Positions 1-64,000 of a DNA stretch of 64,000 nucleotides are shown in pieces. Where the stretch lies: the NCBI RefSeq assembly GCF_003991205.1, contig NZ_RXOZ01000006.1, positions 1 through 64,000 on the forward strand, read 5' to 3'. Source of the DNA: Georgenia sp. SYP-B2076 (GTDB lineage Bacteria > Actinomycetota > Actinomycetes > Actinomycetales > Actinomycetaceae). A model generated the notes under the pieces. That model had not been told where the DNA came from, searched no databases, and was given only the letters and a program-made list of their open reading frames with translations. Made by a program: the position numbers and the translations under genes. The first letter of the stretch is position 1. Each line of letters starts with the position of its first letter.

Positions 1-209
1 CCCGCGTTGATCAGGTCCGGGTCCACGTCCGCGTCGGCCGGGTAGGGCCCCACGCCCAGGATCCCGTTCTCGGACTGGAGCACCACCGCCCGGCCCGCCG
101 GGACATGGTTGGGCACCAGGGTCGGCAACCCGATCCCCAGGTTCACATAGCTCCCGTCGGCCAGCTCCAGGGCCGCCCGGGCGGCCATCTCCTGCCGGGA
201 CAGTGCCAT
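1..209 (-). CDS. 3-oxoacid CoA-transferase subunit B, N-terminal part (runs off window)
   Basis: This is the first 69 residues of the beta subunit of a succinyl-CoA:3-oxoacid (or 3-oxoadipate) CoA-transferase. The rest lies left of the window. The N terminus [16 protein letters not shown], then [15 protein letters not shown] and SENGILG, matches the SCOT-B/PcaJ family. The Glu of the ENG motif is the residue that carries the CoA thioester in this family. It starts one base after the stop of the alpha subunit, so the two are translationally coupled. Whether the acceptor is acetoacetate or 3-oxoadipate cannot be told from this fragment. The neighbouring BKACE gene, which would release acetoacetate, favours acetoacetate. 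Confidence 0.85.
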
Positions 210-210
210 C

Positions 211-1086
211 TCACGCCCCCCTCGTCGTCGTCGCGGCGCCGCCGCCGGCCGTGTCGGCCGGGCGGACGGTGCGCTTCTCGATCCGCTTCTCCACGTCCGG
301 GCCCACGACCACGACCCGGTGGACGTACACCCCGGGCAGGTGGACCTCGTCCGGGTCCAGCGCGCCGGGCTCGACGAGCTCCTCGACCTGCGCGACGCAC
401 ACCCGGGCCGCCATCGCGGCCAGCGGGGAGAAGTTCCGCGCCGCCTTGTTGAACACCAGGTTCCCGTGCCGGTCCCCCCGGACCGCGTGGACCAGGGCGA
501 AGTCGCACGTGATCGCCTCTTCCAGGACGAACTCCCGCACCCGCCCGCCCAGGTCGAACGAGCGCACCTCCTTCGGCGCCGACGCCACCGCCACCCCACC
601 CGCGCCGTCGTACCGGCGGGGCAGCCCACCCTCGGCCACCTGCGTGCCCACCCCGGTGGGGGTGAAGAACGCCGCGATCCCCGACCCGCCCGCCCGCAGC
701 TTCTCCGCCAGCGTGCCCTGCGGGGTCAGCTCCACCTCGAGCTCCCCGGCCAGGAACTGCCGCTCGAACTCCTTGTTCTCCCCCACATACGACGCCGTCA
801 TCTTCGCCAACCGCCCCGCCCCCAGCAGCCGGCCCAGCCCCCAGTCATCCACCCCGCAGTTGTTCGACACCACCCGCAACCCACCCGTCCCCTGCGCGAG
901 CAGCGCCTCGATCAGCGCCACCGGGTTGCCCGACAGGCCAAACCCGCCCACCGCCACCGACGCCCCGTCGAACACATCCGCCACCGCCTCCGCGGCCGAA
1001 CCCACCACCTTGTCGAGCCCGGGGCCCGCACTCGACCCGTCCGTGGACCCCGTCGCCCTGTGATCTGCATCTGTCATGGCATTCAT
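211..1086 (-). CDS. 3-oxoacid CoA-transferase subunit A
   Basis: Alpha subunit (291 aa) of a class I CoA-transferase that moves CoA from succinyl-CoA to a 3-oxoacid. The glycine-rich CoA-binding stretch [12 protein letters not shown] is near residues 45-56, followed by VVSNNCG and a late [17 protein letters not shown] block typical of SCOT-A/PcaI. The ATG is preceded by AGGAG at good spacing. The usual GFGLCGIPE motif is here GFGLSGNPV, a modest departure. It follows the binding lipoprotein gene by about 80 bp and is probably the penultimate gene of the HyuAB-BKACE operon. Role by context: activation of acetoacetate or a related beta-keto acid. Confidence 0.88.
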
Positions 1087-1169
1087 TCGTCGCTCCTGCG
1101 TGTGGCCAGTAGGTGACGCGGGTCGTGCCGCGCAGTTCGTGAGAGGTGAGTGGGGAGCCGTCGAATCGG

Positions 1170-2156
1170 TCAGGGCAGCAGGGATCCGACGTCGGCCTTG
1201 TTCTCGGTGATGCCCTGGCGCTGGGCGAGGTCGACGAGGAACTCGACGTCCTTGCGGTCGACGGTGTCCGGGAAGCGCGGCAGGACGAGCTTCTCGGCGA
1301 CCGTCGGGTCCACCTTCATGTAGCTGCCGAGGATCGCCCGGACCTTCTCCGGGTTGTCCTGCGCGAAGGCCTGCGCCTCGCCCATCGCGGTGGAGAACCG
1401 CTCGACGAGGTCGGGATCGGACTTCATCAGGGCGGCCGAGGTGAAGTAGGCGGCGATGAGGAGCGTGGGGCTCGTCTCGACGTAGTTGGACGCCAGGACC
1501 TTGTTGCCCTGCCCCTGCGCGATGGTGGAGAACGGCTCGACGACCCAGGCCGCGTCGACCTGCCCCTCCGCGAGCGCGGCGAGCATGTCCGGGAAGGCGA
1601 TCTCCACGAACTTGATCGCGTCGGGATCCCCGCCGGCCTTGGCCACGGTCTCGCGCACCGTGCTGTCGCCCACGCTCTTCATCGTGTTGACGGCCACCGT
1701 GCGGCCGGCCAGGTCGGCCGGCCCGGCGAGGTCGCTGTCGGCGGGCACGACGATGGCGGCCGTGTCCTCGCCGGCCACGCCGGTGGAGGCCGCGCCGGGG
1801 GCGACGATCGGGAGCTCGAGACCCCGGGAGTGGGCGCTGATGAGTGCGGGCGTGTTGGAGAAGCCAATCTGGAACTGGCCGCTGACCACGCCGGGGATCG
1901 TGGCGGCGCCGCCCTGACCGGAGTCGGTCAGCTCGAGCGTGAGCCCGTGCTCGGCGAAGATGCCCTCCTCGACACCCAGCCGGATCGGGGCGGTGTCGAC
2001 GATCGGGATGACGCCGACGGTGACGGTTTGAAGCTCCCCCGAGGCGCCGGTCGTCGTCTCGGCCGGGGACGTTACGGCCGGGGCCTCGGTGCCGGAGGAG
2101 CAGGCCGCGAGCAGGAGGGCGGCGGCGCCGGCCAGGGCCGCGAGGGTCTTACGCAT
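1170..2156 (-). CDS. NMT1/SsuA-type ABC substrate-binding lipoprotein
   Basis: Exported solute-binding protein of 328 aa. The chosen start (MRKTLAALAGAAALLLAACSSG) gives a perfect lipoprotein signal with lipobox LLAAC, and is preceded by AAAGGAC. A longer reading frame starts at 2231 with a 4-bp ATGA overlap on the BKACE stop, but it would put 25 residues before the signal and is rejected. The mature part has the features of the NMT1/TauA/SsuA family: VGVIPIVDTAPIRLGVEEG at the start of the domain, then GVVSGQFQIGFSN and a mid-protein VAVNTMKSVGDSTVR. No permease or ATPase gene is in this window, so its transporter is elsewhere or it works as an orphan. It is probably specific for an aromatic or keto acid related to the operon substrate. 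Confidence 0.88.
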   Translation of the reverse strand: MRKTLAALAGAAALLLAACSSGTEAPAVTSPAETTTGASGELQTVTVGVIPIVDTAPIRLGVEEGIFAEHGLTLELTDSGQGGAATIPGVVSGQFQIGFSNTPALISAHSRGLELPIVAPGAASTGVAGEDTAAIVVPADSDLAGPADLAGRTVAVNTMKSVGDSTVRETVAKAGGDPDAIKFVEIAFPDMLAALAEGQVDAAWVVEPFSTIAQGQGNKVLASNYVETSPTLLIAAYFTSAALMKSDPDLVERFSTAMGEAQAFAQDNPEKVRAILGSYMKVDPTVAEKLVLPRFPDTVDRKDVEFLVDLAQRQGITENKADVGSLLP

Positions 2157-2227
2157 GGGGGTCCTTTCGTCCGCAACGCTGCGGAGCGGGCGCCGGGCTG
2201 GACCCGGCCGGGAGGGAGGACGAACGG

Positions 2228-3172
2228 TCATCGGGCGGAGGCCTCGGCCGCGGGGACGAGGCTCGTGAGTCCGAGGATCTGCCGGGCCTCCTCGGGCGTG
2301 GCCACCTCATGACCGAGCTCGTGGATGAGGCGCACCGCCCGCTCGACGAGCTGGACGTTGGTGGCCAGCTCGCCGCGCCGGTAGTAGAGGTTGTCCTCGA
2401 GCCCGACCCGCACGTGTCCGCCGAGCAGGACGGCGTGGGTGATGGCGGGCAGCTGGTTCGCCGCGACGGCGGAGACGCACAGCTCGGCGCCCTCGGGGAG
2501 CTCGTCGACCATCTGGTGCAGGATGCGCGGGGTGTAGGGCAGCGCGCCCTGGAAGTTCCGGTCGAGGCCGAGGACGACGTTGACCCAGTACGGCTGGGCG
2601 TCGAAGCCCGCGTTGATGAGGCGGGTGGGTTCCTGCCGGATGTGGGCGGTGCTCATGACCTCCCACTCCGGCTTGATGCCGAGCTCCGTCATCCTGGCCG
2701 CGAGCTCGTCGCACTGGGCCGGGGTGGTGAGGTTGACGATCTCGCGCCCGCCGGCGGTGATGACGAAGGACTCGGCGTCGAAGGTCGCCATCTCCACGTG
2801 CGGGGCCTCGAGCCCGCGCAGCCGCTCGGTGAAGTCGATGCGGAGCTCGCCGCGCTCGTTCTCCTTGATCATGTCGCCGGAGATGCCGCCGCCGGTGGAG
2901 ATGTTGATGACGACGTCGGTGCGCGCGCGCACGGCCTCGTTGATCGCGCCGTAGACGTCGGCGCTGCAGGTGGCCAGGTCGTCCTCGGGGCGGCGCGCGT
3001 GGATGGCCGCCACCGAGGCGCCGGCCGCCACGCACGCGGCGATGTCGTCGGCGATCTCTTCGGGCTGCGTGGGCAGGTGCGGGTTCTGGGCCTTCGCGGC
3101 CATGCCCCCGGTCGGGGCGATGGTGACGATGACCTTGCGGGGCTTGACGTCCGCGGTCGTGGTGCGTGCCAT
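2228..3172 (-). CDS. Beta-keto acid cleavage enzyme (BKACE, DUF849 family)
   Basis: BKACE enzymes condense a beta-keto acid with acetyl-CoA and split the product into acetoacetate and a new acyl-CoA, using a metal-bound TIM barrel. The 314-aa length is typical. Seen: VIVTIAPTGG at the N terminus, the AIHARRPEDD segment (usually HxHxR; the first position is Ile-His-Ala here), VVINISTGGG after strand 3, and LCVSAVAANQLP and LGGHVRVGLEDNLYY near the C terminus, where Gly-Leu-Glu-Asp-Asn is a family signature. The usual HxH metal pair before the Arg reads H-A-R here, a point worth checking in structure. The gene lies 21 bp after hyuB and is followed by the binding lipoprotein. It probably acts on the product of the HyuAB carboxylase. 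Confidence 0.87.
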   Translation of the reverse strand: MARTTTADVKPRKVIVTIAPTGGMAAKAQNPHLPTQPEEIADDIAACVAAGASVAAIHARRPEDDLATCSADVYGAINEAVRARTDVVINISTGGGISGDMIKENERGELRIDFTERLRGLEAPHVEMATFDAESFVITAGGREIVNLTTPAQCDELAARMTELGIKPEWEVMSTAHIRQEPTRLINAGFDAQPYWVNVVLGLDRNFQGALPYTPRILHQMVDELPEGAELCVSAVAANQLPAITHAVLLGGHVRVGLEDNLYYRRGELATNVQLVERAVRLIHELGHEVATPEEARQILGLTSLVPAAEASAR

Positions 3173-3193
3173 GGGTGTGCCTCTCTTCGTTGG

Positions 3194-5452
3194 TCAGGCG
3201 TGCAGCGCGAGCTCGGCAGCCCGGCCGTCGAGGGACAGGTCCAGGTCGTCCAGCGGCTCCGTCCCCGCCAGGTGGACGTCCACCGCGAGGAGGTGACCGG
3301 TCACCGGACACAGCCAGCCCGTCACCGTGAGGTCCTCGTGGAGGGTCGCGCCCGCCCGCTCGGGCAGGTCGAGGGCGAGGCGCCGGGCGCCGCGCCGCCA
3401 CCGGGTCGACCCGGTCGCCAGGACCGCGCCGTCGACGGTCTCCACCCGCCAGGTGCCGTCGGTCCCCCGGATGGCGCGGAGCCGGTCGGAGAACGGCAGC
3501 CACCGCTCCCCCGCCCGCAGGCCCGCCGGCGGCAGGGCCGGGTCGAGGTCACGTCCCGTCTCCGGCACCTGGTCGGCGCCGATCCCCAGCCGGTCCGCCC
3601 GCGCCTGTCGCCGCAGCCGCGCGGTGGCCGCCCGGTCCCAGCCGGTCGCGCGCCCGCCCTCGGCGAGCGTGAGCACGACGCCGTAGCTGTCCCGTGCGGC
3701 CGCCGCGCTGACGACGCCCCGGCGCGCGTCCGCCAGCACGGCGTCGGGGTCGCGGTCGAGCGGGTCGCCGATGCCGCCGCCGCCCTGCCAGGTCACGGCG
3801 AAGACGTCCTGACCGGTGATCGGGAAGGCCCCCGGCTTCGGGCCGAGGTTCGCGAAGCGGGGATCGGCCTCGGTGCGCCCGCGGAGCAGGTCGGCCACGT
3901 GGGCGGACTCGGAGGAGTCCCGCATGATCCCCGTCGCGAGGGACTGCCTGATGAGCCCGCCGGGCAGCCCGCCGGAGAGCCCGGCGGAGTTGGGCACCTC
4001 GGCGCCGTGGGTCATGACGAGCGCCTCGGCCTGCGGCACGGAGATGGTCAGCGCCACCTCGGCCCCCAGGCCGCCGCGCTGCCGGCCGGCGCCGCCGGTG
4101 TCCTGCGCGAGCCGGCGGTAGAGATAAACCAGCGGCGTGCCGAGCTCGTTGACCTCGACGTCCGCGATGGAGGGGCAGGGCGCGTTGATGGGGCCCGCGG
4201 CGTCCTGGCCGTCGTGGCTCGCGAACGCACCGAAGCCGCCCGCGAGGGGGTCCATGAGGTGCAGCCCGAAGACCTCGCCGAACTGGTTGCGGCCGCTGAG
4301 GTTGAAGGTCGCCATCGTGCCGCTGCTGACCGCCTGGGCGCGGTGGGCGTAGGCCGGGGTCGCGGCGAGGAGCCGGTTGAGCGCGCCGGAGACGACGTTG
4401 CTGACCACCCAGACCGTCTCCACGGTGGCGCTGCCCACCGGGGCGGGCGGCACCGCCGTGCAGATCAGCCCGTCGGGGGCGACGATCTCCACCGGCCGCA
4501 GCAGCCCGTCGTTCCACGGGATCTCGAAGCCGAGCGTGGGGATGAGCGCCCCGGCGACCCCGCCGGTGAGGCCCGCCCGGGAGCAGTTGACGAAGCCGGG
4601 GGCCTGCCCGGAGGAGCCGGAGAAGTCCATGGTGAGCCGGTCACCATGCTTCGTCAGCACGAGGTCGACGGCGTAGAGCTTGTCCGTGTGGCCGTCGTGC
4701 TCGAGGAAGTCGCGGGTGCGCACCACGCCGTCGGGGATCTCGAGCAGGCGACGGCGCAACCTGGTCTCGGCGTCGTCGACCATGGCCGCCATGGCCGTCT
4801 GCACGACGTCGGTGCCGTACCGGCGGCACAGCTCGACGAGCCGCTCGGCCGCGACGTTGAGGGTGGCGATGAACGCGCGGATGTCCAGGCCGAGCTGGGC
4901 GGGCAGCCGTGAGGCGGACAGGATCATCTCAAGGACGTCCTCGCGCAGCTCCCCGCCGGAGACCAGGGTGACGGCGGGGATGCGCAGGCCCTCCTGCCAG
5001 ATCTCCGTGGCCTTGGGCGACCAGGAGGCGAAGTCCATGCCGCCGATGTCCGTCTCGTGGGCCATGACGCCGGCCCAGGCGACGAGCTTGCCGTCGACGA
5101 ACAACGGGGCGCACATCTGCAGGTCGTTCTGGTGCAGCGCCCCGACGAACGGGTCGTTGCCGACGATGCGGTCGCCGTCGCGCAGGGCGCGGCCGCTGCC
5201 GAGCAGGTGCCGGATCAGCGCCCCGACCGGCGGGGCCTCGAAGGTGACCTGGTGGCCCATGGTCGCGAAGGACCCGTCGGGCAGGTACAGGCCGGTGAAG
5301 AAGTCGCTGGCCTCGGTCACCGTGGGGCTGCCGCTGACGGACTGCAGCGCCAGGCGCATCTGGTCGGTGATGGCCACCAGCCGGCTGCGGACCACCTGGG
5401 CGATGACCGGGTCGGTCGTCGTGGCCTGGGCCGAGAGGTCGAGGGTGCTCAT
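3194..5452 (-). CDS. hyuB: Hydantoinase B/acetone-carboxylase-alpha-type subunit with C-terminal extension
   Basis: Member of the HyuB family (N-methylhydantoinase B, 5-oxoprolinase B, acetone and acetophenone carboxylase). Length 752 aa, against about 520-600 for a plain HyuB. The core up to about residue 600 has IVGNDPFVGALHQNDLQM, AHETDIGGMD, MDFSGSSGQAPGFVN and GGGGIGDPLDRDP, all diagnostic. The last 130 residues form an extra domain ending WLCPVTGHLLAVDVHL, which looks like the small gamma-type subunit of acetone/acetophenone carboxylases fused on. The start overlaps the hyuA stop by 4 bp, so the two are coupled and almost certainly form one enzyme. Substrate could be a hydantoin, a lactam or a ketone. 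BKACE and CoA-transferase downstream favour ketone carboxylation. Confidence 0.85.
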   Translation of the reverse strand: MSTLDLSAQATTTDPVIAQVVRSRLVAITDQMRLALQSVSGSPTVTEASDFFTGLYLPDGSFATMGHQVTFEAPPVGALIRHLLGSGRALRDGDRIVGNDPFVGALHQNDLQMCAPLFVDGKLVAWAGVMAHETDIGGMDFASWSPKATEIWQEGLRIPAVTLVSGGELREDVLEMILSASRLPAQLGLDIRAFIATLNVAAERLVELCRRYGTDVVQTAMAAMVDDAETRLRRRLLEIPDGVVRTRDFLEHDGHTDKLYAVDLVLTKHGDRLTMDFSGSSGQAPGFVNCSRAGLTGGVAGALIPTLGFEIPWNDGLLRPVEIVAPDGLICTAVPPAPVGSATVETVWVVSNVVSGALNRLLAATPAYAHRAQAVSSGTMATFNLSGRNQFGEVFGLHLMDPLAGGFGAFASHDGQDAAGPINAPCPSIADVEVNELGTPLVYLYRRLAQDTGGAGRQRGGLGAEVALTISVPQAEALVMTHGAEVPNSAGLSGGLPGGLIRQSLATGIMRDSSESAHVADLLRGRTEADPRFANLGPKPGAFPITGQDVFAVTWQGGGGIGDPLDRDPDAVLADARRGVVSAAAARDSYGVVLTLAEGGRATGWDRAATARLRRQARADRLGIGADQVPETGRDLDPALPPAGLRAGERWLPFSDRLRAIRGTDGTWRVETVDGAVLATGSTRWRRGARRLALDLPERAGATLHEDLTVTGWLCPVTGHLLAVDVHLAGTEPLDDLDLSLDGRAAELALHA

Positions 5453-7578
5453 GCCTGTCCTACCTTCACGTGGATGGTGCCGGCGTCGTCAGTGGTGGCG
5501 GTGCCGCCGGGCGGGACGACGACGACGCACCCGGGGAGCTGGATGAGGGCGGGGCCGGCGATCTCCTGGCCCGCGGCGGGCCAGTCGCAGCCGTAGACCA
5601 CTGTCTCCTCCGGCGCGTGGGGATCGTCGAACACGACCGGGCGGACGTCGCGGACCTCGAGCGGCTGGCCCGAGGAGGACGACGTCGACGTCGTCGAGCG
5701 CACGGCCGCCACGGCCCGCACCGACAGCACCTCGAAGCCGGCCTCGCGGAACCCGGCGCCCTCGCCGAAGAGCTTCTCGTACTCGCCCTCGAAGCGGCCC
5801 AGGAGCGAGGCCAGCGCAGCGACGTCGGGCGCGGCCTCGACCGCGATGTCGAGGTGGTGCGTCTGGCCTCGGTAGCGGACGGCCGCGGTCTGGGTGACGT
5901 CGGCGTGCGCCGCGTCGGGGAGGGCGCCCAGGGCACGCTGCTGGGCGTCCTCGAGGGCCGCCGCGAGCACGGCGACGTGCGCCGCCTCCGGCTCGGTGCC
6001 CGGCGAGAGCCGGAGGTAGCCCGTCCGTGAGGCGGTGGTCCGCAGGTCCGACGTCCCGGCGCCGAAGGCGGACTGCGCCGTGGCGGTGGCGGGCACGACG
6101 AAGCCGTCAAGGCCGAGCTCCCGGCACAGCTTCCACGCGTGCGACGGGCCGCTGCCGCCGCCCGCGACGAGGGTGAACTCGCGCGGGTCGTGGCCCCGCT
6201 CGATCGTCACGGCACGCAGCAGGTCGGCCATGGCGGCGTCGAAGACCTCCCGCACGGCGCGCGCGGCCTCGATGGCGGTCAGGCCCAGGGGATCGCCGAT
6301 CTTCTTGGCGAGCGTGGCGCGGGCCGCCTCGACGTCGAGGCGGATGCCGCCGCTGCCGAAGCGGTCGGGGTCGAGCACGCCGAGGACGAGGTCGGCGTCG
6401 GTCGTGGTGGGCTCGGTGCCGCCCTTGCCGTAGCAGACCGGGCCGGGGTCGGCCCCGGCGCTGCGCGGCCCGACGGTGAGGAGGCCGTTGGCCACGGCCG
6501 CGATCGAGCCGCCACCGGCGCCGATGCTGGCGATGTCGACGCTGGGCACGCGCATGTCCGCGCCGCCGAAGGTCACCTCCTCTCGCAGCAGCGGCGCGCC
6601 GTCGACCACGACGCCGACGTCGAAGCTGGTCCCGCCCACGTCGAGCGTGAGGATCTTGGGTCGGCGGAGGCGCACGCCCAGGGCCTGCCCGGCGACCACG
6701 CAGGACGCGGGCCCGCTGAGCAGGCCGCGCACGGGCGACGCGGTCAGGGACGAGGCAGGGACGACGCCCCCGGCGCTGGTGGTCATCATGATCGGCGCGG
6801 TCATGCCCAGGGCGTGCAGCGCGGCCTCGAGGGTGCCGAGGTAGCCGCCGGCGATCGGGCCCAGGGCCGCGTTGGCGACCGTGGTCGAGGCGCGGGCGTA
6901 CTCGCCCACGGTGGGCGCGATGTCGTGCGAGACGCTGACGAACGCGTCCGGGAGGATCTGCGCCGCCAGCTCGGCGAGGGCGGCCTCGTGGTCGGGGTTC
7001 TCCGTCGCCCAGAGCAGGCAGATGGCCACGGCCTCGACGTCCGCCTCACGCAGCGCCTCGAGGGCCTGGCGGGCCGAGCCTAGGTCCAACGGGGTGACGA
7101 TCTCCCCGGCCGGGTTGACGCGCTCCGTGACCTCGACGACGAGCTCGCGGGGCACCAGAGGCGCGGTCCGGCCGCGCAGGAAGTAGTTGCCGAGGTCGAG
7201 GCCCTGCAGGCCGGCGGTGCCGCGGCGCAGCCGCCCGATCTCGAGCACGTCACCGAACCCCAGCGTGGTGACGAGGCCGACGCGGGCGGTGCGCCCCGTC
7301 AGGAGGGCGTTGAGCCCCACGGTGGTGCCGTGGCCGAAGCGGGTGACCTGCCGGCAGAGCTCCTCGGTGCCCAGGCCGGCGGTGCGGGCGGCCAGGTGCA
7401 CCGCGTCGACGACGCCGGTGACGACGTCGGCCGTGGTGGGCGACTTGCAGACGTAGGACTGCCCGTCCGGACCGCGGAGCCACAGGTCGGTGAAGGTGCC
7501 TCCGACGTCGGTGCCCACGGCCCAGCCGGACGCCCGCGTCCCGTTGTCGGTCGCGGGTGCGTCAAGGATGGCGGTCAT
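5449..7578 (-). CDS. hyuA: Hydantoinase A/ketone-carboxylase-type ATPase subunit
   Basis: ATP-dependent subunit (709 aa) of the HyuA/acetone-carboxylase-beta family. The sugar-kinase-like nucleotide-binding fold is clear: GTDVGGTFTDLWL near residues 23-35, FGHGTTVGLNALLTGR, the second phosphate loop ILTLDVGGTSFDVGVV, and SIGAGGGSIA. The family hydrolyses ATP to phosphorylate a lactam, hydantoin, enol or bicarbonate. It is the first gene of a minus-strand operon (hyuA-hyuB-BKACE-lipoprotein-CoA-transferase A and B). An AT-rich promoter and a LysR operator lie within 170 bp upstream, so aromatic-responsive control is likely. Exact substrate is unknown. Confidence 0.87.
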   Translation of the reverse strand: MTAILDAPATDNGTRASGWAVGTDVGGTFTDLWLRGPDGQSYVCKSPTTADVVTGVVDAVHLAARTAGLGTEELCRQVTRFGHGTTVGLNALLTGRTARVGLVTTLGFGDVLEIGRLRRGTAGLQGLDLGNYFLRGRTAPLVPRELVVEVTERVNPAGEIVTPLDLGSARQALEALREADVEAVAICLLWATENPDHEAALAELAAQILPDAFVSVSHDIAPTVGEYARASTTVANAALGPIAGGYLGTLEAALHALGMTAPIMMTTSAGGVVPASSLTASPVRGLLSGPASCVVAGQALGVRLRRPKILTLDVGGTSFDVGVVVDGAPLLREEVTFGGADMRVPSVDIASIGAGGGSIAAVANGLLTVGPRSAGADPGPVCYGKGGTEPTTTDADLVLGVLDPDRFGSGGIRLDVEAARATLAKKIGDPLGLTAIEAARAVREVFDAAMADLLRAVTIERGHDPREFTLVAGGGSGPSHAWKLCRELGLDGFVVPATATAQSAFGAGTSDLRTTASRTGYLRLSPGTEPEAAHVAVLAAALEDAQQRALGALPDAAHADVTQTAAVRYRGQTHHLDIAVEAAPDVAALASLLGRFEGEYEKLFGEGAGFREAGFEVLSVRAVAAVRSTTSTSSSSGQPLEVRDVRPVVFDDPHAPEETVVYGCDWPAAGQEIAGPALIQLPGCVVVVPPGGTATTDDAGTIHVKVGQA

Positions 7579-7687
7579 GAAACTCCTCGGGTGCGGCGAG
7601 CATGGGGACGACGTCGCAGGTGGTGGGACGTCGTCGTCGCGGGGGAAATGCGTCCGTGCGTTTCCCGATGAGCCGACTCTAGGAGCG

Positions 7688-7726
7688 AGGAATCAATTTA
7701 TTCAAACAATACTTGGCAATGTTAGA
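7688..7726 (-). promoter_or_regulatory. AT-rich promoter region of the hyuA operon
   Basis: This is a short stretch of unusually low GC in a very GC-rich window, lying 110-150 bp before hyuA. Read on the minus strand it contains a TTGCCA-like -35 and a TAAATT/TTGATT-like -10 about 17 bp apart. It sits directly downstream of the operator at 7727, the layout expected for a LysR-activated promoter. The exact start point is inferred, not seen. Confidence 0.5.
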
Positions 7727-7743
7727 TATCAATGATGTCGATA
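7727..7743. promoter_or_regulatory. LysR-type operator copy 1 (hyuA operon)
   Basis: TATCAA-N5-TCGATA, an inverted repeat with one mismatch and the T-N11-A core of LysR-type operators. It lies just upstream of the hyuA promoter and overlaps the stop codon of the LysR gene at 7729. Four further copies of the same motif lie at 9852, 12273, 13239 and 14533. Confidence 0.65.
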
Positions 7744-8655
7744 CGCGGGGGCCAGCTCGCGGGCAACGGCGGCGGCCCGCCGCCGCAGCCAGCGATGCCC
7801 GGGATCGTCGTCGACGTGCGCGCCCCAGATCATCACCATGGTGATGGGCCCGAGCTCCACGGGCGGCTCGAGGAGCCGGATCCCCGCCTGGTCGCGGATC
7901 ATCAGCCCGAGGCGTTCCTGGATGTGCATGACCATCCGGGTGCCGCGCAGGAGGAACGGGGCCACGAGCGGGGCCTGGATGGTCAGGTGGGTGTCGCGCA
8001 GGATGCCCCGCGCCTCGAGCCGCAGCTCGGCGGAGGAGGGCAGCGCGCCGATGTTGACCGCGAGGTAGGGCAGGGCGCTGAACTGCGCAGACGGGAGCTC
8101 CTCCCCGACCTCCGGGTGATCGGCGTCGACGGCGCAGACGTAGCGGTCCGCGAAGAGCACCTCGTGCGGGTAGGTGGCGTGCTCCGGGAAGACCTCCTTG
8201 GGCATGATCAGCAGGTCTGTCTGGTGCCGGCGGAACTGCTCGGCGTAGTCGTCCCGGGTGGCGTTGACCTCGAAGGAGACGTGCGGCGCCTCCTGCGCGA
8301 GCCGCACGAGCAGGGGCCGCAGGAAGAGCGTGGAGACGTAGTCGTTCGCGGTGAGGGTGAACGTGCGTCGCGCGGTGGCGGGGTCGAACTCGTCCCGGGC
8401 GGCAAGCAGCGCCTCCGTCCGCGCCATGATGTCGCGCAGCGGGACCACGAGGGACTCCGCGAGGGGCGTCGGCGCCAGCGTGCGGCCGCGGCGCACCAGG
8501 ATCTCGTCGCCGAAGACCTTCCGGAGCCTGCCCAGCGTGGCGCTCATGGCGGACTGGCCCACGCACAGGCGGTCCGCCGCCCGGGTGACGCTGCGTTCGT
8601 CGAGCAGCGCGTCGAGGGCCACGAGGAGGTTCAGGTCGATGCGGTGCAGGTCCAT
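7729..8655 (-). CDS. LysR-family transcriptional regulator (NodD-like), copy 1
   Basis: LysR regulator of 308 aa. The winged helix-turn-helix is at residues 1-65 (NLLVALDALLDERSVTRAAD, then GQSAMSATLGRLR), followed by a linker helix and a periplasmic-binding-like effector domain. The start is set at MDLHRIDLN, preceded by AAGGGAAGACGG; the frame extends 21 codons further upstream without family similarity. It is a close relative of the regulator at 12,284, sharing the ALDALL-ERSVTRAA core. It lies between the extradiol dioxygenase and the hyuA operon and is read towards hyuA. Likely role: effector-dependent activation of the catabolic promoters carrying CATCGA-N5-TCRATG. Confidence 0.88.
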   Translation of the reverse strand: MDLHRIDLNLLVALDALLDERSVTRAADRLCVGQSAMSATLGRLRKVFGDEILVRRGRTLAPTPLAESLVVPLRDIMARTEALLAARDEFDPATARRTFTLTANDYVSTLFLRPLLVRLAQEAPHVSFEVNATRDDYAEQFRRHQTDLLIMPKEVFPEHATYPHEVLFADRYVCAVDADHPEVGEELPSAQFSALPYLAVNIGALPSSAELRLEARGILRDTHLTIQAPLVAPFLLRGTRMVMHIQERLGLMIRDQAGIRLLEPPVELGPITMVMIWGAHVDDDPGHRWLRRRAAAVARELAPAYRHH

Positions 8656-8749
8656 CCGTCTTCCCTTGTCGGCGGGCGCTGTCCGCAGGATAGGGCGCTC
8701 ACGAGCCGGCCCCCGCACGCCGGTGGCGGGCGGGGGCCGGGCCGGTCCC

Positions 8750-9748
8750 TCAGGAGTTGATCAGCGCAGCCCGCATGTCCGGGTGCACGCCGTCCTCGGT
8801 GGCCGTCAGGCCGTCGGCCGGCGGGAAGGACTCGAAGATGGACTGCGGCGTCGGGGCGTTGCGGTAGAAGTTGTTGCCGCCCAGGCCGGGGGTCCAGGTG
8901 TTGGCCTCCCAGTCGGGCACGTAGTTCCGGTACCCGCCGGAGTTCAGCTCCACCCGCAGCCCGCTCGGCTCGCGGAAGTACAGGTACTGCTGCTCCCCGA
9001 TGCCGTGGACCCCGGGCCCGAACTCCATCGGGGTGCCGTTCTCCATGAGCACGTCGGCGCTGATGAGCAGCTCCTCGTGAGTATCCACCCAGAACGCGAT
9101 GTGGTTGACCCGGCCGGCGCGCGCGGAGTGGTCCAGCACCACGGCGAGGTCGTGGGACTTCTCGTTCGTGGTCAGGACCGAGAAGACGCTGACGTTGGTG
9201 TCGTCGAGCTGGGTGCGGGCCATGAGCCGGAAGCCGAGGACGTCCCGGTGCCAGGCGGCGAACCCGTCGACGTCGGTGCTGGCGATCGTCACGTGGTCCA
9301 GGAACCGCGGGGCGCCCGCGTGGCTGGAGCGCTTCTCCGGGCGGTCGGGGAAGATCGACGCGTGCTCGGCGTCGGCCTCGAAGCGGTCGACCTCCCAGAA
9401 CAGCCGGATCGGGTGGCCATACGGGCCCTCGAACTCGAACGCCCGGCCGTAGCCCGGGCCGCCGTCGGACCAGGCGCCCTCGACGCCCACGTCTCGGACG
9501 CGGCCGGCGGCGGCCTCCAGCGCCTCGGCGCTCGTGGTGCGCCACGCCATGCGGGTCAGGGCGGGCTCCGGCCCCTCGGTGACGATCAGGCTGTAGCGGT
9601 AGTGGTCGCCCCAGCAGCGCAGGTACACGTTGCCGTCGATGCGGTCGACGGCCCGCATGCCGAACTGCTTCTCGTAGAACGCGGCCGACGCCTCGACGTC
9701 CGGGCTCGCAATCTCGAGGTGGGACAGGTGGGACAGGAGCTTTTCCAT
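8750..9748 (-). CDS. Extradiol ring-cleavage dioxygenase (VOC superfamily, catechol 2,3-dioxygenase type)
   Basis: Type I extradiol dioxygenase (332 aa) that opens a catechol next to the diol using Fe(II) and O2. Two VOC modules are visible: residues 6-125 (HLSHLEIASPDVEASAAFYE) and about 145-280. The catalytic second module keeps the ligand set: His in DHVTIAS, His in NHIAFWV and Glu in LRVELNSGGY. The start ATG has GGAGG 7 bp upstream. The protein runs about 40 residues past the second module, as in homoprotocatechuate-type enzymes. A LysR operator lies 104 bp upstream. It should act on the catechol made by the Rieske dioxygenase and the dihydrodiol dehydrogenase. Exact catechol unknown. 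Confidence 0.88.
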   Translation of the reverse strand: MEKLLSHLSHLEIASPDVEASAAFYEKQFGMRAVDRIDGNVYLRCWGDHYRYSLIVTEGPEPALTRMAWRTTSAEALEAAAGRVRDVGVEGAWSDGGPGYGRAFEFEGPYGHPIRLFWEVDRFEADAEHASIFPDRPEKRSSHAGAPRFLDHVTIASTDVDGFAAWHRDVLGFRLMARTQLDDTNVSVFSVLTTNEKSHDLAVVLDHSARAGRVNHIAFWVDTHEELLISADVLMENGTPMEFGPGVHGIGEQQYLYFREPSGLRVELNSGGYRNYVPDWEANTWTPGLGGNNFYRNAPTPQSIFESFPPADGLTATEDGVHPDMRAALINS

Positions 9749-9851
9749 GGGGATGCCTCCGGGGCTGTCTGGGTGCGCTCGTCGGCGAGCGCTCTTCTCA
9801 ACTGTGGGCCTGGCGGTGCCGGCCCGGAAGGAGCCGATGCCGGATGCCGCA

Positions 9852-9868
9852 GATCGATGCGGTCGATG
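9852..9868. promoter_or_regulatory. LysR-type operator copy 2 (extradiol dioxygenase)
   Basis: GATCGA-N5-TCGATG, an inverted repeat with the T-N11-A core and the central TGCGG shared with copy 3. It stands between the second binding-lipoprotein gene and the extradiol dioxygenase, about 105 bp before the dioxygenase start. This suggests that gene has its own regulated promoter. Confidence 0.65.
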
Positions 9869-9908
9869 TGTTTGGCTGACGAGATGGACGACGCCGGACG
9901 ACCGCGGG

Positions 9909-10922
9909 TCAGCGTCCGGTGTCGAACTTCGCGATGTCGACCGGCTTGGACACGAGCGCGTCGTCGTGCGCGAGCCCGGCGAGGGTGCCGAGCGCCTCGA
10001 GGTTGATGGCCGTCGAGAACCGGTCCATCCGCACCCGCTCCGCGAGCGCGGGGTCCATCTCGAGCTTGTCGACGAGGACCTCGCGCAGTCCGGCCTCGTC
10101 CTCGCCCGCCGCCTCCAGCACCTCGGTCAGGGCCGTGGTGAAGCGCTCGAGCAGCTCGGGATCCTGGTCTGCCGCGGTCACCATGACCTGGGTGGACAGT
10201 CCCGGCGCGGACTCGGCGAAGTTCCAGGAGACGACCTGTGCGCCGTTGCCCTGGGCGATCGTGATGAACGGCTCGACCTCCCAGATCGCGTCGACGTCGC
10301 CGGCCTCGAGGGCGCGGATCATGTCCGGGTAGCGGATCTCGACGAAGTCGATCTCCGCCGGGTCGCCGCCGGCCGCCCGGACGGCCTCGCTGATGGTGAG
10401 GGTGCCGGCGGAGCTCAGCGTGTTGACCGCGACGGTGTGCCCGGCGAGGCCGGCAGCGTCGGTGATGCCCGAGTCTGCCTTGGCGAGGACCGCGGAGATG
10501 TCCTCGCCGCCGCCCTCCCACGCCTGGCTGAAGCCCGAGGCGACCTGGACGGGGACACCGGCGTCGAGGGCGACCATCATGGAGACGGAGTTGAGCGTCA
10601 CGAAGTCGACCTCGTGGGCGAGCGCGGCGGCGACCATCGTCTCGCTGCCGACGCCCGTGTCGACCGTGACGTCGAGCCCGTGCTTCTCGAAGATGCCCTG
10701 GTCGACGCCGTACCAGAGCGCGGACGTCGCGACGATGGGGAGGGTGCCGACCGTGACCGGCACCATCTCCCCGTCCTTCGTGGCCGCCGACGTGGTGGAC
10801 GCCGCGGGCTGGGTTGTCGGGTCGCTGCTCGCCCCGGAGGTGCCGCAGGCGGCGAGCATGAGCGCGGCCAAGCCGAGGACGGCGGCGCGGCTGGTCATCG
10901 TGAGGCGCGGAGAGGTCGACAT
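9909..10922 (-). CDS. NMT1/SsuA-type ABC substrate-binding lipoprotein, second copy
   Basis: Solute-binding lipoprotein of 337 aa. The start at 10922 (MSTSPRLTMTSRAAVLG) is chosen because TAGGAG lies 6 bases before it; an ATG 15 bp upstream lacks such a site. The lipobox is LMLAAC. The mature protein parallels the one at 1170: VGTLPIVATSALWYGVDQG, ALAHEVDFVTLNSVSMM, VAVNTLSSAGTLTISEAV and IDFVEIRYPDMIRALEAGDVDAIWEVEPF. The two are clearly paralogues with diverged ligand pockets. Again no permease or ATPase gene is nearby. It follows the alpha/beta hydrolase gene by 88 bp and is probably co-transcribed with it from the promoter near 12,273. Confidence 0.87.
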   Translation of the reverse strand: MSTSPRLTMTSRAAVLGLAALMLAACGTSGASSDPTTQPAASTTSAATKDGEMVPVTVGTLPIVATSALWYGVDQGIFEKHGLDVTVDTGVGSETMVAAALAHEVDFVTLNSVSMMVALDAGVPVQVASGFSQAWEGGGEDISAVLAKADSGITDAAGLAGHTVAVNTLSSAGTLTISEAVRAAGGDPAEIDFVEIRYPDMIRALEAGDVDAIWEVEPFITIAQGNGAQVVSWNFAESAPGLSTQVMVTAADQDPELLERFTTALTEVLEAAGEDEAGLREVLVDKLEMDPALAERVRMDRFSTAINLEALGTLAGLAHDDALVSKPVDIAKFDTGR

Positions 10923-11010
10923 GGTGCTCCTAGTCATGGAGGATCCCCCGGGGCGTCGTCGCCACGGGTGGTCGTGCGGGTGCGGGTGCGGGTACGGCAG
11001 CGGCCCGGCG

Positions 11011-12153
11011 TCAGAGGGTCTCGGACACCCAGTCGGCGATGAAGCTGGTGGCGACGGGCTGGTTGTCGGCGCTGACGTGCTCGACGCCGCCCTCGCGCCG
11101 GGTGAAGATCTTCAGCTCCCGTTTGGGGCTGTTGACGGCACCCTCGTACTGGGCGTGGGCGTAGTCGAGCGGGATCTGCCGGTCGTTCTCCCCGTGCGTG
11201 ACGAGGAAGGGCACGGTGATGTTCCCGACGACCCCGACGAGGGTGACACTCGGCGCGAAGCTCATGAACTCCTCGAGGGAGTTTTTGCCCCACACCCACT
11301 GGACGTGCTCCCAGTAGTGCGGGACGGGGTTCTCGCCCTCCCGCTCGAGGCGCCGGCGCTGGAGCTCACCCCAGTTGTAGTTGGCGCCCCAGGCGACGCA
11401 GACGGCGAACCGCTTCTCGAACGCCGCGGCGCGCGGCGCGTAGTAGCCGCCGAGGGACCAGCCCATCACGCCGATGCGGTCCGGGTCGACGTCGGCACGG
11501 CCCTGGAGGTAGTCGACGCACGCCGCGCCCCAGCGCTCGCTCTCCGGGAAGGCGGTCAGGCCGCGCAGGCGCAGCGCACCGCCGGTGCCGGGGTGGTCGA
11601 CCATGAGGGTGGACACCCCGCGACGGGCGAGCTCCTGGCCGATGCCGGACCAGTAGATCATCTCCTTGGTGCTGTCCAGGCCGTTGAAGTGCACCATCAC
11701 CGGCGCCGGGCCGTCCGTGCCCCGCGCGCGGACGAACAGCGCGGGCAGCGTGGTGCTCTCGTAGGGCACCTCGACGAGCTCACAGTTGTCCCGCCCCAGG
11801 CGCACCGACCGCTCGAAGGCATCGAGCATCTTGCGGTACGCCTCCGTCCGGGGTGCGAAGTCGCGGGCCTGCATGCGCTCCGCCACCTGGTAGTAGATGG
11901 CCGCGCGGCGGAGCCGGGTGGCGGCGCTGAGCGGCCGGCCGGCCGCCTCGTTCTCGTCGGCGAGCTCGACCTGCCGGTCGGCGACCGTGCACCAGGACCC
12001 GAAGAAGTCCTCCGTCCCCGGCTTCTCGCCCGTCCCGGCCGCGTCGAGCAGCGGGCGGCACGCCTCGAGGATCTCCTCGATCTGCCCGCCGCTGCTCAGG
12101 GCGATGTTGGCGGACAGGTTCCAGACGTACTTGTCGGGGAAGATCTCGAACAC
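11011..12153 (-). CDS. Alpha/beta hydrolase of the pseudooxynicotine-hydrolase/FrsA-like type
   Basis: Alpha/beta hydrolase (380 aa) with a helical N-terminal cap of about 130 residues. The core shows VMVHFNGLDSTKEM, DHPGTGGALRLRG, the nucleophile elbow GWSLGGYYAPRAA, an acid in HGENDRQIP and a His in EHVSADNQP, giving a complete Ser-Asp-His triad. This architecture is that of 2,6-dihydroxypseudooxynicotine hydrolase and relatives, some of which break C-C bonds in 1,3-diketone-like substrates. The start is GTG with an AGAGAGG site. A LysR operator lies 120 bp upstream. Likely role: hydrolysis of the ring-fission product or a later 1,3-dioxo intermediate; a simple esterase remains possible. 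Confidence 0.78.
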   Translation of the reverse strand: MFEIFPDKYVWNLSANIALSSGGQIEEILEACRPLLDAAGTGEKPGTEDFFGSWCTVADRQVELADENEAAGRPLSAATRLRRAAIYYQVAERMQARDFAPRTEAYRKMLDAFERSVRLGRDNCELVEVPYESTTLPALFVRARGTDGPAPVMVHFNGLDSTKEMIYWSGIGQELARRGVSTLMVDHPGTGGALRLRGLTAFPESERWGAACVDYLQGRADVDPDRIGVMGWSLGGYYAPRAAAFEKRFAVCVAWGANYNWGELQRRRLEREGENPVPHYWEHVQWVWGKNSLEEFMSFAPSVTLVGVVGNITVPFLVTHGENDRQIPLDYAHAQYEGAVNSPKRELKIFTRREGGVEHVSADNQPVATSFIADWVSETL

Positions 12154-12272
12154 GAAGGCGCCTCTCTGCAGCGGTCGGTAGCGGTGGCGCTGTCGACGTC
12201 GACAGGCGGCCTCCTGCCCGGGACGCTAAGGGCGGGCGCCCCTCACCGGAAGGCGAGATTCGCGATGCGGGG

Positions 12273-12289
12273 CATCGATGCGGTCAATG
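12273..12289. promoter_or_regulatory. LysR-type operator copy 3 (alpha/beta hydrolase)
   Basis: CATCGA-N5-TCAATG, T-N11-A core, central TGCGG as in copy 2. It lies 120 bp before the hydrolase and overlaps the stop codon of the LysR gene at 12284, just as copy 1 overlaps the other LysR stop. Confidence 0.65.
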
Positions 12290-13216
12290 CGAGCCGCCTG
12301 CGGTGACCTCCGCCGCCAGCTCGAGGAGGCGGCCGCGGAGCCACTGGTGGCCGACGTCGGCGGTGTGCCGGGACGTCCACACCATGACCTCCTGCAGGGC
12401 CACGAGCGGCATCGGCGGATCAAGGAGTCTCAGGCGTGCCTGCTCGGCGAGCAGCCGGCCCAGGCGCTCGTGGATGAGCATGATCAGCCCGGTGCCGCGG
12501 AGCAGGAACGGCGCCACGACGAAGGACTGCGCGGTGACCTGGAGGTTGCGGGGGATCTGCTGCTGGTCGAGCTGAGTCTCCGGCAGGCCGATCAGGGCGC
12601 CCGCGCGGTAGGCGAGGTACGGCAGCGCGCTGAACTGCTCGACGGTGATCACGTCGCCCACCTCGGGGTGGTCCCGGTCGACGGCCACGAGGTACCGGTC
12701 CGCGAACAGCGTCTTGTGCGGGTAGCCGACGTCGGCCCCCAGCAGCTCCCGCGGGAGGATCAGCAGGTCGGTCTCGTTGCGCCGCAGCGCGTCGGTGAAC
12801 CCCACGGGGTTGATGGGGAGGATGTTGACCCGGACGTTGGGCGCCTCCTCGTTCAGGCGCTCCAGGAGGGGCCGGAGCAGGACGAGGGCGATGTAGTCGC
12901 TCGCGCTGATCGTGAAGGTGCGCTGGTCTGTCGTCGGGTCGAAGTCCGTGCGCACCGCGAGCACGGACTCGACGATCGACAGCGCCTCACGGACCGGCGC
13001 GGCGAGGGACTCGGCCAGCGGCGTGGGCACGAGGACGCGGCCCTGGCGCACCAGCAGCGGGTCGTCGAAGAGCCGCCGCAGCCGGGCCAGGGTCGAGCTC
13101 ATGGCCGACTGGCCGATCATCAACCGCTCGGCGGCACGCGTGACGCTCCGCTCGGCGAGCAGCGCGTCGAGCGCGACCAGCACGTTGAGGTCGACATTCG
13201 CCAGTTTCTCCGACAA
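12284..13216 (-). CDS. LysR-family transcriptional regulator (NodD-like), copy 2
   Basis: LysR regulator (310 aa) divergent from the flavin monooxygenase. The start is set at a TTG (13216) because AAGGAG lies 5 bases upstream. A second in-frame TTG 18 bp further out has no such site. The winged HTH reads NVLVALDALLAERSVTRAAE and GQSAMSSTLARLRRLFDD, and the effector domain follows from about residue 90. It resembles the LysR at 7729 throughout, so the two probably arose by duplication. The 115-bp divergent spacer to the monooxygenase holds operator copy 4, the classic arrangement for a LysR gene autoregulating and activating its neighbour. Confidence 0.88.
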   Translation of the reverse strand: MSEKLANVDLNVLVALDALLAERSVTRAAERLMIGQSAMSSTLARLRRLFDDPLLVRQGRVLVPTPLAESLAAPVREALSIVESVLAVRTDFDPTTDQRTFTISASDYIALVLLRPLLERLNEEAPNVRVNILPINPVGFTDALRRNETDLLILPRELLGADVGYPHKTLFADRYLVAVDRDHPEVGDVITVEQFSALPYLAYRAGALIGLPETQLDQQQIPRNLQVTAQSFVVAPFLLRGTGLIMLIHERLGRLLAEQARLRLLDPPMPLVALQEVMVWTSRHTADVGHQWLRGRLLELAAEVTAGGSH

Positions 13217-13238
13217 CGTGACTCCTTCTTTCAAGGTG

Positions 13239-13255
13239 CATCGATCCGGTCGATG
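13239..13255. promoter_or_regulatory. LysR-type operator copy 4 (divergent lysR / flavin monooxygenase)
   Basis: CATCGA-N5-TCGATG, the only perfect inverted repeat of the five copies and the best model of the consensus. It lies 23 bp before the LysR start and 77 bp before the monooxygenase start. A second half-site-like GATG-N5-CATC follows at about 13252-13264, as expected for an activation site next to a recognition site. Confidence 0.7.
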
Positions 13256-13331
13256 TGTCGCATCGTCAGCATCTGTTTCCGCGAAACCGCCACCTCCCCT
13301 ATCTTCCGAGCATTCGAAGGAGAGGGTGGCA

Positions 13332-14504
13332 ATGACGCCTGGTCAGACTTCCCTGGTCATCGGTGCGGGGATCGGCGGCCTGGGTGCCGCCGTCGCCCTG
13401 AGGCAGCAGGGTATCGACGTCGACGTCGTGGAGATCAAACCGGACGACGGCGTGGTCGGTGTGGGCATCAACCAGCCGGGCAACTCCCTGCGCGCGCTGG
13501 ACGTGCTGGGGGTGCTCGAGGAGTGCCTGGCCGTGGGGTACCAGTTCGACAGGAACGAGCACTTTGACTGGCAGGGCCGGCAGATCCTCGTCACGCCGTG
13601 CTCGCTCGGCACCGACCGCGTGCCGCCGAACAACGCCATCGCGCGGGCCGACCTTCACCACATCCTCGGTGACGCCGCCCGGCGTGCCGGGGCGCGCGTC
13701 GCGTACGGGGTGGGCGTGGCGGACCTCGTCGACGACGGCGACGGCGCAACCGTCACCTTCACCGACGGGCGGGTCGGGCGCTACGACGTCGTGGTCGGCT
13801 TCGACGGGATCCGCTCCCCGATGCGCCGGCGGCTCTTCGGGGAGGCGGCCGAGCCGGAGTACACCGGCTTCGCGGTCTGGCGGGTCACGCTCCCTCGCCC
13901 CGCCGAGGTCACACACACGATGCTCTTCCACGGCGACCGCTCCAACACCGGGGTCATCCCGCTGTCCGAGGACCACATGTACCTCCTGCACGTCACCGCC
14001 GAGCCGGAGGACGCCCGGTACGGGCCGGCCGACCTCGCCGCCCTGCTCCGGCAGCGCCTCGCCGGCTACGGCGGCCTCGTCGGCCGGCTCCGGGAGTCGC
14101 TGCCGGACGACGGCGTCGTCTACAGCCCGATCAGCGAGGTCCACCTGCCCGCGCCGTGGCACAAGGGCCGGGTCATCGTCCTCGGCGACGCCGCCCACGC
14201 CTCGGCGCCGAACCTCACCCAGGGCGCCGCCATGGCCCTCGAGGACGCCGTGGTCCTGGCCGACGAGCTGCGGCGCGACCGTCCGGTCGAGGAGTCACTG
14301 GCCGCGGTGTCCCACGTGCGGTTCGCCCGCACGAAGCTCGTCCAGGACGTCTCGCACGGCATCCTGGCCACCGAGATGGCGATCACCGCCGACCGCCTCG
14401 ACGACTTCGCCGCCAACCTCCGCGAGCACCTGCCCGGACAGGCAGCGTTCGTCGAGTCCCAGCTCAACGCACCGTTCCGCCTCGCCGACCCCGCGTCCCT
14501 CTGA
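13332..14504 (+). CDS. FAD-dependent aromatic monooxygenase (group A)
   Basis: Single-component flavoprotein hydroxylase (390 aa) of the salicylate/6-hydroxynicotinate monooxygenase type. Seen: the Rossmann GxGxxG as VIGAGIGGLGAAVALRQ at residues 8-24, the DG motif GFDGIRSPMRRR, and the GD motif VIVLGDAAHASAPNLTQGA followed by the MALEDA helix. Such enzymes hydroxylate, or hydroxylate with loss of CO2, a phenolic or N-heteroaromatic acid using NAD(P)H and O2. The ATG has GGAGAGGG upstream. The gene is divergent from the LysR gene and separated from the Rieske genes by operator copy 5. The final substrate is unknown. Confidence 0.85.
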   Translation: MTPGQTSLVIGAGIGGLGAAVALRQQGIDVDVVEIKPDDGVVGVGINQPGNSLRALDVLGVLEECLAVGYQFDRNEHFDWQGRQILVTPCSLGTDRVPPNNAIARADLHHILGDAARRAGARVAYGVGVADLVDDGDGATVTFTDGRVGRYDVVVGFDGIRSPMRRRLFGEAAEPEYTGFAVWRVTLPRPAEVTHTMLFHGDRSNTGVIPLSEDHMYLLHVTAEPEDARYGPADLAALLRQRLAGYGGLVGRLRESLPDDGVVYSPISEVHLPAPWHKGRVIVLGDAAHASAPNLTQGAAMALEDAVVLADELRRDRPVEESLAAVSHVRFARTKLVQDVSHGILATEMAITADRLDDFAANLREHLPGQAAFVESQLNAPFRLADPASL

Positions 14505-14532
14505 CCCGTGGCGGCAGATGCGCCGCAACCAG

Positions 14533-14549
14533 CATCGACCCGGTCAATG
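14533..14549. promoter_or_regulatory. LysR-type operator copy 5 (Rieske dioxygenase operon)
   Basis: CATCGA-N5-TCAATG with T-N11-A core, 154 bp before the Rieske alpha-subunit start. It is followed by a small palindrome, ATGCCGGGCAT, and an AT-richer stretch (GATTCATTTGTT) that may hold the promoter. Confidence 0.65.
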
Positions 14550-14702
14550 CCGGGCATCACGATTCATTTGTTCCTCCCATGTGACCCGGCTCGTAGGGTC
14601 GAACCACCCAGCGCCCGGCACACGCCGATACACCGCCCGGACGCGAACCGAGTACCGATCCCGGACGCCGCCGGTGCACCCAGTCAAAGGAGACAGCGGG
14701 AC

Positions 14703-16100
14703 ATGACCCAGACCGAACCCCACCGCCCCATCACGTCGGGCGACCCCCTCGACGCCATCCTCGACCGGGTCGAGGCCGGCCTGGCCGACGACCTCGTGCC
14801 CGTCGAGATCTTCAACGACGAGGCCGTCTTCCGCGCCGAGATCGACCGGATCTTCACGAACAGCTGGGTGTTCGTCGCGCACGAGAGCGAGATCCCCAAC
14901 CCCGGAGACTTCGTCCAGCGGCGCGTCGGGCTCGACCCGGTCATCGTCACCCGCGACGGCAAGGGCGGCATCAACGTGCTGTCCAACTACTGCCGCCACC
15001 GCGGCACGCAGGTGTGCCAGACGGACAGCGGCAACTCGCGGTTCTTCAAGTGCCCCTACCACGGCTGGACCTACAACAGCGAGGGCCAGCTCGTCGGCAC
15101 CCCGCACCTGCAGGACGCCTACGGCGTGCGCCTGGACCCGGACGACTGGAGCCTGCTGCGCGCCCCCCGGGTCGACACCCGCAAGGGCTTCATCTTCGCG
15201 TCGCTCTCCGACGACGTCCCCACGCTCGACGAGCACCTCGGCGGCGCCGGCTGGATGCTCGACCTCATCGTCGGGCTGCACCCGAAGGGCATGCGCGTGG
15301 CCGGGCCGCCGGACCGCTACCGGGTCAAGGCGGACTGGAAGACGGCGGCGGAGAACTTCTCCGGCGACGTCTACCACCTCGACGTACTGCACTGGGGCAC
15401 CGAGGAGATCCACGTCTCCCAGGGTCTGCAGGCCTCCTGCGAGATCGCGCGGAGGTACGACTTCGGCAACGGCCACAACTTCACCGGTCACGCCTGGACC
15501 AAGGCGATCCACCCCGGCTACGTGCTGTGGGGCTACCCGCCGGAGATCACGTCCCACTTCGACCTGTCCGGCCTCGACGAGGCCCAGCTCCACGTGGTCA
15601 ACCACGAGCCGCCGACGGTCGGCACCATCTTCCCCAACCTCAGCTTCATCCGGTTCAACACCCCGGCGGTGCCGGGCGGCCCGATGTCCGTCGTCACCAG
15701 CTTCCGGCAGTGGCAGCCCGTGGGCCCCGGCGAGATCGAGCTGTGGAGCTGGCAGTTCGTGTGGGACTTCATGTCTCCCGAAGAGGTCGAGGAGCACTAC
15801 GTCACCGGCGAGTTCGTCTTCGGCTCCGCGGGCATCTTCGAGCAGGACGACACCGTGGCGTGGGAAGGCATCCCCCGCGCCGCCGCCAGCCCGTGGGCCC
15901 GCAAGGCCGGGATGCAGTTCAACTTCCAGCAGGGACACAACAGCGAGGTCGACCAGTCGCCCGACCCCACCTGGACCGGCCCGGGTCTGAGGCGCAACAC
16001 CGGCTACGGCGAGCACTCCCAGCTCGCCTTCTACCGGCACTGGCTCAAGGTGATGCGCGGCGCCGGCGCCGCGCAGGCCGCACCCACCGAGGGGAACTGA
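14703..16100 (+). CDS. Rieske aromatic-ring-hydroxylating dioxygenase, large (alpha) subunit
   Basis: Catalytic subunit (465 aa) that adds both atoms of O2 to an aromatic ring to give a cis-dihydrodiol. The Rieske [2Fe-2S] motif is CRHRG ... CPYHGWTY (C-x-H and C-x2-H, residues about 98-121). The mononuclear iron site is in NFSGDVYHLDVLHWG, with the bridging Asp and two His. The ATG has AAAGGAG upstream. It is the first gene of a tightly packed operon (alpha, beta, ferredoxin, reductase, then the dehydrogenase). Substrate class cannot be read from sequence; biphenyl, phthalate or benzoate-like acids are all possible. Confidence 0.92.
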   Translation: MTQTEPHRPITSGDPLDAILDRVEAGLADDLVPVEIFNDEAVFRAEIDRIFTNSWVFVAHESEIPNPGDFVQRRVGLDPVIVTRDGKGGINVLSNYCRHRGTQVCQTDSGNSRFFKCPYHGWTYNSEGQLVGTPHLQDAYGVRLDPDDWSLLRAPRVDTRKGFIFASLSDDVPTLDEHLGGAGWMLDLIVGLHPKGMRVAGPPDRYRVKADWKTAAENFSGDVYHLDVLHWGTEEIHVSQGLQASCEIARRYDFGNGHNFTGHAWTKAIHPGYVLWGYPPEITSHFDLSGLDEAQLHVVNHEPPTVGTIFPNLSFIRFNTPAVPGGPMSVVTSFRQWQPVGPGEIELWSWQFVWDFMSPEEVEEHYVTGEFVFGSAGIFEQDDTVAWEGIPRAAASPWARKAGMQFNFQQGHNSEVDQSPDPTWTGPGLRRNTGYGEHSQLAFYRHWLKVMRGAGAAQAAPTEGN

Positions 16101-16102
16101 CG

Positions 16103-16696
16103 ATGACCACGACCGAGACCACAGGCACCGCGGCCGCCGCGCCCACCGCGGCCGCCACCACGACCGCTGCGCCCGCCACCCCGCGTACGGGCGCCGCCAC
16201 CGACGCCGAGCTCCGGGCCGTCATCACGCAGTTCCTCGCCACGGAGGCCCGGCTGCTCGACGACGGGCGTGAGGAGGAGTGGTACGGGCTCCTGGACGAC
16301 GACCTCGTGTACGAGGTCCCGGTCCGGCAGGCCACCGAGCCGCGCAGCCGCGAGTTCAGCCAGCGTGGCATCCGGGTGCGGGACACCAAGGCGCACATCC
16401 GCACGCGGATCGACCGGCTGGGCACCGGCCTCGCCTACTCGGAGGTGCCGCCCTCGCGGACCCTGCGGGTGGTGGGCAGCATCGAGATCCGGGGCACCGA
16501 CTCCCCCGACGTCGTCGCAGTCTCCAGCGCCCTGCTGCTCTACCGCCAGCGCGGCATCGACCCCTACTTCGACCTCATCCCGGTGCGGCGGGAGGACACC
16601 ATCCGGCTGACGGCCGCCGGGCCCCGGCTGCTGTCGCGCCGCGCCCTGACCACCGAGACCTCCCTGGCGACCCCGAACCTGGCGGTGTTCCTGTGA
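16103..16696 (+). CDS. Aromatic-ring dioxygenase small (beta) subunit
   Basis: Structural beta subunit (197 aa) of the alpha3beta3 dioxygenase, of the SnoaL-like cone fold. Family landmarks are ITQFLATEARLLDDGREEEWYGLLDDDLVYEVPV near residues 35-70, split here by Glu-Trp in the substrate-pocket helix, and PSRTLRVVGSIEI. About 30 Ala/Thr residues at the N terminus are an unusual low-complexity leader. It starts 2 bp after the alpha stop and overlaps the ferredoxin start by 4 bp, so stoichiometric translation is expected. Confidence 0.9.
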   Translation: MTTTETTGTAAAAPTAAATTTAAPATPRTGAATDAELRAVITQFLATEARLLDDGREEEWYGLLDDDLVYEVPVRQATEPRSREFSQRGIRVRDTKAHIRTRIDRLGTGLAYSEVPPSRTLRVVGSIEIRGTDSPDVVAVSSALLLYRQRGIDPYFDLIPVRREDTIRLTAAGPRLLSRRALTTETSLATPNLAVFL

Positions 16697-16935
16697 GCGA
16701 GACCAAGGCCGTGGCCGCTGCGCAGGTCGCCGTCCGCCTGGACACTTCCAAGTGCCGCGCCTACGGCATCTGCGTGGGCATCATGCCCGACGTCTTCGAC
16801 CTGCCGAAGGGAAGCCCGGTCGCGGTGCTCCTCAAGGACGTCGCCGACGGCGAGGACCTGACGGACCTGGAGGAGGCGGTCTTCAACTGCCCTGCCTCCG
16901 CCATCTCCCTGGCACGGCAGGAGGACCACGAATGA
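16693..16935 (+). CDS. Ferredoxin of the [3Fe-4S] type
   Basis: Small electron carrier (80 aa) with the pattern C-x5-C ... C-P (CRAYGIC, then FNCPASAI). This is typical of actinobacterial single-cluster [3Fe-4S] ferredoxins; the fourth Cys of a [4Fe-4S] cluster is replaced by Gly-Ile. Starts with GTG overlapping the beta stop (GTGA) and overlaps the reductase ATG, so all four proteins are coupled. It should carry electrons from the reductase to the Rieske centre. This replaces the Rieske-type or plant-type ferredoxin of most proteobacterial systems. Confidence 0.88.
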   Translation: MSETKAVAAAQVAVRLDTSKCRAYGICVGIMPDVFDLPKGSPVAVLLKDVADGEDLTDLEEAVFNCPASAISLARQEDHE

Positions 16936-18146
16936 CGGCCAGGAACGTCGTCATCGCCGGCGCCTCCGTCGCGGGGCTCAGCGCCGCGGACGCGCTGCGC
17001 GACGGAGGGTTCGACGGCTCGGTGACGATCCTGTCGGATGAGCGGGAGCTCCCCTACGACCGCCCGCCGCTGTCCAAGGAGCTGCTGTCGGCGCCGGAGC
17101 AGCCCGAGCCCGTCGCGCTGCGGCCGGCGGAGCACTACGCCGCCAAGCGCCTCGACCTGCGGCTGGGTCACGCGGCGGTGGGCCTGGACATCGACCGCCG
17201 CTTCGTGGTCACCTCCGACGGCGCAGCCCTGCCCTGGGACGCGGTCGTCATCGCCACCGGCAGCCGGCCCAAGCCGCTGCGCACGGCGGGCGGCGCGGCG
17301 CTGCCGGTGCTGCGGACGCCGCAGGACCTCCGCGCCCTGCGGCTGGCGGCGGCGCTGTACGGCGACGTGACGCTGGTGGGGTCGAGCTTCATCGGCCTCG
17401 AGATCGCCGCGAGCCTCCGGGCGCGCGGCGTGGACGTGACCGTGTTCGGGGCGACGCCCCTGCCCCTCGGCGACGTCGTCGGGCCCGAGGTGGCCGCAGA
17501 CATCCGGGACCTGCACGTCAGCCACGGCGTCAGCATGCGGACCGGGGTGCAGGTGCTCTCGGTCGACGGCGGCCCCGGCGCCTACACGCTGCACCTCTCC
17601 GACGGCACCGAGCACCACGCCCCGCACGTCGTCGCCGGCATCGGCGTGCAGCCGAACGACGAGTGGCTCGTGGGCTCCGGCGTCGAGCTGGACGCCGGCG
17701 TGCTCTGCGACGCCGCCGGGCGGACGAACGTGCCGGGCGTCTACGCCGCGGGGGACATCGCCCACTTCGAGCACCCGCTGCTGGGCGGGCGCACCCACGT
17801 GGACCACTGGACCAACGCGGTCCAGCAGGGCCGGCTCGTGGCGGCGAACATCCTCTCCGGCGGCGCCGCCCCGCACAGCGGCCTCCCGTACTACTGGACG
17901 GACCAGTACGGCCGCCGGTTCCACTCCTACGGGCGACGCCGGCCCGGCGACGACGCCGTCGTCGTCGAGGGCGCGCTCGGCACGGAGGAGTACCTCGTGC
18001 TGTACGGCAGCTCGGGCGAGTTCCACTGCGTGCTCTCGTGCGGGCGGGAGCGGTCCCTGCGGGGCTACCGCAAGCTCCTCCAGCGCGGCGCCACCTGGGA
18101 CGAGGCGCTGCAGCTCGCCGGGCGCAGCGCGGGCGTCACCGCCTAG
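16932..18146 (+). CDS. NAD(P)H:ferredoxin reductase (FAD) of the dioxygenase
   Basis: Flavoprotein reductase (404 aa) of the BphA4/rubredoxin-reductase type. Two Rossmann motifs are visible: VVIAGASVAGLSAADALR at residue 5 (GxSxAG form) for FAD and VTLVGSSFIGLEIAASLRARG near 150 for NAD(P)H. The late GVYAAGDIAHF binds the FAD ribityl chain. A C-terminal dimer-like domain follows. It passes electrons from NADH to the adjacent 3Fe-4S ferredoxin. The start overlaps the ferredoxin stop by 4 bp (ATGA). Confidence 0.9.
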   Translation: MTARNVVIAGASVAGLSAADALRDGGFDGSVTILSDERELPYDRPPLSKELLSAPEQPEPVALRPAEHYAAKRLDLRLGHAAVGLDIDRRFVVTSDGAALPWDAVVIATGSRPKPLRTAGGAALPVLRTPQDLRALRLAAALYGDVTLVGSSFIGLEIAASLRARGVDVTVFGATPLPLGDVVGPEVAADIRDLHVSHGVSMRTGVQVLSVDGGPGAYTLHLSDGTEHHAPHVVAGIGVQPNDEWLVGSGVELDAGVLCDAAGRTNVPGVYAAGDIAHFEHPLLGGRTHVDHWTNAVQQGRLVAANILSGGAAPHSGLPYYWTDQYGRRFHSYGRRRPGDDAVVVEGALGTEEYLVLYGSSGEFHCVLSCGRERSLRGYRKLLQRGATWDEALQLAGRSAGVTA

Positions 18147-18215
18147 CCCTCCGGGCGGGCAACCGCCGGCGCCTCGCGTCCGGCCCTTTCGCACAGACCA
18201 CCACAAGGAGATGCA

Positions 18216-19064
18216 GTGCAGCTACTCGATGACCACGTCGTCCTCGTCACCGGCGGCGGATCCGGCCTCGGCCTGGGCGTCGCCCGCCAGTGCCTCGCGG
18301 AGGGCGCGCAGGTCGCGATCCTGGAGATCGCGCCGGAGAAGGTGGACCAGCTCCGGGCCGAGTTCGGGGACGAGGTGCTCGTCCTGCAGGGCGACGTGCG
18401 CCGCGTCGCCGACCTCGAGGCCACCAGGGCCGCCGTCGTCGAGCGCTTCGGCAGGCTGAACGCGCTGATCGGCTGCCAGGGCATCTTCGACGGCAACCTC
18501 CCGCTGCGCGAGACCCCGCTGGACCGCATCGACTCACTCTTCGACGAGGTCTTCCACGTCAACGTCAAGGGGTACGTGCTCTCGGCGAAGATCTTCGTGG
18601 ACCTTCTCGAGGAGAGCGACGGCGCCATCGTGCTGACGTCCTCGACGGCCGCCTACGCCGCGGACGGCGGCGGGCTGTTCTACTCGGCGAGCAAGGGCGC
18701 GGTGCGCAGCATCGTCAACCAGTTGGCGTTCGAGTTCGCCCCCCGCGTGCGGGTCAACGGCGTCGCGCCGTCGGGCATCGCCAACAGCCAGCTTCAGGGG
18801 CCGGCGGCGCTCGGGCTCGAGGGGTCGAAGCAGTCCGACATCCCCAAGGAGGACTTCCTCACCCAGTTCCGGATGCTCATGCCGCTGCAGCACCTGCCCA
18901 CCCCCGAGGAGTACGGCTGGCTGTACGCCTTCCTGGCGTCGCGGCGCAACACGCTGGTGACCGGCCAGACCATCGTGGCCGACCAGGGCCTGTTCAACCG
19001 GGCGGTGCTCAGCTCGGGCAGCAAGGCGGGCGGGATCCCGGTCGACGTGCCGGCGACGGCCTGA
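18216..19064 (+). CDS. cis-Dihydrodiol dehydrogenase (SDR, BphB-like)
   Basis: Short-chain dehydrogenase (282 aa) converting the cis-dihydrodiol to a catechol with NAD+. The cofactor motif TGGGSGLGLG is at residues 12-21, and the catalytic set is Asn (FHVNVKGY), Ser (LTSSTAAYA) and YSASK. The segments FDEVFHVNVKGY, RVNGVAPSGI and GPAALGLEGSK follow the BphB/BenD pattern closely, so the substrate is a dihydrodiol rather than a generic alcohol. The GTG start is fixed by AAGGAG 5 bp upstream; a nearby ATG is out of frame. Last gene of the dioxygenase operon, closed by a strong terminator. Confidence 0.9.
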   Translation: MQLLDDHVVLVTGGGSGLGLGVARQCLAEGAQVAILEIAPEKVDQLRAEFGDEVLVLQGDVRRVADLEATRAAVVERFGRLNALIGCQGIFDGNLPLRETPLDRIDSLFDEVFHVNVKGYVLSAKIFVDLLEESDGAIVLTSSTAAYAADGGGLFYSASKGAVRSIVNQLAFEFAPRVRVNGVAPSGIANSQLQGPAALGLEGSKQSDIPKEDFLTQFRMLMPLQHLPTPEEYGWLYAFLASRRNTLVTGQTIVADQGLFNRAVLSSGSKAGGIPVDVPATA

Positions 19065-19071
19065 GCGCCGC

Positions 19072-19123
19072 GGCGCACCCGCCGGGACGTCCAGACCTTC
19101 CTGGACGTCCCGGCCGGTGCGCC
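19072..19123. terminator. Bidirectional hairpin terminator between convergent operons
   Basis: Perfect 14-bp stem GCCGGGACGTCCAG / CTGGACGTCCCGGC around a 6-base loop. An outer 8-bp stem (GGCGCACC / GGTGCGCC) extends it across one C-C mismatch, giving about 23 paired positions. It lies between the stop codons of the dihydrodiol dehydrogenase and the CocE-type hydrolase. No U-tract is seen, as is common in GC-rich actinobacteria. Confidence 0.85.
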
Positions 19124-19136
19124 CTGCCGGGCAGGG

Positions 19137-20894
19137 TCAGCTCGGCCGCTCCGCCGTCGGGCGTGTCGTGAGCGGCAGCACCAGCCGGGACGTGTGGGCG
19201 GCGTCGCGGTAGATCTTGTGCGTGACGGGCCGGCCCACCGGCAGGTGGAAGGCGTCCGGCGGCAGCAGCGAGTTGTGCTCGTCGACCAGGGGCTCGTCGT
19301 TGGACAGCTCCACCGTCAGGCGGTGCCCCGGGTTGAACGTCGCCGCGAACGGGTAGAGGCGCAGCACGTACTCCTCGATCGTGCCCGGCTCCACGGGCAC
19401 GGCGCGGGTGTGCGGGTGGTACGGGTTGCCCTCGGTCGTGCGCTCGTCCAGCTCGCGGTGGGAGGCCTTGAGGTAGCCGCTCGTGATCAGCTGGCGCTTG
19501 CCGCCGGGGGCGACGTCCCACAGGCGCAGGATGAAGTTGGTGTCCTCGGCGTCGATCTCCGCGAAGATGTGCGCCGCGCCGGCGCCGATCATCTCGGTGG
19601 GCTGCTCGAACGGCTCGGTGCTCCAGCTGAGGATCTCGACCTTGTCGGTCACCGTGAGGGGGGCCTGGTAGAAGCCGTCCGGGGCGGCCTGCTCCGCACC
19701 CATCAGCTCGGGCTCCGGGGACAGCTTGCGGCGCGGGCGCAGGTACAGCGACGTGTACTCGACGTCCTTCGGCGGCCACTGCTCGGCGGTGACCACCTCG
19801 CGGGAGCCCTCCACGAAGACGCTCACGGCCGGCTCGTCCATGATGCCGTTGTCGATGCCCTTGAGCCAGTACTCGTACCAGCGGAACATCTTGTCGTGCT
19901 CCTCGACCCAGGGACGCGACTGCATCGGGGGGTAGGAGCCGATGTCCAGCCGCTTCGGTCCCTTCAGGACGTTGAAGAGCTCGATGTGGCCGTCCAGGGT
20001 CCACCCGCGACCCTGGTCGATCTGCAGGTAGACCGGGATGTCGATGTTCTCGGCCAGGTTGACGGGGTTGCGCTCCTCGTACCACTCGCCGTCGAGCTCG
20101 TTCATCACGATGTCGAACCAGGCCTCGTGGTTCGTCGGGTAGTTGAGCGTGTGCACGAGGTTGGGCCAGGCCGCGACGTCCGGGTCCCGCAGGCGCTCGG
20201 CGACGCGCTCCTTCACCTCCTCCGGGGAGTACGTCTCCAGCATGCGGGACTTGATGCGGTCCGTGAACGCCCAGCCGGAGTCACCGCCGCGACCCTCACG
20301 GGCGGCGCGGGGCATGAGCCACATGATCCCGCCGTGATAGGTGGTCTCGTAGAAGTCGTAGTGGCCGCCGCTGACGAAGATCGCCTTCAGGTGCGGGGGC
20401 CGCTCGGCCGCGGCGAACACCTGCATGGAGCCGAAGTAGGAGATGCCGATCATGCCCACGTTGCCGTCGCACCACGGCTGGGCGGCGACCCACTCGATGA
20501 AGTCGTAGGCGTCCTGGCCCAGCGAGACGCCACCGGCGTTGTAGTTGCCGATGTGCTCGCCGCCGGACGCGCCGGACCCACGCAGGTCACCGATGACGTG
20601 CACGTAGTCCTCCTGGACCACGCGCGCGATGTCACCGGCCTCGATGCAGCCGTCCCACATCGGGCTCGGGCGCCGCTGGGGAGGCATGGTCAGGGCGAGG
20701 GCCTGGAGCTCCTTGCCGTACGGGCTCAGGGCCACCAGCGCCGGCCGCGGCTTGTTCTCGGGGCCGTGGTAGGCGTCTGCCGCGAGCTCGACCCCGTCCC
20801 GCATCGGGACCCGGAGGTCCTTGCGGATGTGGATGGTCTGCGCGCCCGCATCCCAGGTCGTGAAGTCAGCCATCAGAGTCTCGGAATCAGCCAT
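19137..20894 (-). CDS. CocE/NonD-family (X-Pro dipeptidyl-peptidase-like) hydrolase
   Basis: Serine hydrolase (585 aa) with the CocE plan: an alpha/beta core, a helical cap and a C-terminal jelly-roll (about residues 390-585, ending in NPGHRLTVELSNDEP). The nucleophile elbow is IGISYFGSMQ and the oxyanion region HIGDLRGSGASGGE-like (VIGDLRGSG). The GPWxH block that normally supplies the catalytic His reads IGSYPPMQSRPW here, so the His is not where expected; a later EHDKMF could replace it. The start at 20894 overlaps the MBL gene end by 8 bp. Another ATG 21 bp in is possible. Last gene of the right-arm operon. Probably cleaves an ester or amide of the pathway substrate. Confidence 0.83.
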   Translation of the reverse strand: MADSETLMADFTTWDAGAQTIHIRKDLRVPMRDGVELAADAYHGPENKPRPALVALSPYGKELQALALTMPPQRRPSPMWDGCIEAGDIARVVQEDYVHVIGDLRGSGASGGEHIGNYNAGGVSLGQDAYDFIEWVAAQPWCDGNVGMIGISYFGSMQVFAAAERPPHLKAIFVSGGHYDFYETTYHGGIMWLMPRAAREGRGGDSGWAFTDRIKSRMLETYSPEEVKERVAERLRDPDVAAWPNLVHTLNYPTNHEAWFDIVMNELDGEWYEERNPVNLAENIDIPVYLQIDQGRGWTLDGHIELFNVLKGPKRLDIGSYPPMQSRPWVEEHDKMFRWYEYWLKGIDNGIMDEPAVSVFVEGSREVVTAEQWPPKDVEYTSLYLRPRRKLSPEPELMGAEQAAPDGFYQAPLTVTDKVEILSWSTEPFEQPTEMIGAGAAHIFAEIDAEDTNFILRLWDVAPGGKRQLITSGYLKASHRELDERTTEGNPYHPHTRAVPVEPGTIEEYVLRLYPFAATFNPGHRLTVELSNDEPLVDEHNSLLPPDAFHLPVGRPVTHKIYRDAAHTSRLVLPLTTRPTAERPS

Positions 20895-21846
20895 CAGAGC
20901 GGGGCTCCCTTTCAGCGTTGAACTGTGCGGCATAGCCGTGAAGCGTCGTGAAGAACGGAGACGGTTCCAGCGTGGGGTCCTTCTCGTAGCCAAACTCCTC
21001 GGCGACCCGGGCGAACGGCGAGTACACCGAGTCCGTCTCGCGCACACCGCCCTCCAGGTACCGGTGGGCGACGTCCGCGATGCGGGCCTCGAGGTCGAGG
21101 CTCTCCTGGAGGGCCCGCCGAGCCTGCTCGCTGTCCAGCTCGACGCCGTGCGGCACCCCGTCCGCCCCCCGGTAGGGGTGCCCGAGGTACAGGTGCTGCG
21201 GGCGGACCTCGTCCCGCAGGTGCCGCAGGCTCGCCCGGTAGCCGGCCGGGTCCTCGTAACCGGGGAACCCGTTGGCGGCCCCGTGGATCTGCACCGCGTC
21301 GCCGACGAACACGTCGTCCTGGCCGTCGACGACGTAGGCGACCGATCCGGCCGTGTGGCCAGGGATGGCGTGCACCGAGACGGTGACGTCACCGCCCAGG
21401 GACAGCGTCTCGCCGCCGCGGACGAGCACGGTCGGCTCCATCTCGCCGGAGATGACCTGCGCGGCCGCCGCGGTCTGCTTGGCCTCGCCCTCCGGGTCGT
21501 TCAGGTACTGCCGGCGCACGTCCAGGTACTCCTGTACGTGCGCGCGCCGCGCGCGCAGCAGGGGCGCGTCCGCCTCGTGGATGACGACCTGGGCGCGCCG
21601 GCCCGTGAGCTCCCACAGGGCGTGCGCCCCGCCGAGGTGGTCGATGTGGCCGTGGGTCAGCAGGATCCACCGGACGTCCTCGATGCGCCGGCCGAGCGCC
21701 TGGAGCGCCGGGGCCATGCCGTCGGCGGGCGACGAGGCGATCCCGGTGTCGACGATGGCCGGCTCGGGCGCGTCGATGAAGAAGCTGTACAGCCCGAAGC
21801 GGCCCCACGGGGACACCAGGGGGTGGACAGGAACGTGTGGCGTCAT
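20887..21846 (-). CDS. Metallo-beta-lactamase-fold hydrolase
   Basis: Zinc hydrolase (319 aa) of the MBL superfamily. Metal-binding motifs are complete: THGHIDHLGG (HxHxDH), His in IPGHTAGSVAY, Asp in VFVGDAVQIHG and a last His in LYLGHPYRGAD. A helical C-terminal region of about 80 residues follows, as in quorum-lactonase and LACTB2-like groups. The start is MTPHVPVHPL; the open frame extends upstream with no family similarity. Its neighbours are an HSL esterase and CocE, so it probably opens a lactone or thioester intermediate. Confidence 0.87.
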   Translation of the reverse strand: MTPHVPVHPLVSPWGRFGLYSFFIDAPEPAIVDTGIASSPADGMAPALQALGRRIEDVRWILLTHGHIDHLGGAHALWELTGRRAQVVIHEADAPLLRARRAHVQEYLDVRRQYLNDPEGEAKQTAAAAQVISGEMEPTVLVRGGETLSLGGDVTVSVHAIPGHTAGSVAYVVDGQDDVFVGDAVQIHGAANGFPGYEDPAGYRASLRHLRDEVRPQHLYLGHPYRGADGVPHGVELDSEQARRALQESLDLEARIADVAHRYLEGGVRETDSVYSPFARVAEEFGYEKDPTLEPSPFFTTLHGYAAQFNAEREPRSDG

Positions 21847-21875
21847 GACTCTCTTCTCACGTGGGGCCCGGCAGA

Positions 21876-22799
21876 TCAGCGGAGGCCGAGGAACACGGCG
21901 GTCTCCTCGAAGGCCCGGTAGTAGTCGGGGATCCACGAGAAGTTCTGCACGAACCCGTGGTTGGCGCCCGCGTACCGGCTGACCGTCGCATCCACCCCGG
22001 CCTCACGCAGCCGCGAGGCGTACAGCTCGCCCTCATCACGCAGCGGGTCGTGCTCCGCCGTGACGACGAGGGCCGGCGGCAGCCCGGAGAGGTCCTCGCG
22101 CTTGATCGGGGAGACGCGCGGGTCCGCCGGGTCCGCCCCGCTGTCGATGTAGAACGCGTTGAAGGGCGCGAGCCCGGCCGTCTCGAGGCCGTACCCCTCC
22201 GCGTTCTCCCGCAGGGAGGCGTAGCGGTCGACGTCGAAGTCGAGGTCCAGCGACGGGTAGAACAGCACCTGGTGGGTGATGCGGTCGAACCCCTCGTCGT
22301 GGGCCATCCCGGCGACCGCCGCGACGAACGTGCCGCCGGAGCTGTCGCCGGCGATCGCCAGGGTCCGGCCGTCCCACCCCAGGGCGTCGCCGTTCTCCGA
22401 GGCCCAGCGGACCACGCCGTAGCAGTCGTCGAGGCCGGCCGGGAAGGCGGCCTCCGGCGCCCGACGGAAGCCGACGGAGATGACCTTGAGGCCGGTCTCC
22501 TTTGCCAGGGACCGCGCGACGTGGTCGTGCGTGTCCAGGCTACCGAGGAAGAACGCGCCGCCGTGGAAGTACACGAGCAGTCCGTACGCGTCGGCCTCGA
22601 CCGGTGTGTAGATGCGCACGGGCACGTCACCGGCCGGGGTGTGTGCGGTGGCGTCGTCCACCGCGTGGAGCGGCAGCCGCTCCGCCGGCGGCGGGACCAT
22701 CGCCTCCTCGCCGGCGCGCAGCACCGCCGGGTCGATCGGGCCCGGGGGCGGCGCGGGCAGGGTCGCGACGATCTTGGCGATCTCGGGGTGGAGCGTCAT
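21876..22799 (-). CDS. HSL-family (bacterial hormone-sensitive-lipase-like) esterase
   Basis: Alpha/beta hydrolase (307 aa) of esterase family IV. The oxyanion motif FHGGAFFLGS is near residue 78, the nucleophile motif IAGDSSGGTF near 150, the acid in VTAEHDPLRDEGE and the His in AGANHGFVQNF. It is a complete and typical enzyme that hydrolyses small esters. It lies 4 bp after the flavin monooxygenase stop and 29 bp before the MBL gene, so it is part of the same operon. Confidence 0.88.
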   Translation of the reverse strand: MTLHPEIAKIVATLPAPPPGPIDPAVLRAGEEAMVPPPAERLPLHAVDDATAHTPAGDVPVRIYTPVEADAYGLLVYFHGGAFFLGSLDTHDHVARSLAKETGLKVISVGFRRAPEAAFPAGLDDCYGVVRWASENGDALGWDGRTLAIAGDSSGGTFVAAVAGMAHDEGFDRITHQVLFYPSLDLDFDVDRYASLRENAEGYGLETAGLAPFNAFYIDSGADPADPRVSPIKREDLSGLPPALVVTAEHDPLRDEGELYASRLREAGVDATVSRYAGANHGFVQNFSWIPDYYRAFEETAVFLGLR

Positions 22800-22803
22800 G
22801 ATG

Positions 22804-23913
22804 TCAGGCCTCCTGCGCCGCGGGCTTCTGCCCGGGGAAGACGTCGTCCAGCTCGTCCTCGGTCCAGCCCTGGCGGGAGATGCGCTGCAGCTCGTCGGTC
22901 ACCGGCTTGCGGGTCGCCTGGTACGAGGCGAGCGCCTCCTTGACGGACCCGGTCTGCGCGAGGGCGTCGGCGAGGGCGCCGGCGTCCTCGATGGCGGAGT
23001 TCGCGCCCTGGCCCTGGTGGTGCAGCATCGAGTGGGCGGCGTCGCCCAGGAGGACGACGGAGTCCGAGTGCCACGTGTCGACCGGGTCGATGTCGTAGAC
23101 GGCGCGGATGCTGACGGTGTCCATGTCGAGGTTGCGAGCGATGTTCACGATCCGCTCGTCGAAGCCCTCCACAGTCTTCACGAGGTCGTCCTTCGTGATG
23201 TTGGGCGCCCAGGTGCTGTCCGGGCACAGCGCCGTGATGTCGAACGAGACCTGGTTGCGGTGGCGCAGGGGCAGCAGGTAGACCTTCGTGCCCTTGCCGA
23301 TGTACATCCGCAGGTTGTCGTCGACGACCATCCCGTAGGCGTCGTCGGCGGAGATCACCGCGCGGTAGGCGTGCTCACCGGAGAACACCGGGCCCTTGTC
23401 GCTGAACAGCTGCTGACGCACCACCGACTTGATGCCGTCGGCGCCGACGACGAGGTCGGCCTCGACGGTCTCGCCGTTCGCGAACGTCAGGACGGAGCGG
23501 TCGCCCTTGTCCTCGACGGACTCCAGCCTGTGACCGAGGTGCACCATCCCCTCGGGGAGCACGCCCAGGAGGGCGTGGATGAAGTCCCTGCGGTGGATGA
23601 GGTGGGTCTTGGTCTCCTCGCCGAACTCCGGCCAGGTGTCCTTCATGATCGGCTCGCCGGTCGCGGTGAGGATCTCGAAGTAGTCGCTCGGCGAGGTCAC
23701 CTCCGCGATCGCGTCGAAGATGCCCCACTGGCGGAACCGGGCCATGGTGGCGGGACGCAGGCCGATGCCGGCGCCGACCTCGCCGGTCTGCGTCGCCTGC
23801 TCGTACACGGTGACGTTCGCCCCGAGCAGGCTCAGGGCCTTGGCCGCGGCCGCGCCGCCGTACCCGGCGCCGACGATGGCGACGTTCAGGTTCTTCAGGT
23901 CTGAGGTGTTCAC
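22804..23913 (-). CDS. FAD-dependent aromatic monooxygenase, second copy
   Basis: Group A flavoprotein hydroxylase (369 aa). Seen: VAIVGAGYGGAAAAKALSLLG at the N terminus (GxGxxG), GAGIGLRPATM for FAD contacts, VGADGIKSVVRQ (DG motif) and VVLLGDAAHSMLHHQGQGA with SAIEDA (GD motif). It resembles 6-hydroxynicotinate 3-monooxygenase and salicylate hydroxylases. It differs from the enzyme at 13332 in sequence and length, so the two probably act on different intermediates. The ATG is preceded by GGTAGCTCCC-type sequence with a weak ribosome site. Third gene of the right-arm operon. Confidence 0.85.
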   Translation of the reverse strand: MNTSDLKNLNVAIVGAGYGGAAAAKALSLLGANVTVYEQATQTGEVGAGIGLRPATMARFRQWGIFDAIAEVTSPSDYFEILTATGEPIMKDTWPEFGEETKTHLIHRRDFIHALLGVLPEGMVHLGHRLESVEDKGDRSVLTFANGETVEADLVVGADGIKSVVRQQLFSDKGPVFSGEHAYRAVISADDAYGMVVDDNLRMYIGKGTKVYLLPLRHRNQVSFDITALCPDSTWAPNITKDDLVKTVEGFDERIVNIARNLDMDTVSIRAVYDIDPVDTWHSDSVVLLGDAAHSMLHHQGQGANSAIEDAGALADALAQTGSVKEALASYQATRKPVTDELQRISRQGWTEDELDDVFPGQKPAAQEA

Positions 23914-23977
23914 GGGAGCTACCTTTCGAGCTTGGCGCGTCGATGCGCCTGGGATGACTGGGGGGAGCGCGTGTGGA

Positions 23978-24928
23978 TCAGTTGCGGATGGTGAGGAACT
24001 CAGCGGGGTTGTCGACGAACAGCTTCGTGATGGTGGCCTCGTCGACGCCCGCCGCGCGCAGGTCGGGGAAGAGGTCCTCGAAGATGTAGTTCACGGTGTG
24101 GCCCTTCACGCCCGGCCAGCCCAGGGGGCTGCAGTTGGCGTCGGCCGAGGCGAGCGCCTTGTCCAGGTGCTGCCCGATGAACCGGAGGAAGTGGTCGAGC
24201 CGCTCCTTGCGCGGCCGCGCCCAGAACGGCGGGTCCTCGAGCTCGGTCTCGTAGCCGAACGTGTCGAAGCCGACACGGCCTCCCTGCTCGGCGATCCAGG
24301 TGTCGCGCGTCTTGTCGAAGTTCACGCCGTCGTCGACGTGCCCGAACAGGACGCGGTCCAGCGGCAGGCCCTCCTCGGCGAAGATCGCGATGGCGTTCTC
24401 GGCGTCGATCGCCAGGTGGGTCAGGATCGGCACCCCGGTCGCCAGGGCGGCGCGGGCGGCGGCGCGGTAGATGCGCTTGTCCAGGTCCGTCATGCGCCCG
24501 CCGCGGCTCACGCCGACCTTGATGACACCGGCGCGGCCGCCGGTGTCACCGATGCCGACGGTGATCTCGTGGACGAACTGGCGGGTCAGGTAGTCGACGG
24601 TCGCCCGGGCGAAGTGCGGCAGGGCGGTGTCGCCGCCGACGAAGCCGGTGCAGGCGACGATGTGGACCCCGGTCTTCGCGGACAGGGACTTGTAGTAGTC
24701 CACGTCGCGGCCGTTGCAGATGCCGGTCGCGTCCACGAACGTGCCGCCGCCGTACTCGTGGAACTGGCGCAGCTTCGGCACGGTCTCCTCGTACCGCTGC
24801 TCAGGCGTCTTCCACCACTTCGTGTCCAGCTCGGAGCCGGGCATCCCGTACCCGATGTGCTCGTGGATGGCGACGATCCCGAGCTCCTCCGTGGGAACCG
24901 TCCCCAGGACGGTGTTGACCTTTGACAT
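23978..24928 (-). CDS. Phosphotriesterase-family metal hydrolase (probable lactonase)
   Basis: Amidohydrolase-superfamily protein (316 aa) of the PTE/PLL group, a binuclear-metal TIM barrel. All ligands are present: HEH at residues 22-24, the carboxylatable Lys in AGVIKVGVS, His in ILTHLAID, His in VLFGHVDDG and Asp in LASADANCS. Members hydrolyse lactones or phosphoesters; lactonase activity fits a ring-cleavage pathway. Its upstream neighbour is a paralogue that has lost these residues. Second gene of the right-arm operon. Confidence 0.88.
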   Translation of the reverse strand: MSKVNTVLGTVPTEELGIVAIHEHIGYGMPGSELDTKWWKTPEQRYEETVPKLRQFHEYGGGTFVDATGICNGRDVDYYKSLSAKTGVHIVACTGFVGGDTALPHFARATVDYLTRQFVHEITVGIGDTGGRAGVIKVGVSRGGRMTDLDKRIYRAAARAALATGVPILTHLAIDAENAIAIFAEEGLPLDRVLFGHVDDGVNFDKTRDTWIAEQGGRVGFDTFGYETELEDPPFWARPRKERLDHFLRFIGQHLDKALASADANCSPLGWPGVKGHTVNYIFEDLFPDLRAAGVDEATITKLFVDNPAEFLTIRN

Positions 24929-24972
24929 GCTCGCACTCCAATAAAGTCAAATGAACGGGTCGACGTGGTGGC

Positions 24973-25962
24973 TCAGCGCAGGGTCAGCAGGTCCCGCGGG
25001 TTGTCCACGAGGATGTGCCGGGCGTCCTCGTCGCTGAGACCCAGCGACTTGGCCAGCGGCACGAACGCCCGGGAGGCGTAGCTGTACGGCAGGTCGTAGG
25101 CGGGCTGCCCCTTGGCCACGCCGATCGCGTTGCTCGAGATCAGGATCCGGTTGCCGTGGCCGGCGTTCACGAGCTCCACCACCAGCGCGGCGCGCTCCCG
25201 GTCGGTGAGGTGGGCGTCGTCGTCGTCCAGGCCCACGTGGTCCAGGGCGACGAAGGCCCCCCGGCGGGCGACCTCGAGGGGCGCACCGGCGGCGACGGCG
25301 TCCTTGCGGTCCAGGTCGCCGACGACGACCCGGTCGGCGCTCAGCCCCTCGTCGAGGACGACGTCGAGGTCGTGCAGCGCGTCGGCCCCGAACCGGATGG
25401 ACACCGGCACGCCGGTGGCGAGGGCGGTCCGGGCGGCGCCGCGGAACAGGCTCTCGTCGGTCGGGGTCATGCCGTCGCGGGTGGCCGTGGTGGTCACGAG
25501 TCCCGCGGCGCCGCGGCGCTCCACGCGCGGGACCACCATGCCCTCGGTGACCTCCTTCGTGAAGAGGTCGGCGAACTTCTCGGCCGGCCACGGGGTCGGA
25601 GGATTGGTCTGCGGCGTCAGGAAGTAGCCGCCGAGCATCTCCTCAGGTCCCATCCCCGTCGACGCGACGATGTGCACGCCTGTCGAGCGCGAGAGCGCCT
25701 CGTACAGCTTCACGTCGCGGCCGTGGAACATGCCCGTGCTGTCGACGATCGTCTTCCCACCGTGGTCGCGGAACTCCGTCAGCTTCCGGGCGAGGATCTC
25801 GAAGATCTCGGCGCGGTCGATGGTGATGTCATACGCGTGCTCGGCACCCGGGACCACGAAGAGTAGTGCCTCGTGGACCGAGACGACCCCAAGGTCGTCG
25901 GCGGCGACGGGGCCGAGCACGGTGTTGACGGTTCTGCTCGCGGCAGTCTGTACGTCCGTCAT
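24973..25962 (-). CDS. Phosphotriesterase-like protein lacking the metal ligands
   Basis: 329 aa, clearly homologous to the gene at 23978: NTVLGPV at the N terminus, FRDHGGKTIVDSTG, HGRDVKLYEALSRSTGVHIVASTGM, ARTALATGVP, and the final VDNPRDLLTLR. The active site is stripped. HEH is HEA, the bridging Lys position reads LVTTTAT, the His of THLA is Arg (IRFGA), the His of FGHVDD is Asp (VGDLDR), and the Asp of SADAN is Asn (ISSNA). Only the first His survives. The frame is intact and well coded, so it is kept under selection, perhaps as a structural or regulatory partner of its active neighbour, or with new chemistry. First gene of the right-arm operon. Confidence 0.85.
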   Translation of the reverse strand: MTDVQTAASRTVNTVLGPVAADDLGVVSVHEALLFVVPGAEHAYDITIDRAEIFEILARKLTEFRDHGGKTIVDSTGMFHGRDVKLYEALSRSTGVHIVASTGMGPEEMLGGYFLTPQTNPPTPWPAEKFADLFTKEVTEGMVVPRVERRGAAGLVTTTATRDGMTPTDESLFRGAARTALATGVPVSIRFGADALHDLDVVLDEGLSADRVVVGDLDRKDAVAAGAPLEVARRGAFVALDHVGLDDDDAHLTDRERAALVVELVNAGHGNRILISSNAIGVAKGQPAYDLPYSYASRAFVPLAKSLGLSDEDARHILVDNPRDLLTLR

Positions 25963-26299
25963 TGGATACCTTTCATCGGCGTCACGCCGGCTGTGGCGTC
26001 ACGCGTTGTGGAGGATCACGCACCACGACATCTGGATCAAGTCCTCGCCGAGGTCGGTGTGGGCGGCAGTCAACAAGGACGGCAGCGCACCGGGGAGCCT
26101 GCCGCCTGCCCTACGGGCCGTGGCTCACTGCCTGGTATATGTGACGCCCCTTACGTCTGGTCCACTAAGTTGACACGCTGTCATCCCAAAGTCAAGAGGG
26201 TTTCAGCGCCTGGGCGGGCCACTCCGAGCGCCCGTGCCGACGTGCCGACGTCCTCGCGCTGACGGGCGTGTTGCTGGCCGGGCCCGGAGGATAGCGGTC
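25963..26299. promoter_or_regulatory. Divergent intergenic region with palindrome TGACA-CGC-TGTCA
   Basis: This gap separates the right-arm catabolic operon (minus strand) from the photolyase (plus strand). It must hold the operon promoter. A perfect small palindrome TGACA-N3-TGTCA lies at 26171-26183 and is a candidate operator or -35-containing element. No LysR-type CATCGA-N5-TCRATG copy is present here, so this operon may use another regulator. No gene is seen. Confidence 0.4.
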
Positions 26300-27658
26300 A
26301 TGACCGCCTTGTTGTGGCTCCGCCGGGATCTTCGGCTGCACGACCTGCCCGCGCTGCTCGCCGCCCACGAGGCGGGCGGCGACGTTGTGCCGGTGTTCGT
26401 CGCGGACCCGACATTGCTGGCCTCGGCGGGGCCGGTGCGCCGCGCCCACCTGTCCGCGGCCCTGGCCGCCGCCCAGGAGTCGTACGACGGTGCACTGGTG
26501 GTGCGCGCGGGCCGCCCCGAGACCGAGATCCCCGCCCTGGTCCGGGAGGTCGGCGCCGCGAGCGTCCACGTCAGCCGGGAGACGACGCCGTACGGGCGGC
26601 GCCGTGACCGCCGGGTCGAGCACGCACTGGGCGATGTCCCGCTCGTGGCGACCGGCACGCCCTACGCCATCGGCCCGGGGGTGGTGCGCAAGGCCGACGG
26701 CGAGCCGTTCCGGGTGTTCACCCCGTTCTCCCGCGCCTGGTGGGAGCACGGTTGGCACTCCCCTGCGCCGGTCCCGGCCCGCCTCGTGTGGCACCAGGGA
26801 GCCGACTCGGCGCCGCTCCCCGGGGCCGAGGGGCCCGCCGTCGCGGTCGTGCCCATGGGTGAGGCCGCCGCGCGGGCTCGCTGGGAGCAGTTCCTCGAGG
26901 ACGACCTGGCGGGCTACGACGGCAACCGGGACCGCCCGGATCTGGACGCCACGTCCCAGATGTCCGTGCACCTCAAGTACGGCGCGATCCACCCGCGGAC
27001 GATGCTCGCCGACATTGCCGCCCACCCGGCCGCACGCTCGGAAGGCGCGCGGCGGTTCATGGCCGAGCTCTGCTGGCGGGAGTTCTATGCCGACGTGCTG
27101 TGGCACCGCCCGGACTCCGCCTGGGCCGACCTGCGCGAGGACCTGCGCGGCATGACGTACGAGGACCCGGCTGGCGCAGCGGCGGGCTACGTCCGCGCGT
27201 GGGAGGAGGGCCGCACGGGCTACCCGTTCGTCGACGCCGGCATGCGCCAGCTCCTCGCCGAGGGGTGGATGCACAACCGGGTGCGGATGGTCGTGGCGAG
27301 CTTCCTCGTCAAGGACCTGCACGTCTGGTGGCCGCACGGCGCGCGGTACTTCCTGGAGCATCTCCGCGACGGCGACATCGCCTCGAACAACCACGGGTGG
27401 CAGTGGGTGGCGGGCACCGGCACGGACGCCGCACCCTACTTCCGGGTGTTCAACCCGGTCACCCAGGGCGAGCGGTACGACCCGCATGGAGCGTATGTCC
27501 GCCGGTACGTACCCGAGCTGGCTCACATCCCCGGAGTCGCGGTCCACCAGCCGTGGCGGGTGCCGGACGGCCTGACCCACGGGTACCCGACACCGATCGT
27601 CGATCATGGCTCGGAGCGCGCGGAGGCGCTAGGGCGCTACGAGGCCGCCCGGAAGTAA
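26300..27658 (+). CDS. phr: Deoxyribodipyrimidine photolyase (CPD class I)
   Basis: Light-driven DNA repair enzyme (452 aa) that splits cyclobutane pyrimidine dimers with FADH-. The N-terminal alpha/beta antenna domain starts MTALLWLRRDLRLHD. The C-terminal helical FAD domain has MSVHLKYGAIHPRT, ELCWREFYADVLW, GYPFVDAGMRQLLAEGWMHNRVRM and DIASNNHGWQWVAGTGTD. The Trp/Asn residues of the last block are those of FAD binding and electron transfer. GGAGG lies 9 bases before the ATG, which favours this start over an upstream one. It stands alone. Confidence 0.95.
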   Translation: MTALLWLRRDLRLHDLPALLAAHEAGGDVVPVFVADPTLLASAGPVRRAHLSAALAAAQESYDGALVVRAGRPETEIPALVREVGAASVHVSRETTPYGRRRDRRVEHALGDVPLVATGTPYAIGPGVVRKADGEPFRVFTPFSRAWWEHGWHSPAPVPARLVWHQGADSAPLPGAEGPAVAVVPMGEAAARARWEQFLEDDLAGYDGNRDRPDLDATSQMSVHLKYGAIHPRTMLADIAAHPAARSEGARRFMAELCWREFYADVLWHRPDSAWADLREDLRGMTYEDPAGAAAGYVRAWEEGRTGYPFVDAGMRQLLAEGWMHNRVRMVVASFLVKDLHVWWPHGARYFLEHLRDGDIASNNHGWQWVAGTGTDAAPYFRVFNPVTQGERYDPHGAYVRRYVPELAHIPGVAVHQPWRVPDGLTHGYPTPIVDHGSERAEALGRYEAARK

Positions 27659-27705
27659 GCAATGAAGACGCACCCGCGGCAGAACTTGCCGAGGACGCCT
27701 CGTTC

Positions 27706-27739
27706 CTGCAAGGAATGACCCCTCCGCGGGGTCCTGCAG
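27706..27739. terminator. Hairpin between convergent photolyase and alpha/beta hydrolase genes
   Basis: Stem GACCCC / GGGGTC around a 5-base loop, extended by an outer CTGCA / TGCAG pair across small internal loops. It lies in the 140-bp gap between two convergent stop codons, so it may serve both. Confidence 0.55.
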
Positions 27740-27798
27740 CCGCCCCCGTGTTATCACCAGGGGGTCCACTTTCACCCGCCGTTGCCAACGTCGGCGGA

Positions 27799-29217
27799 TC
27801 ACCTGGCCAAGGGCCGTGCGCTCTGGACGGAGGAGACGACGTCAAGGATCGCTCGAGTGGTAGCAGCGGCGCCCTTCCCGTCCGCGATCATCCCTGGGTG
27901 GTCGACGCCGTTGACGACGCGGTGGACGCTGTCGGTCGACAAGGTGGCCAGAGCGTTCTGCTTCGTCGACCAGTCGGCGGCATTTCCGCTGCCGGCCGTC
28001 AGGACGACCAACGGCTTGTCGGCGAAGTCACGCAAGGATGCCGCTTCCTCCACGGAGGCGTTCGCCTGGACGTACTCGTCGATCGTGCTGCGGAGATGGC
28101 TTGCGGTCGGCACGCCGACCAGGCGGCCCAGACTGAGGCGGGCAGAGGTCGAGACCAGTGCCGAGACTCGGCCCGTGAGGTCGTAGGAGCCCCCGTCACC
28201 AGGCGGTGTTGACCTCGGCTTCGTCGCCGATGCCGGTGCCGGTGCGGTGGAGTCCACCAGCACCATTCCGGCGACCTCGTCGGGGTAGCGGGCGGCGAAG
28301 GTGAGCGTGTAGAGGCCGCCGAAGGAATGGCCCGCCAGCACGTACGGTCCGGGAACGTCTCCGCGGTGCAGCAACGTGTGCAGGTCGGTCGCGATCTGCG
28401 TGGCGTCCTGTGGGGTGTCGGCGGGCTCGCTCCACCCGCGGCCCGCACGGTCATACACGCAGACTCGGGTGTCACGAGCGACGACAGGAGTCACTGACCC
28501 GAGGTCGGAGGACACCCCGCCCGCACCCGGTTCGAGGACGACCGTGGGGCTGCCCGAGCCGGTGCAGCTCAGGTGCAAGCGGTGTCCGCCGACGTCGATC
28601 AGCTGACCAGGCATGGAGTAGGCCCCGGCATCCGCCGCTTCACGCACGGTCTGGTAGCCGCCGCCGACCGAGGCGAGAGCCAGCACCGTGAGCACTGGGT
28701 AGAGCAGCCAGCGTCCGCTCGGGCTGCGAAGCTGCCGACGGGTGCGGACGAGCATCCAGACCACCAACGCCAGGACGGCGGGAGGCCACACCCAGGTGAG
28801 GACCTCGTGCACCGAGGAGCCGAAGACAACCAGGAGAAGACCGCTCAGCCCCATGAACAGTGCAGGGGCCGCGGCCCATGACTGTGGCTGATCGGTGAAC
28901 CGCACCGAGAGCACGGCCAGCATCGCCCAGCCCAGCGCCAGTCCGCACAGGACTGCGCCGGTGACCCCAGCCTCCGTTGGCGGGATGAACGGGGCGGCGA
29001 CGAGGAGCGCTGCAGCGAGGAGCCCTGTGGCCAACGAGCCAGCCACGATCCTACCGATGTGTCCCCTCGACCCGGCAGCAGGGCTAGCCGGACGGTCCTG
29101 GCCCTGGCCCTGGGGATGTGCCGTGCCGGTGGCCGCAGGCGCGTTGTCGAGCTCGTGCCTCATGCAGGTCCGCGACGGAGGGCCTTCGGGAGCGGACGAG
29201 GTGGCGATCCTGTTCAT
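27799..29217 (-). CDS. Membrane-anchored alpha/beta hydrolase
   Basis: 472-aa protein. Residues about 55-185 hold four or five hydrophobic segments (IVAGSLATGLLAAALLVAA, VLCGLALGWAMLAVLSV, ALFMGLSGLLLVVFG, AVLALVVWMLV, LLYPVLTVLALASV). A classical alpha/beta hydrolase domain follows: VVLEPGAGG oxyanion loop, YDRAGRGWSE, nucleophile LAGHSFGGLYTLTFA, acid in MVLVDSTAP or VVLTAGSG, and His in VNGVDHPGM. The active domain should face outwards. Start ATG has GGAAGG 5 bp upstream. Function unknown; possibly an envelope-linked esterase or haloperoxidase-like enzyme. Confidence 0.8.
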   Translation of the reverse strand: MNRIATSSAPEGPPSRTCMRHELDNAPAATGTAHPQGQGQDRPASPAAGSRGHIGRIVAGSLATGLLAAALLVAAPFIPPTEAGVTGAVLCGLALGWAMLAVLSVRFTDQPQSWAAAPALFMGLSGLLLVVFGSSVHEVLTWVWPPAVLALVVWMLVRTRRQLRSPSGRWLLYPVLTVLALASVGGGYQTVREAADAGAYSMPGQLIDVGGHRLHLSCTGSGSPTVVLEPGAGGVSSDLGSVTPVVARDTRVCVYDRAGRGWSEPADTPQDATQIATDLHTLLHRGDVPGPYVLAGHSFGGLYTLTFAARYPDEVAGMVLVDSTAPAPASATKPRSTPPGDGGSYDLTGRVSALVSTSARLSLGRLVGVPTASHLRSTIDEYVQANASVEEAASLRDFADKPLVVLTAGSGNAADWSTKQNALATLSTDSVHRVVNGVDHPGMIADGKGAAATTRAILDVVSSVQSARPLAR

Positions 29218-29279
29218 GTCTGCCTTCCGACGACTTCGAGGAGACGTCTAGATTCGGCGGTGCGTGTGATGGTGGAGCT

Positions 29280-29414
29280 CTACTCGCCGCTGGCGAGGAG
29301 CGGGGCGCCGAGGTCGCCGGCGTCATTGGTGCCGGGTGGCGCGGCGAAGACCTGGAAGGCGCCCACCACGTCGAGTGCGGTGAACCGGGGATAGAGCAGG
29401 TAGGCGACCTTCAT
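29280..29414 (-). pseudogene. Truncated DJ-1/PfpI-family gene (N-terminal 30 residues plus foreign tail)
   Basis: The frame starts MKVAYLLYPRFTALDVVGAFQVF, the unmistakable first strand and helix of DJ-1/PfpI proteins of the type paired with GlxA/FtrA regulators. After about 27 residues the similarity ends and the frame stops at residue 44, where an intact gene would have about 200. The lost part includes the nucleophilic Cys elbow. It sits divergently beside a GlxA-type regulator, which would be its usual partner. A deletion joined it to the sequence before the membrane hydrolase. Confidence 0.7.
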
Positions 29415-29511
29415 GCTCCCAGCGTGGGGCCGCAGGAGGCCGGCCACCAGGACACGTTGTTGACGATGTCGGCCACCGCATCCCCACGTACCGTCGACAC
29501 ATGGACTACCG

Positions 29512-30525
29512 ATGACCGGGTCGAGGAACTCGGGCTCGAACGAGCCGACGTTCGCCCCGCTCGTCGAGCGGGGCGTGGTCATCGTGACCTTCGATGCGGC
29601 CCAGATCCTCGACGTCACCGGTCCGCTCGAAGTGTTCTCCAGCGCCTCCCGCTTCCTGCCCGCCGCGCGGTACCTCACCCAGGTCGTGACCACCCGGGGC
29701 GGCCCTGTGCGTGCCAGCTGCGGGCTGGAGTTCGCGTCCATCCCGGTCGCCGAAGTCGTTGGGCCCGTCGACACGCTGCTCGTTGCGGGTGGCGCCGACA
29801 TGGACGCCGCCGTCGCGGACACGGAATTGCTCGCCCATGTCCGGCGGCTCGCCGCCGACGCCCGCCGCGTCACCTCGGTCTGCTCCGGCGCGTTCGTGCT
29901 CGCGGCAGCCGGCCTGCTGGCGGGACGACGTGCCACCACTCATTGGTCGGAGTGCGGACTCCTCGGCTACACCTACGCGGATGTCACGGTCGACCGCGAC
30001 GCCATCTACGTCCGCGACGGGAACGTGTGGACCTCCGCGGGCGTCACCGCTGGCATCGACCTGGCGCTCGCTCTGGTCGCCGACGACCACGGCCACGAGG
30101 CCGCCGCCACCATCGCGCGACAGCTGGTCGTCTACCTCCAGCGCTCCGGCGGACAGGCGCAGTTCTCAGCGCTCCTGGCCGGGCAAGCCGCCGACACCAA
30201 ACCGGTTCTCGACCTCCTGTCCTGGCTCCGCGACCACCTCACCGACGACCTCTCGGTGGCCGCGCTCGCCCGGCAGCTCAACCTCTCCGAACGACAGTTC
30301 ACCCGCGTCTTCAAGGCAGAGGTTGGTGCCACCGCGGCAGATCACGTCGAAGCCGTCCGGCTCGAGTCCGCATGTCGGCTCCTGGAGACCACCAACAGGA
30401 CCATCGAACAGATCGCGAAGGCGTGCGGCTTCGGAACTCCCGAGACCATGAACCGGGCCTTCCGGCGACGGCTCAGCACGACCCCAGGCGAACATCGCCA
30501 CCACTTCCGGGGGACACCCCCGTAG
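29512..30525 (+). CDS. GlxA-type transcriptional regulator (DJ-1/PfpI-like domain plus AraC HTH)
   Basis: 337 aa. The N-terminal DJ-1/PfpI-like domain (residues 20-190) has VVIVTFDAAQILDVTGPLEVF and keeps the Cys elbow RVTSVCSGAFVLAAAGLL. The C-terminal AraC/XylS domain (about 235-330) carries two HTH motifs: LSVAALARQLNLSERQFTRVF and IEQIAKACGFGTPETMNRAF. Such regulators usually control an adjacent DJ-1 or small-molecule metabolism gene. Here that neighbour (29280-29414) is truncated, leaving the regulator without its obvious target. The ATG has no strong ribosome site. Confidence 0.88.
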   Translation: MTGSRNSGSNEPTFAPLVERGVVIVTFDAAQILDVTGPLEVFSSASRFLPAARYLTQVVTTRGGPVRASCGLEFASIPVAEVVGPVDTLLVAGGADMDAAVADTELLAHVRRLAADARRVTSVCSGAFVLAAAGLLAGRRATTHWSECGLLGYTYADVTVDRDAIYVRDGNVWTSAGVTAGIDLALALVADDHGHEAAATIARQLVVYLQRSGGQAQFSALLAGQAADTKPVLDLLSWLRDHLTDDLSVAALARQLNLSERQFTRVFKAEVGATAADHVEAVRLESACRLLETTNRTIEQIAKACGFGTPETMNRAFRRRLSTTPGEHRHHFRGTPP

Positions 30526-30711
30526 TCGGGCACGAATATCACACCTAGTCACGAACCCGTAGTCGATGGGCCATTCGCGACTCGTTGGCAGAGCGCGCGC
30601 GATCACCCGGTTGTTGATGTCGCCGGCGAGTGACCGTCTCGAGGGCGGGGCGGTTGCCGCTGCTCCCCTGGCGCCGGCCGGTAGAGCCGGATATCGATGA
30701 GGCGCGAGTAG

Positions 30712-31489
30712 ACCTTTGAGGTCGAGCTTGCCCGCGTGGCTGCGCAGGCGGACGAGGCTGTGATGCGCCTCGGTCACCAACGAGGAGCACCTGCAGTCTC
30801 AAGCCGGGCTGGACGCAGCCACCGCGGAGGCCGAGCAGGCGCAGGTGCAGGCCGACGCCGCCGCCGAGCTCGAGTTGGCGCGACGCGCGCTCGGGCAGGT
30901 GGCGCCGCGATGGTTCCAGCGGGCTTGCGCAGATCGTGCGCATCTGTCGGCGGAGATTCTTGACGACGCCTTGGCCCGCACAGCCACGCTTGACCGGCTG
31001 AGTGCCCGGGCGGACACCTAGGTGCAGAGCTTCGAGGCGGTGGAGCAGGTCGCCACCACGTTGCAGCGACGAGCCGAGGGAGCCGCCGTGCAGGGGGAGG
31101 CCGCGGCGATCCTGTCCGGGGCAGCGGAGACAGCCGAGAGCAGCGCCGCTGCGGCGCTGACCCAGCTCAGCCTGTCCACCGAGCGCCGCGACCAGCTCAT
31201 CGTCGAGCTCGCCGCGCAGCGCAACACCACTGTCGAGCTCGAGCCGGGCCGCCAGGACGACCTCGCCGCGGAGCAGACCGCTCGGCAGGAGTCCATCGCC
31301 CAGGCCGAGGCGCTGGTGGCACCTGATCAGCCCGCGGGCGAGAGCGCTGCCACGCCGGCCCACGCGCCGTCCGCCCCCAGCACATCCCCGGCACCGGAAA
31401 GCGCCCCAGCGCCGGCGCCCACCTCCACGCCCACGCCCACTTCGATGAAGGTGTTACCTAAGCGCGGCAGGCCGATATTCCGCCTGTAG
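30712..31489 (+). pseudogene. Decayed Ala/Glu-rich coiled-coil protein gene
   Basis: Three in-order coding pieces make one long coiled coil. 30712-30765 reads TFEVELARVAAQADEAV. A frameshift near 30765-30780 moves to the next frame, which reads NEEHLQSQAGLDAATAEAEQ onwards to an in-frame TAG at 31019. The same frame then continues from a GTG at 31022 as QSFEAVEQVATTLQRRAEG to 31489. The tail after about 31330 is Pro/Ala/Thr-rich (PAPESAPAPAPTSTPTPTS). Its start is also missing, since a stop precedes 30712. The last 155 codons could still be translated alone. Family not recognised; Ala-rich coiled coils with such tails occur in plasmid-transfer and cell-envelope proteins. The 30526-30711 stretch upstream shows nothing. 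Confidence 0.6.
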
Positions 31490-31639
31490 CGTCGGCATCG
31501 CTTCCTGGACTCCGCCGTCCGGAAGTGCCCGGGCGGAGACCCAACCCTGCCACCGCCTGGGTCCTATCCGATCCGACCAGTGGCAGGGACGGGGTACCCA
31601 CAGCGTTGCGGTGAGGGGCGCCGTCGAAACCTCGTACCG

Positions 31640-33660
<2,021 letters not shown>

Positions 33661-33664
<4 letters not shown>

Positions 33665-34095
33665 TGGTCGCTCTCAGCGCTGTGGTGAGTCTTGAGGTCG
33701 GCGGGGTCGGGGTTGTCGGTGGTGCCGATGCCGTAGTTCGGGCACAGCGCGACGGCGTACCCGGTGGCCGCCAGCAGCTTCTCCGCGGTCGCGAGCACCT
33801 CGAGCAGCTCCGGCGCGGTGGTCAGGGAGAACATCGACGCCCGCCCCTGCGGGCGCGAGTCCACCAGGCCGCAGTCGCGCAGGCAAGCCAGGTGCGCGCT
33901 CACCGTCGACTGCGCCAGGCCCAGGTGCTCGGTCAGGTCCCGCACCCGATGCTCCCCGACCGTGAGGTGCTGCAGAATCGCCAGCCGAGTCGGGTCCGAC
34001 AGCCCGTGGAACAGCGTAGCGGCCGGCGCCAAGGCCCCCGGCTCAACCGCCCCACTCTCAACGATCACATCGGTTTTATTCACTGGTATCGCCAT
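33661..34095 (-). CDS. CmtR-like ArsR-family metal sensor (Cd/Pb type)
   Basis: ArsR/SmtB winged-helix repressor (144 aa). The recognition helix LGLAQSTVSAHLACLRDCGLV places two Cys in C-x3-C exactly as in mycobacterial CmtR (Cys57/Cys61), and a third Cys lies in the C-terminal part (YAVALCPNYG), matching CmtR Cys102. That three-Cys set binds Cd(II) or Pb(II). The start MAIPVNKTDV is chosen because an inverted repeat overlaps it and the longer frame has no similarity. It is the first gene of a two-gene operon with the SPC ATPase, so it should derepress the pump when metal binds. Confidence 0.85.
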
Positions 34096-34104
34096 AACCC
34101 GATA
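34087..34104. promoter_or_regulatory. Candidate CmtR-type operator
   Basis: Inverted repeat TATCG-N8-CGATA spanning the start codon of the sensor gene, in an AT-richer patch; a third CGATA lies at 34108. Position and size fit an autoregulatory ArsR-family site, but it is inferred from one locus only. Confidence 0.45.
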
Positions 34105-34504
34105 GTAACGATAAGCGAACGTCACAACAGGGAGATGGCCGCCCGCGCGCTGGATCTCCACCTTCCCGAGATCGGGGTGTGCTCGATGAGCCTGCCGGTC
34201 ATGGATGCCCACGGCACCGCGCACATCCCCCCGCAGGCTCGTGCTGCGGCCCCACCACGCCCGCACCGGCCTTCATCGGCTTCCCCGCGGGGCCGATGCA
34301 CGGCCGTTCCGCGGACTGACTCCAGAACATCGCCCGACATCCTGCCCAAGAGCTCGGGGTCGAGAGACGCTGTCCCCGGGCGGTCCCGCCCACGTCGACA
34401 ACCCCGCGGCCCGGCGACGCGGCCCGCAAGCCAGCGGGCTCTCGCCGGGCATGCCCACCGGCTGCGTCAAGAGCCCTCAACCCGGCGGTCTGCGGCCCGC
34501 GCCG
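34105..34504. other. Gap between metal-sensor promoter and aquaporin gene, no gene seen
   Basis: About 400 bp of GC-rich DNA. Open frames exist on both strands, but none has a ribosome site, a family motif or the third-position bias of neighbouring genes. It probably contains the promoter of the CmtR-like operon at its left end and otherwise decayed sequence. Confidence 0.5.
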
Positions 34505-35248
34505 CTACCGGACGAGGGCGGCGGCGGCGACCGTCTCGGGCTGCCCCGCGGCCGGGCCGGGGTAGAGGACCAGGACGGCCGCGATCCCCAGCGCCGCGCC
34601 GAGCAGCTGCGCGAGCACGAACGGCGCCGCGCCGGCGGGCGCGATGCCAGCGAAGGTGTCGGTGAAGATGCGGCCCAGCGTGACGGCGGGATTCGCGAAC
34701 GCGGTGGAGCTGGTGAACCAGTACGCCGCCCCGATGTACGCACCGACCGCCGGCGCGACCAGCGCCGCGCGGCCCGAGCGGGTCAGGGAGAAGATCACGA
34801 CGACCAGGCCGGCGGTGGCGACCACCTCCGCGACCAGCAGCCCCGTCCCGGTGCGCTGCGTCGTCGCCAGCGCGGTCGGGACGTCGAACATGACGTTCGC
34901 CAGCACGGCGCCGGCGACGCCGCCCGCGCCCTGCGCCGTGACGTAGGCGCCCACGCCGCGCAGGGTCAGCCCGCCGCCGGTCTTCCGGGAGAGGTACCAG
35001 TCGGCGAGCGAGACCACCGGGTTCAGGTGCGCCCCGGACACCGGACCGAGCACGACGATGAGCACCGCCAGTCCCAGGGTGGTGGCCAGGCTGTTCTCCA
35101 GCAGCTGCAGCCCCACGTCGCCTGGCGAGAGCCGCTGGGCGGCGATGCCCGAGCCGACGACCACGGCCACCAGCGCCCCGGTCCCCACGAACTCGGCGAC
35201 CAGCCGGCGACCCCAGGACGGCGTGGCCGCCTGCTCAGAAGTTTTCAT
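34505..35248 (-). CDS. Aquaglyceroporin of the arsenic locus (MIP family)
   Basis: Channel protein (247 aa) with six membrane helices and the two half-helix motifs HLNPVVSL (NPV variant of the first NPA) and FANPAVTLGR. In ars operons such channels (AqpS) let arsenite leave down its gradient after ArsC has reduced arsenate. Divergent from the ArsR-ArsC fusion with only 46 bp between start codons, sharing one operator. No arsB/acr3 pump is present in the window, so this channel may be the only arsenite exit encoded here. Confidence 0.88.
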   Translation of the reverse strand: MKTSEQAATPSWGRRLVAEFVGTGALVAVVVGSGIAAQRLSPGDVGLQLLENSLATTLGLAVLIVVLGPVSGAHLNPVVSLADWYLSRKTGGGLTLRGVGAYVTAQGAGGVAGAVLANVMFDVPTALATTQRTGTGLLVAEVVATAGLVVVIFSLTRSGRAALVAPAVGAYIGAAYWFTSSTAFANPAVTLGRIFTDTFAGIAPAGAAPFVLAQLLGAALGIAAVLVLYPGPAAGQPETVAAAALVR

Positions 35249-35257
35249 GGCCCCATG

Positions 35258-35285
35258 GTTGACACACGACGGCACCTCAGTCAAC
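35258..35285. promoter_or_regulatory. Operator/promoter between the divergent aquaporin and ArsR-ArsC genes
   Basis: Perfect inverted repeat GTTGAC-N16-GTCAAC. Each arm also supplies a TTGACA-like -35 for one of the two divergent promoters, so ArsR binding here would shut both. Confidence 0.6.
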
Positions 35286-35294
35286 ATTGAGGCA

Positions 35295-36005
35295 ATGAAC
35301 ACCGAGCGAAGTGACGCGCTGCGGCGTCGTGCAGCGCTGCACGCGGCGCTGGCCGACCCAGCCCGCCTGCAGATCGTCGACACCCTTTCCCTCGGCGACG
35401 CCTCGCCCTCCGAGCTCGCCGAGGCCGTCGGCATGCCGTCGAACCTGCTCGCCCACCACCTGAAGGTGCTCGAGCGTGAGGGCGTCGTCGGCCGCACCCG
35501 GTCCGAGGGCGACAAGCGCCGTTCATACGTCCACCTCGTCCCGGGCGCGCTCGACGACCTCGCCGCCGGCCGGTCGCGGCCGGTGCCGCGGGTGCTGTTC
35601 GTGTGCACCGCCAACTCCGCCCGCTCGCACCTGGCGGCTGCCCTGTGGCGCCAGGCCAGCGAGATCCCCGCCGTCTCGGCCGGCACGCACCCCGCCGAGA
35701 CGATCGCGGCGGGCGCCGTCGACACCGCCCGCCGCCACGACCTGTTGCTGCCCCAGGTCCGGCCCCAGCACGTCGACGGCGTGCGCGCCGACGGTGATCT
35801 CGTCATCACGGTCTGCGACCGCGCGCACGAGGAGCTCGACTTCCCTATCGACGTCCACTGGTCGATCCCGGACCCGATCCCCTCTGGCACCCCGGAAGCG
35901 TTCGACCACGCCCTCGAGGAGATCGGCCGCCGCGTCGGCAACCTCGCCCCCCGCCTGGCCCTGCTCACCAACCCCACCAACCTCGCGCCCGCCGCGACCC
36001 ACTGA
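35295..36005 (+). CDS. ArsR regulator fused to low-molecular-weight-phosphatase-type ArsC
   Basis: A 236-aa two-domain protein. Residues 1-90 form an ArsR-like winged helix (LADPARLQIVDTLSLGDASPSELAE, then MPSNLLAHHLKVLEREGVVGRT). Residues 95-236 form an LMW-PTP domain with P-loop VLFVCTANSARSHLAA (C-x5-R with S) and the acidic DPIPSGTPEAF loop near the C terminus. The ArsR part lacks the usual Cys-x-Cys-x2-Cys arsenite site in the recognition helix, so sensing may involve the fused domain or other residues. First gene of the plus-strand ars operon (fusion, arsC, trxB fragment). Confidence 0.87.
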   Translation: MNTERSDALRRRAALHAALADPARLQIVDTLSLGDASPSELAEAVGMPSNLLAHHLKVLEREGVVGRTRSEGDKRRSYVHLVPGALDDLAAGRSRPVPRVLFVCTANSARSHLAAALWRQASEIPAVSAGTHPAETIAAGAVDTARRHDLLLPQVRPQHVDGVRADGDLVITVCDRAHEELDFPIDVHWSIPDPIPSGTPEAFDHALEEIGRRVGNLAPRLALLTNPTNLAPAATH

Positions 36006-36021
36006 CCCCAAGGAGAACCCC

Positions 36022-36432
36022 ATGTCCGAGCGCCCCAGCGTCATGTTCGTCTGCGTCCACAACGCCGGCCGGTCCCAGATGGCCGCCGCCTGGCTGGCCC
36101 ACCTCGCCCAGGGCGCCATCGAGGTCCGCTCCGCCGGCTCCGCGCCCGCCGACCAGGTCAACCCCGCCGCCGTCGAGGCCATGGCCGAGGTCGGCATCGA
36201 CATCGCCGCCGAGAAGCCCAAGGTGCTGACCACCGAGGCCGTCAAGGAGTCCGACGTCGTCATCACCATGGGCTGCGGCGACGCCTGCCCCATCTTCCCC
36301 GGCAAGCGCTACGAGGACTGGGAGCTGGTGGACCCGGCCGGCAAGAACGTCGACGGCGTGCGTCCCGTCCGTGACGAGATCAAGACCCGCGTCGAGGAGC
36401 TCATCGCCAGCCTCCTGCCCGCCAACGCCTGA
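36022..36432 (+). CDS. arsC: Arsenate reductase (LMW-PTP type, probably mycothiol- or thioredoxin-linked)
   Basis: 136-aa enzyme reducing arsenate to arsenite. P-loop [16 protein letters not shown] holds the attacking Cys (C-x5-R-S). Two more Cys are in [14 protein letters not shown], the position of the Cys pair that relays electrons in thioredoxin-linked ArsC. The acidic loop [10 protein letters not shown] follows. AAGGAG lies 7 bases before the ATG. Actinobacterial relatives include both mycothiol-transferase and thioredoxin-coupled enzymes. The adjacent trxB fragment suggests thioredoxin coupling in the ancestor. Confidence 0.9.
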
Positions 36433-36446
36433 GCGGAGGAGCACCC

Positions 36447-36917
36447 ATGACGCGGGAGACCAGCACGCCCGAGATCCGCGACGTGATCATCGTCGGGTCC
36501 GGCCCGGCCGGGTACACCGCCGCGGTCTACGCCGCGCGTGCGAACCTGCGCCCGATCGTCTTCGCCGGCTCGGTCACCGCCGGCGGGGCGCTGATGAACA
36601 CCACCGAGGTCGAGAACTTCCCCGGCTTCCCCGAGGGCGTCCTCGGCCCGCAGCTGATGGAGAACATGCAGAAGCAGGCCGAGCGCTTCGGCGCCGACGT
36701 CCGCTACGAGGACGTCGTCGCCGTGAACCTGGGCGGCGAGATCAACACCGTGACCACCGACGACGACGAGACCTACTCGGCGCGCGCCGTCATCCTGGCC
36801 AACGGCTCGGCCTACAAGGAGATCGGCCTGCCCGAGGAGAAGCGCCTGTCCGGCCGGGGCGTGTCCTGCGGCAAAGAAATGGCGACCACGCCGAGCAGCA
36901 GGTCGTTGCCGGCCTGA
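36447..36917 (+). pseudogene. trxB: Truncated thioredoxin reductase gene
   Basis: The first 135 codons are a normal thioredoxin reductase: [19 protein letters not shown] for [19 protein letters not shown], and up to [12 protein letters not shown]. There the intact protein continues WCATCDGFFF, with the redox CxxC. Here the sequence changes to [15 protein letters not shown] and stops at 156 aa, against about 310 normally. The active-site Cys pair and NADPH domain are gone, so it cannot function. It starts 14 bp after arsC, in the ars operon. The break probably marks a deletion or recombination junction near 36,870. Confidence 0.88.
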
Positions 36918-36970
36918 ACAGAACTCCTTCAGTTGTGCGGTCGCGGTGTGGCTGCGTCGCTTGCCGAGCA

Positions 36971-37696
36971 TCATCTCTGTCGGGCAGGGATGCGCAGGTG
37001 GCCGTGCAGCCCGGTCAGAAGGATGTCGAGGCCTTGTTCGAGCTCGGTGGCGCCGTCGTAGTCGGCCAGCGAGGAGGCGAGCTGCCGTACGTGGGGGAAC
37101 TCCCTCGGCGGGAGCCGGTGCAGGCCGAGTCGGAGGAGGTCGTCGCTCTCCTCGGGGTGGGCGACCACCTCTTGCAGCTCCGTGAGGACGTGACCGTAGA
37201 GGAATCCGAAGTAGGCCCGGTAGACGTGCAGCGCGCCTTCGGGTGAGAAGCCGGCGTCGACCAACAGCGCCAGGAGCATCTCGAGAGGGCGCAGGGTGCC
37301 GAGCGGGCGAAGGCCGAGGGGCGTCGACAGCGGCCGCGTGACCAGGAGTGGCACCACGTGGGGGTGCGCGAGCGCGAGGCTGCGGAACTCGTGCGCGGTT
37401 CGCCGAAGCTGAGCCTCCCAGTCAGGCCCGTCGGGAGAGATCACCAGATCGGCGATGACGATCTCCACGACACCGTCGAGCAACGCGTCCCGGCTGGCCG
37501 CGTAGCGGTACAGCGCCATCGCGTTGCAGCCCAGCTCTCGCGCCAATCGGCGCATCGTCAGCGCGTCGACACCTTCGGCGTCCACGAGACTGAGCGCGGC
37601 CGCGAGCACCCGTTCCCGGCTCAACGGCTCACGCTCACTTCGCGGGGCGCCCTGCTGCGACGCTCCCCCATCATCGGGCTTTCGTGACTTGGGCAC
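36971..37696 (-). CDS. TetR-family transcriptional repressor
   Basis: 241 aa. The N-terminal HTH reads RERVLAAALSLVDAEGVDALTMRRLARELGCNAMALYRY, here in two parts: helix 1 RVLAAALSLVDAEGVDALTM and recognition region RRLARELGCNAMALYRYAAS. A helical ligand-binding domain of the TetR_C type follows. The GTG start at 37696 is fixed by AAGGAG 4 bp upstream; an earlier in-frame ATG would add 28 residues across the operator and is rejected. It is probably self-controlled through the 23-bp inverted repeat at 37751. The regulated gene is not obvious: the divergent neighbour is a STAS protein, the convergent one the broken trxB. Confidence 0.85.
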   Translation of the reverse strand: MPKSRKPDDGGASQQGAPRSEREPLSRERVLAAALSLVDAEGVDALTMRRLARELGCNAMALYRYAASRDALLDGVVEIVIADLVISPDGPDWEAQLRRTAHEFRSLALAHPHVVPLLVTRPLSTPLGLRPLGTLRPLEMLLALLVDAGFSPEGALHVYRAYFGFLYGHVLTELQEVVAHPEESDDLLRLGLHRLPPREFPHVRQLASSLADYDGATELEQGLDILLTGLHGHLRIPARQR

Positions 37697-37750
37697 TGCA
37701 CTCCTTACCGAACCGCTCGGGACCCACCATCGAAAAGTGGCCGCACTTGC

Positions 37751-37773
37751 GTAAGTGTACAGCGTAGACTTAC
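37751..37773. promoter_or_regulatory. TetR-type operator
   Basis: Inverted repeat GTAAGTGTA-N5-TAGACTTAC: 9-bp arms with a single mismatch, 23 bp overall. It lies 55 bp before the tetR start and about 190 bp before the STAS gene, in a locally AT-richer segment. Size, symmetry and place are typical for a TetR repressor site. Confidence 0.75.
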
Positions 37774-37964
37774 AGTGCAATCAACGCGTGATACCACGCT
37801 CCGCCAGTGGGCACCGACCCGCTCAGCACTACTCACAAGTTCCGCGTCCTGCCTGGCCCCAGCCGAAGACGGACTTGACGGAAAACGCTTTTACCGTGCA
37901 TGGACTCGCGTCCATCGCCTATACCAACCGACGTGGACTGCCCACCTCGGGAAAAGAGGCCACC

Positions 37965-38429
37965 ATGGCTGCCAGCTCCGCGCCCCCCCAGCCCGAACCC
38001 GGCACCGTCGCGCTGCTCGTCTTGAAGGATCGTGTCCGTCTCGTGCTCGCCGGCGAGCACGACCTGGCCACCAAGGCAGAGCTGCACGAAGCCGTCCGGG
38101 AGGCCGTGCGGTACGGCCGGCCAGTCGAGGTCGATACCCGCCACGTCACGTTCATGGACTCCTCAGCCATCGCCACTCTCAGCCGGCTCATCCAGCACAC
38201 GAACGACCGCCCCATCTTCATCAGCCCGCCCGACGTCGTCCGCTTCCTGCTCGACGTCACCCAGATCGCCGAGCTCGTCGAGCTCATCGACCACGACGGC
38301 GATCTCCCCGCGACCACCACCGGCGAGCCCACGCCGCTGGCCGATGCCGGCCTCAGGCAGATGGCTGCCTCCGGGCCGCACGCGCCACCCGCCCGCGAAG
38401 CCGGAACCCACGACGACGGCTTCATCTGA
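37965..38429 (+). CDS. STAS-domain anti-sigma-factor antagonist-like protein
   Basis: 154 aa with a central STAS domain: VRLVLAGEHDLATKAELHEAV and HVTFMDSSAIATLSRLI, where DSS is the phosphorylation site in SpoIIAA/RsbV-type anti-anti-sigma factors. The C-terminal 45 residues are polar and probably disordered. GAAAAGAGG lies 5 bp before the ATG. The kinase/anti-sigma partner is not nearby. Likely role: partner switching in stress or envelope signalling. Confidence 0.82.
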   Translation: MAASSAPPQPEPGTVALLVLKDRVRLVLAGEHDLATKAELHEAVREAVRYGRPVEVDTRHVTFMDSSAIATLSRLIQHTNDRPIFISPPDVVRFLLDVTQIAELVELIDHDGDLPATTTGEPTPLADAGLRQMAASGPHAPPAREAGTHDDGFI

Positions 38430-38440
38430 CTTGACCGAAG

Positions 38441-38560
38441 ATGCGCCCACGGTCATGCAGACAGGCGGTAAGCCGCACGCGACGGGCCGGGACCAGCAGG
38501 CTCGCCGTGGCCGCCGTGGCCGCCGTCGGCATCATCATCTTCAAATCTCGCCGTTCGTGA
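38441..38560 (+). CDS. Possible small membrane peptide (39 aa)
   Basis: An ATG at 38441 opens a 39-codon frame with an Arg-rich N terminus (MRPRSCRQAVSRTRRAGTS), one hydrophobic segment (LAVAAVAAVGIIIF) and a basic end (KSRRS). This is the shape of a single-span membrane peptide. The ribosome site is weak and no family is recognised, so it may be chance. It begins 12 bp after the STAS stop. Confidence 0.3.
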   Translation: MRPRSCRQAVSRTRRAGTSRLAVAAVAAVGIIIFKSRRS

Positions 38561-38912
38561 ACTCGGTGAACCCCGACGACGGTGCCGACCCCCGAGCCGG
38601 TCACGAGACCGACTCCGTCGCCCCCTTCGTCCGCCTACCTCGGCCTGCGCCTACACCCTGGCGTACGCGGCCAAGCGGGCCCGCCGCGGTCAGCACCGCG
38701 GCCGCACCCTCGTCACGATGGCCATCGGCATCGCGGCGACCCTCCAGTGCCTCCGTGCGACGAGCACACCGACAACTACACGCACGAGCTACCGCAGTCA
38801 CTGACACACGAGGGGGCGCCTCGCCGTGGCCTCTCTTCCTGCGGCGAGCGGCAGAAAGAGCCGCTCGCCTCGGTCTCTTGCCGACAATCCCTGATCAGAA
38901 AAGGCGCTACCT
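38561..38912. other. Intergenic region before the lipid kinase, no confident gene
   Basis: About 350 bp. One frame between about 38640 and 38790 encodes AYTLAYAAKRARRGQ and VTMAIGIAATLQCLR, which look protein-like, but no start codon with a ribosome site fits and the frame is short. It may be a decayed small gene. Confidence 0.35.
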
Positions 38913-39938
38913 GTGGATACGAATCTCAATGAAGGCGCGCACGCCGCCGCGGGTGCTGGCGCGGTGAGCGACCACCCTGAGCCCGCCGACCGGCAGCGCG
39001 TCAAGCACGGCGGGCCCCTGCGCACGGCGGTCGTGGTCAACCCGGCGCGGGTCGAGGGCCTGCGCGGCCTTCGCGCCACCATTGAAGAGGCGCTGGCTGA
39101 GGCCGGCTGGCCGGGCCCCCTGTGGTTCGAGACGACACCGGAGGATCCCGGCGCCGGCCAAGCCCGCCGCGCCGTCGCAGAAGGCGCCGAGGTCGTCTTC
39201 GTCAGCGGCGGAGACGGCACCGTCCGCTCGTGCGTCGAGGGCCTCGCCGGTACCGAGGCCGCACTGGCCGTGCTCCCCGCCGGCACAGGCAACCTCCTGG
39301 CGACGAACCTCGGCCTGCCCGACGACCCCACCGAAGGTGTGCGGCTCGCCGTCGAACGCGGACGCCACCTCCTCGACATAGGCGAGGTCGACGGCCAGGC
39401 CTTCGCCGTTATGGCCGGCATGGGATTCGACGCCAAGCTGCTCGAGGACGCCTCGACCACCCTCAAGGCCCGCATCGGACCACTGGCCTACGTGCTCTCT
39501 GCTCTCAAGCACCTCCGCGACCGCCCGATGCGCGTCAAGATCCGCATCAATGACGGCCCACCCCTCCGCCGACGCGCACGTTCCGTCATCATCGGCAACG
39601 TCGGCCGCCTCCAAGGCGGCGTCCGACTCCTCGCCAACGCCGAACCGGACAACGGCCAGCTCGACGTCGCCATCCTCACCCCCCGCCACCTCGCCCACTG
39701 GGCGGCCCTCGCCTGGGGCGTCCTCCGCCGACACGAACACGTGCCCCGGATGGAGGTCCTGCGCGGCTCACACATCACGGTCACCAGCGACCGCGACCAG
39801 CCCTGCCAGCTCGACGGCGACATCATCGAACCACGTCAAACCCTCGCGGTAACGGTACGACCCGCAGCGCTGTGGCTGTGCGTCTACCAACCCGACCGCA
39901 GCCCCGACCTCACGGAAGGCTCACCCAAGAAGCGCTAG
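38913..39938 (+). CDS. Diacylglycerol-kinase-family lipid kinase
   Basis: 341-aa member of the DAGK catalytic family (DgkB/YegS type). Seen: TAVVVNPARVEGL near residue 38, the nucleotide motif VVFVSGGDGTVRSCVEGL, VLPAGTGNLLATNLGLP, and GMGFDAKLLED. The C-terminal beta-sandwich has QLDVAILTP and QLDGDII. Phosphorylates diacylglycerol or a similar lipid at the membrane. The GTG start is the first in-frame codon after the intergenic gap; a start at AVSDHPE region is less likely. Function in this context unknown. Confidence 0.87.
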   Translation: MDTNLNEGAHAAAGAGAVSDHPEPADRQRVKHGGPLRTAVVVNPARVEGLRGLRATIEEALAEAGWPGPLWFETTPEDPGAGQARRAVAEGAEVVFVSGGDGTVRSCVEGLAGTEAALAVLPAGTGNLLATNLGLPDDPTEGVRLAVERGRHLLDIGEVDGQAFAVMAGMGFDAKLLEDASTTLKARIGPLAYVLSALKHLRDRPMRVKIRINDGPPLRRRARSVIIGNVGRLQGGVRLLANAEPDNGQLDVAILTPRHLAHWAALAWGVLRRHEHVPRMEVLRGSHITVTSDRDQPCQLDGDIIEPRQTLAVTVRPAALWLCVYQPDRSPDLTEGSPKKR

Positions 39939-40255
39939 CGCCGCCGACCACGCCGTCACAGTGAACCGCCCCAGGTTCTCTGCCGCCCTCATATGGGTTG
40001 CGGCTCTCGGTTGAGGGCCTCGTAGTGGGCGTCTGTCGGGGTCCCATGGGCGGCCTGTCCGTGGTGCCGGGGAGCTCCCGGCAGGACTACGTGCAGTGCG
40101 CTGCGACCACCGCTGCATAGCCGCCCAGCAGAGCAACCAGCACAGTCGGCCCCGAGCGCGCCCGCCTGAAAACCGGCATAGATCCCAAGACTGTCGTCAG
40201 AGTTTGAGCACCCAAGGATCGCTAGGTAGAGGTGACGCCCCGCAGACGACGCTTG
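39939..40255. other. Intergenic region upstream of the GntR-controlled operon
   Basis: About 317 bp with no supported gene on either strand. It probably holds the promoter of the membrane-protein/GntR operon at its right end, next to the two operator copies. Confidence 0.5.
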
Positions 40256-40279
40256 TTTGTGTCGAACTCTTGACACAAA
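40256..40279. promoter_or_regulatory. GntR-family operator, copy 1
   Basis: Perfect inverted repeat TTTGTGTC-N8-GACACAAA, 85 bp before the membrane-protein gene whose operon ends in a YtrA-type GntR regulator. A second copy with the same geometry lies 47 bp downstream. Confidence 0.7.
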
Positions 40280-40302
40280 TGCCACGGCGAAGCCACCCTG
40301 TG

Positions 40303-40326
40303 TTTGTCGCAAACATGTGACACAAA
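40303..40326. promoter_or_regulatory. GntR-family operator, copy 2
   Basis: TTTGTCGC-N8-GACACAAA. The right arm is identical to that of copy 1 and the left arm matches at five of eight positions. It ends 15 bp before the membrane-protein start, so a bound repressor would block the promoter or translation start region. Confidence 0.6.
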
Positions 40327-40340
40327 TGATCGGGGTGTCT

Positions 40341-41219
40341 ATGTCACTGCTAGTCCTTCTGGTCCTCATCGGCGGACCCTTGCTGGTGACGGTGATCGCA
40401 CTAGCCGCACAGTCGTTGAGCCGCGGACGCATCGACACGCGCCAGGAGTGGAAGTGGGTTCGCCTGACGTGGGCTTCCGCCCTTGTCGTCGGCGGCGTGG
40501 CCGCATGGCTAGTCAACGGCAGCCTTGACCTTGGCCGGGGGACGATGCTGGTCCCCGCCGTACTGGGTCTCTTCGTCGTCGCCGGGGTGGGCCTCGCCGA
40601 GACCGTGGTGCGACCGCAGCGTCCGACCGGTCCCCGTACTGCTTCGCTTGCTCCTCGGCAGGTGTTCGACTACCTGCCGCGGGCACTCACCACCGCAGTT
40701 GGGGGCATCACAGCGCTGCACCTTGCCACCCTGGCATTGACCACGGCGTCTGCCTCCACGGACGACATGGGACGAGCCGGACGGCAGATCGCAGCCCAGT
40801 GCGGCAACACCGGCAGCGGAGCCGGTCCCTACCCGGGCAGCTTCTACTCCGTCCCACTCACAATGCTGCTCCTAGTCATCGGCCTGGCCACCGTGGCAGC
40901 GCTGATGGCTGTCGTGCGCCGGCCGCGCGGCTTCGCGCCCGACGACGTGGGGGACGACGTATTGCGTCTGCGGTCCACGACACGGGTTCTGGCTGCGGCA
41001 GGTGCAGCCGTGGCTGCCAGCCACGTAGGCATCGCATTCTTCGCCGGGACGGCACTGCTCAGGATGGATTGCCAACGCGCCTGGATGGACCCGGTCGGCT
41101 GGGTACTGGTGGCGACCATGCCCGCAGCCCTGCTGCTGCTTGGCTGGTTCCTCGGCCGGATCGTCGTCCCCGGAGTACTCCCCACTCCCTCACCTGCCCA
41201 CCCAGCGGAGACGCTGTGA
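40341..41219 (+). CDS. Multispanning membrane protein of a GntR-controlled operon
   Basis: 292 aa with about seven hydrophobic helices: LLVLLVLIGGPLLVTVIALAA, ASALVVGGVAAWLV, MLVPAVLGLFVVAGVGL, TTAVGGITALHLATLAL, LTMLLLVIGLATVAALMAVV, VLAAAGAAVAASHVGIAFF, and WVLVATMPAALLLLGWFLG. No enzyme or transporter motif is seen. Start chosen at MSLLVLL, preceded by GGGGTG; an ATG 15 bp earlier is possible. Overlaps the gntR start by 4 bp. The layout resembles ytr-type operons in which a YtrA regulator controls membrane-stress proteins. Confidence 0.75.
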   Translation: MSLLVLLVLIGGPLLVTVIALAAQSLSRGRIDTRQEWKWVRLTWASALVVGGVAAWLVNGSLDLGRGTMLVPAVLGLFVVAGVGLAETVVRPQRPTGPRTASLAPRQVFDYLPRALTTAVGGITALHLATLALTTASASTDDMGRAGRQIAAQCGNTGSGAGPYPGSFYSVPLTMLLLVIGLATVAALMAVVRRPRGFAPDDVGDDVLRLRSTTRVLAAAGAAVAASHVGIAFFAGTALLRMDCQRAWMDPVGWVLVATMPAALLLLGWFLGRIVVPGVLPTPSPAHPAETL

Positions 41220-41590
41220 GCCTCGTCCTCACCCTCGACCCTGACGACCCGACTCCACCGTACGAGCAACTGCGGCGCCAGCTCGCGGACCTGATCACGG
41301 CGGGACAGCTCGGTCCCGGCGATCGACTGCCCCCGCTGCGCCAGCTCGCCGGCGACCTCGGGGTCGCCGTCGGCACGGTCGCGCGCACCTACCGTGAGCT
41401 CGAGCAAGAGGGACTGCTCACCTCTCGTCGCGGCGGCGGCACCCGCGTGGCCACGACCGGACGGGCACCCGCCATGGACCGGCGCCAACTGCTCGGTGGC
41501 ATGGCGGCGGACTTCGTCGCCCGTGCCCGAGGCCTGGGATTCACCGACGAAGAGATCGTCCTCGCCCTGGATCGCCAACTCGCCTTGTAG
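41216..41590 (+). CDS. GntR-family regulator, YtrA type
   Basis: 124-aa regulator with the N-terminal GntR winged helix (PPYEQLRRQLADLITAGQL, then GDRLPPLRQLAGDLGVAVGT and VARTYRELEQEGLLTSRRGGGT) and a short C-terminal helical dimer domain instead of a large ligand domain. This is the YtrA subfamily. Starts with GTG inside the upstream stop (GTGA), so it is co-translated with the membrane protein and probably represses the operon through the twin repeats at 40256 and 40303. Confidence 0.88.
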   Translation: MSLVLTLDPDDPTPPYEQLRRQLADLITAGQLGPGDRLPPLRQLAGDLGVAVGTVARTYRELEQEGLLTSRRGGGTRVATTGRAPAMDRRQLLGGMAADFVARARGLGFTDEEIVLALDRQLAL

Positions 41591-41781
41591 CGTCCGATAA
41601 AAGGACAGTCGCGTCGATCGGACACGAGCACGGCCTGCGCCGTCGGTCACTTCGGTTCGGCCGACCTAGGCGACGAGGCTGGGTCGTTCTGCGCGGGCTC
41701 GGCGGTGGCTGAAGCCTCGGCGTGCAGCGGCATTGCGCACGTCGGTCGGCCATGGCGCGAGCGAGACCGTGGCAAGCCGGC

Positions 41782-42750
41782 TCAGCTCAGGGCGGGTTCG
41801 AAGTCCTCACGCAGGGGTTTTGGCAAATCCAGGGCGTACTTCTCGGCCAGGAACCGGGTCTGGCAGTACTTCTGTGCGTCGCTGGTGACCTGGCCGAGCA
41901 GATGCGAGTTCGTGCCCGCCCCGACAACCGAACTGACGAACGGCAGAGCCTTGGCGACGTGCTGCACCGGGACATGAGCGCGGGGATACCACTGCTTCAT
42001 CAGCCTCTCCAAAGCGGCGACGAGCTTCTGATCGTCACGGAGCTTCCGGCTCCACCGCACGCGCCCCCGGATCGCCCGCGCGGCCTCAGCCGTCTCCTTC
42101 GTAGCCTTGGCCTTGGCCCCCTGGGCGATGAAGGACCTGGTGATGATCTGCTGGATGAACTCCTGCTCCTCCGGGTCGCGAGCGTCGATCCCGTAGGAAT
42201 GGGCAACCCTCGTGGCGATGGCGGTGCTCATGATGTGGATGACCACCAGGTCTGCGCTGATCGCGATCGCTGCACCGACCCCGGGTGCGGGAATCAGAGT
42301 GAGCAGCCCTAGGGATGCGCCTTCAACGGCGCCGACGGTGCGCCATTTCAGCGCAGTGCGGGTGAGAAGGGCGTCGCAGGCTTTCAGGTCGAGGGTGCGC
42401 AGGTCGTTGATCGAGTCGATCTGGTGACCGTGTTTGCGGGCCAGTTTGACGACCCCCTTGGGGTCCATAAGCTCCTGGCTCCACTCAGAGATGAGTTCAA
42501 GCAGGTGGGTCACGCCCTTGACGGTCGGCATGATCGCGGTGTCCGCGGCCCATCCGGCCGCGCCCTTGACCGGGGTTGGAGTGACTTCCAGGATCTTCCG
42601 GCCGGCCTTGGTCGCTGTGGCGACGACGGTGTTTCCTGCGTCGGTGAGCCAGTCGGGCATCTGAGGCAGTTGGCGCCGATTGGCGCGCTTGATCCAGTGG
42701 CTATTGAGTGAGGCCCAGGCTCGGGCTTCGTAGTCGCTCATGGTTGCCAT
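41782..42750 (-). CDS. EcsC-family protein
   Basis: 322-aa protein of the EcsC family: MATMSDYEARAWASLNSHW at the start, then VKGVTHLLELISEWSQELMD, GASLGLLTLIPAPGVGAA (hydrophobic, Gly-rich), VVIHIMSTAIATRVAHSYGI and ALPFVSSVVGAGTNSHLLGQV. The family is named after a gene next to a Bacillus ABC transporter; its molecular role is unclear. Start ATG at 42750 has AAGGAG 9 bp upstream; ATGs 9 bp either side are less well placed. It is a lone gene, next to an IS element. Confidence 0.82.
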   Translation of the reverse strand: MATMSDYEARAWASLNSHWIKRANRRQLPQMPDWLTDAGNTVVATATKAGRKILEVTPTPVKGAAGWAADTAIMPTVKGVTHLLELISEWSQELMDPKGVVKLARKHGHQIDSINDLRTLDLKACDALLTRTALKWRTVGAVEGASLGLLTLIPAPGVGAAIAISADLVVIHIMSTAIATRVAHSYGIDARDPEEQEFIQQIITRSFIAQGAKAKATKETAEAARAIRGRVRWSRKLRDDQKLVAALERLMKQWYPRAHVPVQHVAKALPFVSSVVGAGTNSHLLGQVTSDAQKYCQTRFLAEKYALDLPKPLREDFEPALS

Positions 42751-42846
42751 CGCGACCATCTCCTTGTAAGCCGTGACCGTCCGTATGGCTCTCATCATGC
42801 CTGTCAGGTCCGGATCTCGGTGCTGCTTCGTCGACCTAGCCGTCTC

Positions 42847-44184
42847 TGGTGCAGTCCGCACCGGTTCGTTCTGGCGGGTCACCGTCGCCCATAAATGCCA
42901 GTGGTCCATGGCCAGCCTCGCGCTTTGGCTATGCGGCCCGGGCGTTGGAAGGATGTTCACCGTGCCCAGGCCCGACCCCAAGGAGTTCCGCGACGACGTG
43001 GTTCGCGTCGCGAGGGACCGTGATCCGGGTGTCCATCTGAAGCAGATCGCTGCCGACTTCGGCATCAGCGAGTCCTGTCTGGCGAACTGGATGAAGCCCG
43101 CCGACGTCGAGGACGGTGTGCCGCCCGGGACGACGGCGGCCGAGAGCGCCGAGCTACGTGAGGCCAAGAAGCGGATCCGGCTGCCGGGGAGCAGGAGAAC
43201 GAGGTCCTGCGCCGCGCGGCGGCCTACCTCTCGCAGGCGAACCTGCCGGGAAAATGATGTCCCCTCTCGTCCGCGAGCTGGCCGCCGACGAGATCCCCGT
43301 CGCGGTGACGTGCCGGTACTCAAGATCGCTCGCCAGCCGTACTACCGCTGGCTGGCGAGCCCGGTCACCGACGCCCAACTGGTCGCCGCCTATCGCACCA
43401 CCGCCCTGTTCGACGCGCACCGGACGACCCGGAGTTCGGATACCGGTTCCTGGTCGACGAGGCACGCGCGGCTGGTGAGTAGATGGCCGAGCGGACCGCG
43501 TGGCGGATCTGCTCCAACCTGGGCCGATGGGGCGCGTTCGGCAAGCCCAAGCGCGGCAGGAACGCCAGGAAGCCCGGGCCGCCTGTGCACGACGACCTGT
43601 GCGCCGTGGTCGACGACACGGGGCGAGTCAGGCACGAGTGCACCGCGGACGCGACGAACCAGCTGTGGCTGGCCGACATCACCGAGCACTGGACGGGCGA
43701 AGGCAAGCGCTACGTCTGCGCCATCAAGGACGTCTGCTCCCACCGGATCGTGGGCTACTCGATCGACTCGAGGATGACGTCGCGGATCGCGGTGACCGCG
43801 CTCAACAACGCCGTCGCCCGGCGCGGTGACGTAGCCGGCTACGTGCTACGCACCGACCGCGGGGCGCAATTTCGCAGCCGCAGGCTCGTGCACGCGCTGA
43901 ACCGTCACGGCATGGTCGGACACATGGGCCGCGTCGGTACGGCCGGCGACAACGCTGCCATGGAGAGCTTCTTCTCGCTGCTGCAGAAGAACGTCCTCGA
44001 CCGCCGTTCCTGGCGCACTCGCGAGGAGCTCCGGATCGCGATCGTGACCTGGATCGAGAGGACCTACCACCGACGCCGTCGACAGGCCGCCCTCGGCCGA
44101 CTGACCCCCGTCGAGTACGAGACCATCATGACCGCGCCAGCCACTCAGGCCCCGTGACCCGACCTGTCACCAGTTCGTGCAGCA
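42847..44184 (+). mobile_element. Decayed IS3-family insertion sequence
   Basis: About 1.34 kb. The left end starts TGGTGCAGTCCGCACCGG... and ends in GGCGGGTCA about 35 bp in. The right end, read inwards, starts TGCTGCACGAACTGG and also ends in CGGGTCA. These imperfect terminal repeats with 5'-TG ends are IS3-like. Between them lies an orfA/orfB-type transposase with several lesions. No clear target duplication is visible, so the edges are approximate. Confidence 0.7.
42953..44157 (+). pseudogene. IS3-family transposase (orfA-orfB), frameshifted
   Basis: OrfA begins MFTVPRPDPKEFRDDVVRVA with an HTH (LKQIAADFGISESCLANWM). A frame change near 43180 enters the leucine-zipper region (EQENEVLRRAAAYLSQ). 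The coding then needs further shifts near 43315 (lost G before TACTCAAG) and near 43425 (lost G in GACGACCCGGAG). A TAG interrupts at about 43480. From 43483 to 44157 the catalytic part is open: Asp in WLADITEHW, Asp in LRTDRGAQF and Glu in AAMESFFSLLQ form an intact DDE triad. One shift could be the programmed orfA/orfB slip; the others are mutations, so the element is probably dead. Confidence 0.82.
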
Positions 44185-44189
44185 GTCCC

Positions 44190-44223
44190 GTGGTAGCTGA
44201 CGACTTAGCGCGTCGGCTACCAC
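44190..44223. terminator. Strong stem-loop after dnaB and the IS element
   Basis: GTGGTAGCTGAC / GTCGGCTACCAC pair with one mismatch around a 10-base loop. An outer AGTCC / GGACT pair extends the stem. It lies between the transposase end and the dnaB end, where both strands could use it as a terminator. The 125 bp between it and dnaB contain short repeats of TTGCAGATC but no gene. Confidence 0.65.
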
Positions 44224-44348
44224 ACGGACTCGACATTCTGCCTCGGTGGCGAGCACCCACTTGCAGAAACAATCTGCGAGAACAGCAGATCTTGCAGATC
44301 TTGCAGTTTCGAGGTCCAGATTGCAGATTCAGGGCATCCTCGGCACGA

Positions 44349-45704
44349 CTACCGCGCCATGTCCACGAATCGTGAGTAGTGCCCCTGGAACGCCACGGTG
44401 ATGGTGTCCGTCGGGCCGTTACGGTGCTTGGCGACGATGATGTCCGCCTCGCCGGCGCGCGGGGACTCCTTCTCGTAGGCGTCCTCGCGGTGCAGCAGCA
44501 TGACGACGTCGGCGTCCTGCTCGAGGGAGCCGGACTCACGCAGGTCGCTCATCATGGGCTTCTTGTCCCCACGCTGCTCCGGGCCACGGTTCAGCTGCGC
44601 GACGGCGATCACCGGCACCTCGATCTCCTTCGCGAGGAGCTTGAGCGCACGCGAGAACTCGGAGACCTCCTGCTGGCGGGACTCCACGCGCTTGCCGGAG
44701 CTCATCAGCTGGAGGTAGTCGACGACCACGAGCTTGAGGTCGTGCTTCTGCTTGAGCCGGCGGCACTTCGCGCGGATCTCCATCAGGGACATGTTCGGGC
44801 TGTCATCGATGAACATGGGCGCCTCGGAGACCCGGCTCATGGCGGTGGCCATGCGCGTCCAGTCCTCCTCGCGCATGGTGCCCTTGCGCATGTTCTGCAG
44901 CGGCACCGCGGCCTCGGCGGAGAGCAGGCGCATGGTGATCTCGGTGCGGCCCATCTCGAGGGAGAAGATCACCGACGTCTGGTTGTTCTTGATCGACGCC
45001 GAGCGGCAGATGTCCAGCGCGATCGTCGACTTACCGATGGCCGGTCGTGCCGCGATGATGATCATCTGGCCGGGGTGCAGGCCGTTGGTCAGAGCGTCGA
45101 GGTCGGCGAAGCCCGTGGGCACGCCGATCATGCCCTCGCCGCGGTCGGCGGCGTGCTCGATCTCCTCCATCGTGGGGTTGATGGTGTCCCGCAGCGGCAC
45201 GAAGTCCTCGCTGGTGCGCCGCTCGGTGACGGCGTAGACCTCCGCCTGGGCCGAGTTCACCAGGTCGTCGACGTCGCCGCCGTCGGTGGAGTAGCCCAGC
45301 TGGACGATGCGGGTGCCGGCCTCGACGAGGCGGCGCAGGACGGACTGCTCGCGCACGATCCGGGCATAGAACCCGGCGTTCGCGGCCGTGGGCACCGAGG
45401 AGATGAGCGTGTGCAGGTACGGCGCGCCGCCGATGCGGGCGATCTCGCCGCGCTTGGTCAACTCGGCCGAGACCGTCACGGCATCGGCCGGCTCGCCGCG
45501 GCCGTACAGGTCGAGGATCGCCTCGTAGATCATCTCGTGGGCGGGCCGGTAGAAGTCGTTGCCGCGCAGCTCCTCGACGACGTCGGCGATCGCGTCCTTC
45601 GACAGGAGCATGCCGCCGAGCACGCTCTGCTCCGCGGCGACGTCCTGCGGCGGCGTGCGGTCGTAGGCCTCCCGAGTTCCAACGTGCTCGTCGACGAGAG
45701 ACAC
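44349..45704 (-). CDS. dnaB: Replicative DNA helicase DnaB
   Basis: Hexameric 5'-3' helicase of the replication fork (451 aa). N-terminal domain: PPQDVAAEQSVLGGMLLSKDAI. RecA-like C-terminal domain: Walker A IIAARPAIGKSTIALD, Walker B LKLVVVDYLQLMSS, then VIAVAQLNRGPEQR and MSDLRESGSLEQDADVV. The GTG start is fixed by AAGGAGG four bases upstream; the open frame continues upstream without similarity. No intein is present. In actinobacteria it lies with rplI, rpsR, ssb and rpsF as here, but the MATE and VOC genes stand between. Confidence 0.96.
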   Translation of the reverse strand: MSLVDEHVGTREAYDRTPPQDVAAEQSVLGGMLLSKDAIADVVEELRGNDFYRPAHEMIYEAILDLYGRGEPADAVTVSAELTKRGEIARIGGAPYLHTLISSVPTAANAGFYARIVREQSVLRRLVEAGTRIVQLGYSTDGGDVDDLVNSAQAEVYAVTERRTSEDFVPLRDTINPTMEEIEHAADRGEGMIGVPTGFADLDALTNGLHPGQMIIIAARPAIGKSTIALDICRSASIKNNQTSVIFSLEMGRTEITMRLLSAEAAVPLQNMRKGTMREEDWTRMATAMSRVSEAPMFIDDSPNMSLMEIRAKCRRLKQKHDLKLVVVDYLQLMSSGKRVESRQQEVSEFSRALKLLAKEIEVPVIAVAQLNRGPEQRGDKKPMMSDLRESGSLEQDADVVMLLHREDAYEKESPRAGEADIIVAKHRNGPTDTITVAFQGHYSRFVDMAR

Positions 45705-45872
45705 CCGACCTCCTTCTTCCCGCGGCGGCCAGGGGGCCGCTGCGGTTTCAGTTCTATCGCCCACCACCCACACGGGAGGCGGACCGGCGCGCCCAAGACG
45801 TGCGCACGCCCGGACGCTACGTCTCCTGCCCGCCGGCTGCGAACCGCCCCTGTGCATCCAGGGCCCCTATCC

Positions 45873-46000
45873 TGTGGACGGCATGTGGACGTCATCCCCA
45901 GAGTTGTGCACAGTCGGTGGATAACTATGTGGAGAAGGCGTCCCGCAACGCCGTCGGGGGCGGGATACCGTCCCCAGGGCGGTGCACAGCCTGTGGACAA
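45873..46000. promoter_or_regulatory. Cluster of DnaA-box-like 9-mers upstream of dnaB
   Basis: Within 128 bp: TGTGGACGG (45873), TGTGGACGT (45884), TTGTGCACA (45904), GGTGGATAA (45916), TGTGGAGAA (45928) and TGTGGACAA (45992). The last is the exact complement of the actinobacterial box TTGTCCACA; the others are one or two mismatches from it or from TTATCCACA. They occupy the divergent spacer between dnaB and the MATE gene. No AT-rich unwinding element is seen, so a regulatory or titrating role fits better than an origin. Confidence 0.55.
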
Positions 46001-46018
46001 AAAGAGGGACGCACATCA

Positions 46019-47437
46019 GTGGACGACACGCCCGAGGCCCAGACTGGGCCCCTCCCCCGGCCCGGTGACGCGCCTCACGACCGCGGCGGCGACCCGCACC
46101 CGCCCGGTGGCGCGGCCCCCAAGGTCCTGGACCGGCAGATCCTCTCGCTGGCCCTTCCCGCCCTCGGGGCGCTCGTCGCGGAGCCGCTCTTCGTCCTCAT
46201 CGACTCCGTGATGATCGGCCACCTCGGCACCGCCGAGCTGGCCGGCCTCGCCCTCAGCTCGACCCTCCTGACCACCGCGGTCGGCGTCTTCATCTTCCTT
46301 GCCTACGCGACCACCGCCGCCACCTCACGCCGCGTCGGCGCCGGGGACCGTGCGGGCGGCGTCTCCGCCGGGATCGACGGCATGTGGCTGGCCCTGGCGC
46401 TGGGCCTGGTCACCGCCGTCGTGGCGTTCGTGGCGGCGCCGTGGATCGTCACCGTCATGGGCGCGCCCGCCGACGTGGTCCCCCACGCCGTCGCCTACCT
46501 GCGCGCCTCGGCCCCCGGGCTGCCCGGGATGCTGATCGTCCTGGCCGCCACCGGCACCCTGCGGGGCCTGCTGAACACCCGCACACCCTTCGTCGTCGCC
46601 GTGGCGGGCGCGCTGTCCAACATCGGCTTCAACGCCGCCCTGATCTACGGCCTGGGCCTCGGCGTCGCCGGCTCAGGGCTCGGCACCGCGCTGGCCCAGA
46701 CGGGCATGGCCCTCGCGCTCGGCGTCGTGGTGCTGCGCGGCGCGCGGGGCATGGGCGTGAGCCTGCGCCCGCACGCGGGCGGCATCTGGACCGCCGCGCG
46801 CGCGGGCACGCCGCTGATGGTCCGCACGCTCACGCTGCGCCTGGCGATCCTCGCGACGGTCGCCGTCGCGACGTCCCTGGGGGCGGTCACGCTCGCCGCC
46901 CACCAGGTGGTCAACTCCATGTGGGGCCTGGCGGCGTTCGGGCTGGACGCCCTGGCCATCGCCGCCCAGGCCCTCGTGGGCCGCGGCCTGGGGGCCGGCG
47001 ACGTGGGACACGTCCGGGCGGTCATGCGCCGCTGCCTGCAGTGGGGCACCGGCGCCGGGGCGCTGCTCGGCGTCCTGTTCGCCGCCGCCGGCTGGTTCGT
47101 CGCCCCGCTGTTCACCGGCGACCCCGACGTCCGCCTGGCGGCCGCCGTCGGCCTGGCCGTGGCCGGCGCGTGCCTGCCCGTCGCGGGGTGGGTGTACATG
47201 CTCGACGGCGTGCTCATCGGGGCGGGCGACGGGCGCTACCTCGCCTGGGCCGGGGTCGTCACCCTGGTGGTCTACCTGCCGCTGGCCTGGGCCGTCGGTG
47301 AGCTCGCGCCGGACGGCCCCGCCGGGCTGGCGTGGCTGTGGGCCGCGTTCGGCGGCGCCTTCATGCTGGCGCGGGCCGTGACCACCGGGGTGCGGGCGCG
47401 CGGCACGGCGTGGATGGTGCTCGGCGCACGGCGGTGA
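46019..47437 (+). CDS. MATE-family efflux transporter (DinF/NorM-like)
   Basis: 472-aa membrane protein with twelve predicted helices. Family landmarks: LDRQILSLALPALGALVAEPLFVLIDSVMIGHLG at the first helices, given here in pieces (LALPALGALVAEPL; DSVMIGHLGTAELAGLAL), then a repeat of the pattern near residue 260 (RAGTPLMVRTLTLRLAIL). It exports drugs or metabolites by Na+ or H+ exchange. The GTG start is somewhat far from AGAGGG; the first 40 residues are polar and Pro-rich. Divergent from dnaB. Confidence 0.87.
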   Translation: MDDTPEAQTGPLPRPGDAPHDRGGDPHPPGGAAPKVLDRQILSLALPALGALVAEPLFVLIDSVMIGHLGTAELAGLALSSTLLTTAVGVFIFLAYATTAATSRRVGAGDRAGGVSAGIDGMWLALALGLVTAVVAFVAAPWIVTVMGAPADVVPHAVAYLRASAPGLPGMLIVLAATGTLRGLLNTRTPFVVAVAGALSNIGFNAALIYGLGLGVAGSGLGTALAQTGMALALGVVVLRGARGMGVSLRPHAGGIWTAARAGTPLMVRTLTLRLAILATVAVATSLGAVTLAAHQVVNSMWGLAAFGLDALAIAAQALVGRGLGAGDVGHVRAVMRRCLQWGTGAGALLGVLFAAAGWFVAPLFTGDPDVRLAAAVGLAVAGACLPVAGWVYMLDGVLIGAGDGRYLAWAGVVTLVVYLPLAWAVGELAPDGPAGLAWLWAAFGGAFMLARAVTTGVRARGTAWMVLGARR

Positions 47438-47453
47438 GATCCGGGGCGCGCCG

Positions 47454-47560
47454 CACGTCGAGCCGCCGCGCGCTCACGTCGAGCCGCCGCGCGCTCACGT
47501 CGATCCGTACGGCGCCTCACGTGGATCCGCGCGGCGCGTCATGTCGATCGGTGCCCTGCC
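47454..47560. repeat. Five 21-22-bp tandem repeats
   Basis: Units begin CACGTCGA(G/T)CC at 47454, 47475, 47496, 47518 and 47540. The first two are nearly identical (CACGTCGAGCCGCCGCGCGC); the later ones diverge. They lie just after the MATE stop codon and before the VOC gene. No coding role is seen. Confidence 0.75.
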
Positions 47561-47667
47561 CGTTCGACGTACGGGCAAGGAGGCGGCCGACCCCGGAGGG
47601 GGCGGCCCCTCCCCACGCCACCGGTCCCGCGGGCCCCGTCCCGGGGACGCAACGAGAGGAGACTTCG

Positions 47668-48156
47668 GTGCAGAAGATCATCCCCAACCTCTGGTTCGAC
47701 ACACAGGCCGAGGAGGCCGCGAACTTCTACATCTCCGTCTTCGGCGACGGCAAGATCACCTCGGTCATGCGGTACGGCCCCGACACCCCCGGCCCGGAGG
47801 GCACCGTGATGAGCGTGTCGTTCGAGCTGCGCGGGCAGCAGTTCGTCGGGATCAACGGCGGCCCGCTGTTCCCGTTCACCGAGGCCGTCTCCTTCGAGAT
47901 CGACTGCGAGTCGCAGGAGGAGATCGACCACTTCTGGGACGCGCTCGTCGAGGGCGGCGAGCCGGGCCCGTGCGGCTGGCTGAAGGACCGCTACGGGCTG
48001 TCCTGGCAGATCGTCCCCACCGAGTGGAACACGATGATGACCGACCCGGACCCCGTCAAGGTGCAGCGCGGCATGCAGGCGATGCTGGCCACCCAGGGCA
48101 AGTTCGACGTCGCGGCGCTGCGTGCGGCCTTCGAGGGGGTCGACCAGCCCGCCTAG
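47668..48156 (+). CDS. VOC-family protein (PhnB-like)
   Basis: 162-aa protein with the PhnB/3-demethylubiquinone-methyltransferase-like VOC fold: KIIPNLWFDTQAEEAANFYISVF, DTPGPEGTVMSVSFEL, FVGINGGP, and the W-L-K-D-R-Y-G-L-S-W-Q-I block near residue 115. The GTG start has AGAGGAG 6 bp upstream. These proteins bind small molecules; enzymatic function is not established. Single gene between the MATE gene and the rplI operon, convergent with rplI. Confidence 0.85.
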   Translation: MQKIIPNLWFDTQAEEAANFYISVFGDGKITSVMRYGPDTPGPEGTVMSVSFELRGQQFVGINGGPLFPFTEAVSFEIDCESQEEIDHFWDALVEGGEPGPCGWLKDRYGLSWQIVPTEWNTMMTDPDPVKVQRGMQAMLATQGKFDVAALRAAFEGVDQPA

Positions 48157-48249
48157 CCCCGCGCCGGCCCTGGTGCCGGCGCGGGGAGCCACGCCGTCAC
48201 CGGCCCCGGCAGCACGACGGCCCGGCCCCCGTGAGGGGACCGGGCCGTC
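48157..48249. terminator. Two hairpins between convergent VOC and rplI genes
   Basis: Hairpin 1 at 48157-48186: CCCCGCGCCGGC / GCCGGCGCGGGG, a perfect 12-bp stem with a 6-base loop, directly after the VOC stop. Hairpin 2 at 48216-48249: GACGGCCCGG / CCGGGCCGTC with further inner pairs, just before the rplI stop. Each probably ends one of the two convergent transcripts. Confidence 0.85.
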
Positions 48250-48267
48250 GGTCGAGCCGAGACTCTG

Positions 48268-48720
48268 CTACTTACCGGGGACGACCGTGATCTCGATCGT
48301 CGCCTGGACGTCCTCGTGCAGACGCAGGTGAACCTTGTGCTCGCCGAGCGTCTTGATCGGGCGCGGGACCTCGATCTTGCGACGGTCGACCTGCGGGCCG
48401 CCGGCCGCCTTGACGGCGTCGGCGATGTCCGCGGTGGTCACGGCGCCGAAGAGGCGGCCGTTCTCGCCCGAACGCACCGCGATGTTCACGGTGGTGGCCT
48501 GGAGGCGGTCGCGGACGTCGCGGGCCTCCTCGATCGTGGCGATGGCGCGCGACTTGCGTGCGGCCTGGATCTGGTCGACCTGCTTCTGGCCGCCCTTGGT
48601 CCAGCGCGTCGCCAGGCCACGCGGGACGAGGTAGTTACGGGCGAACCCGTCCTTGACCTCGACCACGTCGCCGGCAGCGCCGAGCCCGGACACCTCGTGG
48701 GTCAGGATGAGCTTGGACAT
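48268..48720 (-). CDS. rplI: 50S ribosomal protein L9
   Basis: 150 aa. The N-terminal domain [20 protein letters not shown] and [13 protein letters not shown] form the L9 signature. The long connecting helix and C-terminal domain follow. Last gene of the rpsF-ssb-rpsR-rplI operon; the start codon has an AGGAGG site. Confidence 0.97.
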
Positions 48721-48735
48721 CAGTGCCTCCTAACC

Positions 48736-48972
48736 TCAGCGAGCCGAGCTCGAGTACGGCAGCAGAGCCATCTCGCGGGCGTTCTTGACGGCCTTCGCGA
48801 TGAGTCGCTGCTCCTGGACGGACACGCCGGTCACGCGGCGGGCGCGGATCTTGCCACGGTCGGAGATGAACTTCCGAAGCAGCGCGGTGTCCTTGTAGTC
48901 GATGTTGTTGATCTTCCCCGCCTTGAGCGGGTTGACCTTCTTCTTGGGCTTGCGAAGAACCGGCTTCGCCAT
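48736..48972 (-). CDS. rpsR: 30S ribosomal protein S18
   Basis: 78 aa: [52 protein letters not shown]. It has no Cys, so it is the zinc-free form. The start is the ATG of MAKPVL; the frame extends 17 codons upstream without similarity. It lies 15 bp before rplI. Confidence 0.96.
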
Positions 48973-49028
48973 GTTGGTGCTCCTCGATGTTCCGAGCGGC
49001 GCCCCGTGGGGCGCACGCCACAAGTTGC

Positions 49029-49577
49029 TTAGAAGGGGGGCTCGTCGTTGAAGGCGCTCGAGCCGCTCGTGGCCCAGGGGTCGTCCGCCTGGCCGCCGCC
49101 GGGCGCGTTGCCGCTGCCCTGCCTGCTGCCGGAGAAGCCGCCCTGCTGGCCACCGCCGAATCCACCCTGGTTACCGCCGGAGCCGCCGCCGAAGCCACCG
49201 CCACCGCCGCCGCGCTGCGAGCGCGTGACCTTGGCCGTGGCGTAGCGCATGGACGGACCGACCTCGTCGACCTGCATCTCCACGACCGTGCGCTTCTCGC
49301 CCTCGCGGGTCTCGAAGGAACGCTGGACCAGCCGGCCCTGCACGATCACGCGGGTGCCCTTGGTCAGCGACTCCGCGACGTTCTCCGCGGCCTCGCGCCA
49401 GACCGAGCAGCGCAGGAACAGGGTTTCCCCGTCCTTGAACTCGTTCGCCTGGCGGTCGAAGGTGCGCGGCGTGGACGCCACGGTGAAGCTGGCCACGGCC
49501 GCCCCCGAGGGGGTGAAACGCAGCTCGGGGTCCGCCGTCAGGTTCCCGACGACGGTGATGACGGTCTCTCCGGCCAT
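49029..49577 (-). CDS. ssb: Single-stranded DNA-binding protein
   Basis: 182 aa. OB-fold domain at residues 1-110 ([56 protein letters not shown]), then a Gly-rich linker and the acidic tip NDEPPF that recruits repair and replication proteins. A standard actinobacterial SSB, between rpsF and rpsR. Confidence 0.96.
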
Positions 49578-49622
49578 GCTGTAGCTCCCTGGTAATGGAA
49601 GGTGGTGCTCAAAGAGCGACGC

Positions 49623-49913
49623 TCAGTGAGCGTCCGGACGCATGAGCTTGGTGCGCAGGACGGACTCGTTGAGGCCGAGCTGGCGGTCGAGCTCCTGAGC
49701 GAGCTCCGGCGTCGTGGTCATGTCGACGACGGCGTAGATCCCCTCGGAACGCTTGGCGATGTCGTAGGCAAGACGACGCTTGCCCCAGATGTCGACCTTC
49801 TCGACGGTGCCGCCACCGGTCTTGACGACCGTGAGCAGCTTGTCGAGCGACGGGGCGACCGTACGCTCGTCGACCTCCGGGTCGAGGATGATCATCAGTT
49901 CGTACTGGCGCAT
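49623..49913 (-). CDS. rpsF: 30S ribosomal protein S6
   Basis: 96 aa: [34 protein letters not shown], and [14 protein letters not shown] at the end. The ATG at 49913 has GGAGGTGGG upstream; the frame runs on upstream without similarity. First gene of the operon. Confidence 0.96.
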
Positions 49914-50075
49914 GCTGTTACCCACCTCCTCTGGACTAGAGCGGTCACGGTCCTTCCGTGACAGGAGGGTGTGCTGCGTTGTCGGCCCCGGGCACGCACA
50001 CGGGTGCGCGTAGGGACCAACGAAGAACATTACCGTAGGCGTCCCGCCGCTCGCGCCGCGACCCTCGTCACACCG

Positions 50076-50129
50076 CTGTGGATGACGGCGTACCTGTGGG
50101 CGACGGCGGACCTGTGGGCGATGCCGGGG
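50076..50129. repeat. Three 18-bp tandem repeats upstream of rpsF
   Basis: Units start CTGTGG(A/G) at 50076, 50094 and 50112; the first two agree at 15 of 18 positions. They lie in the 328-bp gap between the rpsF start and the PBP gene end, within the region that should contain the rpsF promoter. No gene is seen in that gap. Confidence 0.7.
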
Positions 50130-50174
50130 CGGCGGGGCTGCGGACGGCGGCGAACGGGCCCGTTACGTACGAGG

Positions 50175-50212
50175 GGGCGACGACGGCACCCATGTGCCGA
50201 CGTCGCCCCCAC
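50175..50212 (-). terminator. Hairpin terminator of the penicillin-binding protein gene
   Basis: GGGGGCGACGACGGCAC / GTGCCGACGTCGCCCCC, 17-bp arms with one mismatch and a 4-base loop. It lies 30 bp after the PBP stop, in the orientation to end its transcript. Confidence 0.8.
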
Positions 50213-50241
50213 GGCGCGTCAGTTGCCCGCCGGGACCCCCG

Positions 50242-52599
50242 TCAGGAGTTCACGCCCGGCGGCCACTCGCCGCCCCAGGCCGAGCCTGGTTGGCCGCCAT
50301 CACCGTTCCCGTTCCCGTTCCCGTTGCCGGGCGCCGGGACCGTAGGTGCGTCCGTGGGCAGCTCGGTGGGCATGTCCGTGGGGGGCCCGGTCGGCTTGGG
50401 CGTCGGCGTGGGCGTGGGCGTGGGGGTGGGTTCCGGCGTCTGTGTGGGCTCCGGCGTCGGTGTGGGCTCCGGCGTCGGCGTCTCGGTGGGCGCCTGCTGG
50501 GTCGGCCGCTCCGTCACGGCGGGGGCCGGCGCGGGCTTGCGGGCCTTCTTCGTCGGCTGGGGGAACTTCTCGACCGGCATGCCGTCGGTGGCGACCTCCA
50601 TGTAGTCGCGCCACACCTGTGCCGGGAACTGGCCGCCGCCGATGTACTTGGTGCCGCCGAACCCGCTCAGCGACTCCTCGCCGCCGTCCGCGCCCACCTG
50701 GTACATCGTGACCACGGTGGCGAGCTGCGGGATGTACCCGGCGAACCCGGCGGACATGTAGCCCGAGGAGGTGCCCGTCTTGCCGGCGATGGGGCGTCCG
50801 AGCACGTTGACCGCCTTCGCGGTGCCCGTCTTCACCGGGCCCTGCAGGGCGTAGGTGGTGTCCGCCATCACGTCCTTGTCGAAGGCCTGCTGACCCTCGA
50901 CCGGGCCGGTGTAGACCGGCGCGTTCTTGGCGTCGCGCACCTCGGCGACGATGTGCGTGTCGTGGCGCACGCCCTGCGCGGCGAAGGTGGCGTACGCCGT
51001 CGCCAGGTCGATCGCCCGGGGCGAGGACGGGCCGAGGACGTTGGCCGCGTCCGCGACGAGACCCGGGGTGTTCTCGGGGATCCCGGCGCGCACGGCGGCG
51101 TCGATCGTGTTCTTGGGGCCGACGTCCACGTTGAGCTGAGCGTAGGCCGTGTTGATGGACCCCGCGGTGGCCTCGAGGAGGTTCACCCGGCCGTGGTTGC
51201 GGCTGTCGTAGTTGTTGACCTCCCAGCCGTTGACGTCCATCGGCGTGTAGCTCGAGTACGTCTTCGTCAAGGGGATGTCCTGCTCCAGCGCCGCCACCAG
51301 CGTGAAGGGCTTGAACATCGAGCCGGCCTGGGACACGTCCTGGGTGGCGGCGTTGCGCGGCTGCGACACGAAGTCGGGGCCGCCGTAGAGCGCGACGATC
51401 CCGCCGGTGCGGGGGTCGACGGAGACCAGGGAGACGCGGTTGTTGGCGGGCCGGTCGTCGGGCAGGTTGTCGACCGCCTCGACGGCGGCGTCCTGGTCAC
51501 GCTTGTTGATCGTGGTGACGATCTTGAGGCCCCGGGTGTCGATCTCGTCCTCGGGGATCCCCGCCTTCGTCTCGAGCTCCTTGCGCACCGTCGAGAGCAG
51601 GTAGCCGTTGGGGCCGCCGTAGGCGTTCTCGGTGTTCGGGGGGATCGTGGTGGGGTAGACGGCGGAGTCGTGCTCCTCCTGGGTGATCCACCCGTCCTTG
51701 AGCATGAGGTTCATGTCCCGGGTCCAGCGCTGCTGCGCCTTGTCGGGGCTGACGGCCGGGTCCCAGGCGCTGGGCGCGGGGATGACGCCGGCGATGAGCG
51801 CGGACTCGGAGATGGTCAGCTCGGCGGCCGGCTTGCCGAAGTAGGCCTGGGCGGCCTTCTCGATGCCGTAGGCGCCGCGGCCGAAGTAGATGGTGTTGAG
51901 GTAGTTCTCGAGGATCTCGTCCTTGGTCTGGGACTGGTCGATCTTGAGGGCGAGGATCGTCTCCTTGAACTTGCCCAGGTAGCTCGTGGTCGTGCCGGTG
52001 TAGTACCGCTCGGCGTACTGCTGGGTGAGGGTGGAGCCACCCTGCGTGGGCAGGCCGCGCACGTTGTTCCACAGCGCCCGGGCCAGGCCCTTGGGGTCGA
52101 TACCGTTGTTCTGGTAGAAGTTCCGGTCCTCCGACGCGATGACCGCCTGGCTGACGTGGTCGGGCAGCGTGTTCAGCGCCACGACCTCCCGGTCCACCTT
52201 GGAGAAGGACCCCATGGGGGTCGTGCCGTCGGCGTAGTACACCGTGGTCGACTGGGCCAGGGCGAAGTCGTCCGGCTCGGGCACGGTGGTGGTCGCGTAG
52301 GCGACGACGAACACGCCCAGCACCGCGGCCATGCCCGTGAGGACCGTGCCCAGCACCACGCGCCAGCTCGGCAGCCAGCGGTGGATGGGCCCCTTGCCCG
52401 CCCGGGGGTAGTCGAAGAATCCCTTCTTCTGCGGGCGCCGGCCGGTGGGGCGCCGCCCGCCGGGGGCGCCCGAGCTGCTCGAGCGGCGGGTGCCGCCGCT
52501 GGGCGCGGAGCGCCGGGTGCTGCCGCCGTTCTGGCCGGCCGGGGTGCGCCGGCCGCTCGCCGGGGCGCCGGTCGATGACCAGGAGGGGGTGCGTGCCAC
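50242..52599 (-). CDS. Bifunctional penicillin-binding protein (class A transglycosylase/transpeptidase)
   Basis: Peptidoglycan synthase (785 aa). The cytoplasmic N terminus is basic and Ser/Gly-rich; one membrane helix follows ([22 protein letters not shown]). The GT51 domain has the catalytic Glu in [14 protein letters not shown], and [14 protein letters not shown]. The transpeptidase has SxxK in AGSMFKPF, SxN in AGSINTAYA and KTG in [11 protein letters not shown]. The last 120 residues are Pro/Thr/Glu repeats ([12 protein letters not shown]) and a Gly-Asn tail. The GTG start is chosen for AAAGGCAGG upstream; the frame could begin at 52692. Confidence 0.94.
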
Positions 52600-52910
52600 G
52601 CAGGCCTGCCTTTCGCCGTGCCGCGCTGGGGTCAGCGCGCGTAGGGACTCGTGCGCCCGGGGCGAACCGGAGGGCGGGGTCTCGCTCACCACCGGGCATC
52701 GCGCGGGCAGAACGCCTTTCAGTATGCGGCAGCGGCGCCCGAGGTCACTATTGGGCGCGTCACACCCCGCCGGACGTCACAGCACGCCCACCGGGGCCCG
52801 GCGCTCGCCGTCGAGCGCCTCGCGGCCGCCGTTCCTCAGCCGGACGCGCCCCCGCCAGCCGGCCCCGCGGAGGCGGCCCGGCGCGCCCGGGCGACGCCTG
52901 TTCGCCTCCG

Positions 52911-52929
52911 ATATATCAGCGCGATATAT
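52911..52929. promoter_or_regulatory. PadR-type operator
   Basis: Inverted repeat ATATATC-AGCGC-GATATAT, 7-bp perfect arms, 73 bp before the padR start in an otherwise very GC-rich upstream region. The AT-rich arms can also serve as the promoter -10. Probable autoregulatory site. Confidence 0.7.
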
Positions 52930-53001
52930 TCACCCGCTATGGCCGGTCGTTCGGCCGGGCCGGCGGGACACCCCTGCGGGACGACGACGGAGGAGGTCGG
53001 C

Positions 53002-53871
53002 ATGAGTGCACGCACGCAGGTGCTCGACCTCGCCATCCTCGGCCGGCTCAGCGGCACCCCGATGCACGGCTACGAGATCCGCAAGCAGCTCAACGCGACG
53101 CTCGGCGCCTTCCGCACGCTGTCCTACGGCTCCCTCTACCCCGCGCTGAAGTCGCTCACGGCGCGCGGGTTGATCGTCGCGGCCGACTCCACGGACGTCA
53201 CGCCCCCGCTGGCCGGGCGCCGGGCGCGCATCGTCTACCGGATCACCGACGCCGGGCGCGCCCACCTCGAAGGCTCGCTCGCCACCGCCGGGCCGGCCGC
53301 CTGGGACGACGACGCCACCTTCGACGTCCGCTTCGCCCTGTTCGGGAGCACGGACGCGACCACCCGCCTGCGCATCCTCGAGGGCCGGCGCGCCCGCATG
53401 GTCGAACGGATGGAGAACCTGCGCCAGTCCTTCGGCCGGACCTCCCGCCGCATGGACGCCTACACCGCCGAGCTCGCGCGCCACGGCCTCGAGCAGGTGG
53501 AGCGGGAGGTCGAGTGGCTCGAGCGGGTCATCGACACCGAGCGCGGGACCCGCGGCGCGCTCGACTACGGCGGCATCGCGGGCGCGACGCCGGACCTGGC
53601 CCAGGCGCCTCCGGTCGCGCGGGCGGCCGCTGCGGCCTCCACCACGGTGCCGCCGGCTGTGGCACCCACCACGGCGTCGGCGGCACCCACCACGGCTCCC
53701 ACAACAGCGGCACCTACCTCGCCGCCGGCGACCTCGGCACCCACCGCGCCGCCCGCGACCGCGGCACGGCCGCCCATCAGCGCGCCCCGGCGCGACAACC
53801 TCCCGGCGGGCGCCCCCGGCGTCCCTGTCCCCACAAGGAACGAAGTACCGATGAACAAGGAGCAACCATGA
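53002..53871 (+). CDS. PadR-family regulator with long Ala/Thr/Pro tail
   Basis: 289 aa. The PadR winged helix spans residues 5-85 ([59 protein letters not shown]). A coiled-coil C-terminal domain follows to about 195 ([19 protein letters not shown]). The last 90 residues are low-complexity Ala/Thr/Pro. The ATG has AGGAGG 5 bp upstream. The 3' end provides the ribosome site for ino1, and the stop overlaps the ino1 start, so the two genes are tightly coupled. Confidence 0.88.
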
Positions 53872-54947
53872 GCGCCATCCGAGTCGCCATCGTCGGCGTC
53901 GGCAACTGCGCGTCGTCGTTGGTGCAAGGTGTGCACTTCTACGCCGACGCCGACCCCGCCGCGACCGTCCCCGGGCTGATGCACGTCCAGTTCGGCGACT
54001 ACCACGTGCGCGACATCGACTTCGTGGCAGCCTTCGACGTCGACGGCAAGAAGGTCGGCACGGACCTGTCCGAGGCCATCAACGCCAGCGAGAACAACAC
54101 CATCAAGATCTGCGACGTGCCGCCGCTCGGCGTGCCCGTCCAGCGCGGCCACACCCTCGACGGCCTGGGCAAGTACTACCGCGAGACCATCGACGAGTCG
54201 TCCGCGGCGCCCGTGGACGTCGTCGCCAGCCTGCGTGAGACCAAGGCCGACGTCCTCGTCTGCTACCTGCCCGTGGGCTCGGAGGAGGCTGCGAAGTTCT
54301 ACGCCCAGTGCGCCATCGACGCCGGAGTCGCCTTCGTCAACTGCCTCCCGGTCTTCATCGCCGGCACCAAGGAGTGGGCGGACAAGTTCACCGCGGCCGG
54401 CGTGCCGATCATCGGTGACGACATCAAGTCCCAGGTGGGCGCGACCATCACGCACCGCGTGCTGGCGAAGCTCTTCGAGGACCGCGGCGTCGTGCTGGAC
54501 CGGACGTACCAGCTCAACGTCGGCGGCAACATGGACTTCAAGAACATGCTCGAGCGCGACCGGCTCGAGTCGAAGAAGATCTCCAAGACGCAGGCCGTGA
54601 CCTCGAACCTGCAGCACGACCTCGGCGCCAAGAACGTGCACATCGGCCCGTCGGACTACGTCCAGTGGCTCGACGACCGCAAGTGGGCGTACGTGCGCCT
54701 CGAGGGCCGCGCCTTCGGCGAGGTGCCGCTCAACCTCGAGTACAAGCTCGAGGTGTGGGACTCCCCCAACTCCGCAGGCATCGTCATCGACGCCGTGCGT
54801 GCGGCCAAGATCGCGCTGGACCGGGGCATCGGCGGACCGCTGCTCTCGCCGTCCAGCTACTTCATGAAGTCCCCGCCGGAGCAGCGCCCCGACGACCTCG
54901 CCCGCGAGACGGTCGAGGCGTTCATCGCCGGCGACATGGAGAGCTGA
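53868..54947 (+). CDS. ino1: Inositol-3-phosphate synthase
   Basis: Converts glucose 6-phosphate to myo-inositol 3-phosphate with NAD+, the first step to mycothiol and phosphatidylinositol in actinobacteria. 359 aa, typical. Seen: [16 protein letters not shown] for [69 protein letters not shown] and [21 protein letters not shown]. It begins within the padR stop (ATGA), with AAGGAG 5 bp upstream, so PadR control is expected. Confidence 0.95.
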
Positions 54948-54973
54948 GGGCACCCGCCCCACGGCACCACCCG

Positions 54974-55004
54974 GGAGGCCCCGTCACGTCGTGGCGGGGC
55001 CTCC
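54974..55004. terminator. Hairpin between convergent ino1 and cation-ATPase genes
   Basis: GGAGGCCCCG / CGGGGCCTCC, 10-bp perfect arms with an 11-base loop. It overlaps the last codons of the ATPase and lies 27 bp after the ino1 stop. Confidence 0.8.
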
Positions 55005-57917
55005 GGCGTGCCGCAGCCGGTAGACGAGCTTGCGCAGCTCGTCGAACCACAGCACGGACGACGCCGTCGCGACGGCCACGGCCCAGTGGGCGAGGTCCAG
55101 GGAGGCGGTGCCGAAGGCGGCCTGAAGGAACGGCACCTCGACGACGGCCACCTGCAGCGCCGCGGCGAGCAGCACCGACGCCCACAGCCACCCGTTCGAG
55201 AAGAGGTGGCGGAACGCGCTCGTGGTCTCGGAGCGGGAGTTGAAGGTGTTGAAGAGCTGGGCGAGCACCAGCGTGGTGAAGCCGGCCGTGCGGGCCACCT
55301 CCAGGGAGTCCGAGCCCTCGACGAACCCGCCAGGCAGGAAGATGTCCATGGTCGCCAGCGTGGCCAGCCCCATGACCAGCCCGATCGACAGGATGCCGGT
55401 CCACATCCGCCGGTCGATGATCCGCTCGCTCATCCGCCGCGGACGCCGCGCCATGACGTCGTCGATCTCCGGGTCCACGCCCATCGCGAGGGCCGGCCCG
55501 GAGTCGGTGACCAGGTTGATCCACAGGATCTGGGTGGCCAGCAGCGGCACCACCACGGCCTCGTCCGAGGCGCCGGCCAGCCCGATGACGCCGGCGAAGA
55601 CCACGCCGAGGAAGACCGTGAAGACCTCCCCCATGTTCGAGGAGAGCAGGTAGCGCAGGAACTTCTTGATGTTGTCGAAGATGACCCTGCCCTGGCGGAC
55701 GGCCGCGACGATGGTGGCGAAGTTGTCGTCGCCGAGGACCATCTTCGCGGCCTCCTTCGTCACCTCCGTCCCCGTGATGCCCATCGCCACGCCGATGTCG
55801 GCGGACTTCAGGGCGGGGGCGTCGTTGACACCGTCGCCGGTCATGGCCACCACGTGGCCGTCGGCCTGGAGGGAGTCGACGATCTGGAGCTTGTTCTGCG
55901 GGGCGACGCGCGCGTACACCGACGTCGTGCGGGTCACCTCTCGCAGCTCGCCGGCGGACAGTGCGTCGAGCTCGGCGCCCGTGACCGCCCCGGCGCCCGG
56001 CGCGACGATCCCGAGGTCCTCGGCGATGCGCGCGGCCGTGGTGGGGTGGTCGCCGGTGATCATCATGACCCGGATCCCAGCGCGGTGGGCCTCCGTGACG
56101 GCGTCGGCCACTTCGGCGCGCGGCGGGTCGATGATGCCGACCACGCCGACGTAGACGAGGTCACGCTCCGCCTCCTCGTCCAGCTCACCCTCGGGGGCGG
56201 CGCCGTCGCCCACCCGGCGGTACGCCACGCCGAGGGTGCGGAACGCCTGGGAGGAGAGGTTCTCGACGTCGGCCAGTGCCTGCGCACGGCGCTCCTCGTC
56301 GAGCGGCACGACGTCCTCGCCGACCTGGAGGCCGGTGCACCGCTGGAGGAGCACGTCGGGGGCGCCCTTGGTCACGATCGCCCACGCGCCGTCGTCGTCG
56401 GGGTCGACCAGCGCCGACATCATCTTGCGCTCGGAGGTGAAGGGCACCTCGCCGCGACGCTCGAAGGTCTTGACCCGCTCCACGGTGCCGTCGAGCTTGT
56501 GGGCGGCGACGAGGAACGCGGCCTCGGTCGGGTCGCCCTGGATCTGCCACTCGCCGTCGCGCTCGCGCAGCTGGGCGTCGTTGGCCAGCGACCCGCCGCC
56601 GAGCACCAGCCGGGCCTCGTGGACGAGGGCGGGGTCGGTCAGCTCGTGGCCGCCGGCCAGGGCCACTCCCTCGGGCCGGTAGCCGACGCCGGTGAGCTCG
56701 ACCTCACCGGACGCGGTGACGACACGCTCGACGGTCATCTCGTTCTTCGTCAGCGTCCCGGTCTTGTCGGAGGCGATGACCGAGGCCGAGCCGAGGGTCT
56801 CCACGGAGTGGAGCTTCTTCACGACGGCGTTGCGCCGGGCCATCCGCTGCACGCCGATGGCCAGCACCACGGAGAGGATCGCCGGCAGGCCCTCGGGCAC
56901 GGCGGCGACGGCGAGGGAGACGCCCAGGAGGAGCACGGTGACGAGGTCGCTGAGCGAGGAGACCTCGTTCACGAGTGCCGTGACGGCCATGACCACCACG
57001 GCGATGACGATCACGGTGATGCCCAGGAGCTTGCTGACCCCGGCGATCTCCTTCTGCAGCGGCGACGGCTCCTCCGCGGTGGCGTCGAGCATCTCGGCGA
57101 TGGCGCCCATCTCGGTGCCCATGCCCGTGCCGGTGACCACGGCGCGGCCCACGCCCTGGGCGACGGCGGTGCCCTTGTAGACCATGTCGCGCCGGTCGCC
57201 GAGCGGCACGGGTTCCGGCAGTGTCGCGGGGTCCTTGGTGACGGCCTCGCTCTCGCCGGTCAGCGAGGCCTCGGAGATGCGCAGGGCGTTCGCCGTGAAC
57301 AGGCGCGCGTCGGCGCCCACCTCGTCCCCCTCGCTCAGCACGAGGACGTCGCCGCGGACGAGCTCGGCGGACGGGACGGTGCGCAGCTCGCCGCCGCGCA
57401 GCACCGTGGACGAGGCCGCGGTCATCGACTGCAGGGCCGCGACGGCGTTCTCCGCCTTGTTCTCCTGGGCGAACCCGAGCACCCCGTTGAGCAGGACGAC
57501 GGCGGCGATGACGACCGCGTCGATCGGCAGGCCCTCGGCCCCCTCGACCGCCCAGGCGACCACCGAGATGGCGACGGCGACCAGCAGGAGGTAGATCAGC
57601 GGGTCCTGGAACTGGGCGAGCACCTTGCGCCACAGCGGCACCGGCGCCTTCGCGCGCAGCTCGTTGGGCCCGTCGGCGGCCAGGCGGCGGGCGGCCTCGT
57701 CCTCGCTCAGGCCGGCGGCGGGCTCGACGCCCAGGTCCTGGGCCACCTCCGCGACGTCGGTCAGGGCCGGGTCGGCGCCCTTGACGCCGCCCTCCGCGGG
57801 GCCACCCTCCGCGGTGCCGCCCGGCGCGGGGGCGCCCTCCCCGACGCCGGACCGTGCGGTACCGCGGGACGTCGCGCTCCCGCGCGGCGCGGACCCATCA
57901 AAGTTTGATGCCTCCAT
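54984..57917 (-). CDS. P2-type cation-transporting ATPase (Ca2+/Na+-like)
   Basis: 977 aa. Motifs: LTGESEAVTK in the actuator domain, PEGLPAILSVVLA in M4 (metal-binding PEGL), phosphorylation site SDKTGTLTKNEM, KGAPDVLLQRC for nucleotide, TGDHPTTA, and TGDGVNDAPALKSADIGVAMG in the hinge. The N terminus has about 50 Gly/Ala/Pro-rich residues before the cation-ATPase N domain (LSEDEAARRLAADGPNEL). Six to ten membrane helices end at the C terminus. The PEGL motif suggests Ca2+, Mn2+ or Na+. Confidence 0.92.
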   Translation of the reverse strand: MEASNFDGSAPRGSATSRGTARSGVGEGAPAPGGTAEGGPAEGGVKGADPALTDVAEVAQDLGVEPAAGLSEDEAARRLAADGPNELRAKAPVPLWRKVLAQFQDPLIYLLLVAVAISVVAWAVEGAEGLPIDAVVIAAVVLLNGVLGFAQENKAENAVAALQSMTAASSTVLRGGELRTVPSAELVRGDVLVLSEGDEVGADARLFTANALRISEASLTGESEAVTKDPATLPEPVPLGDRRDMVYKGTAVAQGVGRAVVTGTGMGTEMGAIAEMLDATAEEPSPLQKEIAGVSKLLGITVIVIAVVVMAVTALVNEVSSLSDLVTVLLLGVSLAVAAVPEGLPAILSVVLAIGVQRMARRNAVVKKLHSVETLGSASVIASDKTGTLTKNEMTVERVVTASGEVELTGVGYRPEGVALAGGHELTDPALVHEARLVLGGGSLANDAQLRERDGEWQIQGDPTEAAFLVAAHKLDGTVERVKTFERRGEVPFTSERKMMSALVDPDDDGAWAIVTKGAPDVLLQRCTGLQVGEDVVPLDEERRAQALADVENLSSQAFRTLGVAYRRVGDGAAPEGELDEEAERDLVYVGVVGIIDPPRAEVADAVTEAHRAGIRVMMITGDHPTTAARIAEDLGIVAPGAGAVTGAELDALSAGELREVTRTTSVYARVAPQNKLQIVDSLQADGHVVAMTGDGVNDAPALKSADIGVAMGITGTEVTKEAAKMVLGDDNFATIVAAVRQGRVIFDNIKKFLRYLLSSNMGEVFTVFLGVVFAGVIGLAGASDEAVVVPLLATQILWINLVTDSGPALAMGVDPEIDDVMARRPRRMSERIIDRRMWTGILSIGLVMGLATLATMDIFLPGGFVEGSDSLEVARTAGFTTLVLAQLFNTFNSRSETTSAFRHLFSNGWLWASVLLAAALQVAVVEVPFLQAAFGTASLDLAHWAVAVATASSVLWFDELRKLVYRLRHAGGPATT

Positions 57918-57977
57918 CTATCCATGATGTCGTGGGCCCCCGGCGAATGCCAGGGCCCTCCCGGGACGTGTGGGGGA

Positions 57978-58069
57978 GGTCACGGCACCGCCGTGGGCGG
58001 GGTCACGGCGCCGCCATGGGCCAGGTCACGGCACCGCCATGGCCGAGGCCACGGCACCTGCCCCGAAGG
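57978..58069. repeat. Four 23-bp tandem repeats between the ATPase and MFS genes
   Basis: Units begin GG(T/C)CACGGC at 57978, 58001, 58024 and 58047, exactly 23 bp apart. The first three share GGTCACGGC(A/G)CCGCC; the fourth is decayed. They sit in the 256-bp divergent region that must hold both promoters. No gene is present. Confidence 0.8.
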
Positions 58070-58173
58070 TGCACGCCGCGCGAGGGCGCCGACCGCGGGT
58101 CGGGCGCCGTCGGATAGCCTGCAGCCGTGCTGACTCGTCCCACCGCCTGTGTCACCCCCCGGGCGGGAGACCG

Positions 58174-59487
58174 ATGAGCGTCCTGTCCGACCTGCGCACG
58201 CTCGCGGTCCACCGCGACTTCCGCAAGCTGTTTACCGTCCGGCTGGTCTCCCAGTGCGGCGACGGCATGTTCCAGGTGGGCCTGGCGACACTGTTCTTCT
58301 TCAACCCGCAGAACATGGCGACCGCGAGCGGCGCCGCCGCCGCCTTCGCGGTGCTGCTGCTGCCCTTCACGGTCGTCGGGCCCTTCGCCGGCCCGCTGCT
58401 GGACCGGTGGCAACGCCGCCAGGTGCTGCTCGTGGGCAACGCCGTCCGGGTGGTGCTCGCCCTCGCCCTCGCGGTGCTCATGGGCGCGGTCGGCGTCGGT
58501 CTCCCCGTGTACGTCCTGGCGCTGGTGACCCTGGGCGTCAACCGCTTCCTCCTCTCGGCGCTCTCCGCGGGCCTGCCGCGCGTGGTCCCCCGCGAGCAGC
58601 TGCTCATGGCCAACACCCTCACCCCGACCCTGGGGGCGGTCTCCGCCGTCGTCGGTGCGGCCTTGGGGCTCCTGATCGGCTGGCTCGTGCCGGCCGGCCG
58701 GGTGCACGACGGCGCCGTCCTCGCGACGGCGGCGCTGCTCTTCGCGGCCGCGTCCGCCCTGGCCCTGCGCCTGCGCAGGGACCAGCTCGGCCCGGAGCGC
58801 CGGCCGGCGTCGGGCCACCTGTGGCAGGACGTGCGGGCGACGGCGGCCGAGATGGTCGACGGCGCGCGCTACCTCGTCGCGCGGCGCACGCCCGGCATGG
58901 GCCTGGCCGTCATGGCGACGCACCGGTTCCTGTACGGGATGAACTTCATCGCGCTGCTGCTCATCTCCCGCAACCTGCTGTCCGACCCGACCGACGCCGG
59001 CGCCGGCCTGAAGACGTTCGCGCTGCTGACCGGGGTCTCGTTCGCGGGGAACGGGCTCGCGATCGTCCTGACGCCCATCGCGCACGAGCGGATGCGGCCC
59101 TCGGCGTGGATCGTGACGTGCCTGGGCATCGCCGGGCTCAGCCAGGCGCTGCTGGCGACGTCGGCGTCGTTCATGGTGATCGCGGCGGCGGCGATCCTCA
59201 TGGGCGTGGGCGTCCAGGGCGCGAAGATCGCGGTTGACACCATCGTCCAGCGCGACACCGACGACTCCTACCGGGGCCGCGCCTTCTCCCTCTACGACGT
59301 CCTCTACAACGCCGCGTTCGTGGGCGCGGCGGCGCTGGCCGCCGCCGTCCTGCCCGACACGGGCTGGTCGCGGGGCGTCTTCGCGGCGCTCACCGTGGTG
59401 TACGTGCTCGTGGCGCTGGCCTACCGGGCGGGCACCGCGCGCGTGCACGACCAGCCGGTCCCGGTGCTCGGCATCGAGCGCACCTGA
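58174..59487 (+). CDS. MFS-family transporter
   Basis: 437 aa, about twelve helices, of the MFS_3/enterobactin-exporter-like type: RDFRKLFTVRLVSQCGDGMFQ at the start, PFAGPLLDRWQRRQVLLVGN between helices 2 and 3 (motif A form). No substrate can be assigned. The ATG has GGGAGA upstream. Its stop codon region is duplicated 31 bp downstream. Confidence 0.87.
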   Translation: MSVLSDLRTLAVHRDFRKLFTVRLVSQCGDGMFQVGLATLFFFNPQNMATASGAAAAFAVLLLPFTVVGPFAGPLLDRWQRRQVLLVGNAVRVVLALALAVLMGAVGVGLPVYVLALVTLGVNRFLLSALSAGLPRVVPREQLLMANTLTPTLGAVSAVVGAALGLLIGWLVPAGRVHDGAVLATAALLFAAASALALRLRRDQLGPERRPASGHLWQDVRATAAEMVDGARYLVARRTPGMGLAVMATHRFLYGMNFIALLLISRNLLSDPTDAGAGLKTFALLTGVSFAGNGLAIVLTPIAHERMRPSAWIVTCLGIAGLSQALLATSASFMVIAAAAILMGVGVQGAKIAVDTIVQRDTDDSYRGRAFSLYDVLYNAAFVGAAALAAAVLPDTGWSRGVFAALTVVYVLVALAYRAGTARVHDQPVPVLGIERT

Positions 59488-59523
59488 CCCCGCCGGCGCG
59501 CGCGTCGAGCGCACCTGACCCCG
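59474..59523. repeat. 19-bp direct repeat at the MFS gene end
   Basis: TCGAGCGCACCTGACCCCG occurs at 59474-59492, where it encodes the last residues and stop of the MFS protein, and again at 59505-59523. The copies are identical and 31 bp apart, a recent short tandem duplication. Confidence 0.85.
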
Positions 59524-59554
59524 GCCGATCCGCCCGCCGCGGAGCCCGAGGGAG

Positions 59555-60091
59555 CTACTCCGGAGGCGCGGCGGGGCGGACCTCCCACTCGGCCACCGGG
59601 CCGGGCACGAGCCGGAAGAGCGGGTGCAGCGCCGGCACGGCGACGCCCGCGAGCTGGCGGGCGCGCTCAGGGGAGCGCAGGTGCAGCTTGGCCATGAGGT
59701 GCTCCCACTCGTAGGCCGCCTGGCCGGTGGTGACGTCGATCTGGGCGCCGGCCACCTCCGGCGGGCCGGCGTCGGCGTCGAGGGTGCCGCACGCCGGATC
59801 GGTGGCCCCCGGCTCCCGGGCCTCGGGCCCGCACCAGCCGCGTGGGCGCGTGAGGATCTTCGTCGCGTCGTACCGATAGCCGCGCGAGGTCGCCTCGTCG
59901 ACGAGGCCCGCCAGGTAGGCGCCGACGGCACCGAGCGGATCCGGCTGCGCCTGGAAGCGGGCCAGCTGCGGGTGGTGGCGGTAGCCCTTGGTGCGCCCGG
60001 CGAGGACGGCCTGCGCGAGCAGGCTCTCGCGCCAGCACGCGGTCAGCCCCTGCCGGTCGAGGTAGGCGGGATGCAGCGACCACATCCTCAT
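59555..60091 (-). CDS. Pyrimidine-dimer DNA glycosylase family protein
   Basis: 178 aa. The start MRMWSLHPAYLDRQGLTACWRESLLAQAVLAG is diagnostic (shown here as MRMWSLHPAYLDRQ and WRESLLAQAVLAG): it matches the pyrimidine-dimer glycosylase (Pyr_excise) family, which recognises UV-damaged DNA. HHPQLARFQ follows, as in relatives. The C-terminal part (YEWEHLMAKLHLRSPERA) is also conserved. A longer upstream frame lacks similarity. The enzymatic role is by family; activity is not certain for bacterial members. Confidence 0.82.
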   Translation of the reverse strand: MRMWSLHPAYLDRQGLTACWRESLLAQAVLAGRTKGYRHHPQLARFQAQPDPLGAVGAYLAGLVDEATSRGYRYDATKILTRPRGWCGPEAREPGATDPACGTLDADAGPPEVAGAQIDVTTGQAAYEWEHLMAKLHLRSPERARQLAGVAVPALHPLFRLVPGPVAEWEVRPAAPPE

Positions 60092-60116
60092 GCGGCCATC
60101 CCGGAAGGGGTGGCGC

Positions 60117-60171
60117 GCGATGTACTCCGGAGTCGAAAACTCGGCCATACGCCGAGCGATGTACTCCGGAG
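60117..60171. repeat. Two copies of a 16-bp sequence before the glycosylase gene
   Basis: GCGATGTACTCCGGAG at 60117-60132 and 60156-60171, 39 bp apart. The first copy contains the palindrome ACTCCGGAGT. They lie 26-80 bp upstream of the pyrimidine-dimer glycosylase start, where operator sites would be expected. Confidence 0.7.
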
Positions 60172-60209
60172 CGGGAAGGGCTGGGAGGCGGGGCGGCGCA
60201 CGCCCGGCC

Positions 60210-61679
60210 TCAGTCCCGCGCCGCCCACCACGCCAGCAGGGCCTCGCGGGCGGCGTCCTCACCGAGCGGCCCGCGTTCCATGCGCAGGTCGAGCAGGAAC
60301 CGGTACGCCTGCCCCACCACCGGGCCGGCCGGGATGCCGAGGAGCGTCATGATCGCCGAGCCGTCGAGGTCGGGGCGGATCGCCTTGAGCTCCTCCTGGC
60401 CGCGGAGCTCGGCGATGCGCTCCTCGAGGTCGTCGTACGCGGCGGACAGGCGCATGGCCTTGCGCTGGTTGCGGGTGGTGCTGTCCGCGCGGGTGAGCCG
60501 GTGCAGCCGCTCGAGCAGGGGCCCGGCGTCGGTGACGTAGCGCCGCACCGCCGAGTCGGTCCACGCTCCGTCGCCGTAGCCGTGGAAGCGGAGGTGGAGC
60601 TCGACCAGCCGGGTCACGTCCTTGATGGTCTGCTTGTCGAAGCGCAGCGCCTTGAGCCGCCGGGCGGTGAGCTTGGCCCCGACGAGCTCGTGGTGGTGGA
60701 AGCTCACGCCGCCCCCGGGCTCGAAGCGCCGCGTGGCCGGCTTGCCGACGTCGTGCATGACGGCCGCCAGCCGCAGCACCAGGTCCGGCGCCGGCACGGG
60801 CCCGTCCGGTCCCGTCTCCAGCGCGATGGCCTGGTCGAGGACGGTGAGCGTGTGCTCGTAGACGTCCTTGTGGCGCTTGTGCTCGTCGACGGTCCGCTGG
60901 AGCTCCTCGAGCTCGGGCAGGACGACCGCGGCCACCCCGGTGTAGACCATGACCTCCAGCCCGCGGCGGGGCGCGGGCGAGACCAGTAGCCGCTCGAGCT
61001 CGGCGCGCACCCGCTCGGCGGAGACGATCTCCAGCCGGGAGGCCATGTCGCTCATCGCCGCCATGACGTCCTCGGCGACGTCGAAGCCGAGCTGGGCGGT
61101 GAACCGCGCGGCCCGCATGATCCGCAGGGGGTCGTCGTCGAAGGACTGGGTCGCCGAGACCGGGGTGCGCAGCACCTCGTCGGCGAGGTCGTCCAGGCCG
61201 CCGGTCGGGTCCACGAAGGTCAGGTCCGGGATGCGCACGGCCATGGCGTTGACCGTGAAGTCGCGGCGGGTGAGGTCGCCCTCGAGGGTCTCGCCGTACT
61301 CCACGGCCGGCTTGCGCGAGCCCACCTCGTACGCCTCGGTGCGGTAGGTCGTCACCTCGACGACGACGTCACCCTTGCGGGCGCCGATCGTGCCGTACTC
61401 CTTGCCGATGTCCCAGCACGCGTCACCCCACGCCGTCAGGATCCGCTCGGTCTCCTCGGGGCGCGCGGAGGTGGCGAAGTCGAGGTCGTGGGCGACGTGC
61501 CCGAGGAATGCGTCACGCACCGGACCCCCGACCAGGGCGAGCTCGTGGCCCGCCGCGGCGAAGGCCTCCCCCACCTCCATCACGGCCCGGGGCAGGGCGG
61601 ACAGGGACTCGAGCGCCCTGCGCTGGAGGCGGACCTTGCGATCGGCGTCGGTGAAGCGGTTCGTGTTGGGGCTGGGCAC
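60210..61679 (-). CDS. CCA tRNA nucleotidyltransferase
   Basis: Adds or repairs the CCA end of tRNA; 489 aa. Seen: LVGGPVRDAFLG and DLDFATSARPEE of the nucleotidyltransferase head, RRDFTVNAMAV, DPLRIMRAARFTAQLGF, and an HD domain with VMHDVGKPATRRF and HHHELVGA. The GTG start (VPSPNTNRFTD) is the family's usual N terminus; the ribosome site is weak. Divergent from the NUDIX gene, as in other actinobacteria. Confidence 0.93.
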   Translation of the reverse strand: MPSPNTNRFTDADRKVRLQRRALESLSALPRAVMEVGEAFAAAGHELALVGGPVRDAFLGHVAHDLDFATSARPEETERILTAWGDACWDIGKEYGTIGARKGDVVVEVTTYRTEAYEVGSRKPAVEYGETLEGDLTRRDFTVNAMAVRIPDLTFVDPTGGLDDLADEVLRTPVSATQSFDDDPLRIMRAARFTAQLGFDVAEDVMAAMSDMASRLEIVSAERVRAELERLLVSPAPRRGLEVMVYTGVAAVVLPELEELQRTVDEHKRHKDVYEHTLTVLDQAIALETGPDGPVPAPDLVLRLAAVMHDVGKPATRRFEPGGGVSFHHHELVGAKLTARRLKALRFDKQTIKDVTRLVELHLRFHGYGDGAWTDSAVRRYVTDAGPLLERLHRLTRADSTTRNQRKAMRLSAAYDDLEERIAELRGQEELKAIRPDLDGSAIMTLLGIPAGPVVGQAYRFLLDLRMERGPLGEDAAREALLAWWAARD

Positions 61680-61750
61680 CGCACAAGCCTGCCACGCCGC
61701 ACCGTGGCGACCCACACGCCCGGGGTCGTGCACATCATTACAGTGGCCAC

Positions 61751-62275
61751 ATGCCTGCCGCCTTCCCCGTGCCGCGCCCCCGGGCTCCGCGGCCTCCGCG
61801 GAGCCGGCTCGTGAACACGCGCTCGAGCATCCTGCCGGTGGTGGACGAGACCTCCGCGGGGGGCCTGGTCGTCGATGTCGTCGAGGGCCGCGCCTTCACC
61901 GCCGTCATCGCCCGCCGCAACCGGGCCGGACGCCTCGAGTGGTGCCTGCCCAAGGGGCACCTCGAGGGCGAGGAGACCCCCGAGGAGGCCGCCGTGCGCG
62001 AGATCGCCGAGGAGACCGGGATCACCGGCCGCATCCTGCGCCACCTCGCCACCATCGACTACTGGTTCGCGGGGACCGACCGCCGGGTGCACAAGGTCGT
62101 CCACCACTTCCTGCTCGAGGCCACCGGGGGCGTGCTGACCATCGAGAACGACCCCGACCACGAGGCGGAGGACGTCGCGTGGGTGGAGCTGACCGAGGTG
62201 GCCTCGCGGCTCGCGTACCCGAACGAGCGGCGCGTGGTCGCCACCGCGCGGGACGTGCTGGCCGGTCGCGCATGA
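61751..62275 (+). CDS. NUDIX hydrolase
   Basis: 174 aa with a complete NUDIX box: GHLEGEETPEEAAVREIAEE (GX5EX7REUXEE). It hydrolyses a nucleoside diphosphate linked to another group. The N terminus is Pro/Arg-rich. Its stop overlaps the DUF6049 start by 4 bp (ATGA). Confidence 0.92.
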   Translation: MPAAFPVPRPRAPRPPRSRLVNTRSSILPVVDETSAGGLVVDVVEGRAFTAVIARRNRAGRLEWCLPKGHLEGEETPEEAAVREIAEETGITGRILRHLATIDYWFAGTDRRVHKVVHHFLLEATGGVLTIENDPDHEAEDVAWVELTEVASRLAYPNERRVVATARDVLAGRA

Positions 62276-64000
62276 GGCGCAGACGGGTGTGGGCACGCCC
62301 GGTCGCGACGCTGGCCGCCGCCGTCACGGCGCTGCTCGGCCCCGCGCTGACCGCGGCCCCCGCGGCAGCGGCCCCAGCCGCCGGTACCTCGACCTTGGCA
62401 GCGGCCCCGGCCGCCGGCGCCTCGGCCGTGACCGCGAGTGCGACGCCGACGATCGGCACGCAGGGCGCCGCCACGCCCGACGGCGGCGCCGGGGCGCGCA
62501 CCGCGCCCTCGCCCGAACCCACCGGATCGGCCGCCGACGCCCCGGACAGGGCGACCCGGAACGCCGCCGCGGAGGGCCTGGACGTCGAGATCACCGACAT
62601 CGGGCCCGCCGTCCTGCGCCCGGGCCAGCGCCTCACCGTGCGCGGGACCGTGGCCAACACCACCGGCAAGGACGTCGCCTCCCCGGAGGCCCTGCTGCGC
62701 GTGCAGCGCTCGACGCCGATCTCCCGCTCCACGCTGCAGCGCTGGCTGGAGCCCGACTCTGTCTTCGCCACCGTCGTGGTCGCGCGCCACGAGCTGCCGG
62801 CGGCGCTGCCCGCCGGGTCGAGCGCGACGTTCATGTTCGACGTCGCCCCCGAGGAGCTCTCGCTCGGCGAGGGCGCGTCCGCATGGGGGCCGCGCGGCAT
62901 CGAGGTGGCGGTGGACGACGCCTCGGGCACCGCCGACGAGGACGGCCGGGACCGCTCCTTCATGCTCTGGTACCCCGACATCGCGATCGAGCCCACGCCG
63001 GTGGGCGTGCTCGCCCCGGTGGTCCCGACCGCGGCCGAGCGCACCCGTGCCCTCACGGACGGCACGGACGTCGCCACGGCCGCGGCGCAGCGGCTGGTCC
63101 CCCTCCTCGGGGCCCTGGACCAGCCCGGCGTGACGGTCGCGGTCGACGGGATGCTGCTGACCCCCGGCGCCGGCGCGATGCCCGACGCCGACGGCGGCCC
63201 GGGCGTCGCCCCCGCCACGTCCGCCCCGACTGCGGCCGCGAGCCCCACCGCGCCGGACTCGCCGCCGCCGCCCGAGCCCCCGGCCGCCGCGAGGTCCGGC
63301 CCGGCGGCTTCGCCGGCCGCGGCAGACCTGCTCGGGGCCATCACCGCGCTGACCCAGGACGGCCGGGAGGTCGTCGCGCTGCCGTGGGCCGACGCGGACG
63401 TCACCGCCCTCGCCCACGCCGGCCGCGAGGACCTCCTCGTCGCGGCGCAGGAACGTTCCGCCGCCGCCGCGACCGCCGCCGGCCTGGAGGTGCGCTCCGA
63501 CATCGCGTGGCCCGCGGGATCGCTGCCCGACCAGGAGACCGCCGACCTCGCCGCGGCCACCGGCGCGGCCGCCGTCGTCCTGCCGTCCACCTCGCTGACC
63601 CCGGAGCAGGCCCTGACGTACACCCCGGCCGGCCGGGCGGACCTGCCGGTCGACGAGGGCGGCGAGGCCCTGCCGGCCGTGCTGGTCGACGAGCGCGCCT
63701 CGGCCGTCCTGGCCGGTCAGCTCCTGCCGCGGCTGAACGCCGCCGACGGCGACATCACGGACCTGGACGCCCTCGCCGTGCGCCAGCTGCTCCTCGCCGA
63801 CACCGCCGTCATCGCCCGCGAGCGACCCAACGACCCCCGCCCCCTCATGATCTCCCTGCCCCGGAGCTTCCACGGCTCCCCGGAGAGCGTCTCGGGCGCC
63901 CTCGCGGCGCTGGCGACGGCGCCCTGGGTCACCCCCTCGGCCGTCTCGGACCTGGCCGGCGCGGACGCCCCCACGCTCGCGCGCAGCCCGCTGCCGGAGA
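62272..64000 (+). CDS. DUF6049-family exported protein, N-terminal part (runs off window)
   Basis: At least 576 residues, open to the right edge. The N terminus MRRRRVWARPVATLAAAV is a signal-like sequence followed by an Ala/Pro/Thr-rich stretch of about 80 residues. Further on come DVEITDIGPAVLRPGQRL and LTVRGTVANTTGK, an immunoglobulin-like fold typical of this family, and later ITALTQDGREVVALPWAD. Its place between cca/NUDIX and (outside) murJ in actinobacteria suggests a role linked to lipid II export. Start overlaps the NUDIX stop. Confidence 0.8.
   Translation, partial: MRRRRVWARPVATLAAAVTALLGPALTAAPAAAAPAAGTSTLAAAPAAGASAVTASATPTIGTQGAATPDGGAGARTAPSPEPTGSAADAPDRATRNAAAEGLDVEITDIGPAVLRPGQRLTVRGTVANTTGKDVASPEALLRVQRSTPISRSTLQRWLEPDSVFATVVVARHELPAALPAGSSATFMFDVAPEELSLGEGASAWGPRGIEVAVDDASGTADEDGRDRSFMLWYPDIAIEPTPVGVLAPVVPTAAERTRALTDGTDVATAAAQRLVPLLGALDQPGVTVAVDGMLLTPGAGAMPDADGGPGVAPATSAPTAAASPTAPDSPPPPEPPAAARSGPAASPAAADLLGAITALTQDGREVVALPWADADVTALAHAGREDLLVAAQERSAAAATAAGLEVRSDIAWPAGSLPDQETADLAAATGAAAVVLPSTSLTPEQALTYTPAGRADLPVDEGGEALPAVLVDERASAVLAGQLLPRLNAADGDITDLDALAVRQLLLADTAVIARERPNDPRPLMISLPRSFHGSPESVSGALAALATAPWVTPSAVSDLAGADAPTLARSPLPE

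Follow-up and report, generated by a model that had tools for sequence, protein, structure and literature searches.

In the window, by which we mean the whole stretch of 64,000 nucleotides of Georgenia sp. SYP-B2076 DNA analysed here, hyuA and hyuB are followed by a gene for a BKACE-family protein (DUF849), and this association is conserved in the genus. The leading reading, which we hold tentatively, is that an aryl ketone would be carboxylated to aroylacetate, from which aroyl-CoA and acetoacetate would be formed. The route is plausible but unproven, and both of its key enzymes appear to come from uncharacterised branches of known families. Three elements are new here: the remnant of a gamma subunit in HyuB, the placement of HyuAB in a third clade, and a BKACE subfamily with an Ala/Cys signature.

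The genes are arranged in the order hyuA-hyuB-BKACE-lipoprotein-SCOT A-SCOT B, all on the minus strand (Table 1). hyuA and hyuB overlap by 4 bp, BKACE starts 21 bp past HyuB, the lipoprotein gene and BKACE overlap by 4 bp, and the CoA-transferase A and B genes overlap by 14 bp. The earlier note had reported the order from hyuA to the lipoprotein gene with the first two of these spacings, and it was confirmed at the same positions. The note had also counted both SCOT subunits. Subunit A is indeed complete, whereas subunit B lies outside the range that the note gave and is present with 74 residues only, because window base 1 is the contig end. A second SCOT A copy was found at the end of contig C5, its DNA being 94% identical over 1018 bp. 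The facing contig end carries the end of a thiolase gene and a CoA ligase gene; the thiolase is 83% identical over 150 residues to that of a congener locus (L027), in which SCOT A/B and acetyl-CoA acetyltransferase stand in one run. How the genes are arranged beyond that break is inferred. A replacement of SCOT by an ADP-forming CoA ligase was considered and rejected, since the genome carries both. The substrate of the CoA-transferase would be acetoacetate or 3-oxoadipate.

Table 1. Features of the hyuA-hyuB-BKACE operon and its neighbourhood in the window
Feature	Position	Strand	Evidence
3-oxoacid CoA-transferase subunit B, first 74 residues only	3..224	-	TIGR02428 91.6 bits over residues 9-74, under whole-protein cut-off; CoA_trans
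3-oxoacid CoA-transferase subunit A (SCOT/PcaI family)	211..1086	-	TIGR02429 237 bits, cut-off 128.5
SBP1, NMT1/SsuA-type substrate-binding lipoprotein	1170..2231	-	PF09084 101.6 bits; lipobox-like LAAC by eye
BKACE-family protein, Ala56/Cys69 subfamily	2228..3172	-	PF05853 270 bits, cut-off 24.8
HyuB (Hydantoinase_B), 752 aa, C-terminal gamma-like tail	3194..5452	-	PF02538 414 bits
Gamma-subunit-like tail of HyuB, about residues 675-752	3197..3430	-	fused-gamma HMM 15.2 bits
HyuA, 709 aa	5449..7578	-	Hydant_A_N + Hydantoinase_A + Hydant_A_C; PF01968 257 bits
LysR-type regulator	7729..8718	-	PF00126, PF03466
Catechol 2,3-dioxygenase-like extradiol dioxygenase	8750..9748	-	TIGR03211 246 bits, below cut-off 320; PDB matches to catechol 2,3-dioxygenases
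SBP2, second NMT1/SsuA-type binding lipoprotein	9909..10937	-	PF09084 71.7 bits
FrsA-like alpha/beta hydrolase	11011..12153	-	PF06500 32.5 bits; closest solved relative 2,6-dihydroxypseudooxynicotine hydrolase (2jbw, 88 bits)
Second LysR-type regulator	12284..13234	-	PF03466, PF00126
FAD-dependent monooxygenase	13341..14504	+	PRK06847 388 bits, cut-off 372 (match is residues 146-490 of longer ORF 12912-14504); start chosen by us
HcaE-like Rieske ring-hydroxylating oxygenase alpha subunit	14562..16100	+	PF00355, PF00848; HcaE model 219 bits, below cut-off 830; start chosen by us
HcaD-like ferredoxin reductase	16800..18146	+	PF07992; HcaD model 223 bits, below cut-off 450; start chosen by us
HcaB/dihydrodiol-dehydrogenase-like short-chain dehydrogenase	18216..19064	+	PRK06200 280 bits, below cut-off 330

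Both hallmarks of the HyuAB superfamily, the ATP motifs and the D/H/D/H metal site, are present. The ATP-binding (ASKHA) motifs of HyuA are intact (DVGGTFTD, LDVGGTSFD and GADPGP), and HyuB keeps the metal ligands D50, H107, D110 and H132, which were located by alignment with CapB and are invariant in 10/10 rows. At its C-terminus, HyuB carries what is left of a gamma subunit like that of acetone and acetophenone carboxylases. Its match to the fused-gamma HMM has an E-value of 4.7e-5 among 48 sequences, while the best of 2000 shuffles scored 4.5 bits and none of the 2000 reached 5 bits. Relatives with the cysteines align to HyuB residues 738-744. Three or four of the four gamma Cys have been lost from such tails, and HyuB of the window keeps one. 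The HMM of standalone gammas misses this tail, and PF08882 run directly on it gave no match. When only the genus tails were compared by profile with standalone gammas, the match was weak (pair E 0.019, or 0.013 with the fused tails added; 9 of the 14 standalone gammas used later were included). Therefore, the case for the gamma-like tail rests on the bridging relatives. According to the available part of a published comparison, gamma is found in carboxylases only (PMC5214803).

Trees were built with rows of at least 400 residues for HyuA and at least 380 for HyuB, counted from the first to the last aligned query position; L081 yielded no HyuAB. The concatenated tree took one HyuA per Apc locus and left out L213 (HyuB only), L085 and L093. 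HyuA and HyuB were both placed outside the Acx clade and outside the Apc clade. In the best trees they also fall outside the clade of solved hydrolases, at 100/99 for HyuA (the clade with the CapA and N-methylhydantoinase rows) and 100/100 for HyuB (the clade without PDB rows). HyuB belongs to a third clade, whose HyuBs are mostly gamma-tailed. We know of no assayed member of this third HyuAB clade. Filing the pair as Apc, Acx or hydantoinase finds no support in the trees. In the phylogeny suggested in the earlier note, the pair does not cluster firmly with hydantoinases or oxoprolinases and does not join the ketone carboxylases, and its union with the hydrolases was not rejected.

The last point bears on a close rival, somewhat less likely than the leading reading, that HyuAB is a hydrolase. 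ATP-driven ring opening would turn a cyclic beta-keto lactam or lactone, such as 2,4-dihydroxyquinoline or 4-hydroxycoumarin, directly into aroylacetate; BKACE and SCOT would follow and no CO2 would be fixed. The two NMT1-type binding proteins present may import the heterocycle, and the Rieske/Hca-like and FAD-monooxygenase genes could suit a bicyclic heteroaromatic compound. HyuA falls on the hydrolase side of both Acx and Apc (100/98), and a single clade of the window clade with the solved hydrolases was not rejected (AU p 0.182). The characterised two-gene HyuAB enzymes in the available parts of PMC5214803 and PMC8453981 are hydrolases. In the window, HyuAB is encoded by two genes, and a gamma-like tail is fused to HyuB. 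On the other hand, the best trees separate the window proteins from the solved hydrolases, none of the HyuBs tested from the hydrolase clade gave a gamma-like tail, and no partner gene for such a route was seen with the subfamily BKACE elsewhere.

The hyuB-BKACE pairing also occurs outside the window. BKACE was found in 5/9 genus genomes with 6 copies, and those five genomes also have a HyuB that is at least 80% identical, again with 6 copies. The two genes are linked in 6/6 of these copies, which are not independent, the genomes being close relatives. Five pairs are adjacent; in the sixth, about 4 kb apart, CoA-transferase A and B and a thiolase stand between them. Chance is ruled out for the hyuB-BKACE linkage by its conservation in the genus. 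One HyuA per locus was seen in 6/6 genus copies in the stretches read. A related run in Nonomuraea wenchangensis is headed by an extradiol-dioxygenase-like gene (29%) and matches the window in the Rieske protein (60%), ferredoxin reductase (45%), FrsA-like hydrolase (59%), HyuA (71%), HyuB (69%) and BKACE (58%). At 30%, the short-chain dehydrogenase of this run is too distant from that of the window to be taken as its orthologue.

The BKACE-family protein differs from known members at its metal site. The His-x-His + Glu zinc ligand set is incomplete, with the first His missing. This His is Ala in 58/58 rows of the subfamily and is kept in 63/63 other sampled rows; the Ala/Cys signature is one change on the BKACE tree. 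The second His, Arg and Glu are kept in 58/58 subfamily rows, and Cys69 and Trp170 are invariant. We take VceA, an enzyme of the SYK-6 route compared below, to be a DUF849 protein. The lost ligand raises the very improbable alternative that the protein is a decarboxylase or has some other activity, as in some DUF849 groups. The available text of PMC4922564 describes groups G6 and G7 as 'not BKACE', with G6 decarboxylating, and BsfD shows a different chemistry within the DUF849 context in that of PMC12871164. Against this stand the retained residues, the acetoacetate-handling genes adjoining BKACE, and the invariant Cys, which might replace the missing zinc ligand.

Elsewhere, the subfamily has some carboxylase neighbours. 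It adjoins a biotin-carboxylase/HAD/thioesterase set in Sphingomonas/Sphingobium (L131; L150 and L151, the latter two being identical over 20,888 bases), and in a Methylibium MAG (L169) some 2 kb separate it from an HyuAB of the Apc type, in which ApcC shares 91% identity with the solved ApcC. However, a carboxylase-type gene was found within 10 kb in only 6/47 subfamily loci, two of them identical: HyuA and HyuB in three, HyuA pieces with no HyuB match in one (L175), and biotin carboxylase in the two identical ones. HyuAB is not enriched near subfamily BKACEs (4/47 loci vs 4/33 of other BKACEs). It is conceivable, though improbable, that HyuAB and BKACE serve one aromatic pathway at separate points, where HyuAB would take a ring-fission or heterocycle intermediate and BKACE a beta-keto acid from side-chain oxidation. 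A 3-hydroxyacyl-CoA dehydrogenase-like gene lies within 10 kb in 23 of the 47 subfamily loci, though also in 11/33 others, and the nearest sister loci of the window's HyuAB clade are meta-cleavage clusters in 7/7 cases, with no BKACE in any of the seven. The 4- and 21-bp spacings speak against this, as does the finding that the genes are present or absent together across the genus, and no such dehydrogenase-like gene was seen in the Georgenia ruanii locus (L133).

In the leading reading, HyuA and the gamma-tailed HyuB would form an ATP-dependent enzyme that converts an aromatic methyl ketone and bicarbonate to aroylacetate, a beta-keto acid. HyuA would phosphorylate the ketone enol and/or bicarbonate, and the metal site of HyuB would join the two. 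The BKACE-type protein would then convert aroylacetate and acetyl-CoA to aroyl-CoA and free acetoacetate, which SCOT and thiolase, possibly with an ADP-forming CoA ligase encoded past the end of the contig, would turn into acetyl-CoA. The ring would be degraded by the products of the adjoining Rieske, dehydrogenase, extradiol and hydrolase genes. The carboxylation, its substrate and the BKACE activity are what we infer here. The earlier note had proposed a similar ketone route through HyuAB, BKACE and SCOT, which the analysis bears out in part. Both proposals are favoured by the SCOT A/B and thiolase context, the gamma-like tail and the carboxylase-type neighbours of subfamily BKACEs elsewhere, and the leading reading also by the 6/6 linkage, the Nonomuraea run and the intact ATP and metal residues. 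They are weakened by the position of HyuAB outside Acx and Apc with HyuA on the hydrolase side, the Cys loss in the tail, the missing zinc His and the sister clade without BKACE. The leading reading is weakened further by the small number of carboxylase neighbours and because neither a second HyuA (Apc-alpha') nor an Apc-epsilon gene was seen in the operon; the earlier one is also weakened because the same beta-keto acid could come from a hydrolase.

Known systems share parts of this logic. Apc of Aromatoleum aromaticum has HyuA/HyuB homologues, ATP sites, metal residues and the expected beta-keto acid product in common with the window, but it comprises a pair of HyuA-like subunits with gamma and epsilon as subunits of their own, is encoded by four or five genes, apcABCD(E), and forms its own clade. 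Its route uses a benzoylacetate-CoA ligase and thiolytic cleavage instead of BKACE, according to the available parts of PMC5214803 and PMC4729919. AcxABC also has alpha, beta and gamma parts, with SCOT and thiolase using acetoacetate, and the set of acetone carboxylase, SCOT and thiolase was described in H. pylori; it differs in its separate gamma gene with four conserved Cys, its own clade and acetone as substrate, and no BKACE is named in the part of the source at hand (PMC2244623). Acetovanillone is known to be phosphorylated and carboxylated by a biotin-dependent enzyme, which gives an aryl beta-keto acid; in SYK-6, VceA/VceB then lead on to the aryl acid. This Hpe/Acv system employs a kinase, a biotin carboxylase and a phosphatase, VceA/VceB are called functional analogues of HpeE/F, and the family of VceA is not named in the available text (PMC9618137). 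Given the acetovanillone and H. pylori precedents, the claim in the earlier note that no such set had been described as one pathway was too strong for the logic; for the HyuAB-BKACE pairing itself, no description was found in the literature searched. Caprolactamase CapAB, N-methylhydantoinase and 5-oxoprolinase are likewise two-part HyuABs, and the highest NCBIfam score of HyuAB is to CapA (466 bits, below the cut-off of 1000), but their clade is separate and no gamma-like tail was detected there. BKACE/Kce agrees with the window protein in its fold and in having the second His, the Arg and the Glu of the site; the window protein differs in the Ala, Cys69 and Trp170. In ARO microcompartment loci of Actinobacteria, HyuA/HyuB stand beside a ring-opening dioxygenase; these serve a 2-aminophenol pathway, and BKACE is not mentioned in the available part of PMC10470539.

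We propose, more guardedly, that the third, gamma-fused HyuAB class may carboxylate aryl ketones without biotin and be coupled to a BKACE with an altered metal site (Ala for His, with Cys69 perhaps serving as ligand). Together they would form a compact route, driven by ATP, that leads from aryl methyl ketone and CO2 to aroyl-CoA and two acetyl-CoA. The third clade is part of a family in which the members characterised so far either attach CO2 to ketones or open lactams, and it is tied to a partner of the beta-keto acid cleaving type. The BKACE subfamily bears on the question of whether DUF849 enzymes can function once a zinc ligand has been exchanged. Knowing the chemistry of the clade would help to annotate the 'hydantoinase B/oxoprolinase' genes found in aromatic clusters.

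The genes of the minus-strand set from HyuA to the 3-oxoacid CoA-transferase (SCOT) were confirmed at the places where the earlier note had put them. Only the first 74 residues of SCOT B are present because the window begins at the end of contig C7. An ADP-forming acyl-CoA synthetase of about 690 residues follows the beta-keto acid cleavage enzyme (BKACE) or the lipoprotein SBP1 in the congener copies L022, L024, L025 and L026. Its relative in the window's genome (86%) is encoded on contig C32, 598 bp short of the contig's end. The final part of a thiolase, 83% to that of the congener copy L027 over 150 residues, sits between this CoA ligase and the contig end. Contig C5 likewise ends inside a further copy of SCOT A-B, cut at the same position; the two copies are 94% identical over 1018 bp. 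From the facing thiolase and CoA ligase end and this shared breakpoint we therefore infer, with C7 and C32 unjoined, that the true order is likely SBP1-SCOT A-SCOT B-thiolase-CoA ligase. SCOT A was found at a level of at least 81% in 9/9 genus genomes. The one in the window therefore seems to be a duplicate that the operon has acquired.

Lengths and junctions of the operon genes
Gene	Length	Junction
HyuA	709 aa	4 bp overlap with HyuB
HyuB	752 aa	BKACE start 21 bp further on
Lipoprotein, NMT1/SsuA type (SBP1)		4 bp overlap with BKACE
CoA-transferase A (SCOT A)		83 bp past the lipoprotein; CoA-transferase B overlaps A by 14 bp

BKACE occurs in five of the nine genus genomes (six copies), and HyuB at 80% or more occurs in the same five, again in six copies. 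The two genes are linked in 6/6 pairs. Past HyuA, on the side away from HyuB, the main-type copies L022, L024, L025 and L026 all keep (4/4) the extradiol dioxygenase, SBP2, FrsA-like hydrolase and LysR2; LysR1 is present in three and SBP1 in two of them. An FAD monooxygenase, Rieske protein, ferredoxin reductase and dehydrogenase come next in L023, the only copy whose region was read that far. Two adjoining phosphotriesterase-family genes (window 23978-25962) have an FAD monooxygenase and a hydrolase as neighbours; matches to them are absent from L023. The sixth copy, L027, has the order HyuA-HyuB-SCOT A-SCOT B-acetyl-CoA acetyltransferase-spacer-BKACE, and the extradiol group was not found within the 20 kb read. 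Outside the genus, Nonomuraea wenchangensis has a related run (HyuA 71%, HyuB 69%, BKACE 58%, Rieske 60%, FrsA-like hydrolase 59%, ferredoxin reductase 45%, extradiol-like 29%), together with a short-chain dehydrogenase whose 30% is a family-level likeness only; its locus has no SCOT A. The Streptomyces sporangiiformans locus holds SCOT A/B (66/74%), HyuA in broken frames and a broken BKACE, and gave no HyuB match. A partial HyuB with a gamma tail adjoins an oxalocrotonate decarboxylase-like gene in a single-contig congener genome (L213:9326-10819). No HyuA was found there within 19 kb, and the locus looks decayed. An Actinomycetes MAG (L212:4960-20560) carries HyuA-HyuB of the acetone carboxylase (Acx) clade and a canonical HxH BKACE, with SCOT A/B about 9 kb on, possibly an independent assembly of the same gene set.

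An aroylacetate can arise in two ways: an aryl methyl ketone is carboxylated, or a lactam or lactone of the cyclic beta-keto type is hydrolysed. The PDB sequence matches of HyuA were N-methylhydantoinase (363 bits), the caprolactamase subunit CapA (344), the acetophenone carboxylase (Apc) subunit ApcC (284) and AcxB (219). It reaches no NCBIfam equivalog cut-off (CapA 466 of 1000, ApcC 297 of 1500). In the HyuA tree (55 rows, four PDB anchors), the Apc (100/99), Acx (100/100) and hydrolase clades, the last with CapA and N-methylhydantoinase (100/99), were resolved. The window clade (100/100) with L075, a Niveispirillum plasmid locus (92/97), belongs to none of these clades and is placed on the same side as the hydrolases (100/98). 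An AU test did not reject one clade of window type and hydrolases (p 0.182). The CapAB catalytic residues, taken from an excerpt of PMC8453981, are conserved in the window HyuA/HyuB. Because HyuA lies on the hydrolase side, HyuAB as a hydrolase of the cyclic compound is retained as the less likely of the two readings. In the HyuB core tree (46 rows, without PDB rows), hydrolases (100/100) and Apc+Acx (100/99) are separate from a third clade, which has 14 rows (99/91) and includes the window. This clade holds the non-Acx HyuBs with gamma tails (window type, L213, L075, L095, L096, L223); in two further rows, L222 and L093, no tail was recognised. In a quick concatenated tree (49 rows, without PDB rows), L095, L096 and L223 instead join Acx/Apc weakly. 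Prior operon-type labels were wrong for three rows: L212 grouped with Acx, and L222 and one L093 row with the third group. A Pleomorphomonas HyuAB pair annotated apc3/apc4 beside 6-hydroxynicotinate reductase (L076:1877-8749) clusters with hydrolases in the trees; its Apc label is therefore apparently a misnomer.

The sister of the window clade in the concatenated tree is a meta-cleavage-linked group (SH-aLRT 99). All seven of its loci, L075 and the actinobacterial L237-L242, have HyuA and a gamma-tailed HyuB with a LigB-type extradiol dioxygenase, dienelactone hydrolase, class II aldolase and two meta-cleavage-hydrolase-like proteins; Pfam was run on L075 only. BKACE is absent from all seven within the 15-26 kb read. 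The six actinobacterial loci came from a survey of 394 genomes of the class, of which seven, including the window's genome, passed E 1e-120. SsuC-type ABC permeases occur in two of the seven loci. HyuAB also stands beside a ring-opening dioxygenase in ARO microcompartment loci, where an excerpt of PMC10470539 calls its role unclear.

The window HyuB has 752 residues versus 538-685 in 12 hydrolase-clade HyuBs (from the aligned start). Its relatives in L075, L018/L213 and the six actinobacterial loci carry in the tail a gamma domain in which both Cys pairs are present, and the alignments run up to residues 740 (tblastn, one piece), 739 (blastp) and 738-744 (39-41% identity), respectively. An HMM built from five gamma tails gave the window HyuB 15.2 bits (E 4.7e-5 among 48 HyuB); 5/2000 shuffles were reported, at best 4.5 bits, and no hydrolase-clade HyuB exceeded 2.5 bits over its whole sequence. 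The standalone-gamma HMM and PF08882 did not detect the window tail, which keeps 1/4 of the Cys; L027 and L142 keep none. As excerpted, a family review (PMC5214803) describes gamma as present in Acx and Apc and absent from every hydrolase, and doubts its direct catalytic role. A separate gamma fusion is found in Acx-clade HyuB-type subunits of L084, L085, L086 and L090 (79-101 bits, standalone-gamma model).

The window BKACE is 53-62% to plasmid proteins of Variovorax, Rhizorhabdus, Novosphingobium, Caballeronia, Sphingomonas and Agrobacterium, and aromatic-degradation genes adjoin several of these; after a gap, the remaining relatives lie at about 43%. In this subfamily (rows of at least 49% identity), Ala replaces the first zinc-pair His and Cys occupies position 69 (58/58). 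The other rows keep the His in 63/63 and have the Cys in 0/63. The subfamily forms one side of a branch with these columns masked (SH-aLRT 100). The canonical zinc ligands in BsfD are His48, His50 and Glu247 (PMC12871164, in part). Neighbourhoods within 10 kb were compared at 80 loci among the matches listed, 47 of the subfamily and 33 other. Subfamily neighbours vary: HyuA and HyuB near three, HyuA pieces near one, a biotin-carboxylase set near two identical loci, a 3-hydroxyacyl-CoA dehydrogenase-like gene near 23 and an L131-like thioesterase near 12. The corresponding counts for the others are four, none, one (a biotin carboxylase match), 11 and none. The L131/L150 set comprises a biotinyl protein, biotin carboxylase, carboxylase domain, HAD phosphatase, thioesterase and UPF0261 protein, and resembles hpeCBAD in gene content only; Hpe loci have a kinase in place of the UPF0261 protein. 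This Tm-1-like protein (L131:15939-17171, and L150) accompanies a subfamily BKACE in bisphenol-named sphingomonads. In L169, an ApcC that shares 91% identity with the solved protein is encoded on the opposite strand.

The earlier note knew of no description of HyuAB, BKACE and SCOT as one pathway. In the open-access literature, "beta-keto acid cleavage enzyme", "hydantoinase" and "CoA transferase" were never found together in one paper, and no paper among the matches listed joined a BKACE term with hydantoinase, acetone carboxylase or acetophenone carboxylase. For the logic itself the note goes too far: a version that uses a biotin carboxylase is already published (PMC9618137, in part), and so is the combination of acetone carboxylase, SCOT and thiolase (PMC2244623, in part). 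Because of the gamma-like tail and the few carboxylase-type partners of the BKACE subfamily, carboxylation of an aryl methyl ketone is tentatively favoured, at a little below an even chance. We infer its substrate, the carboxylation and the BKACE activity alike, and HyuAB would then supply an aroylacetate to BKACE.
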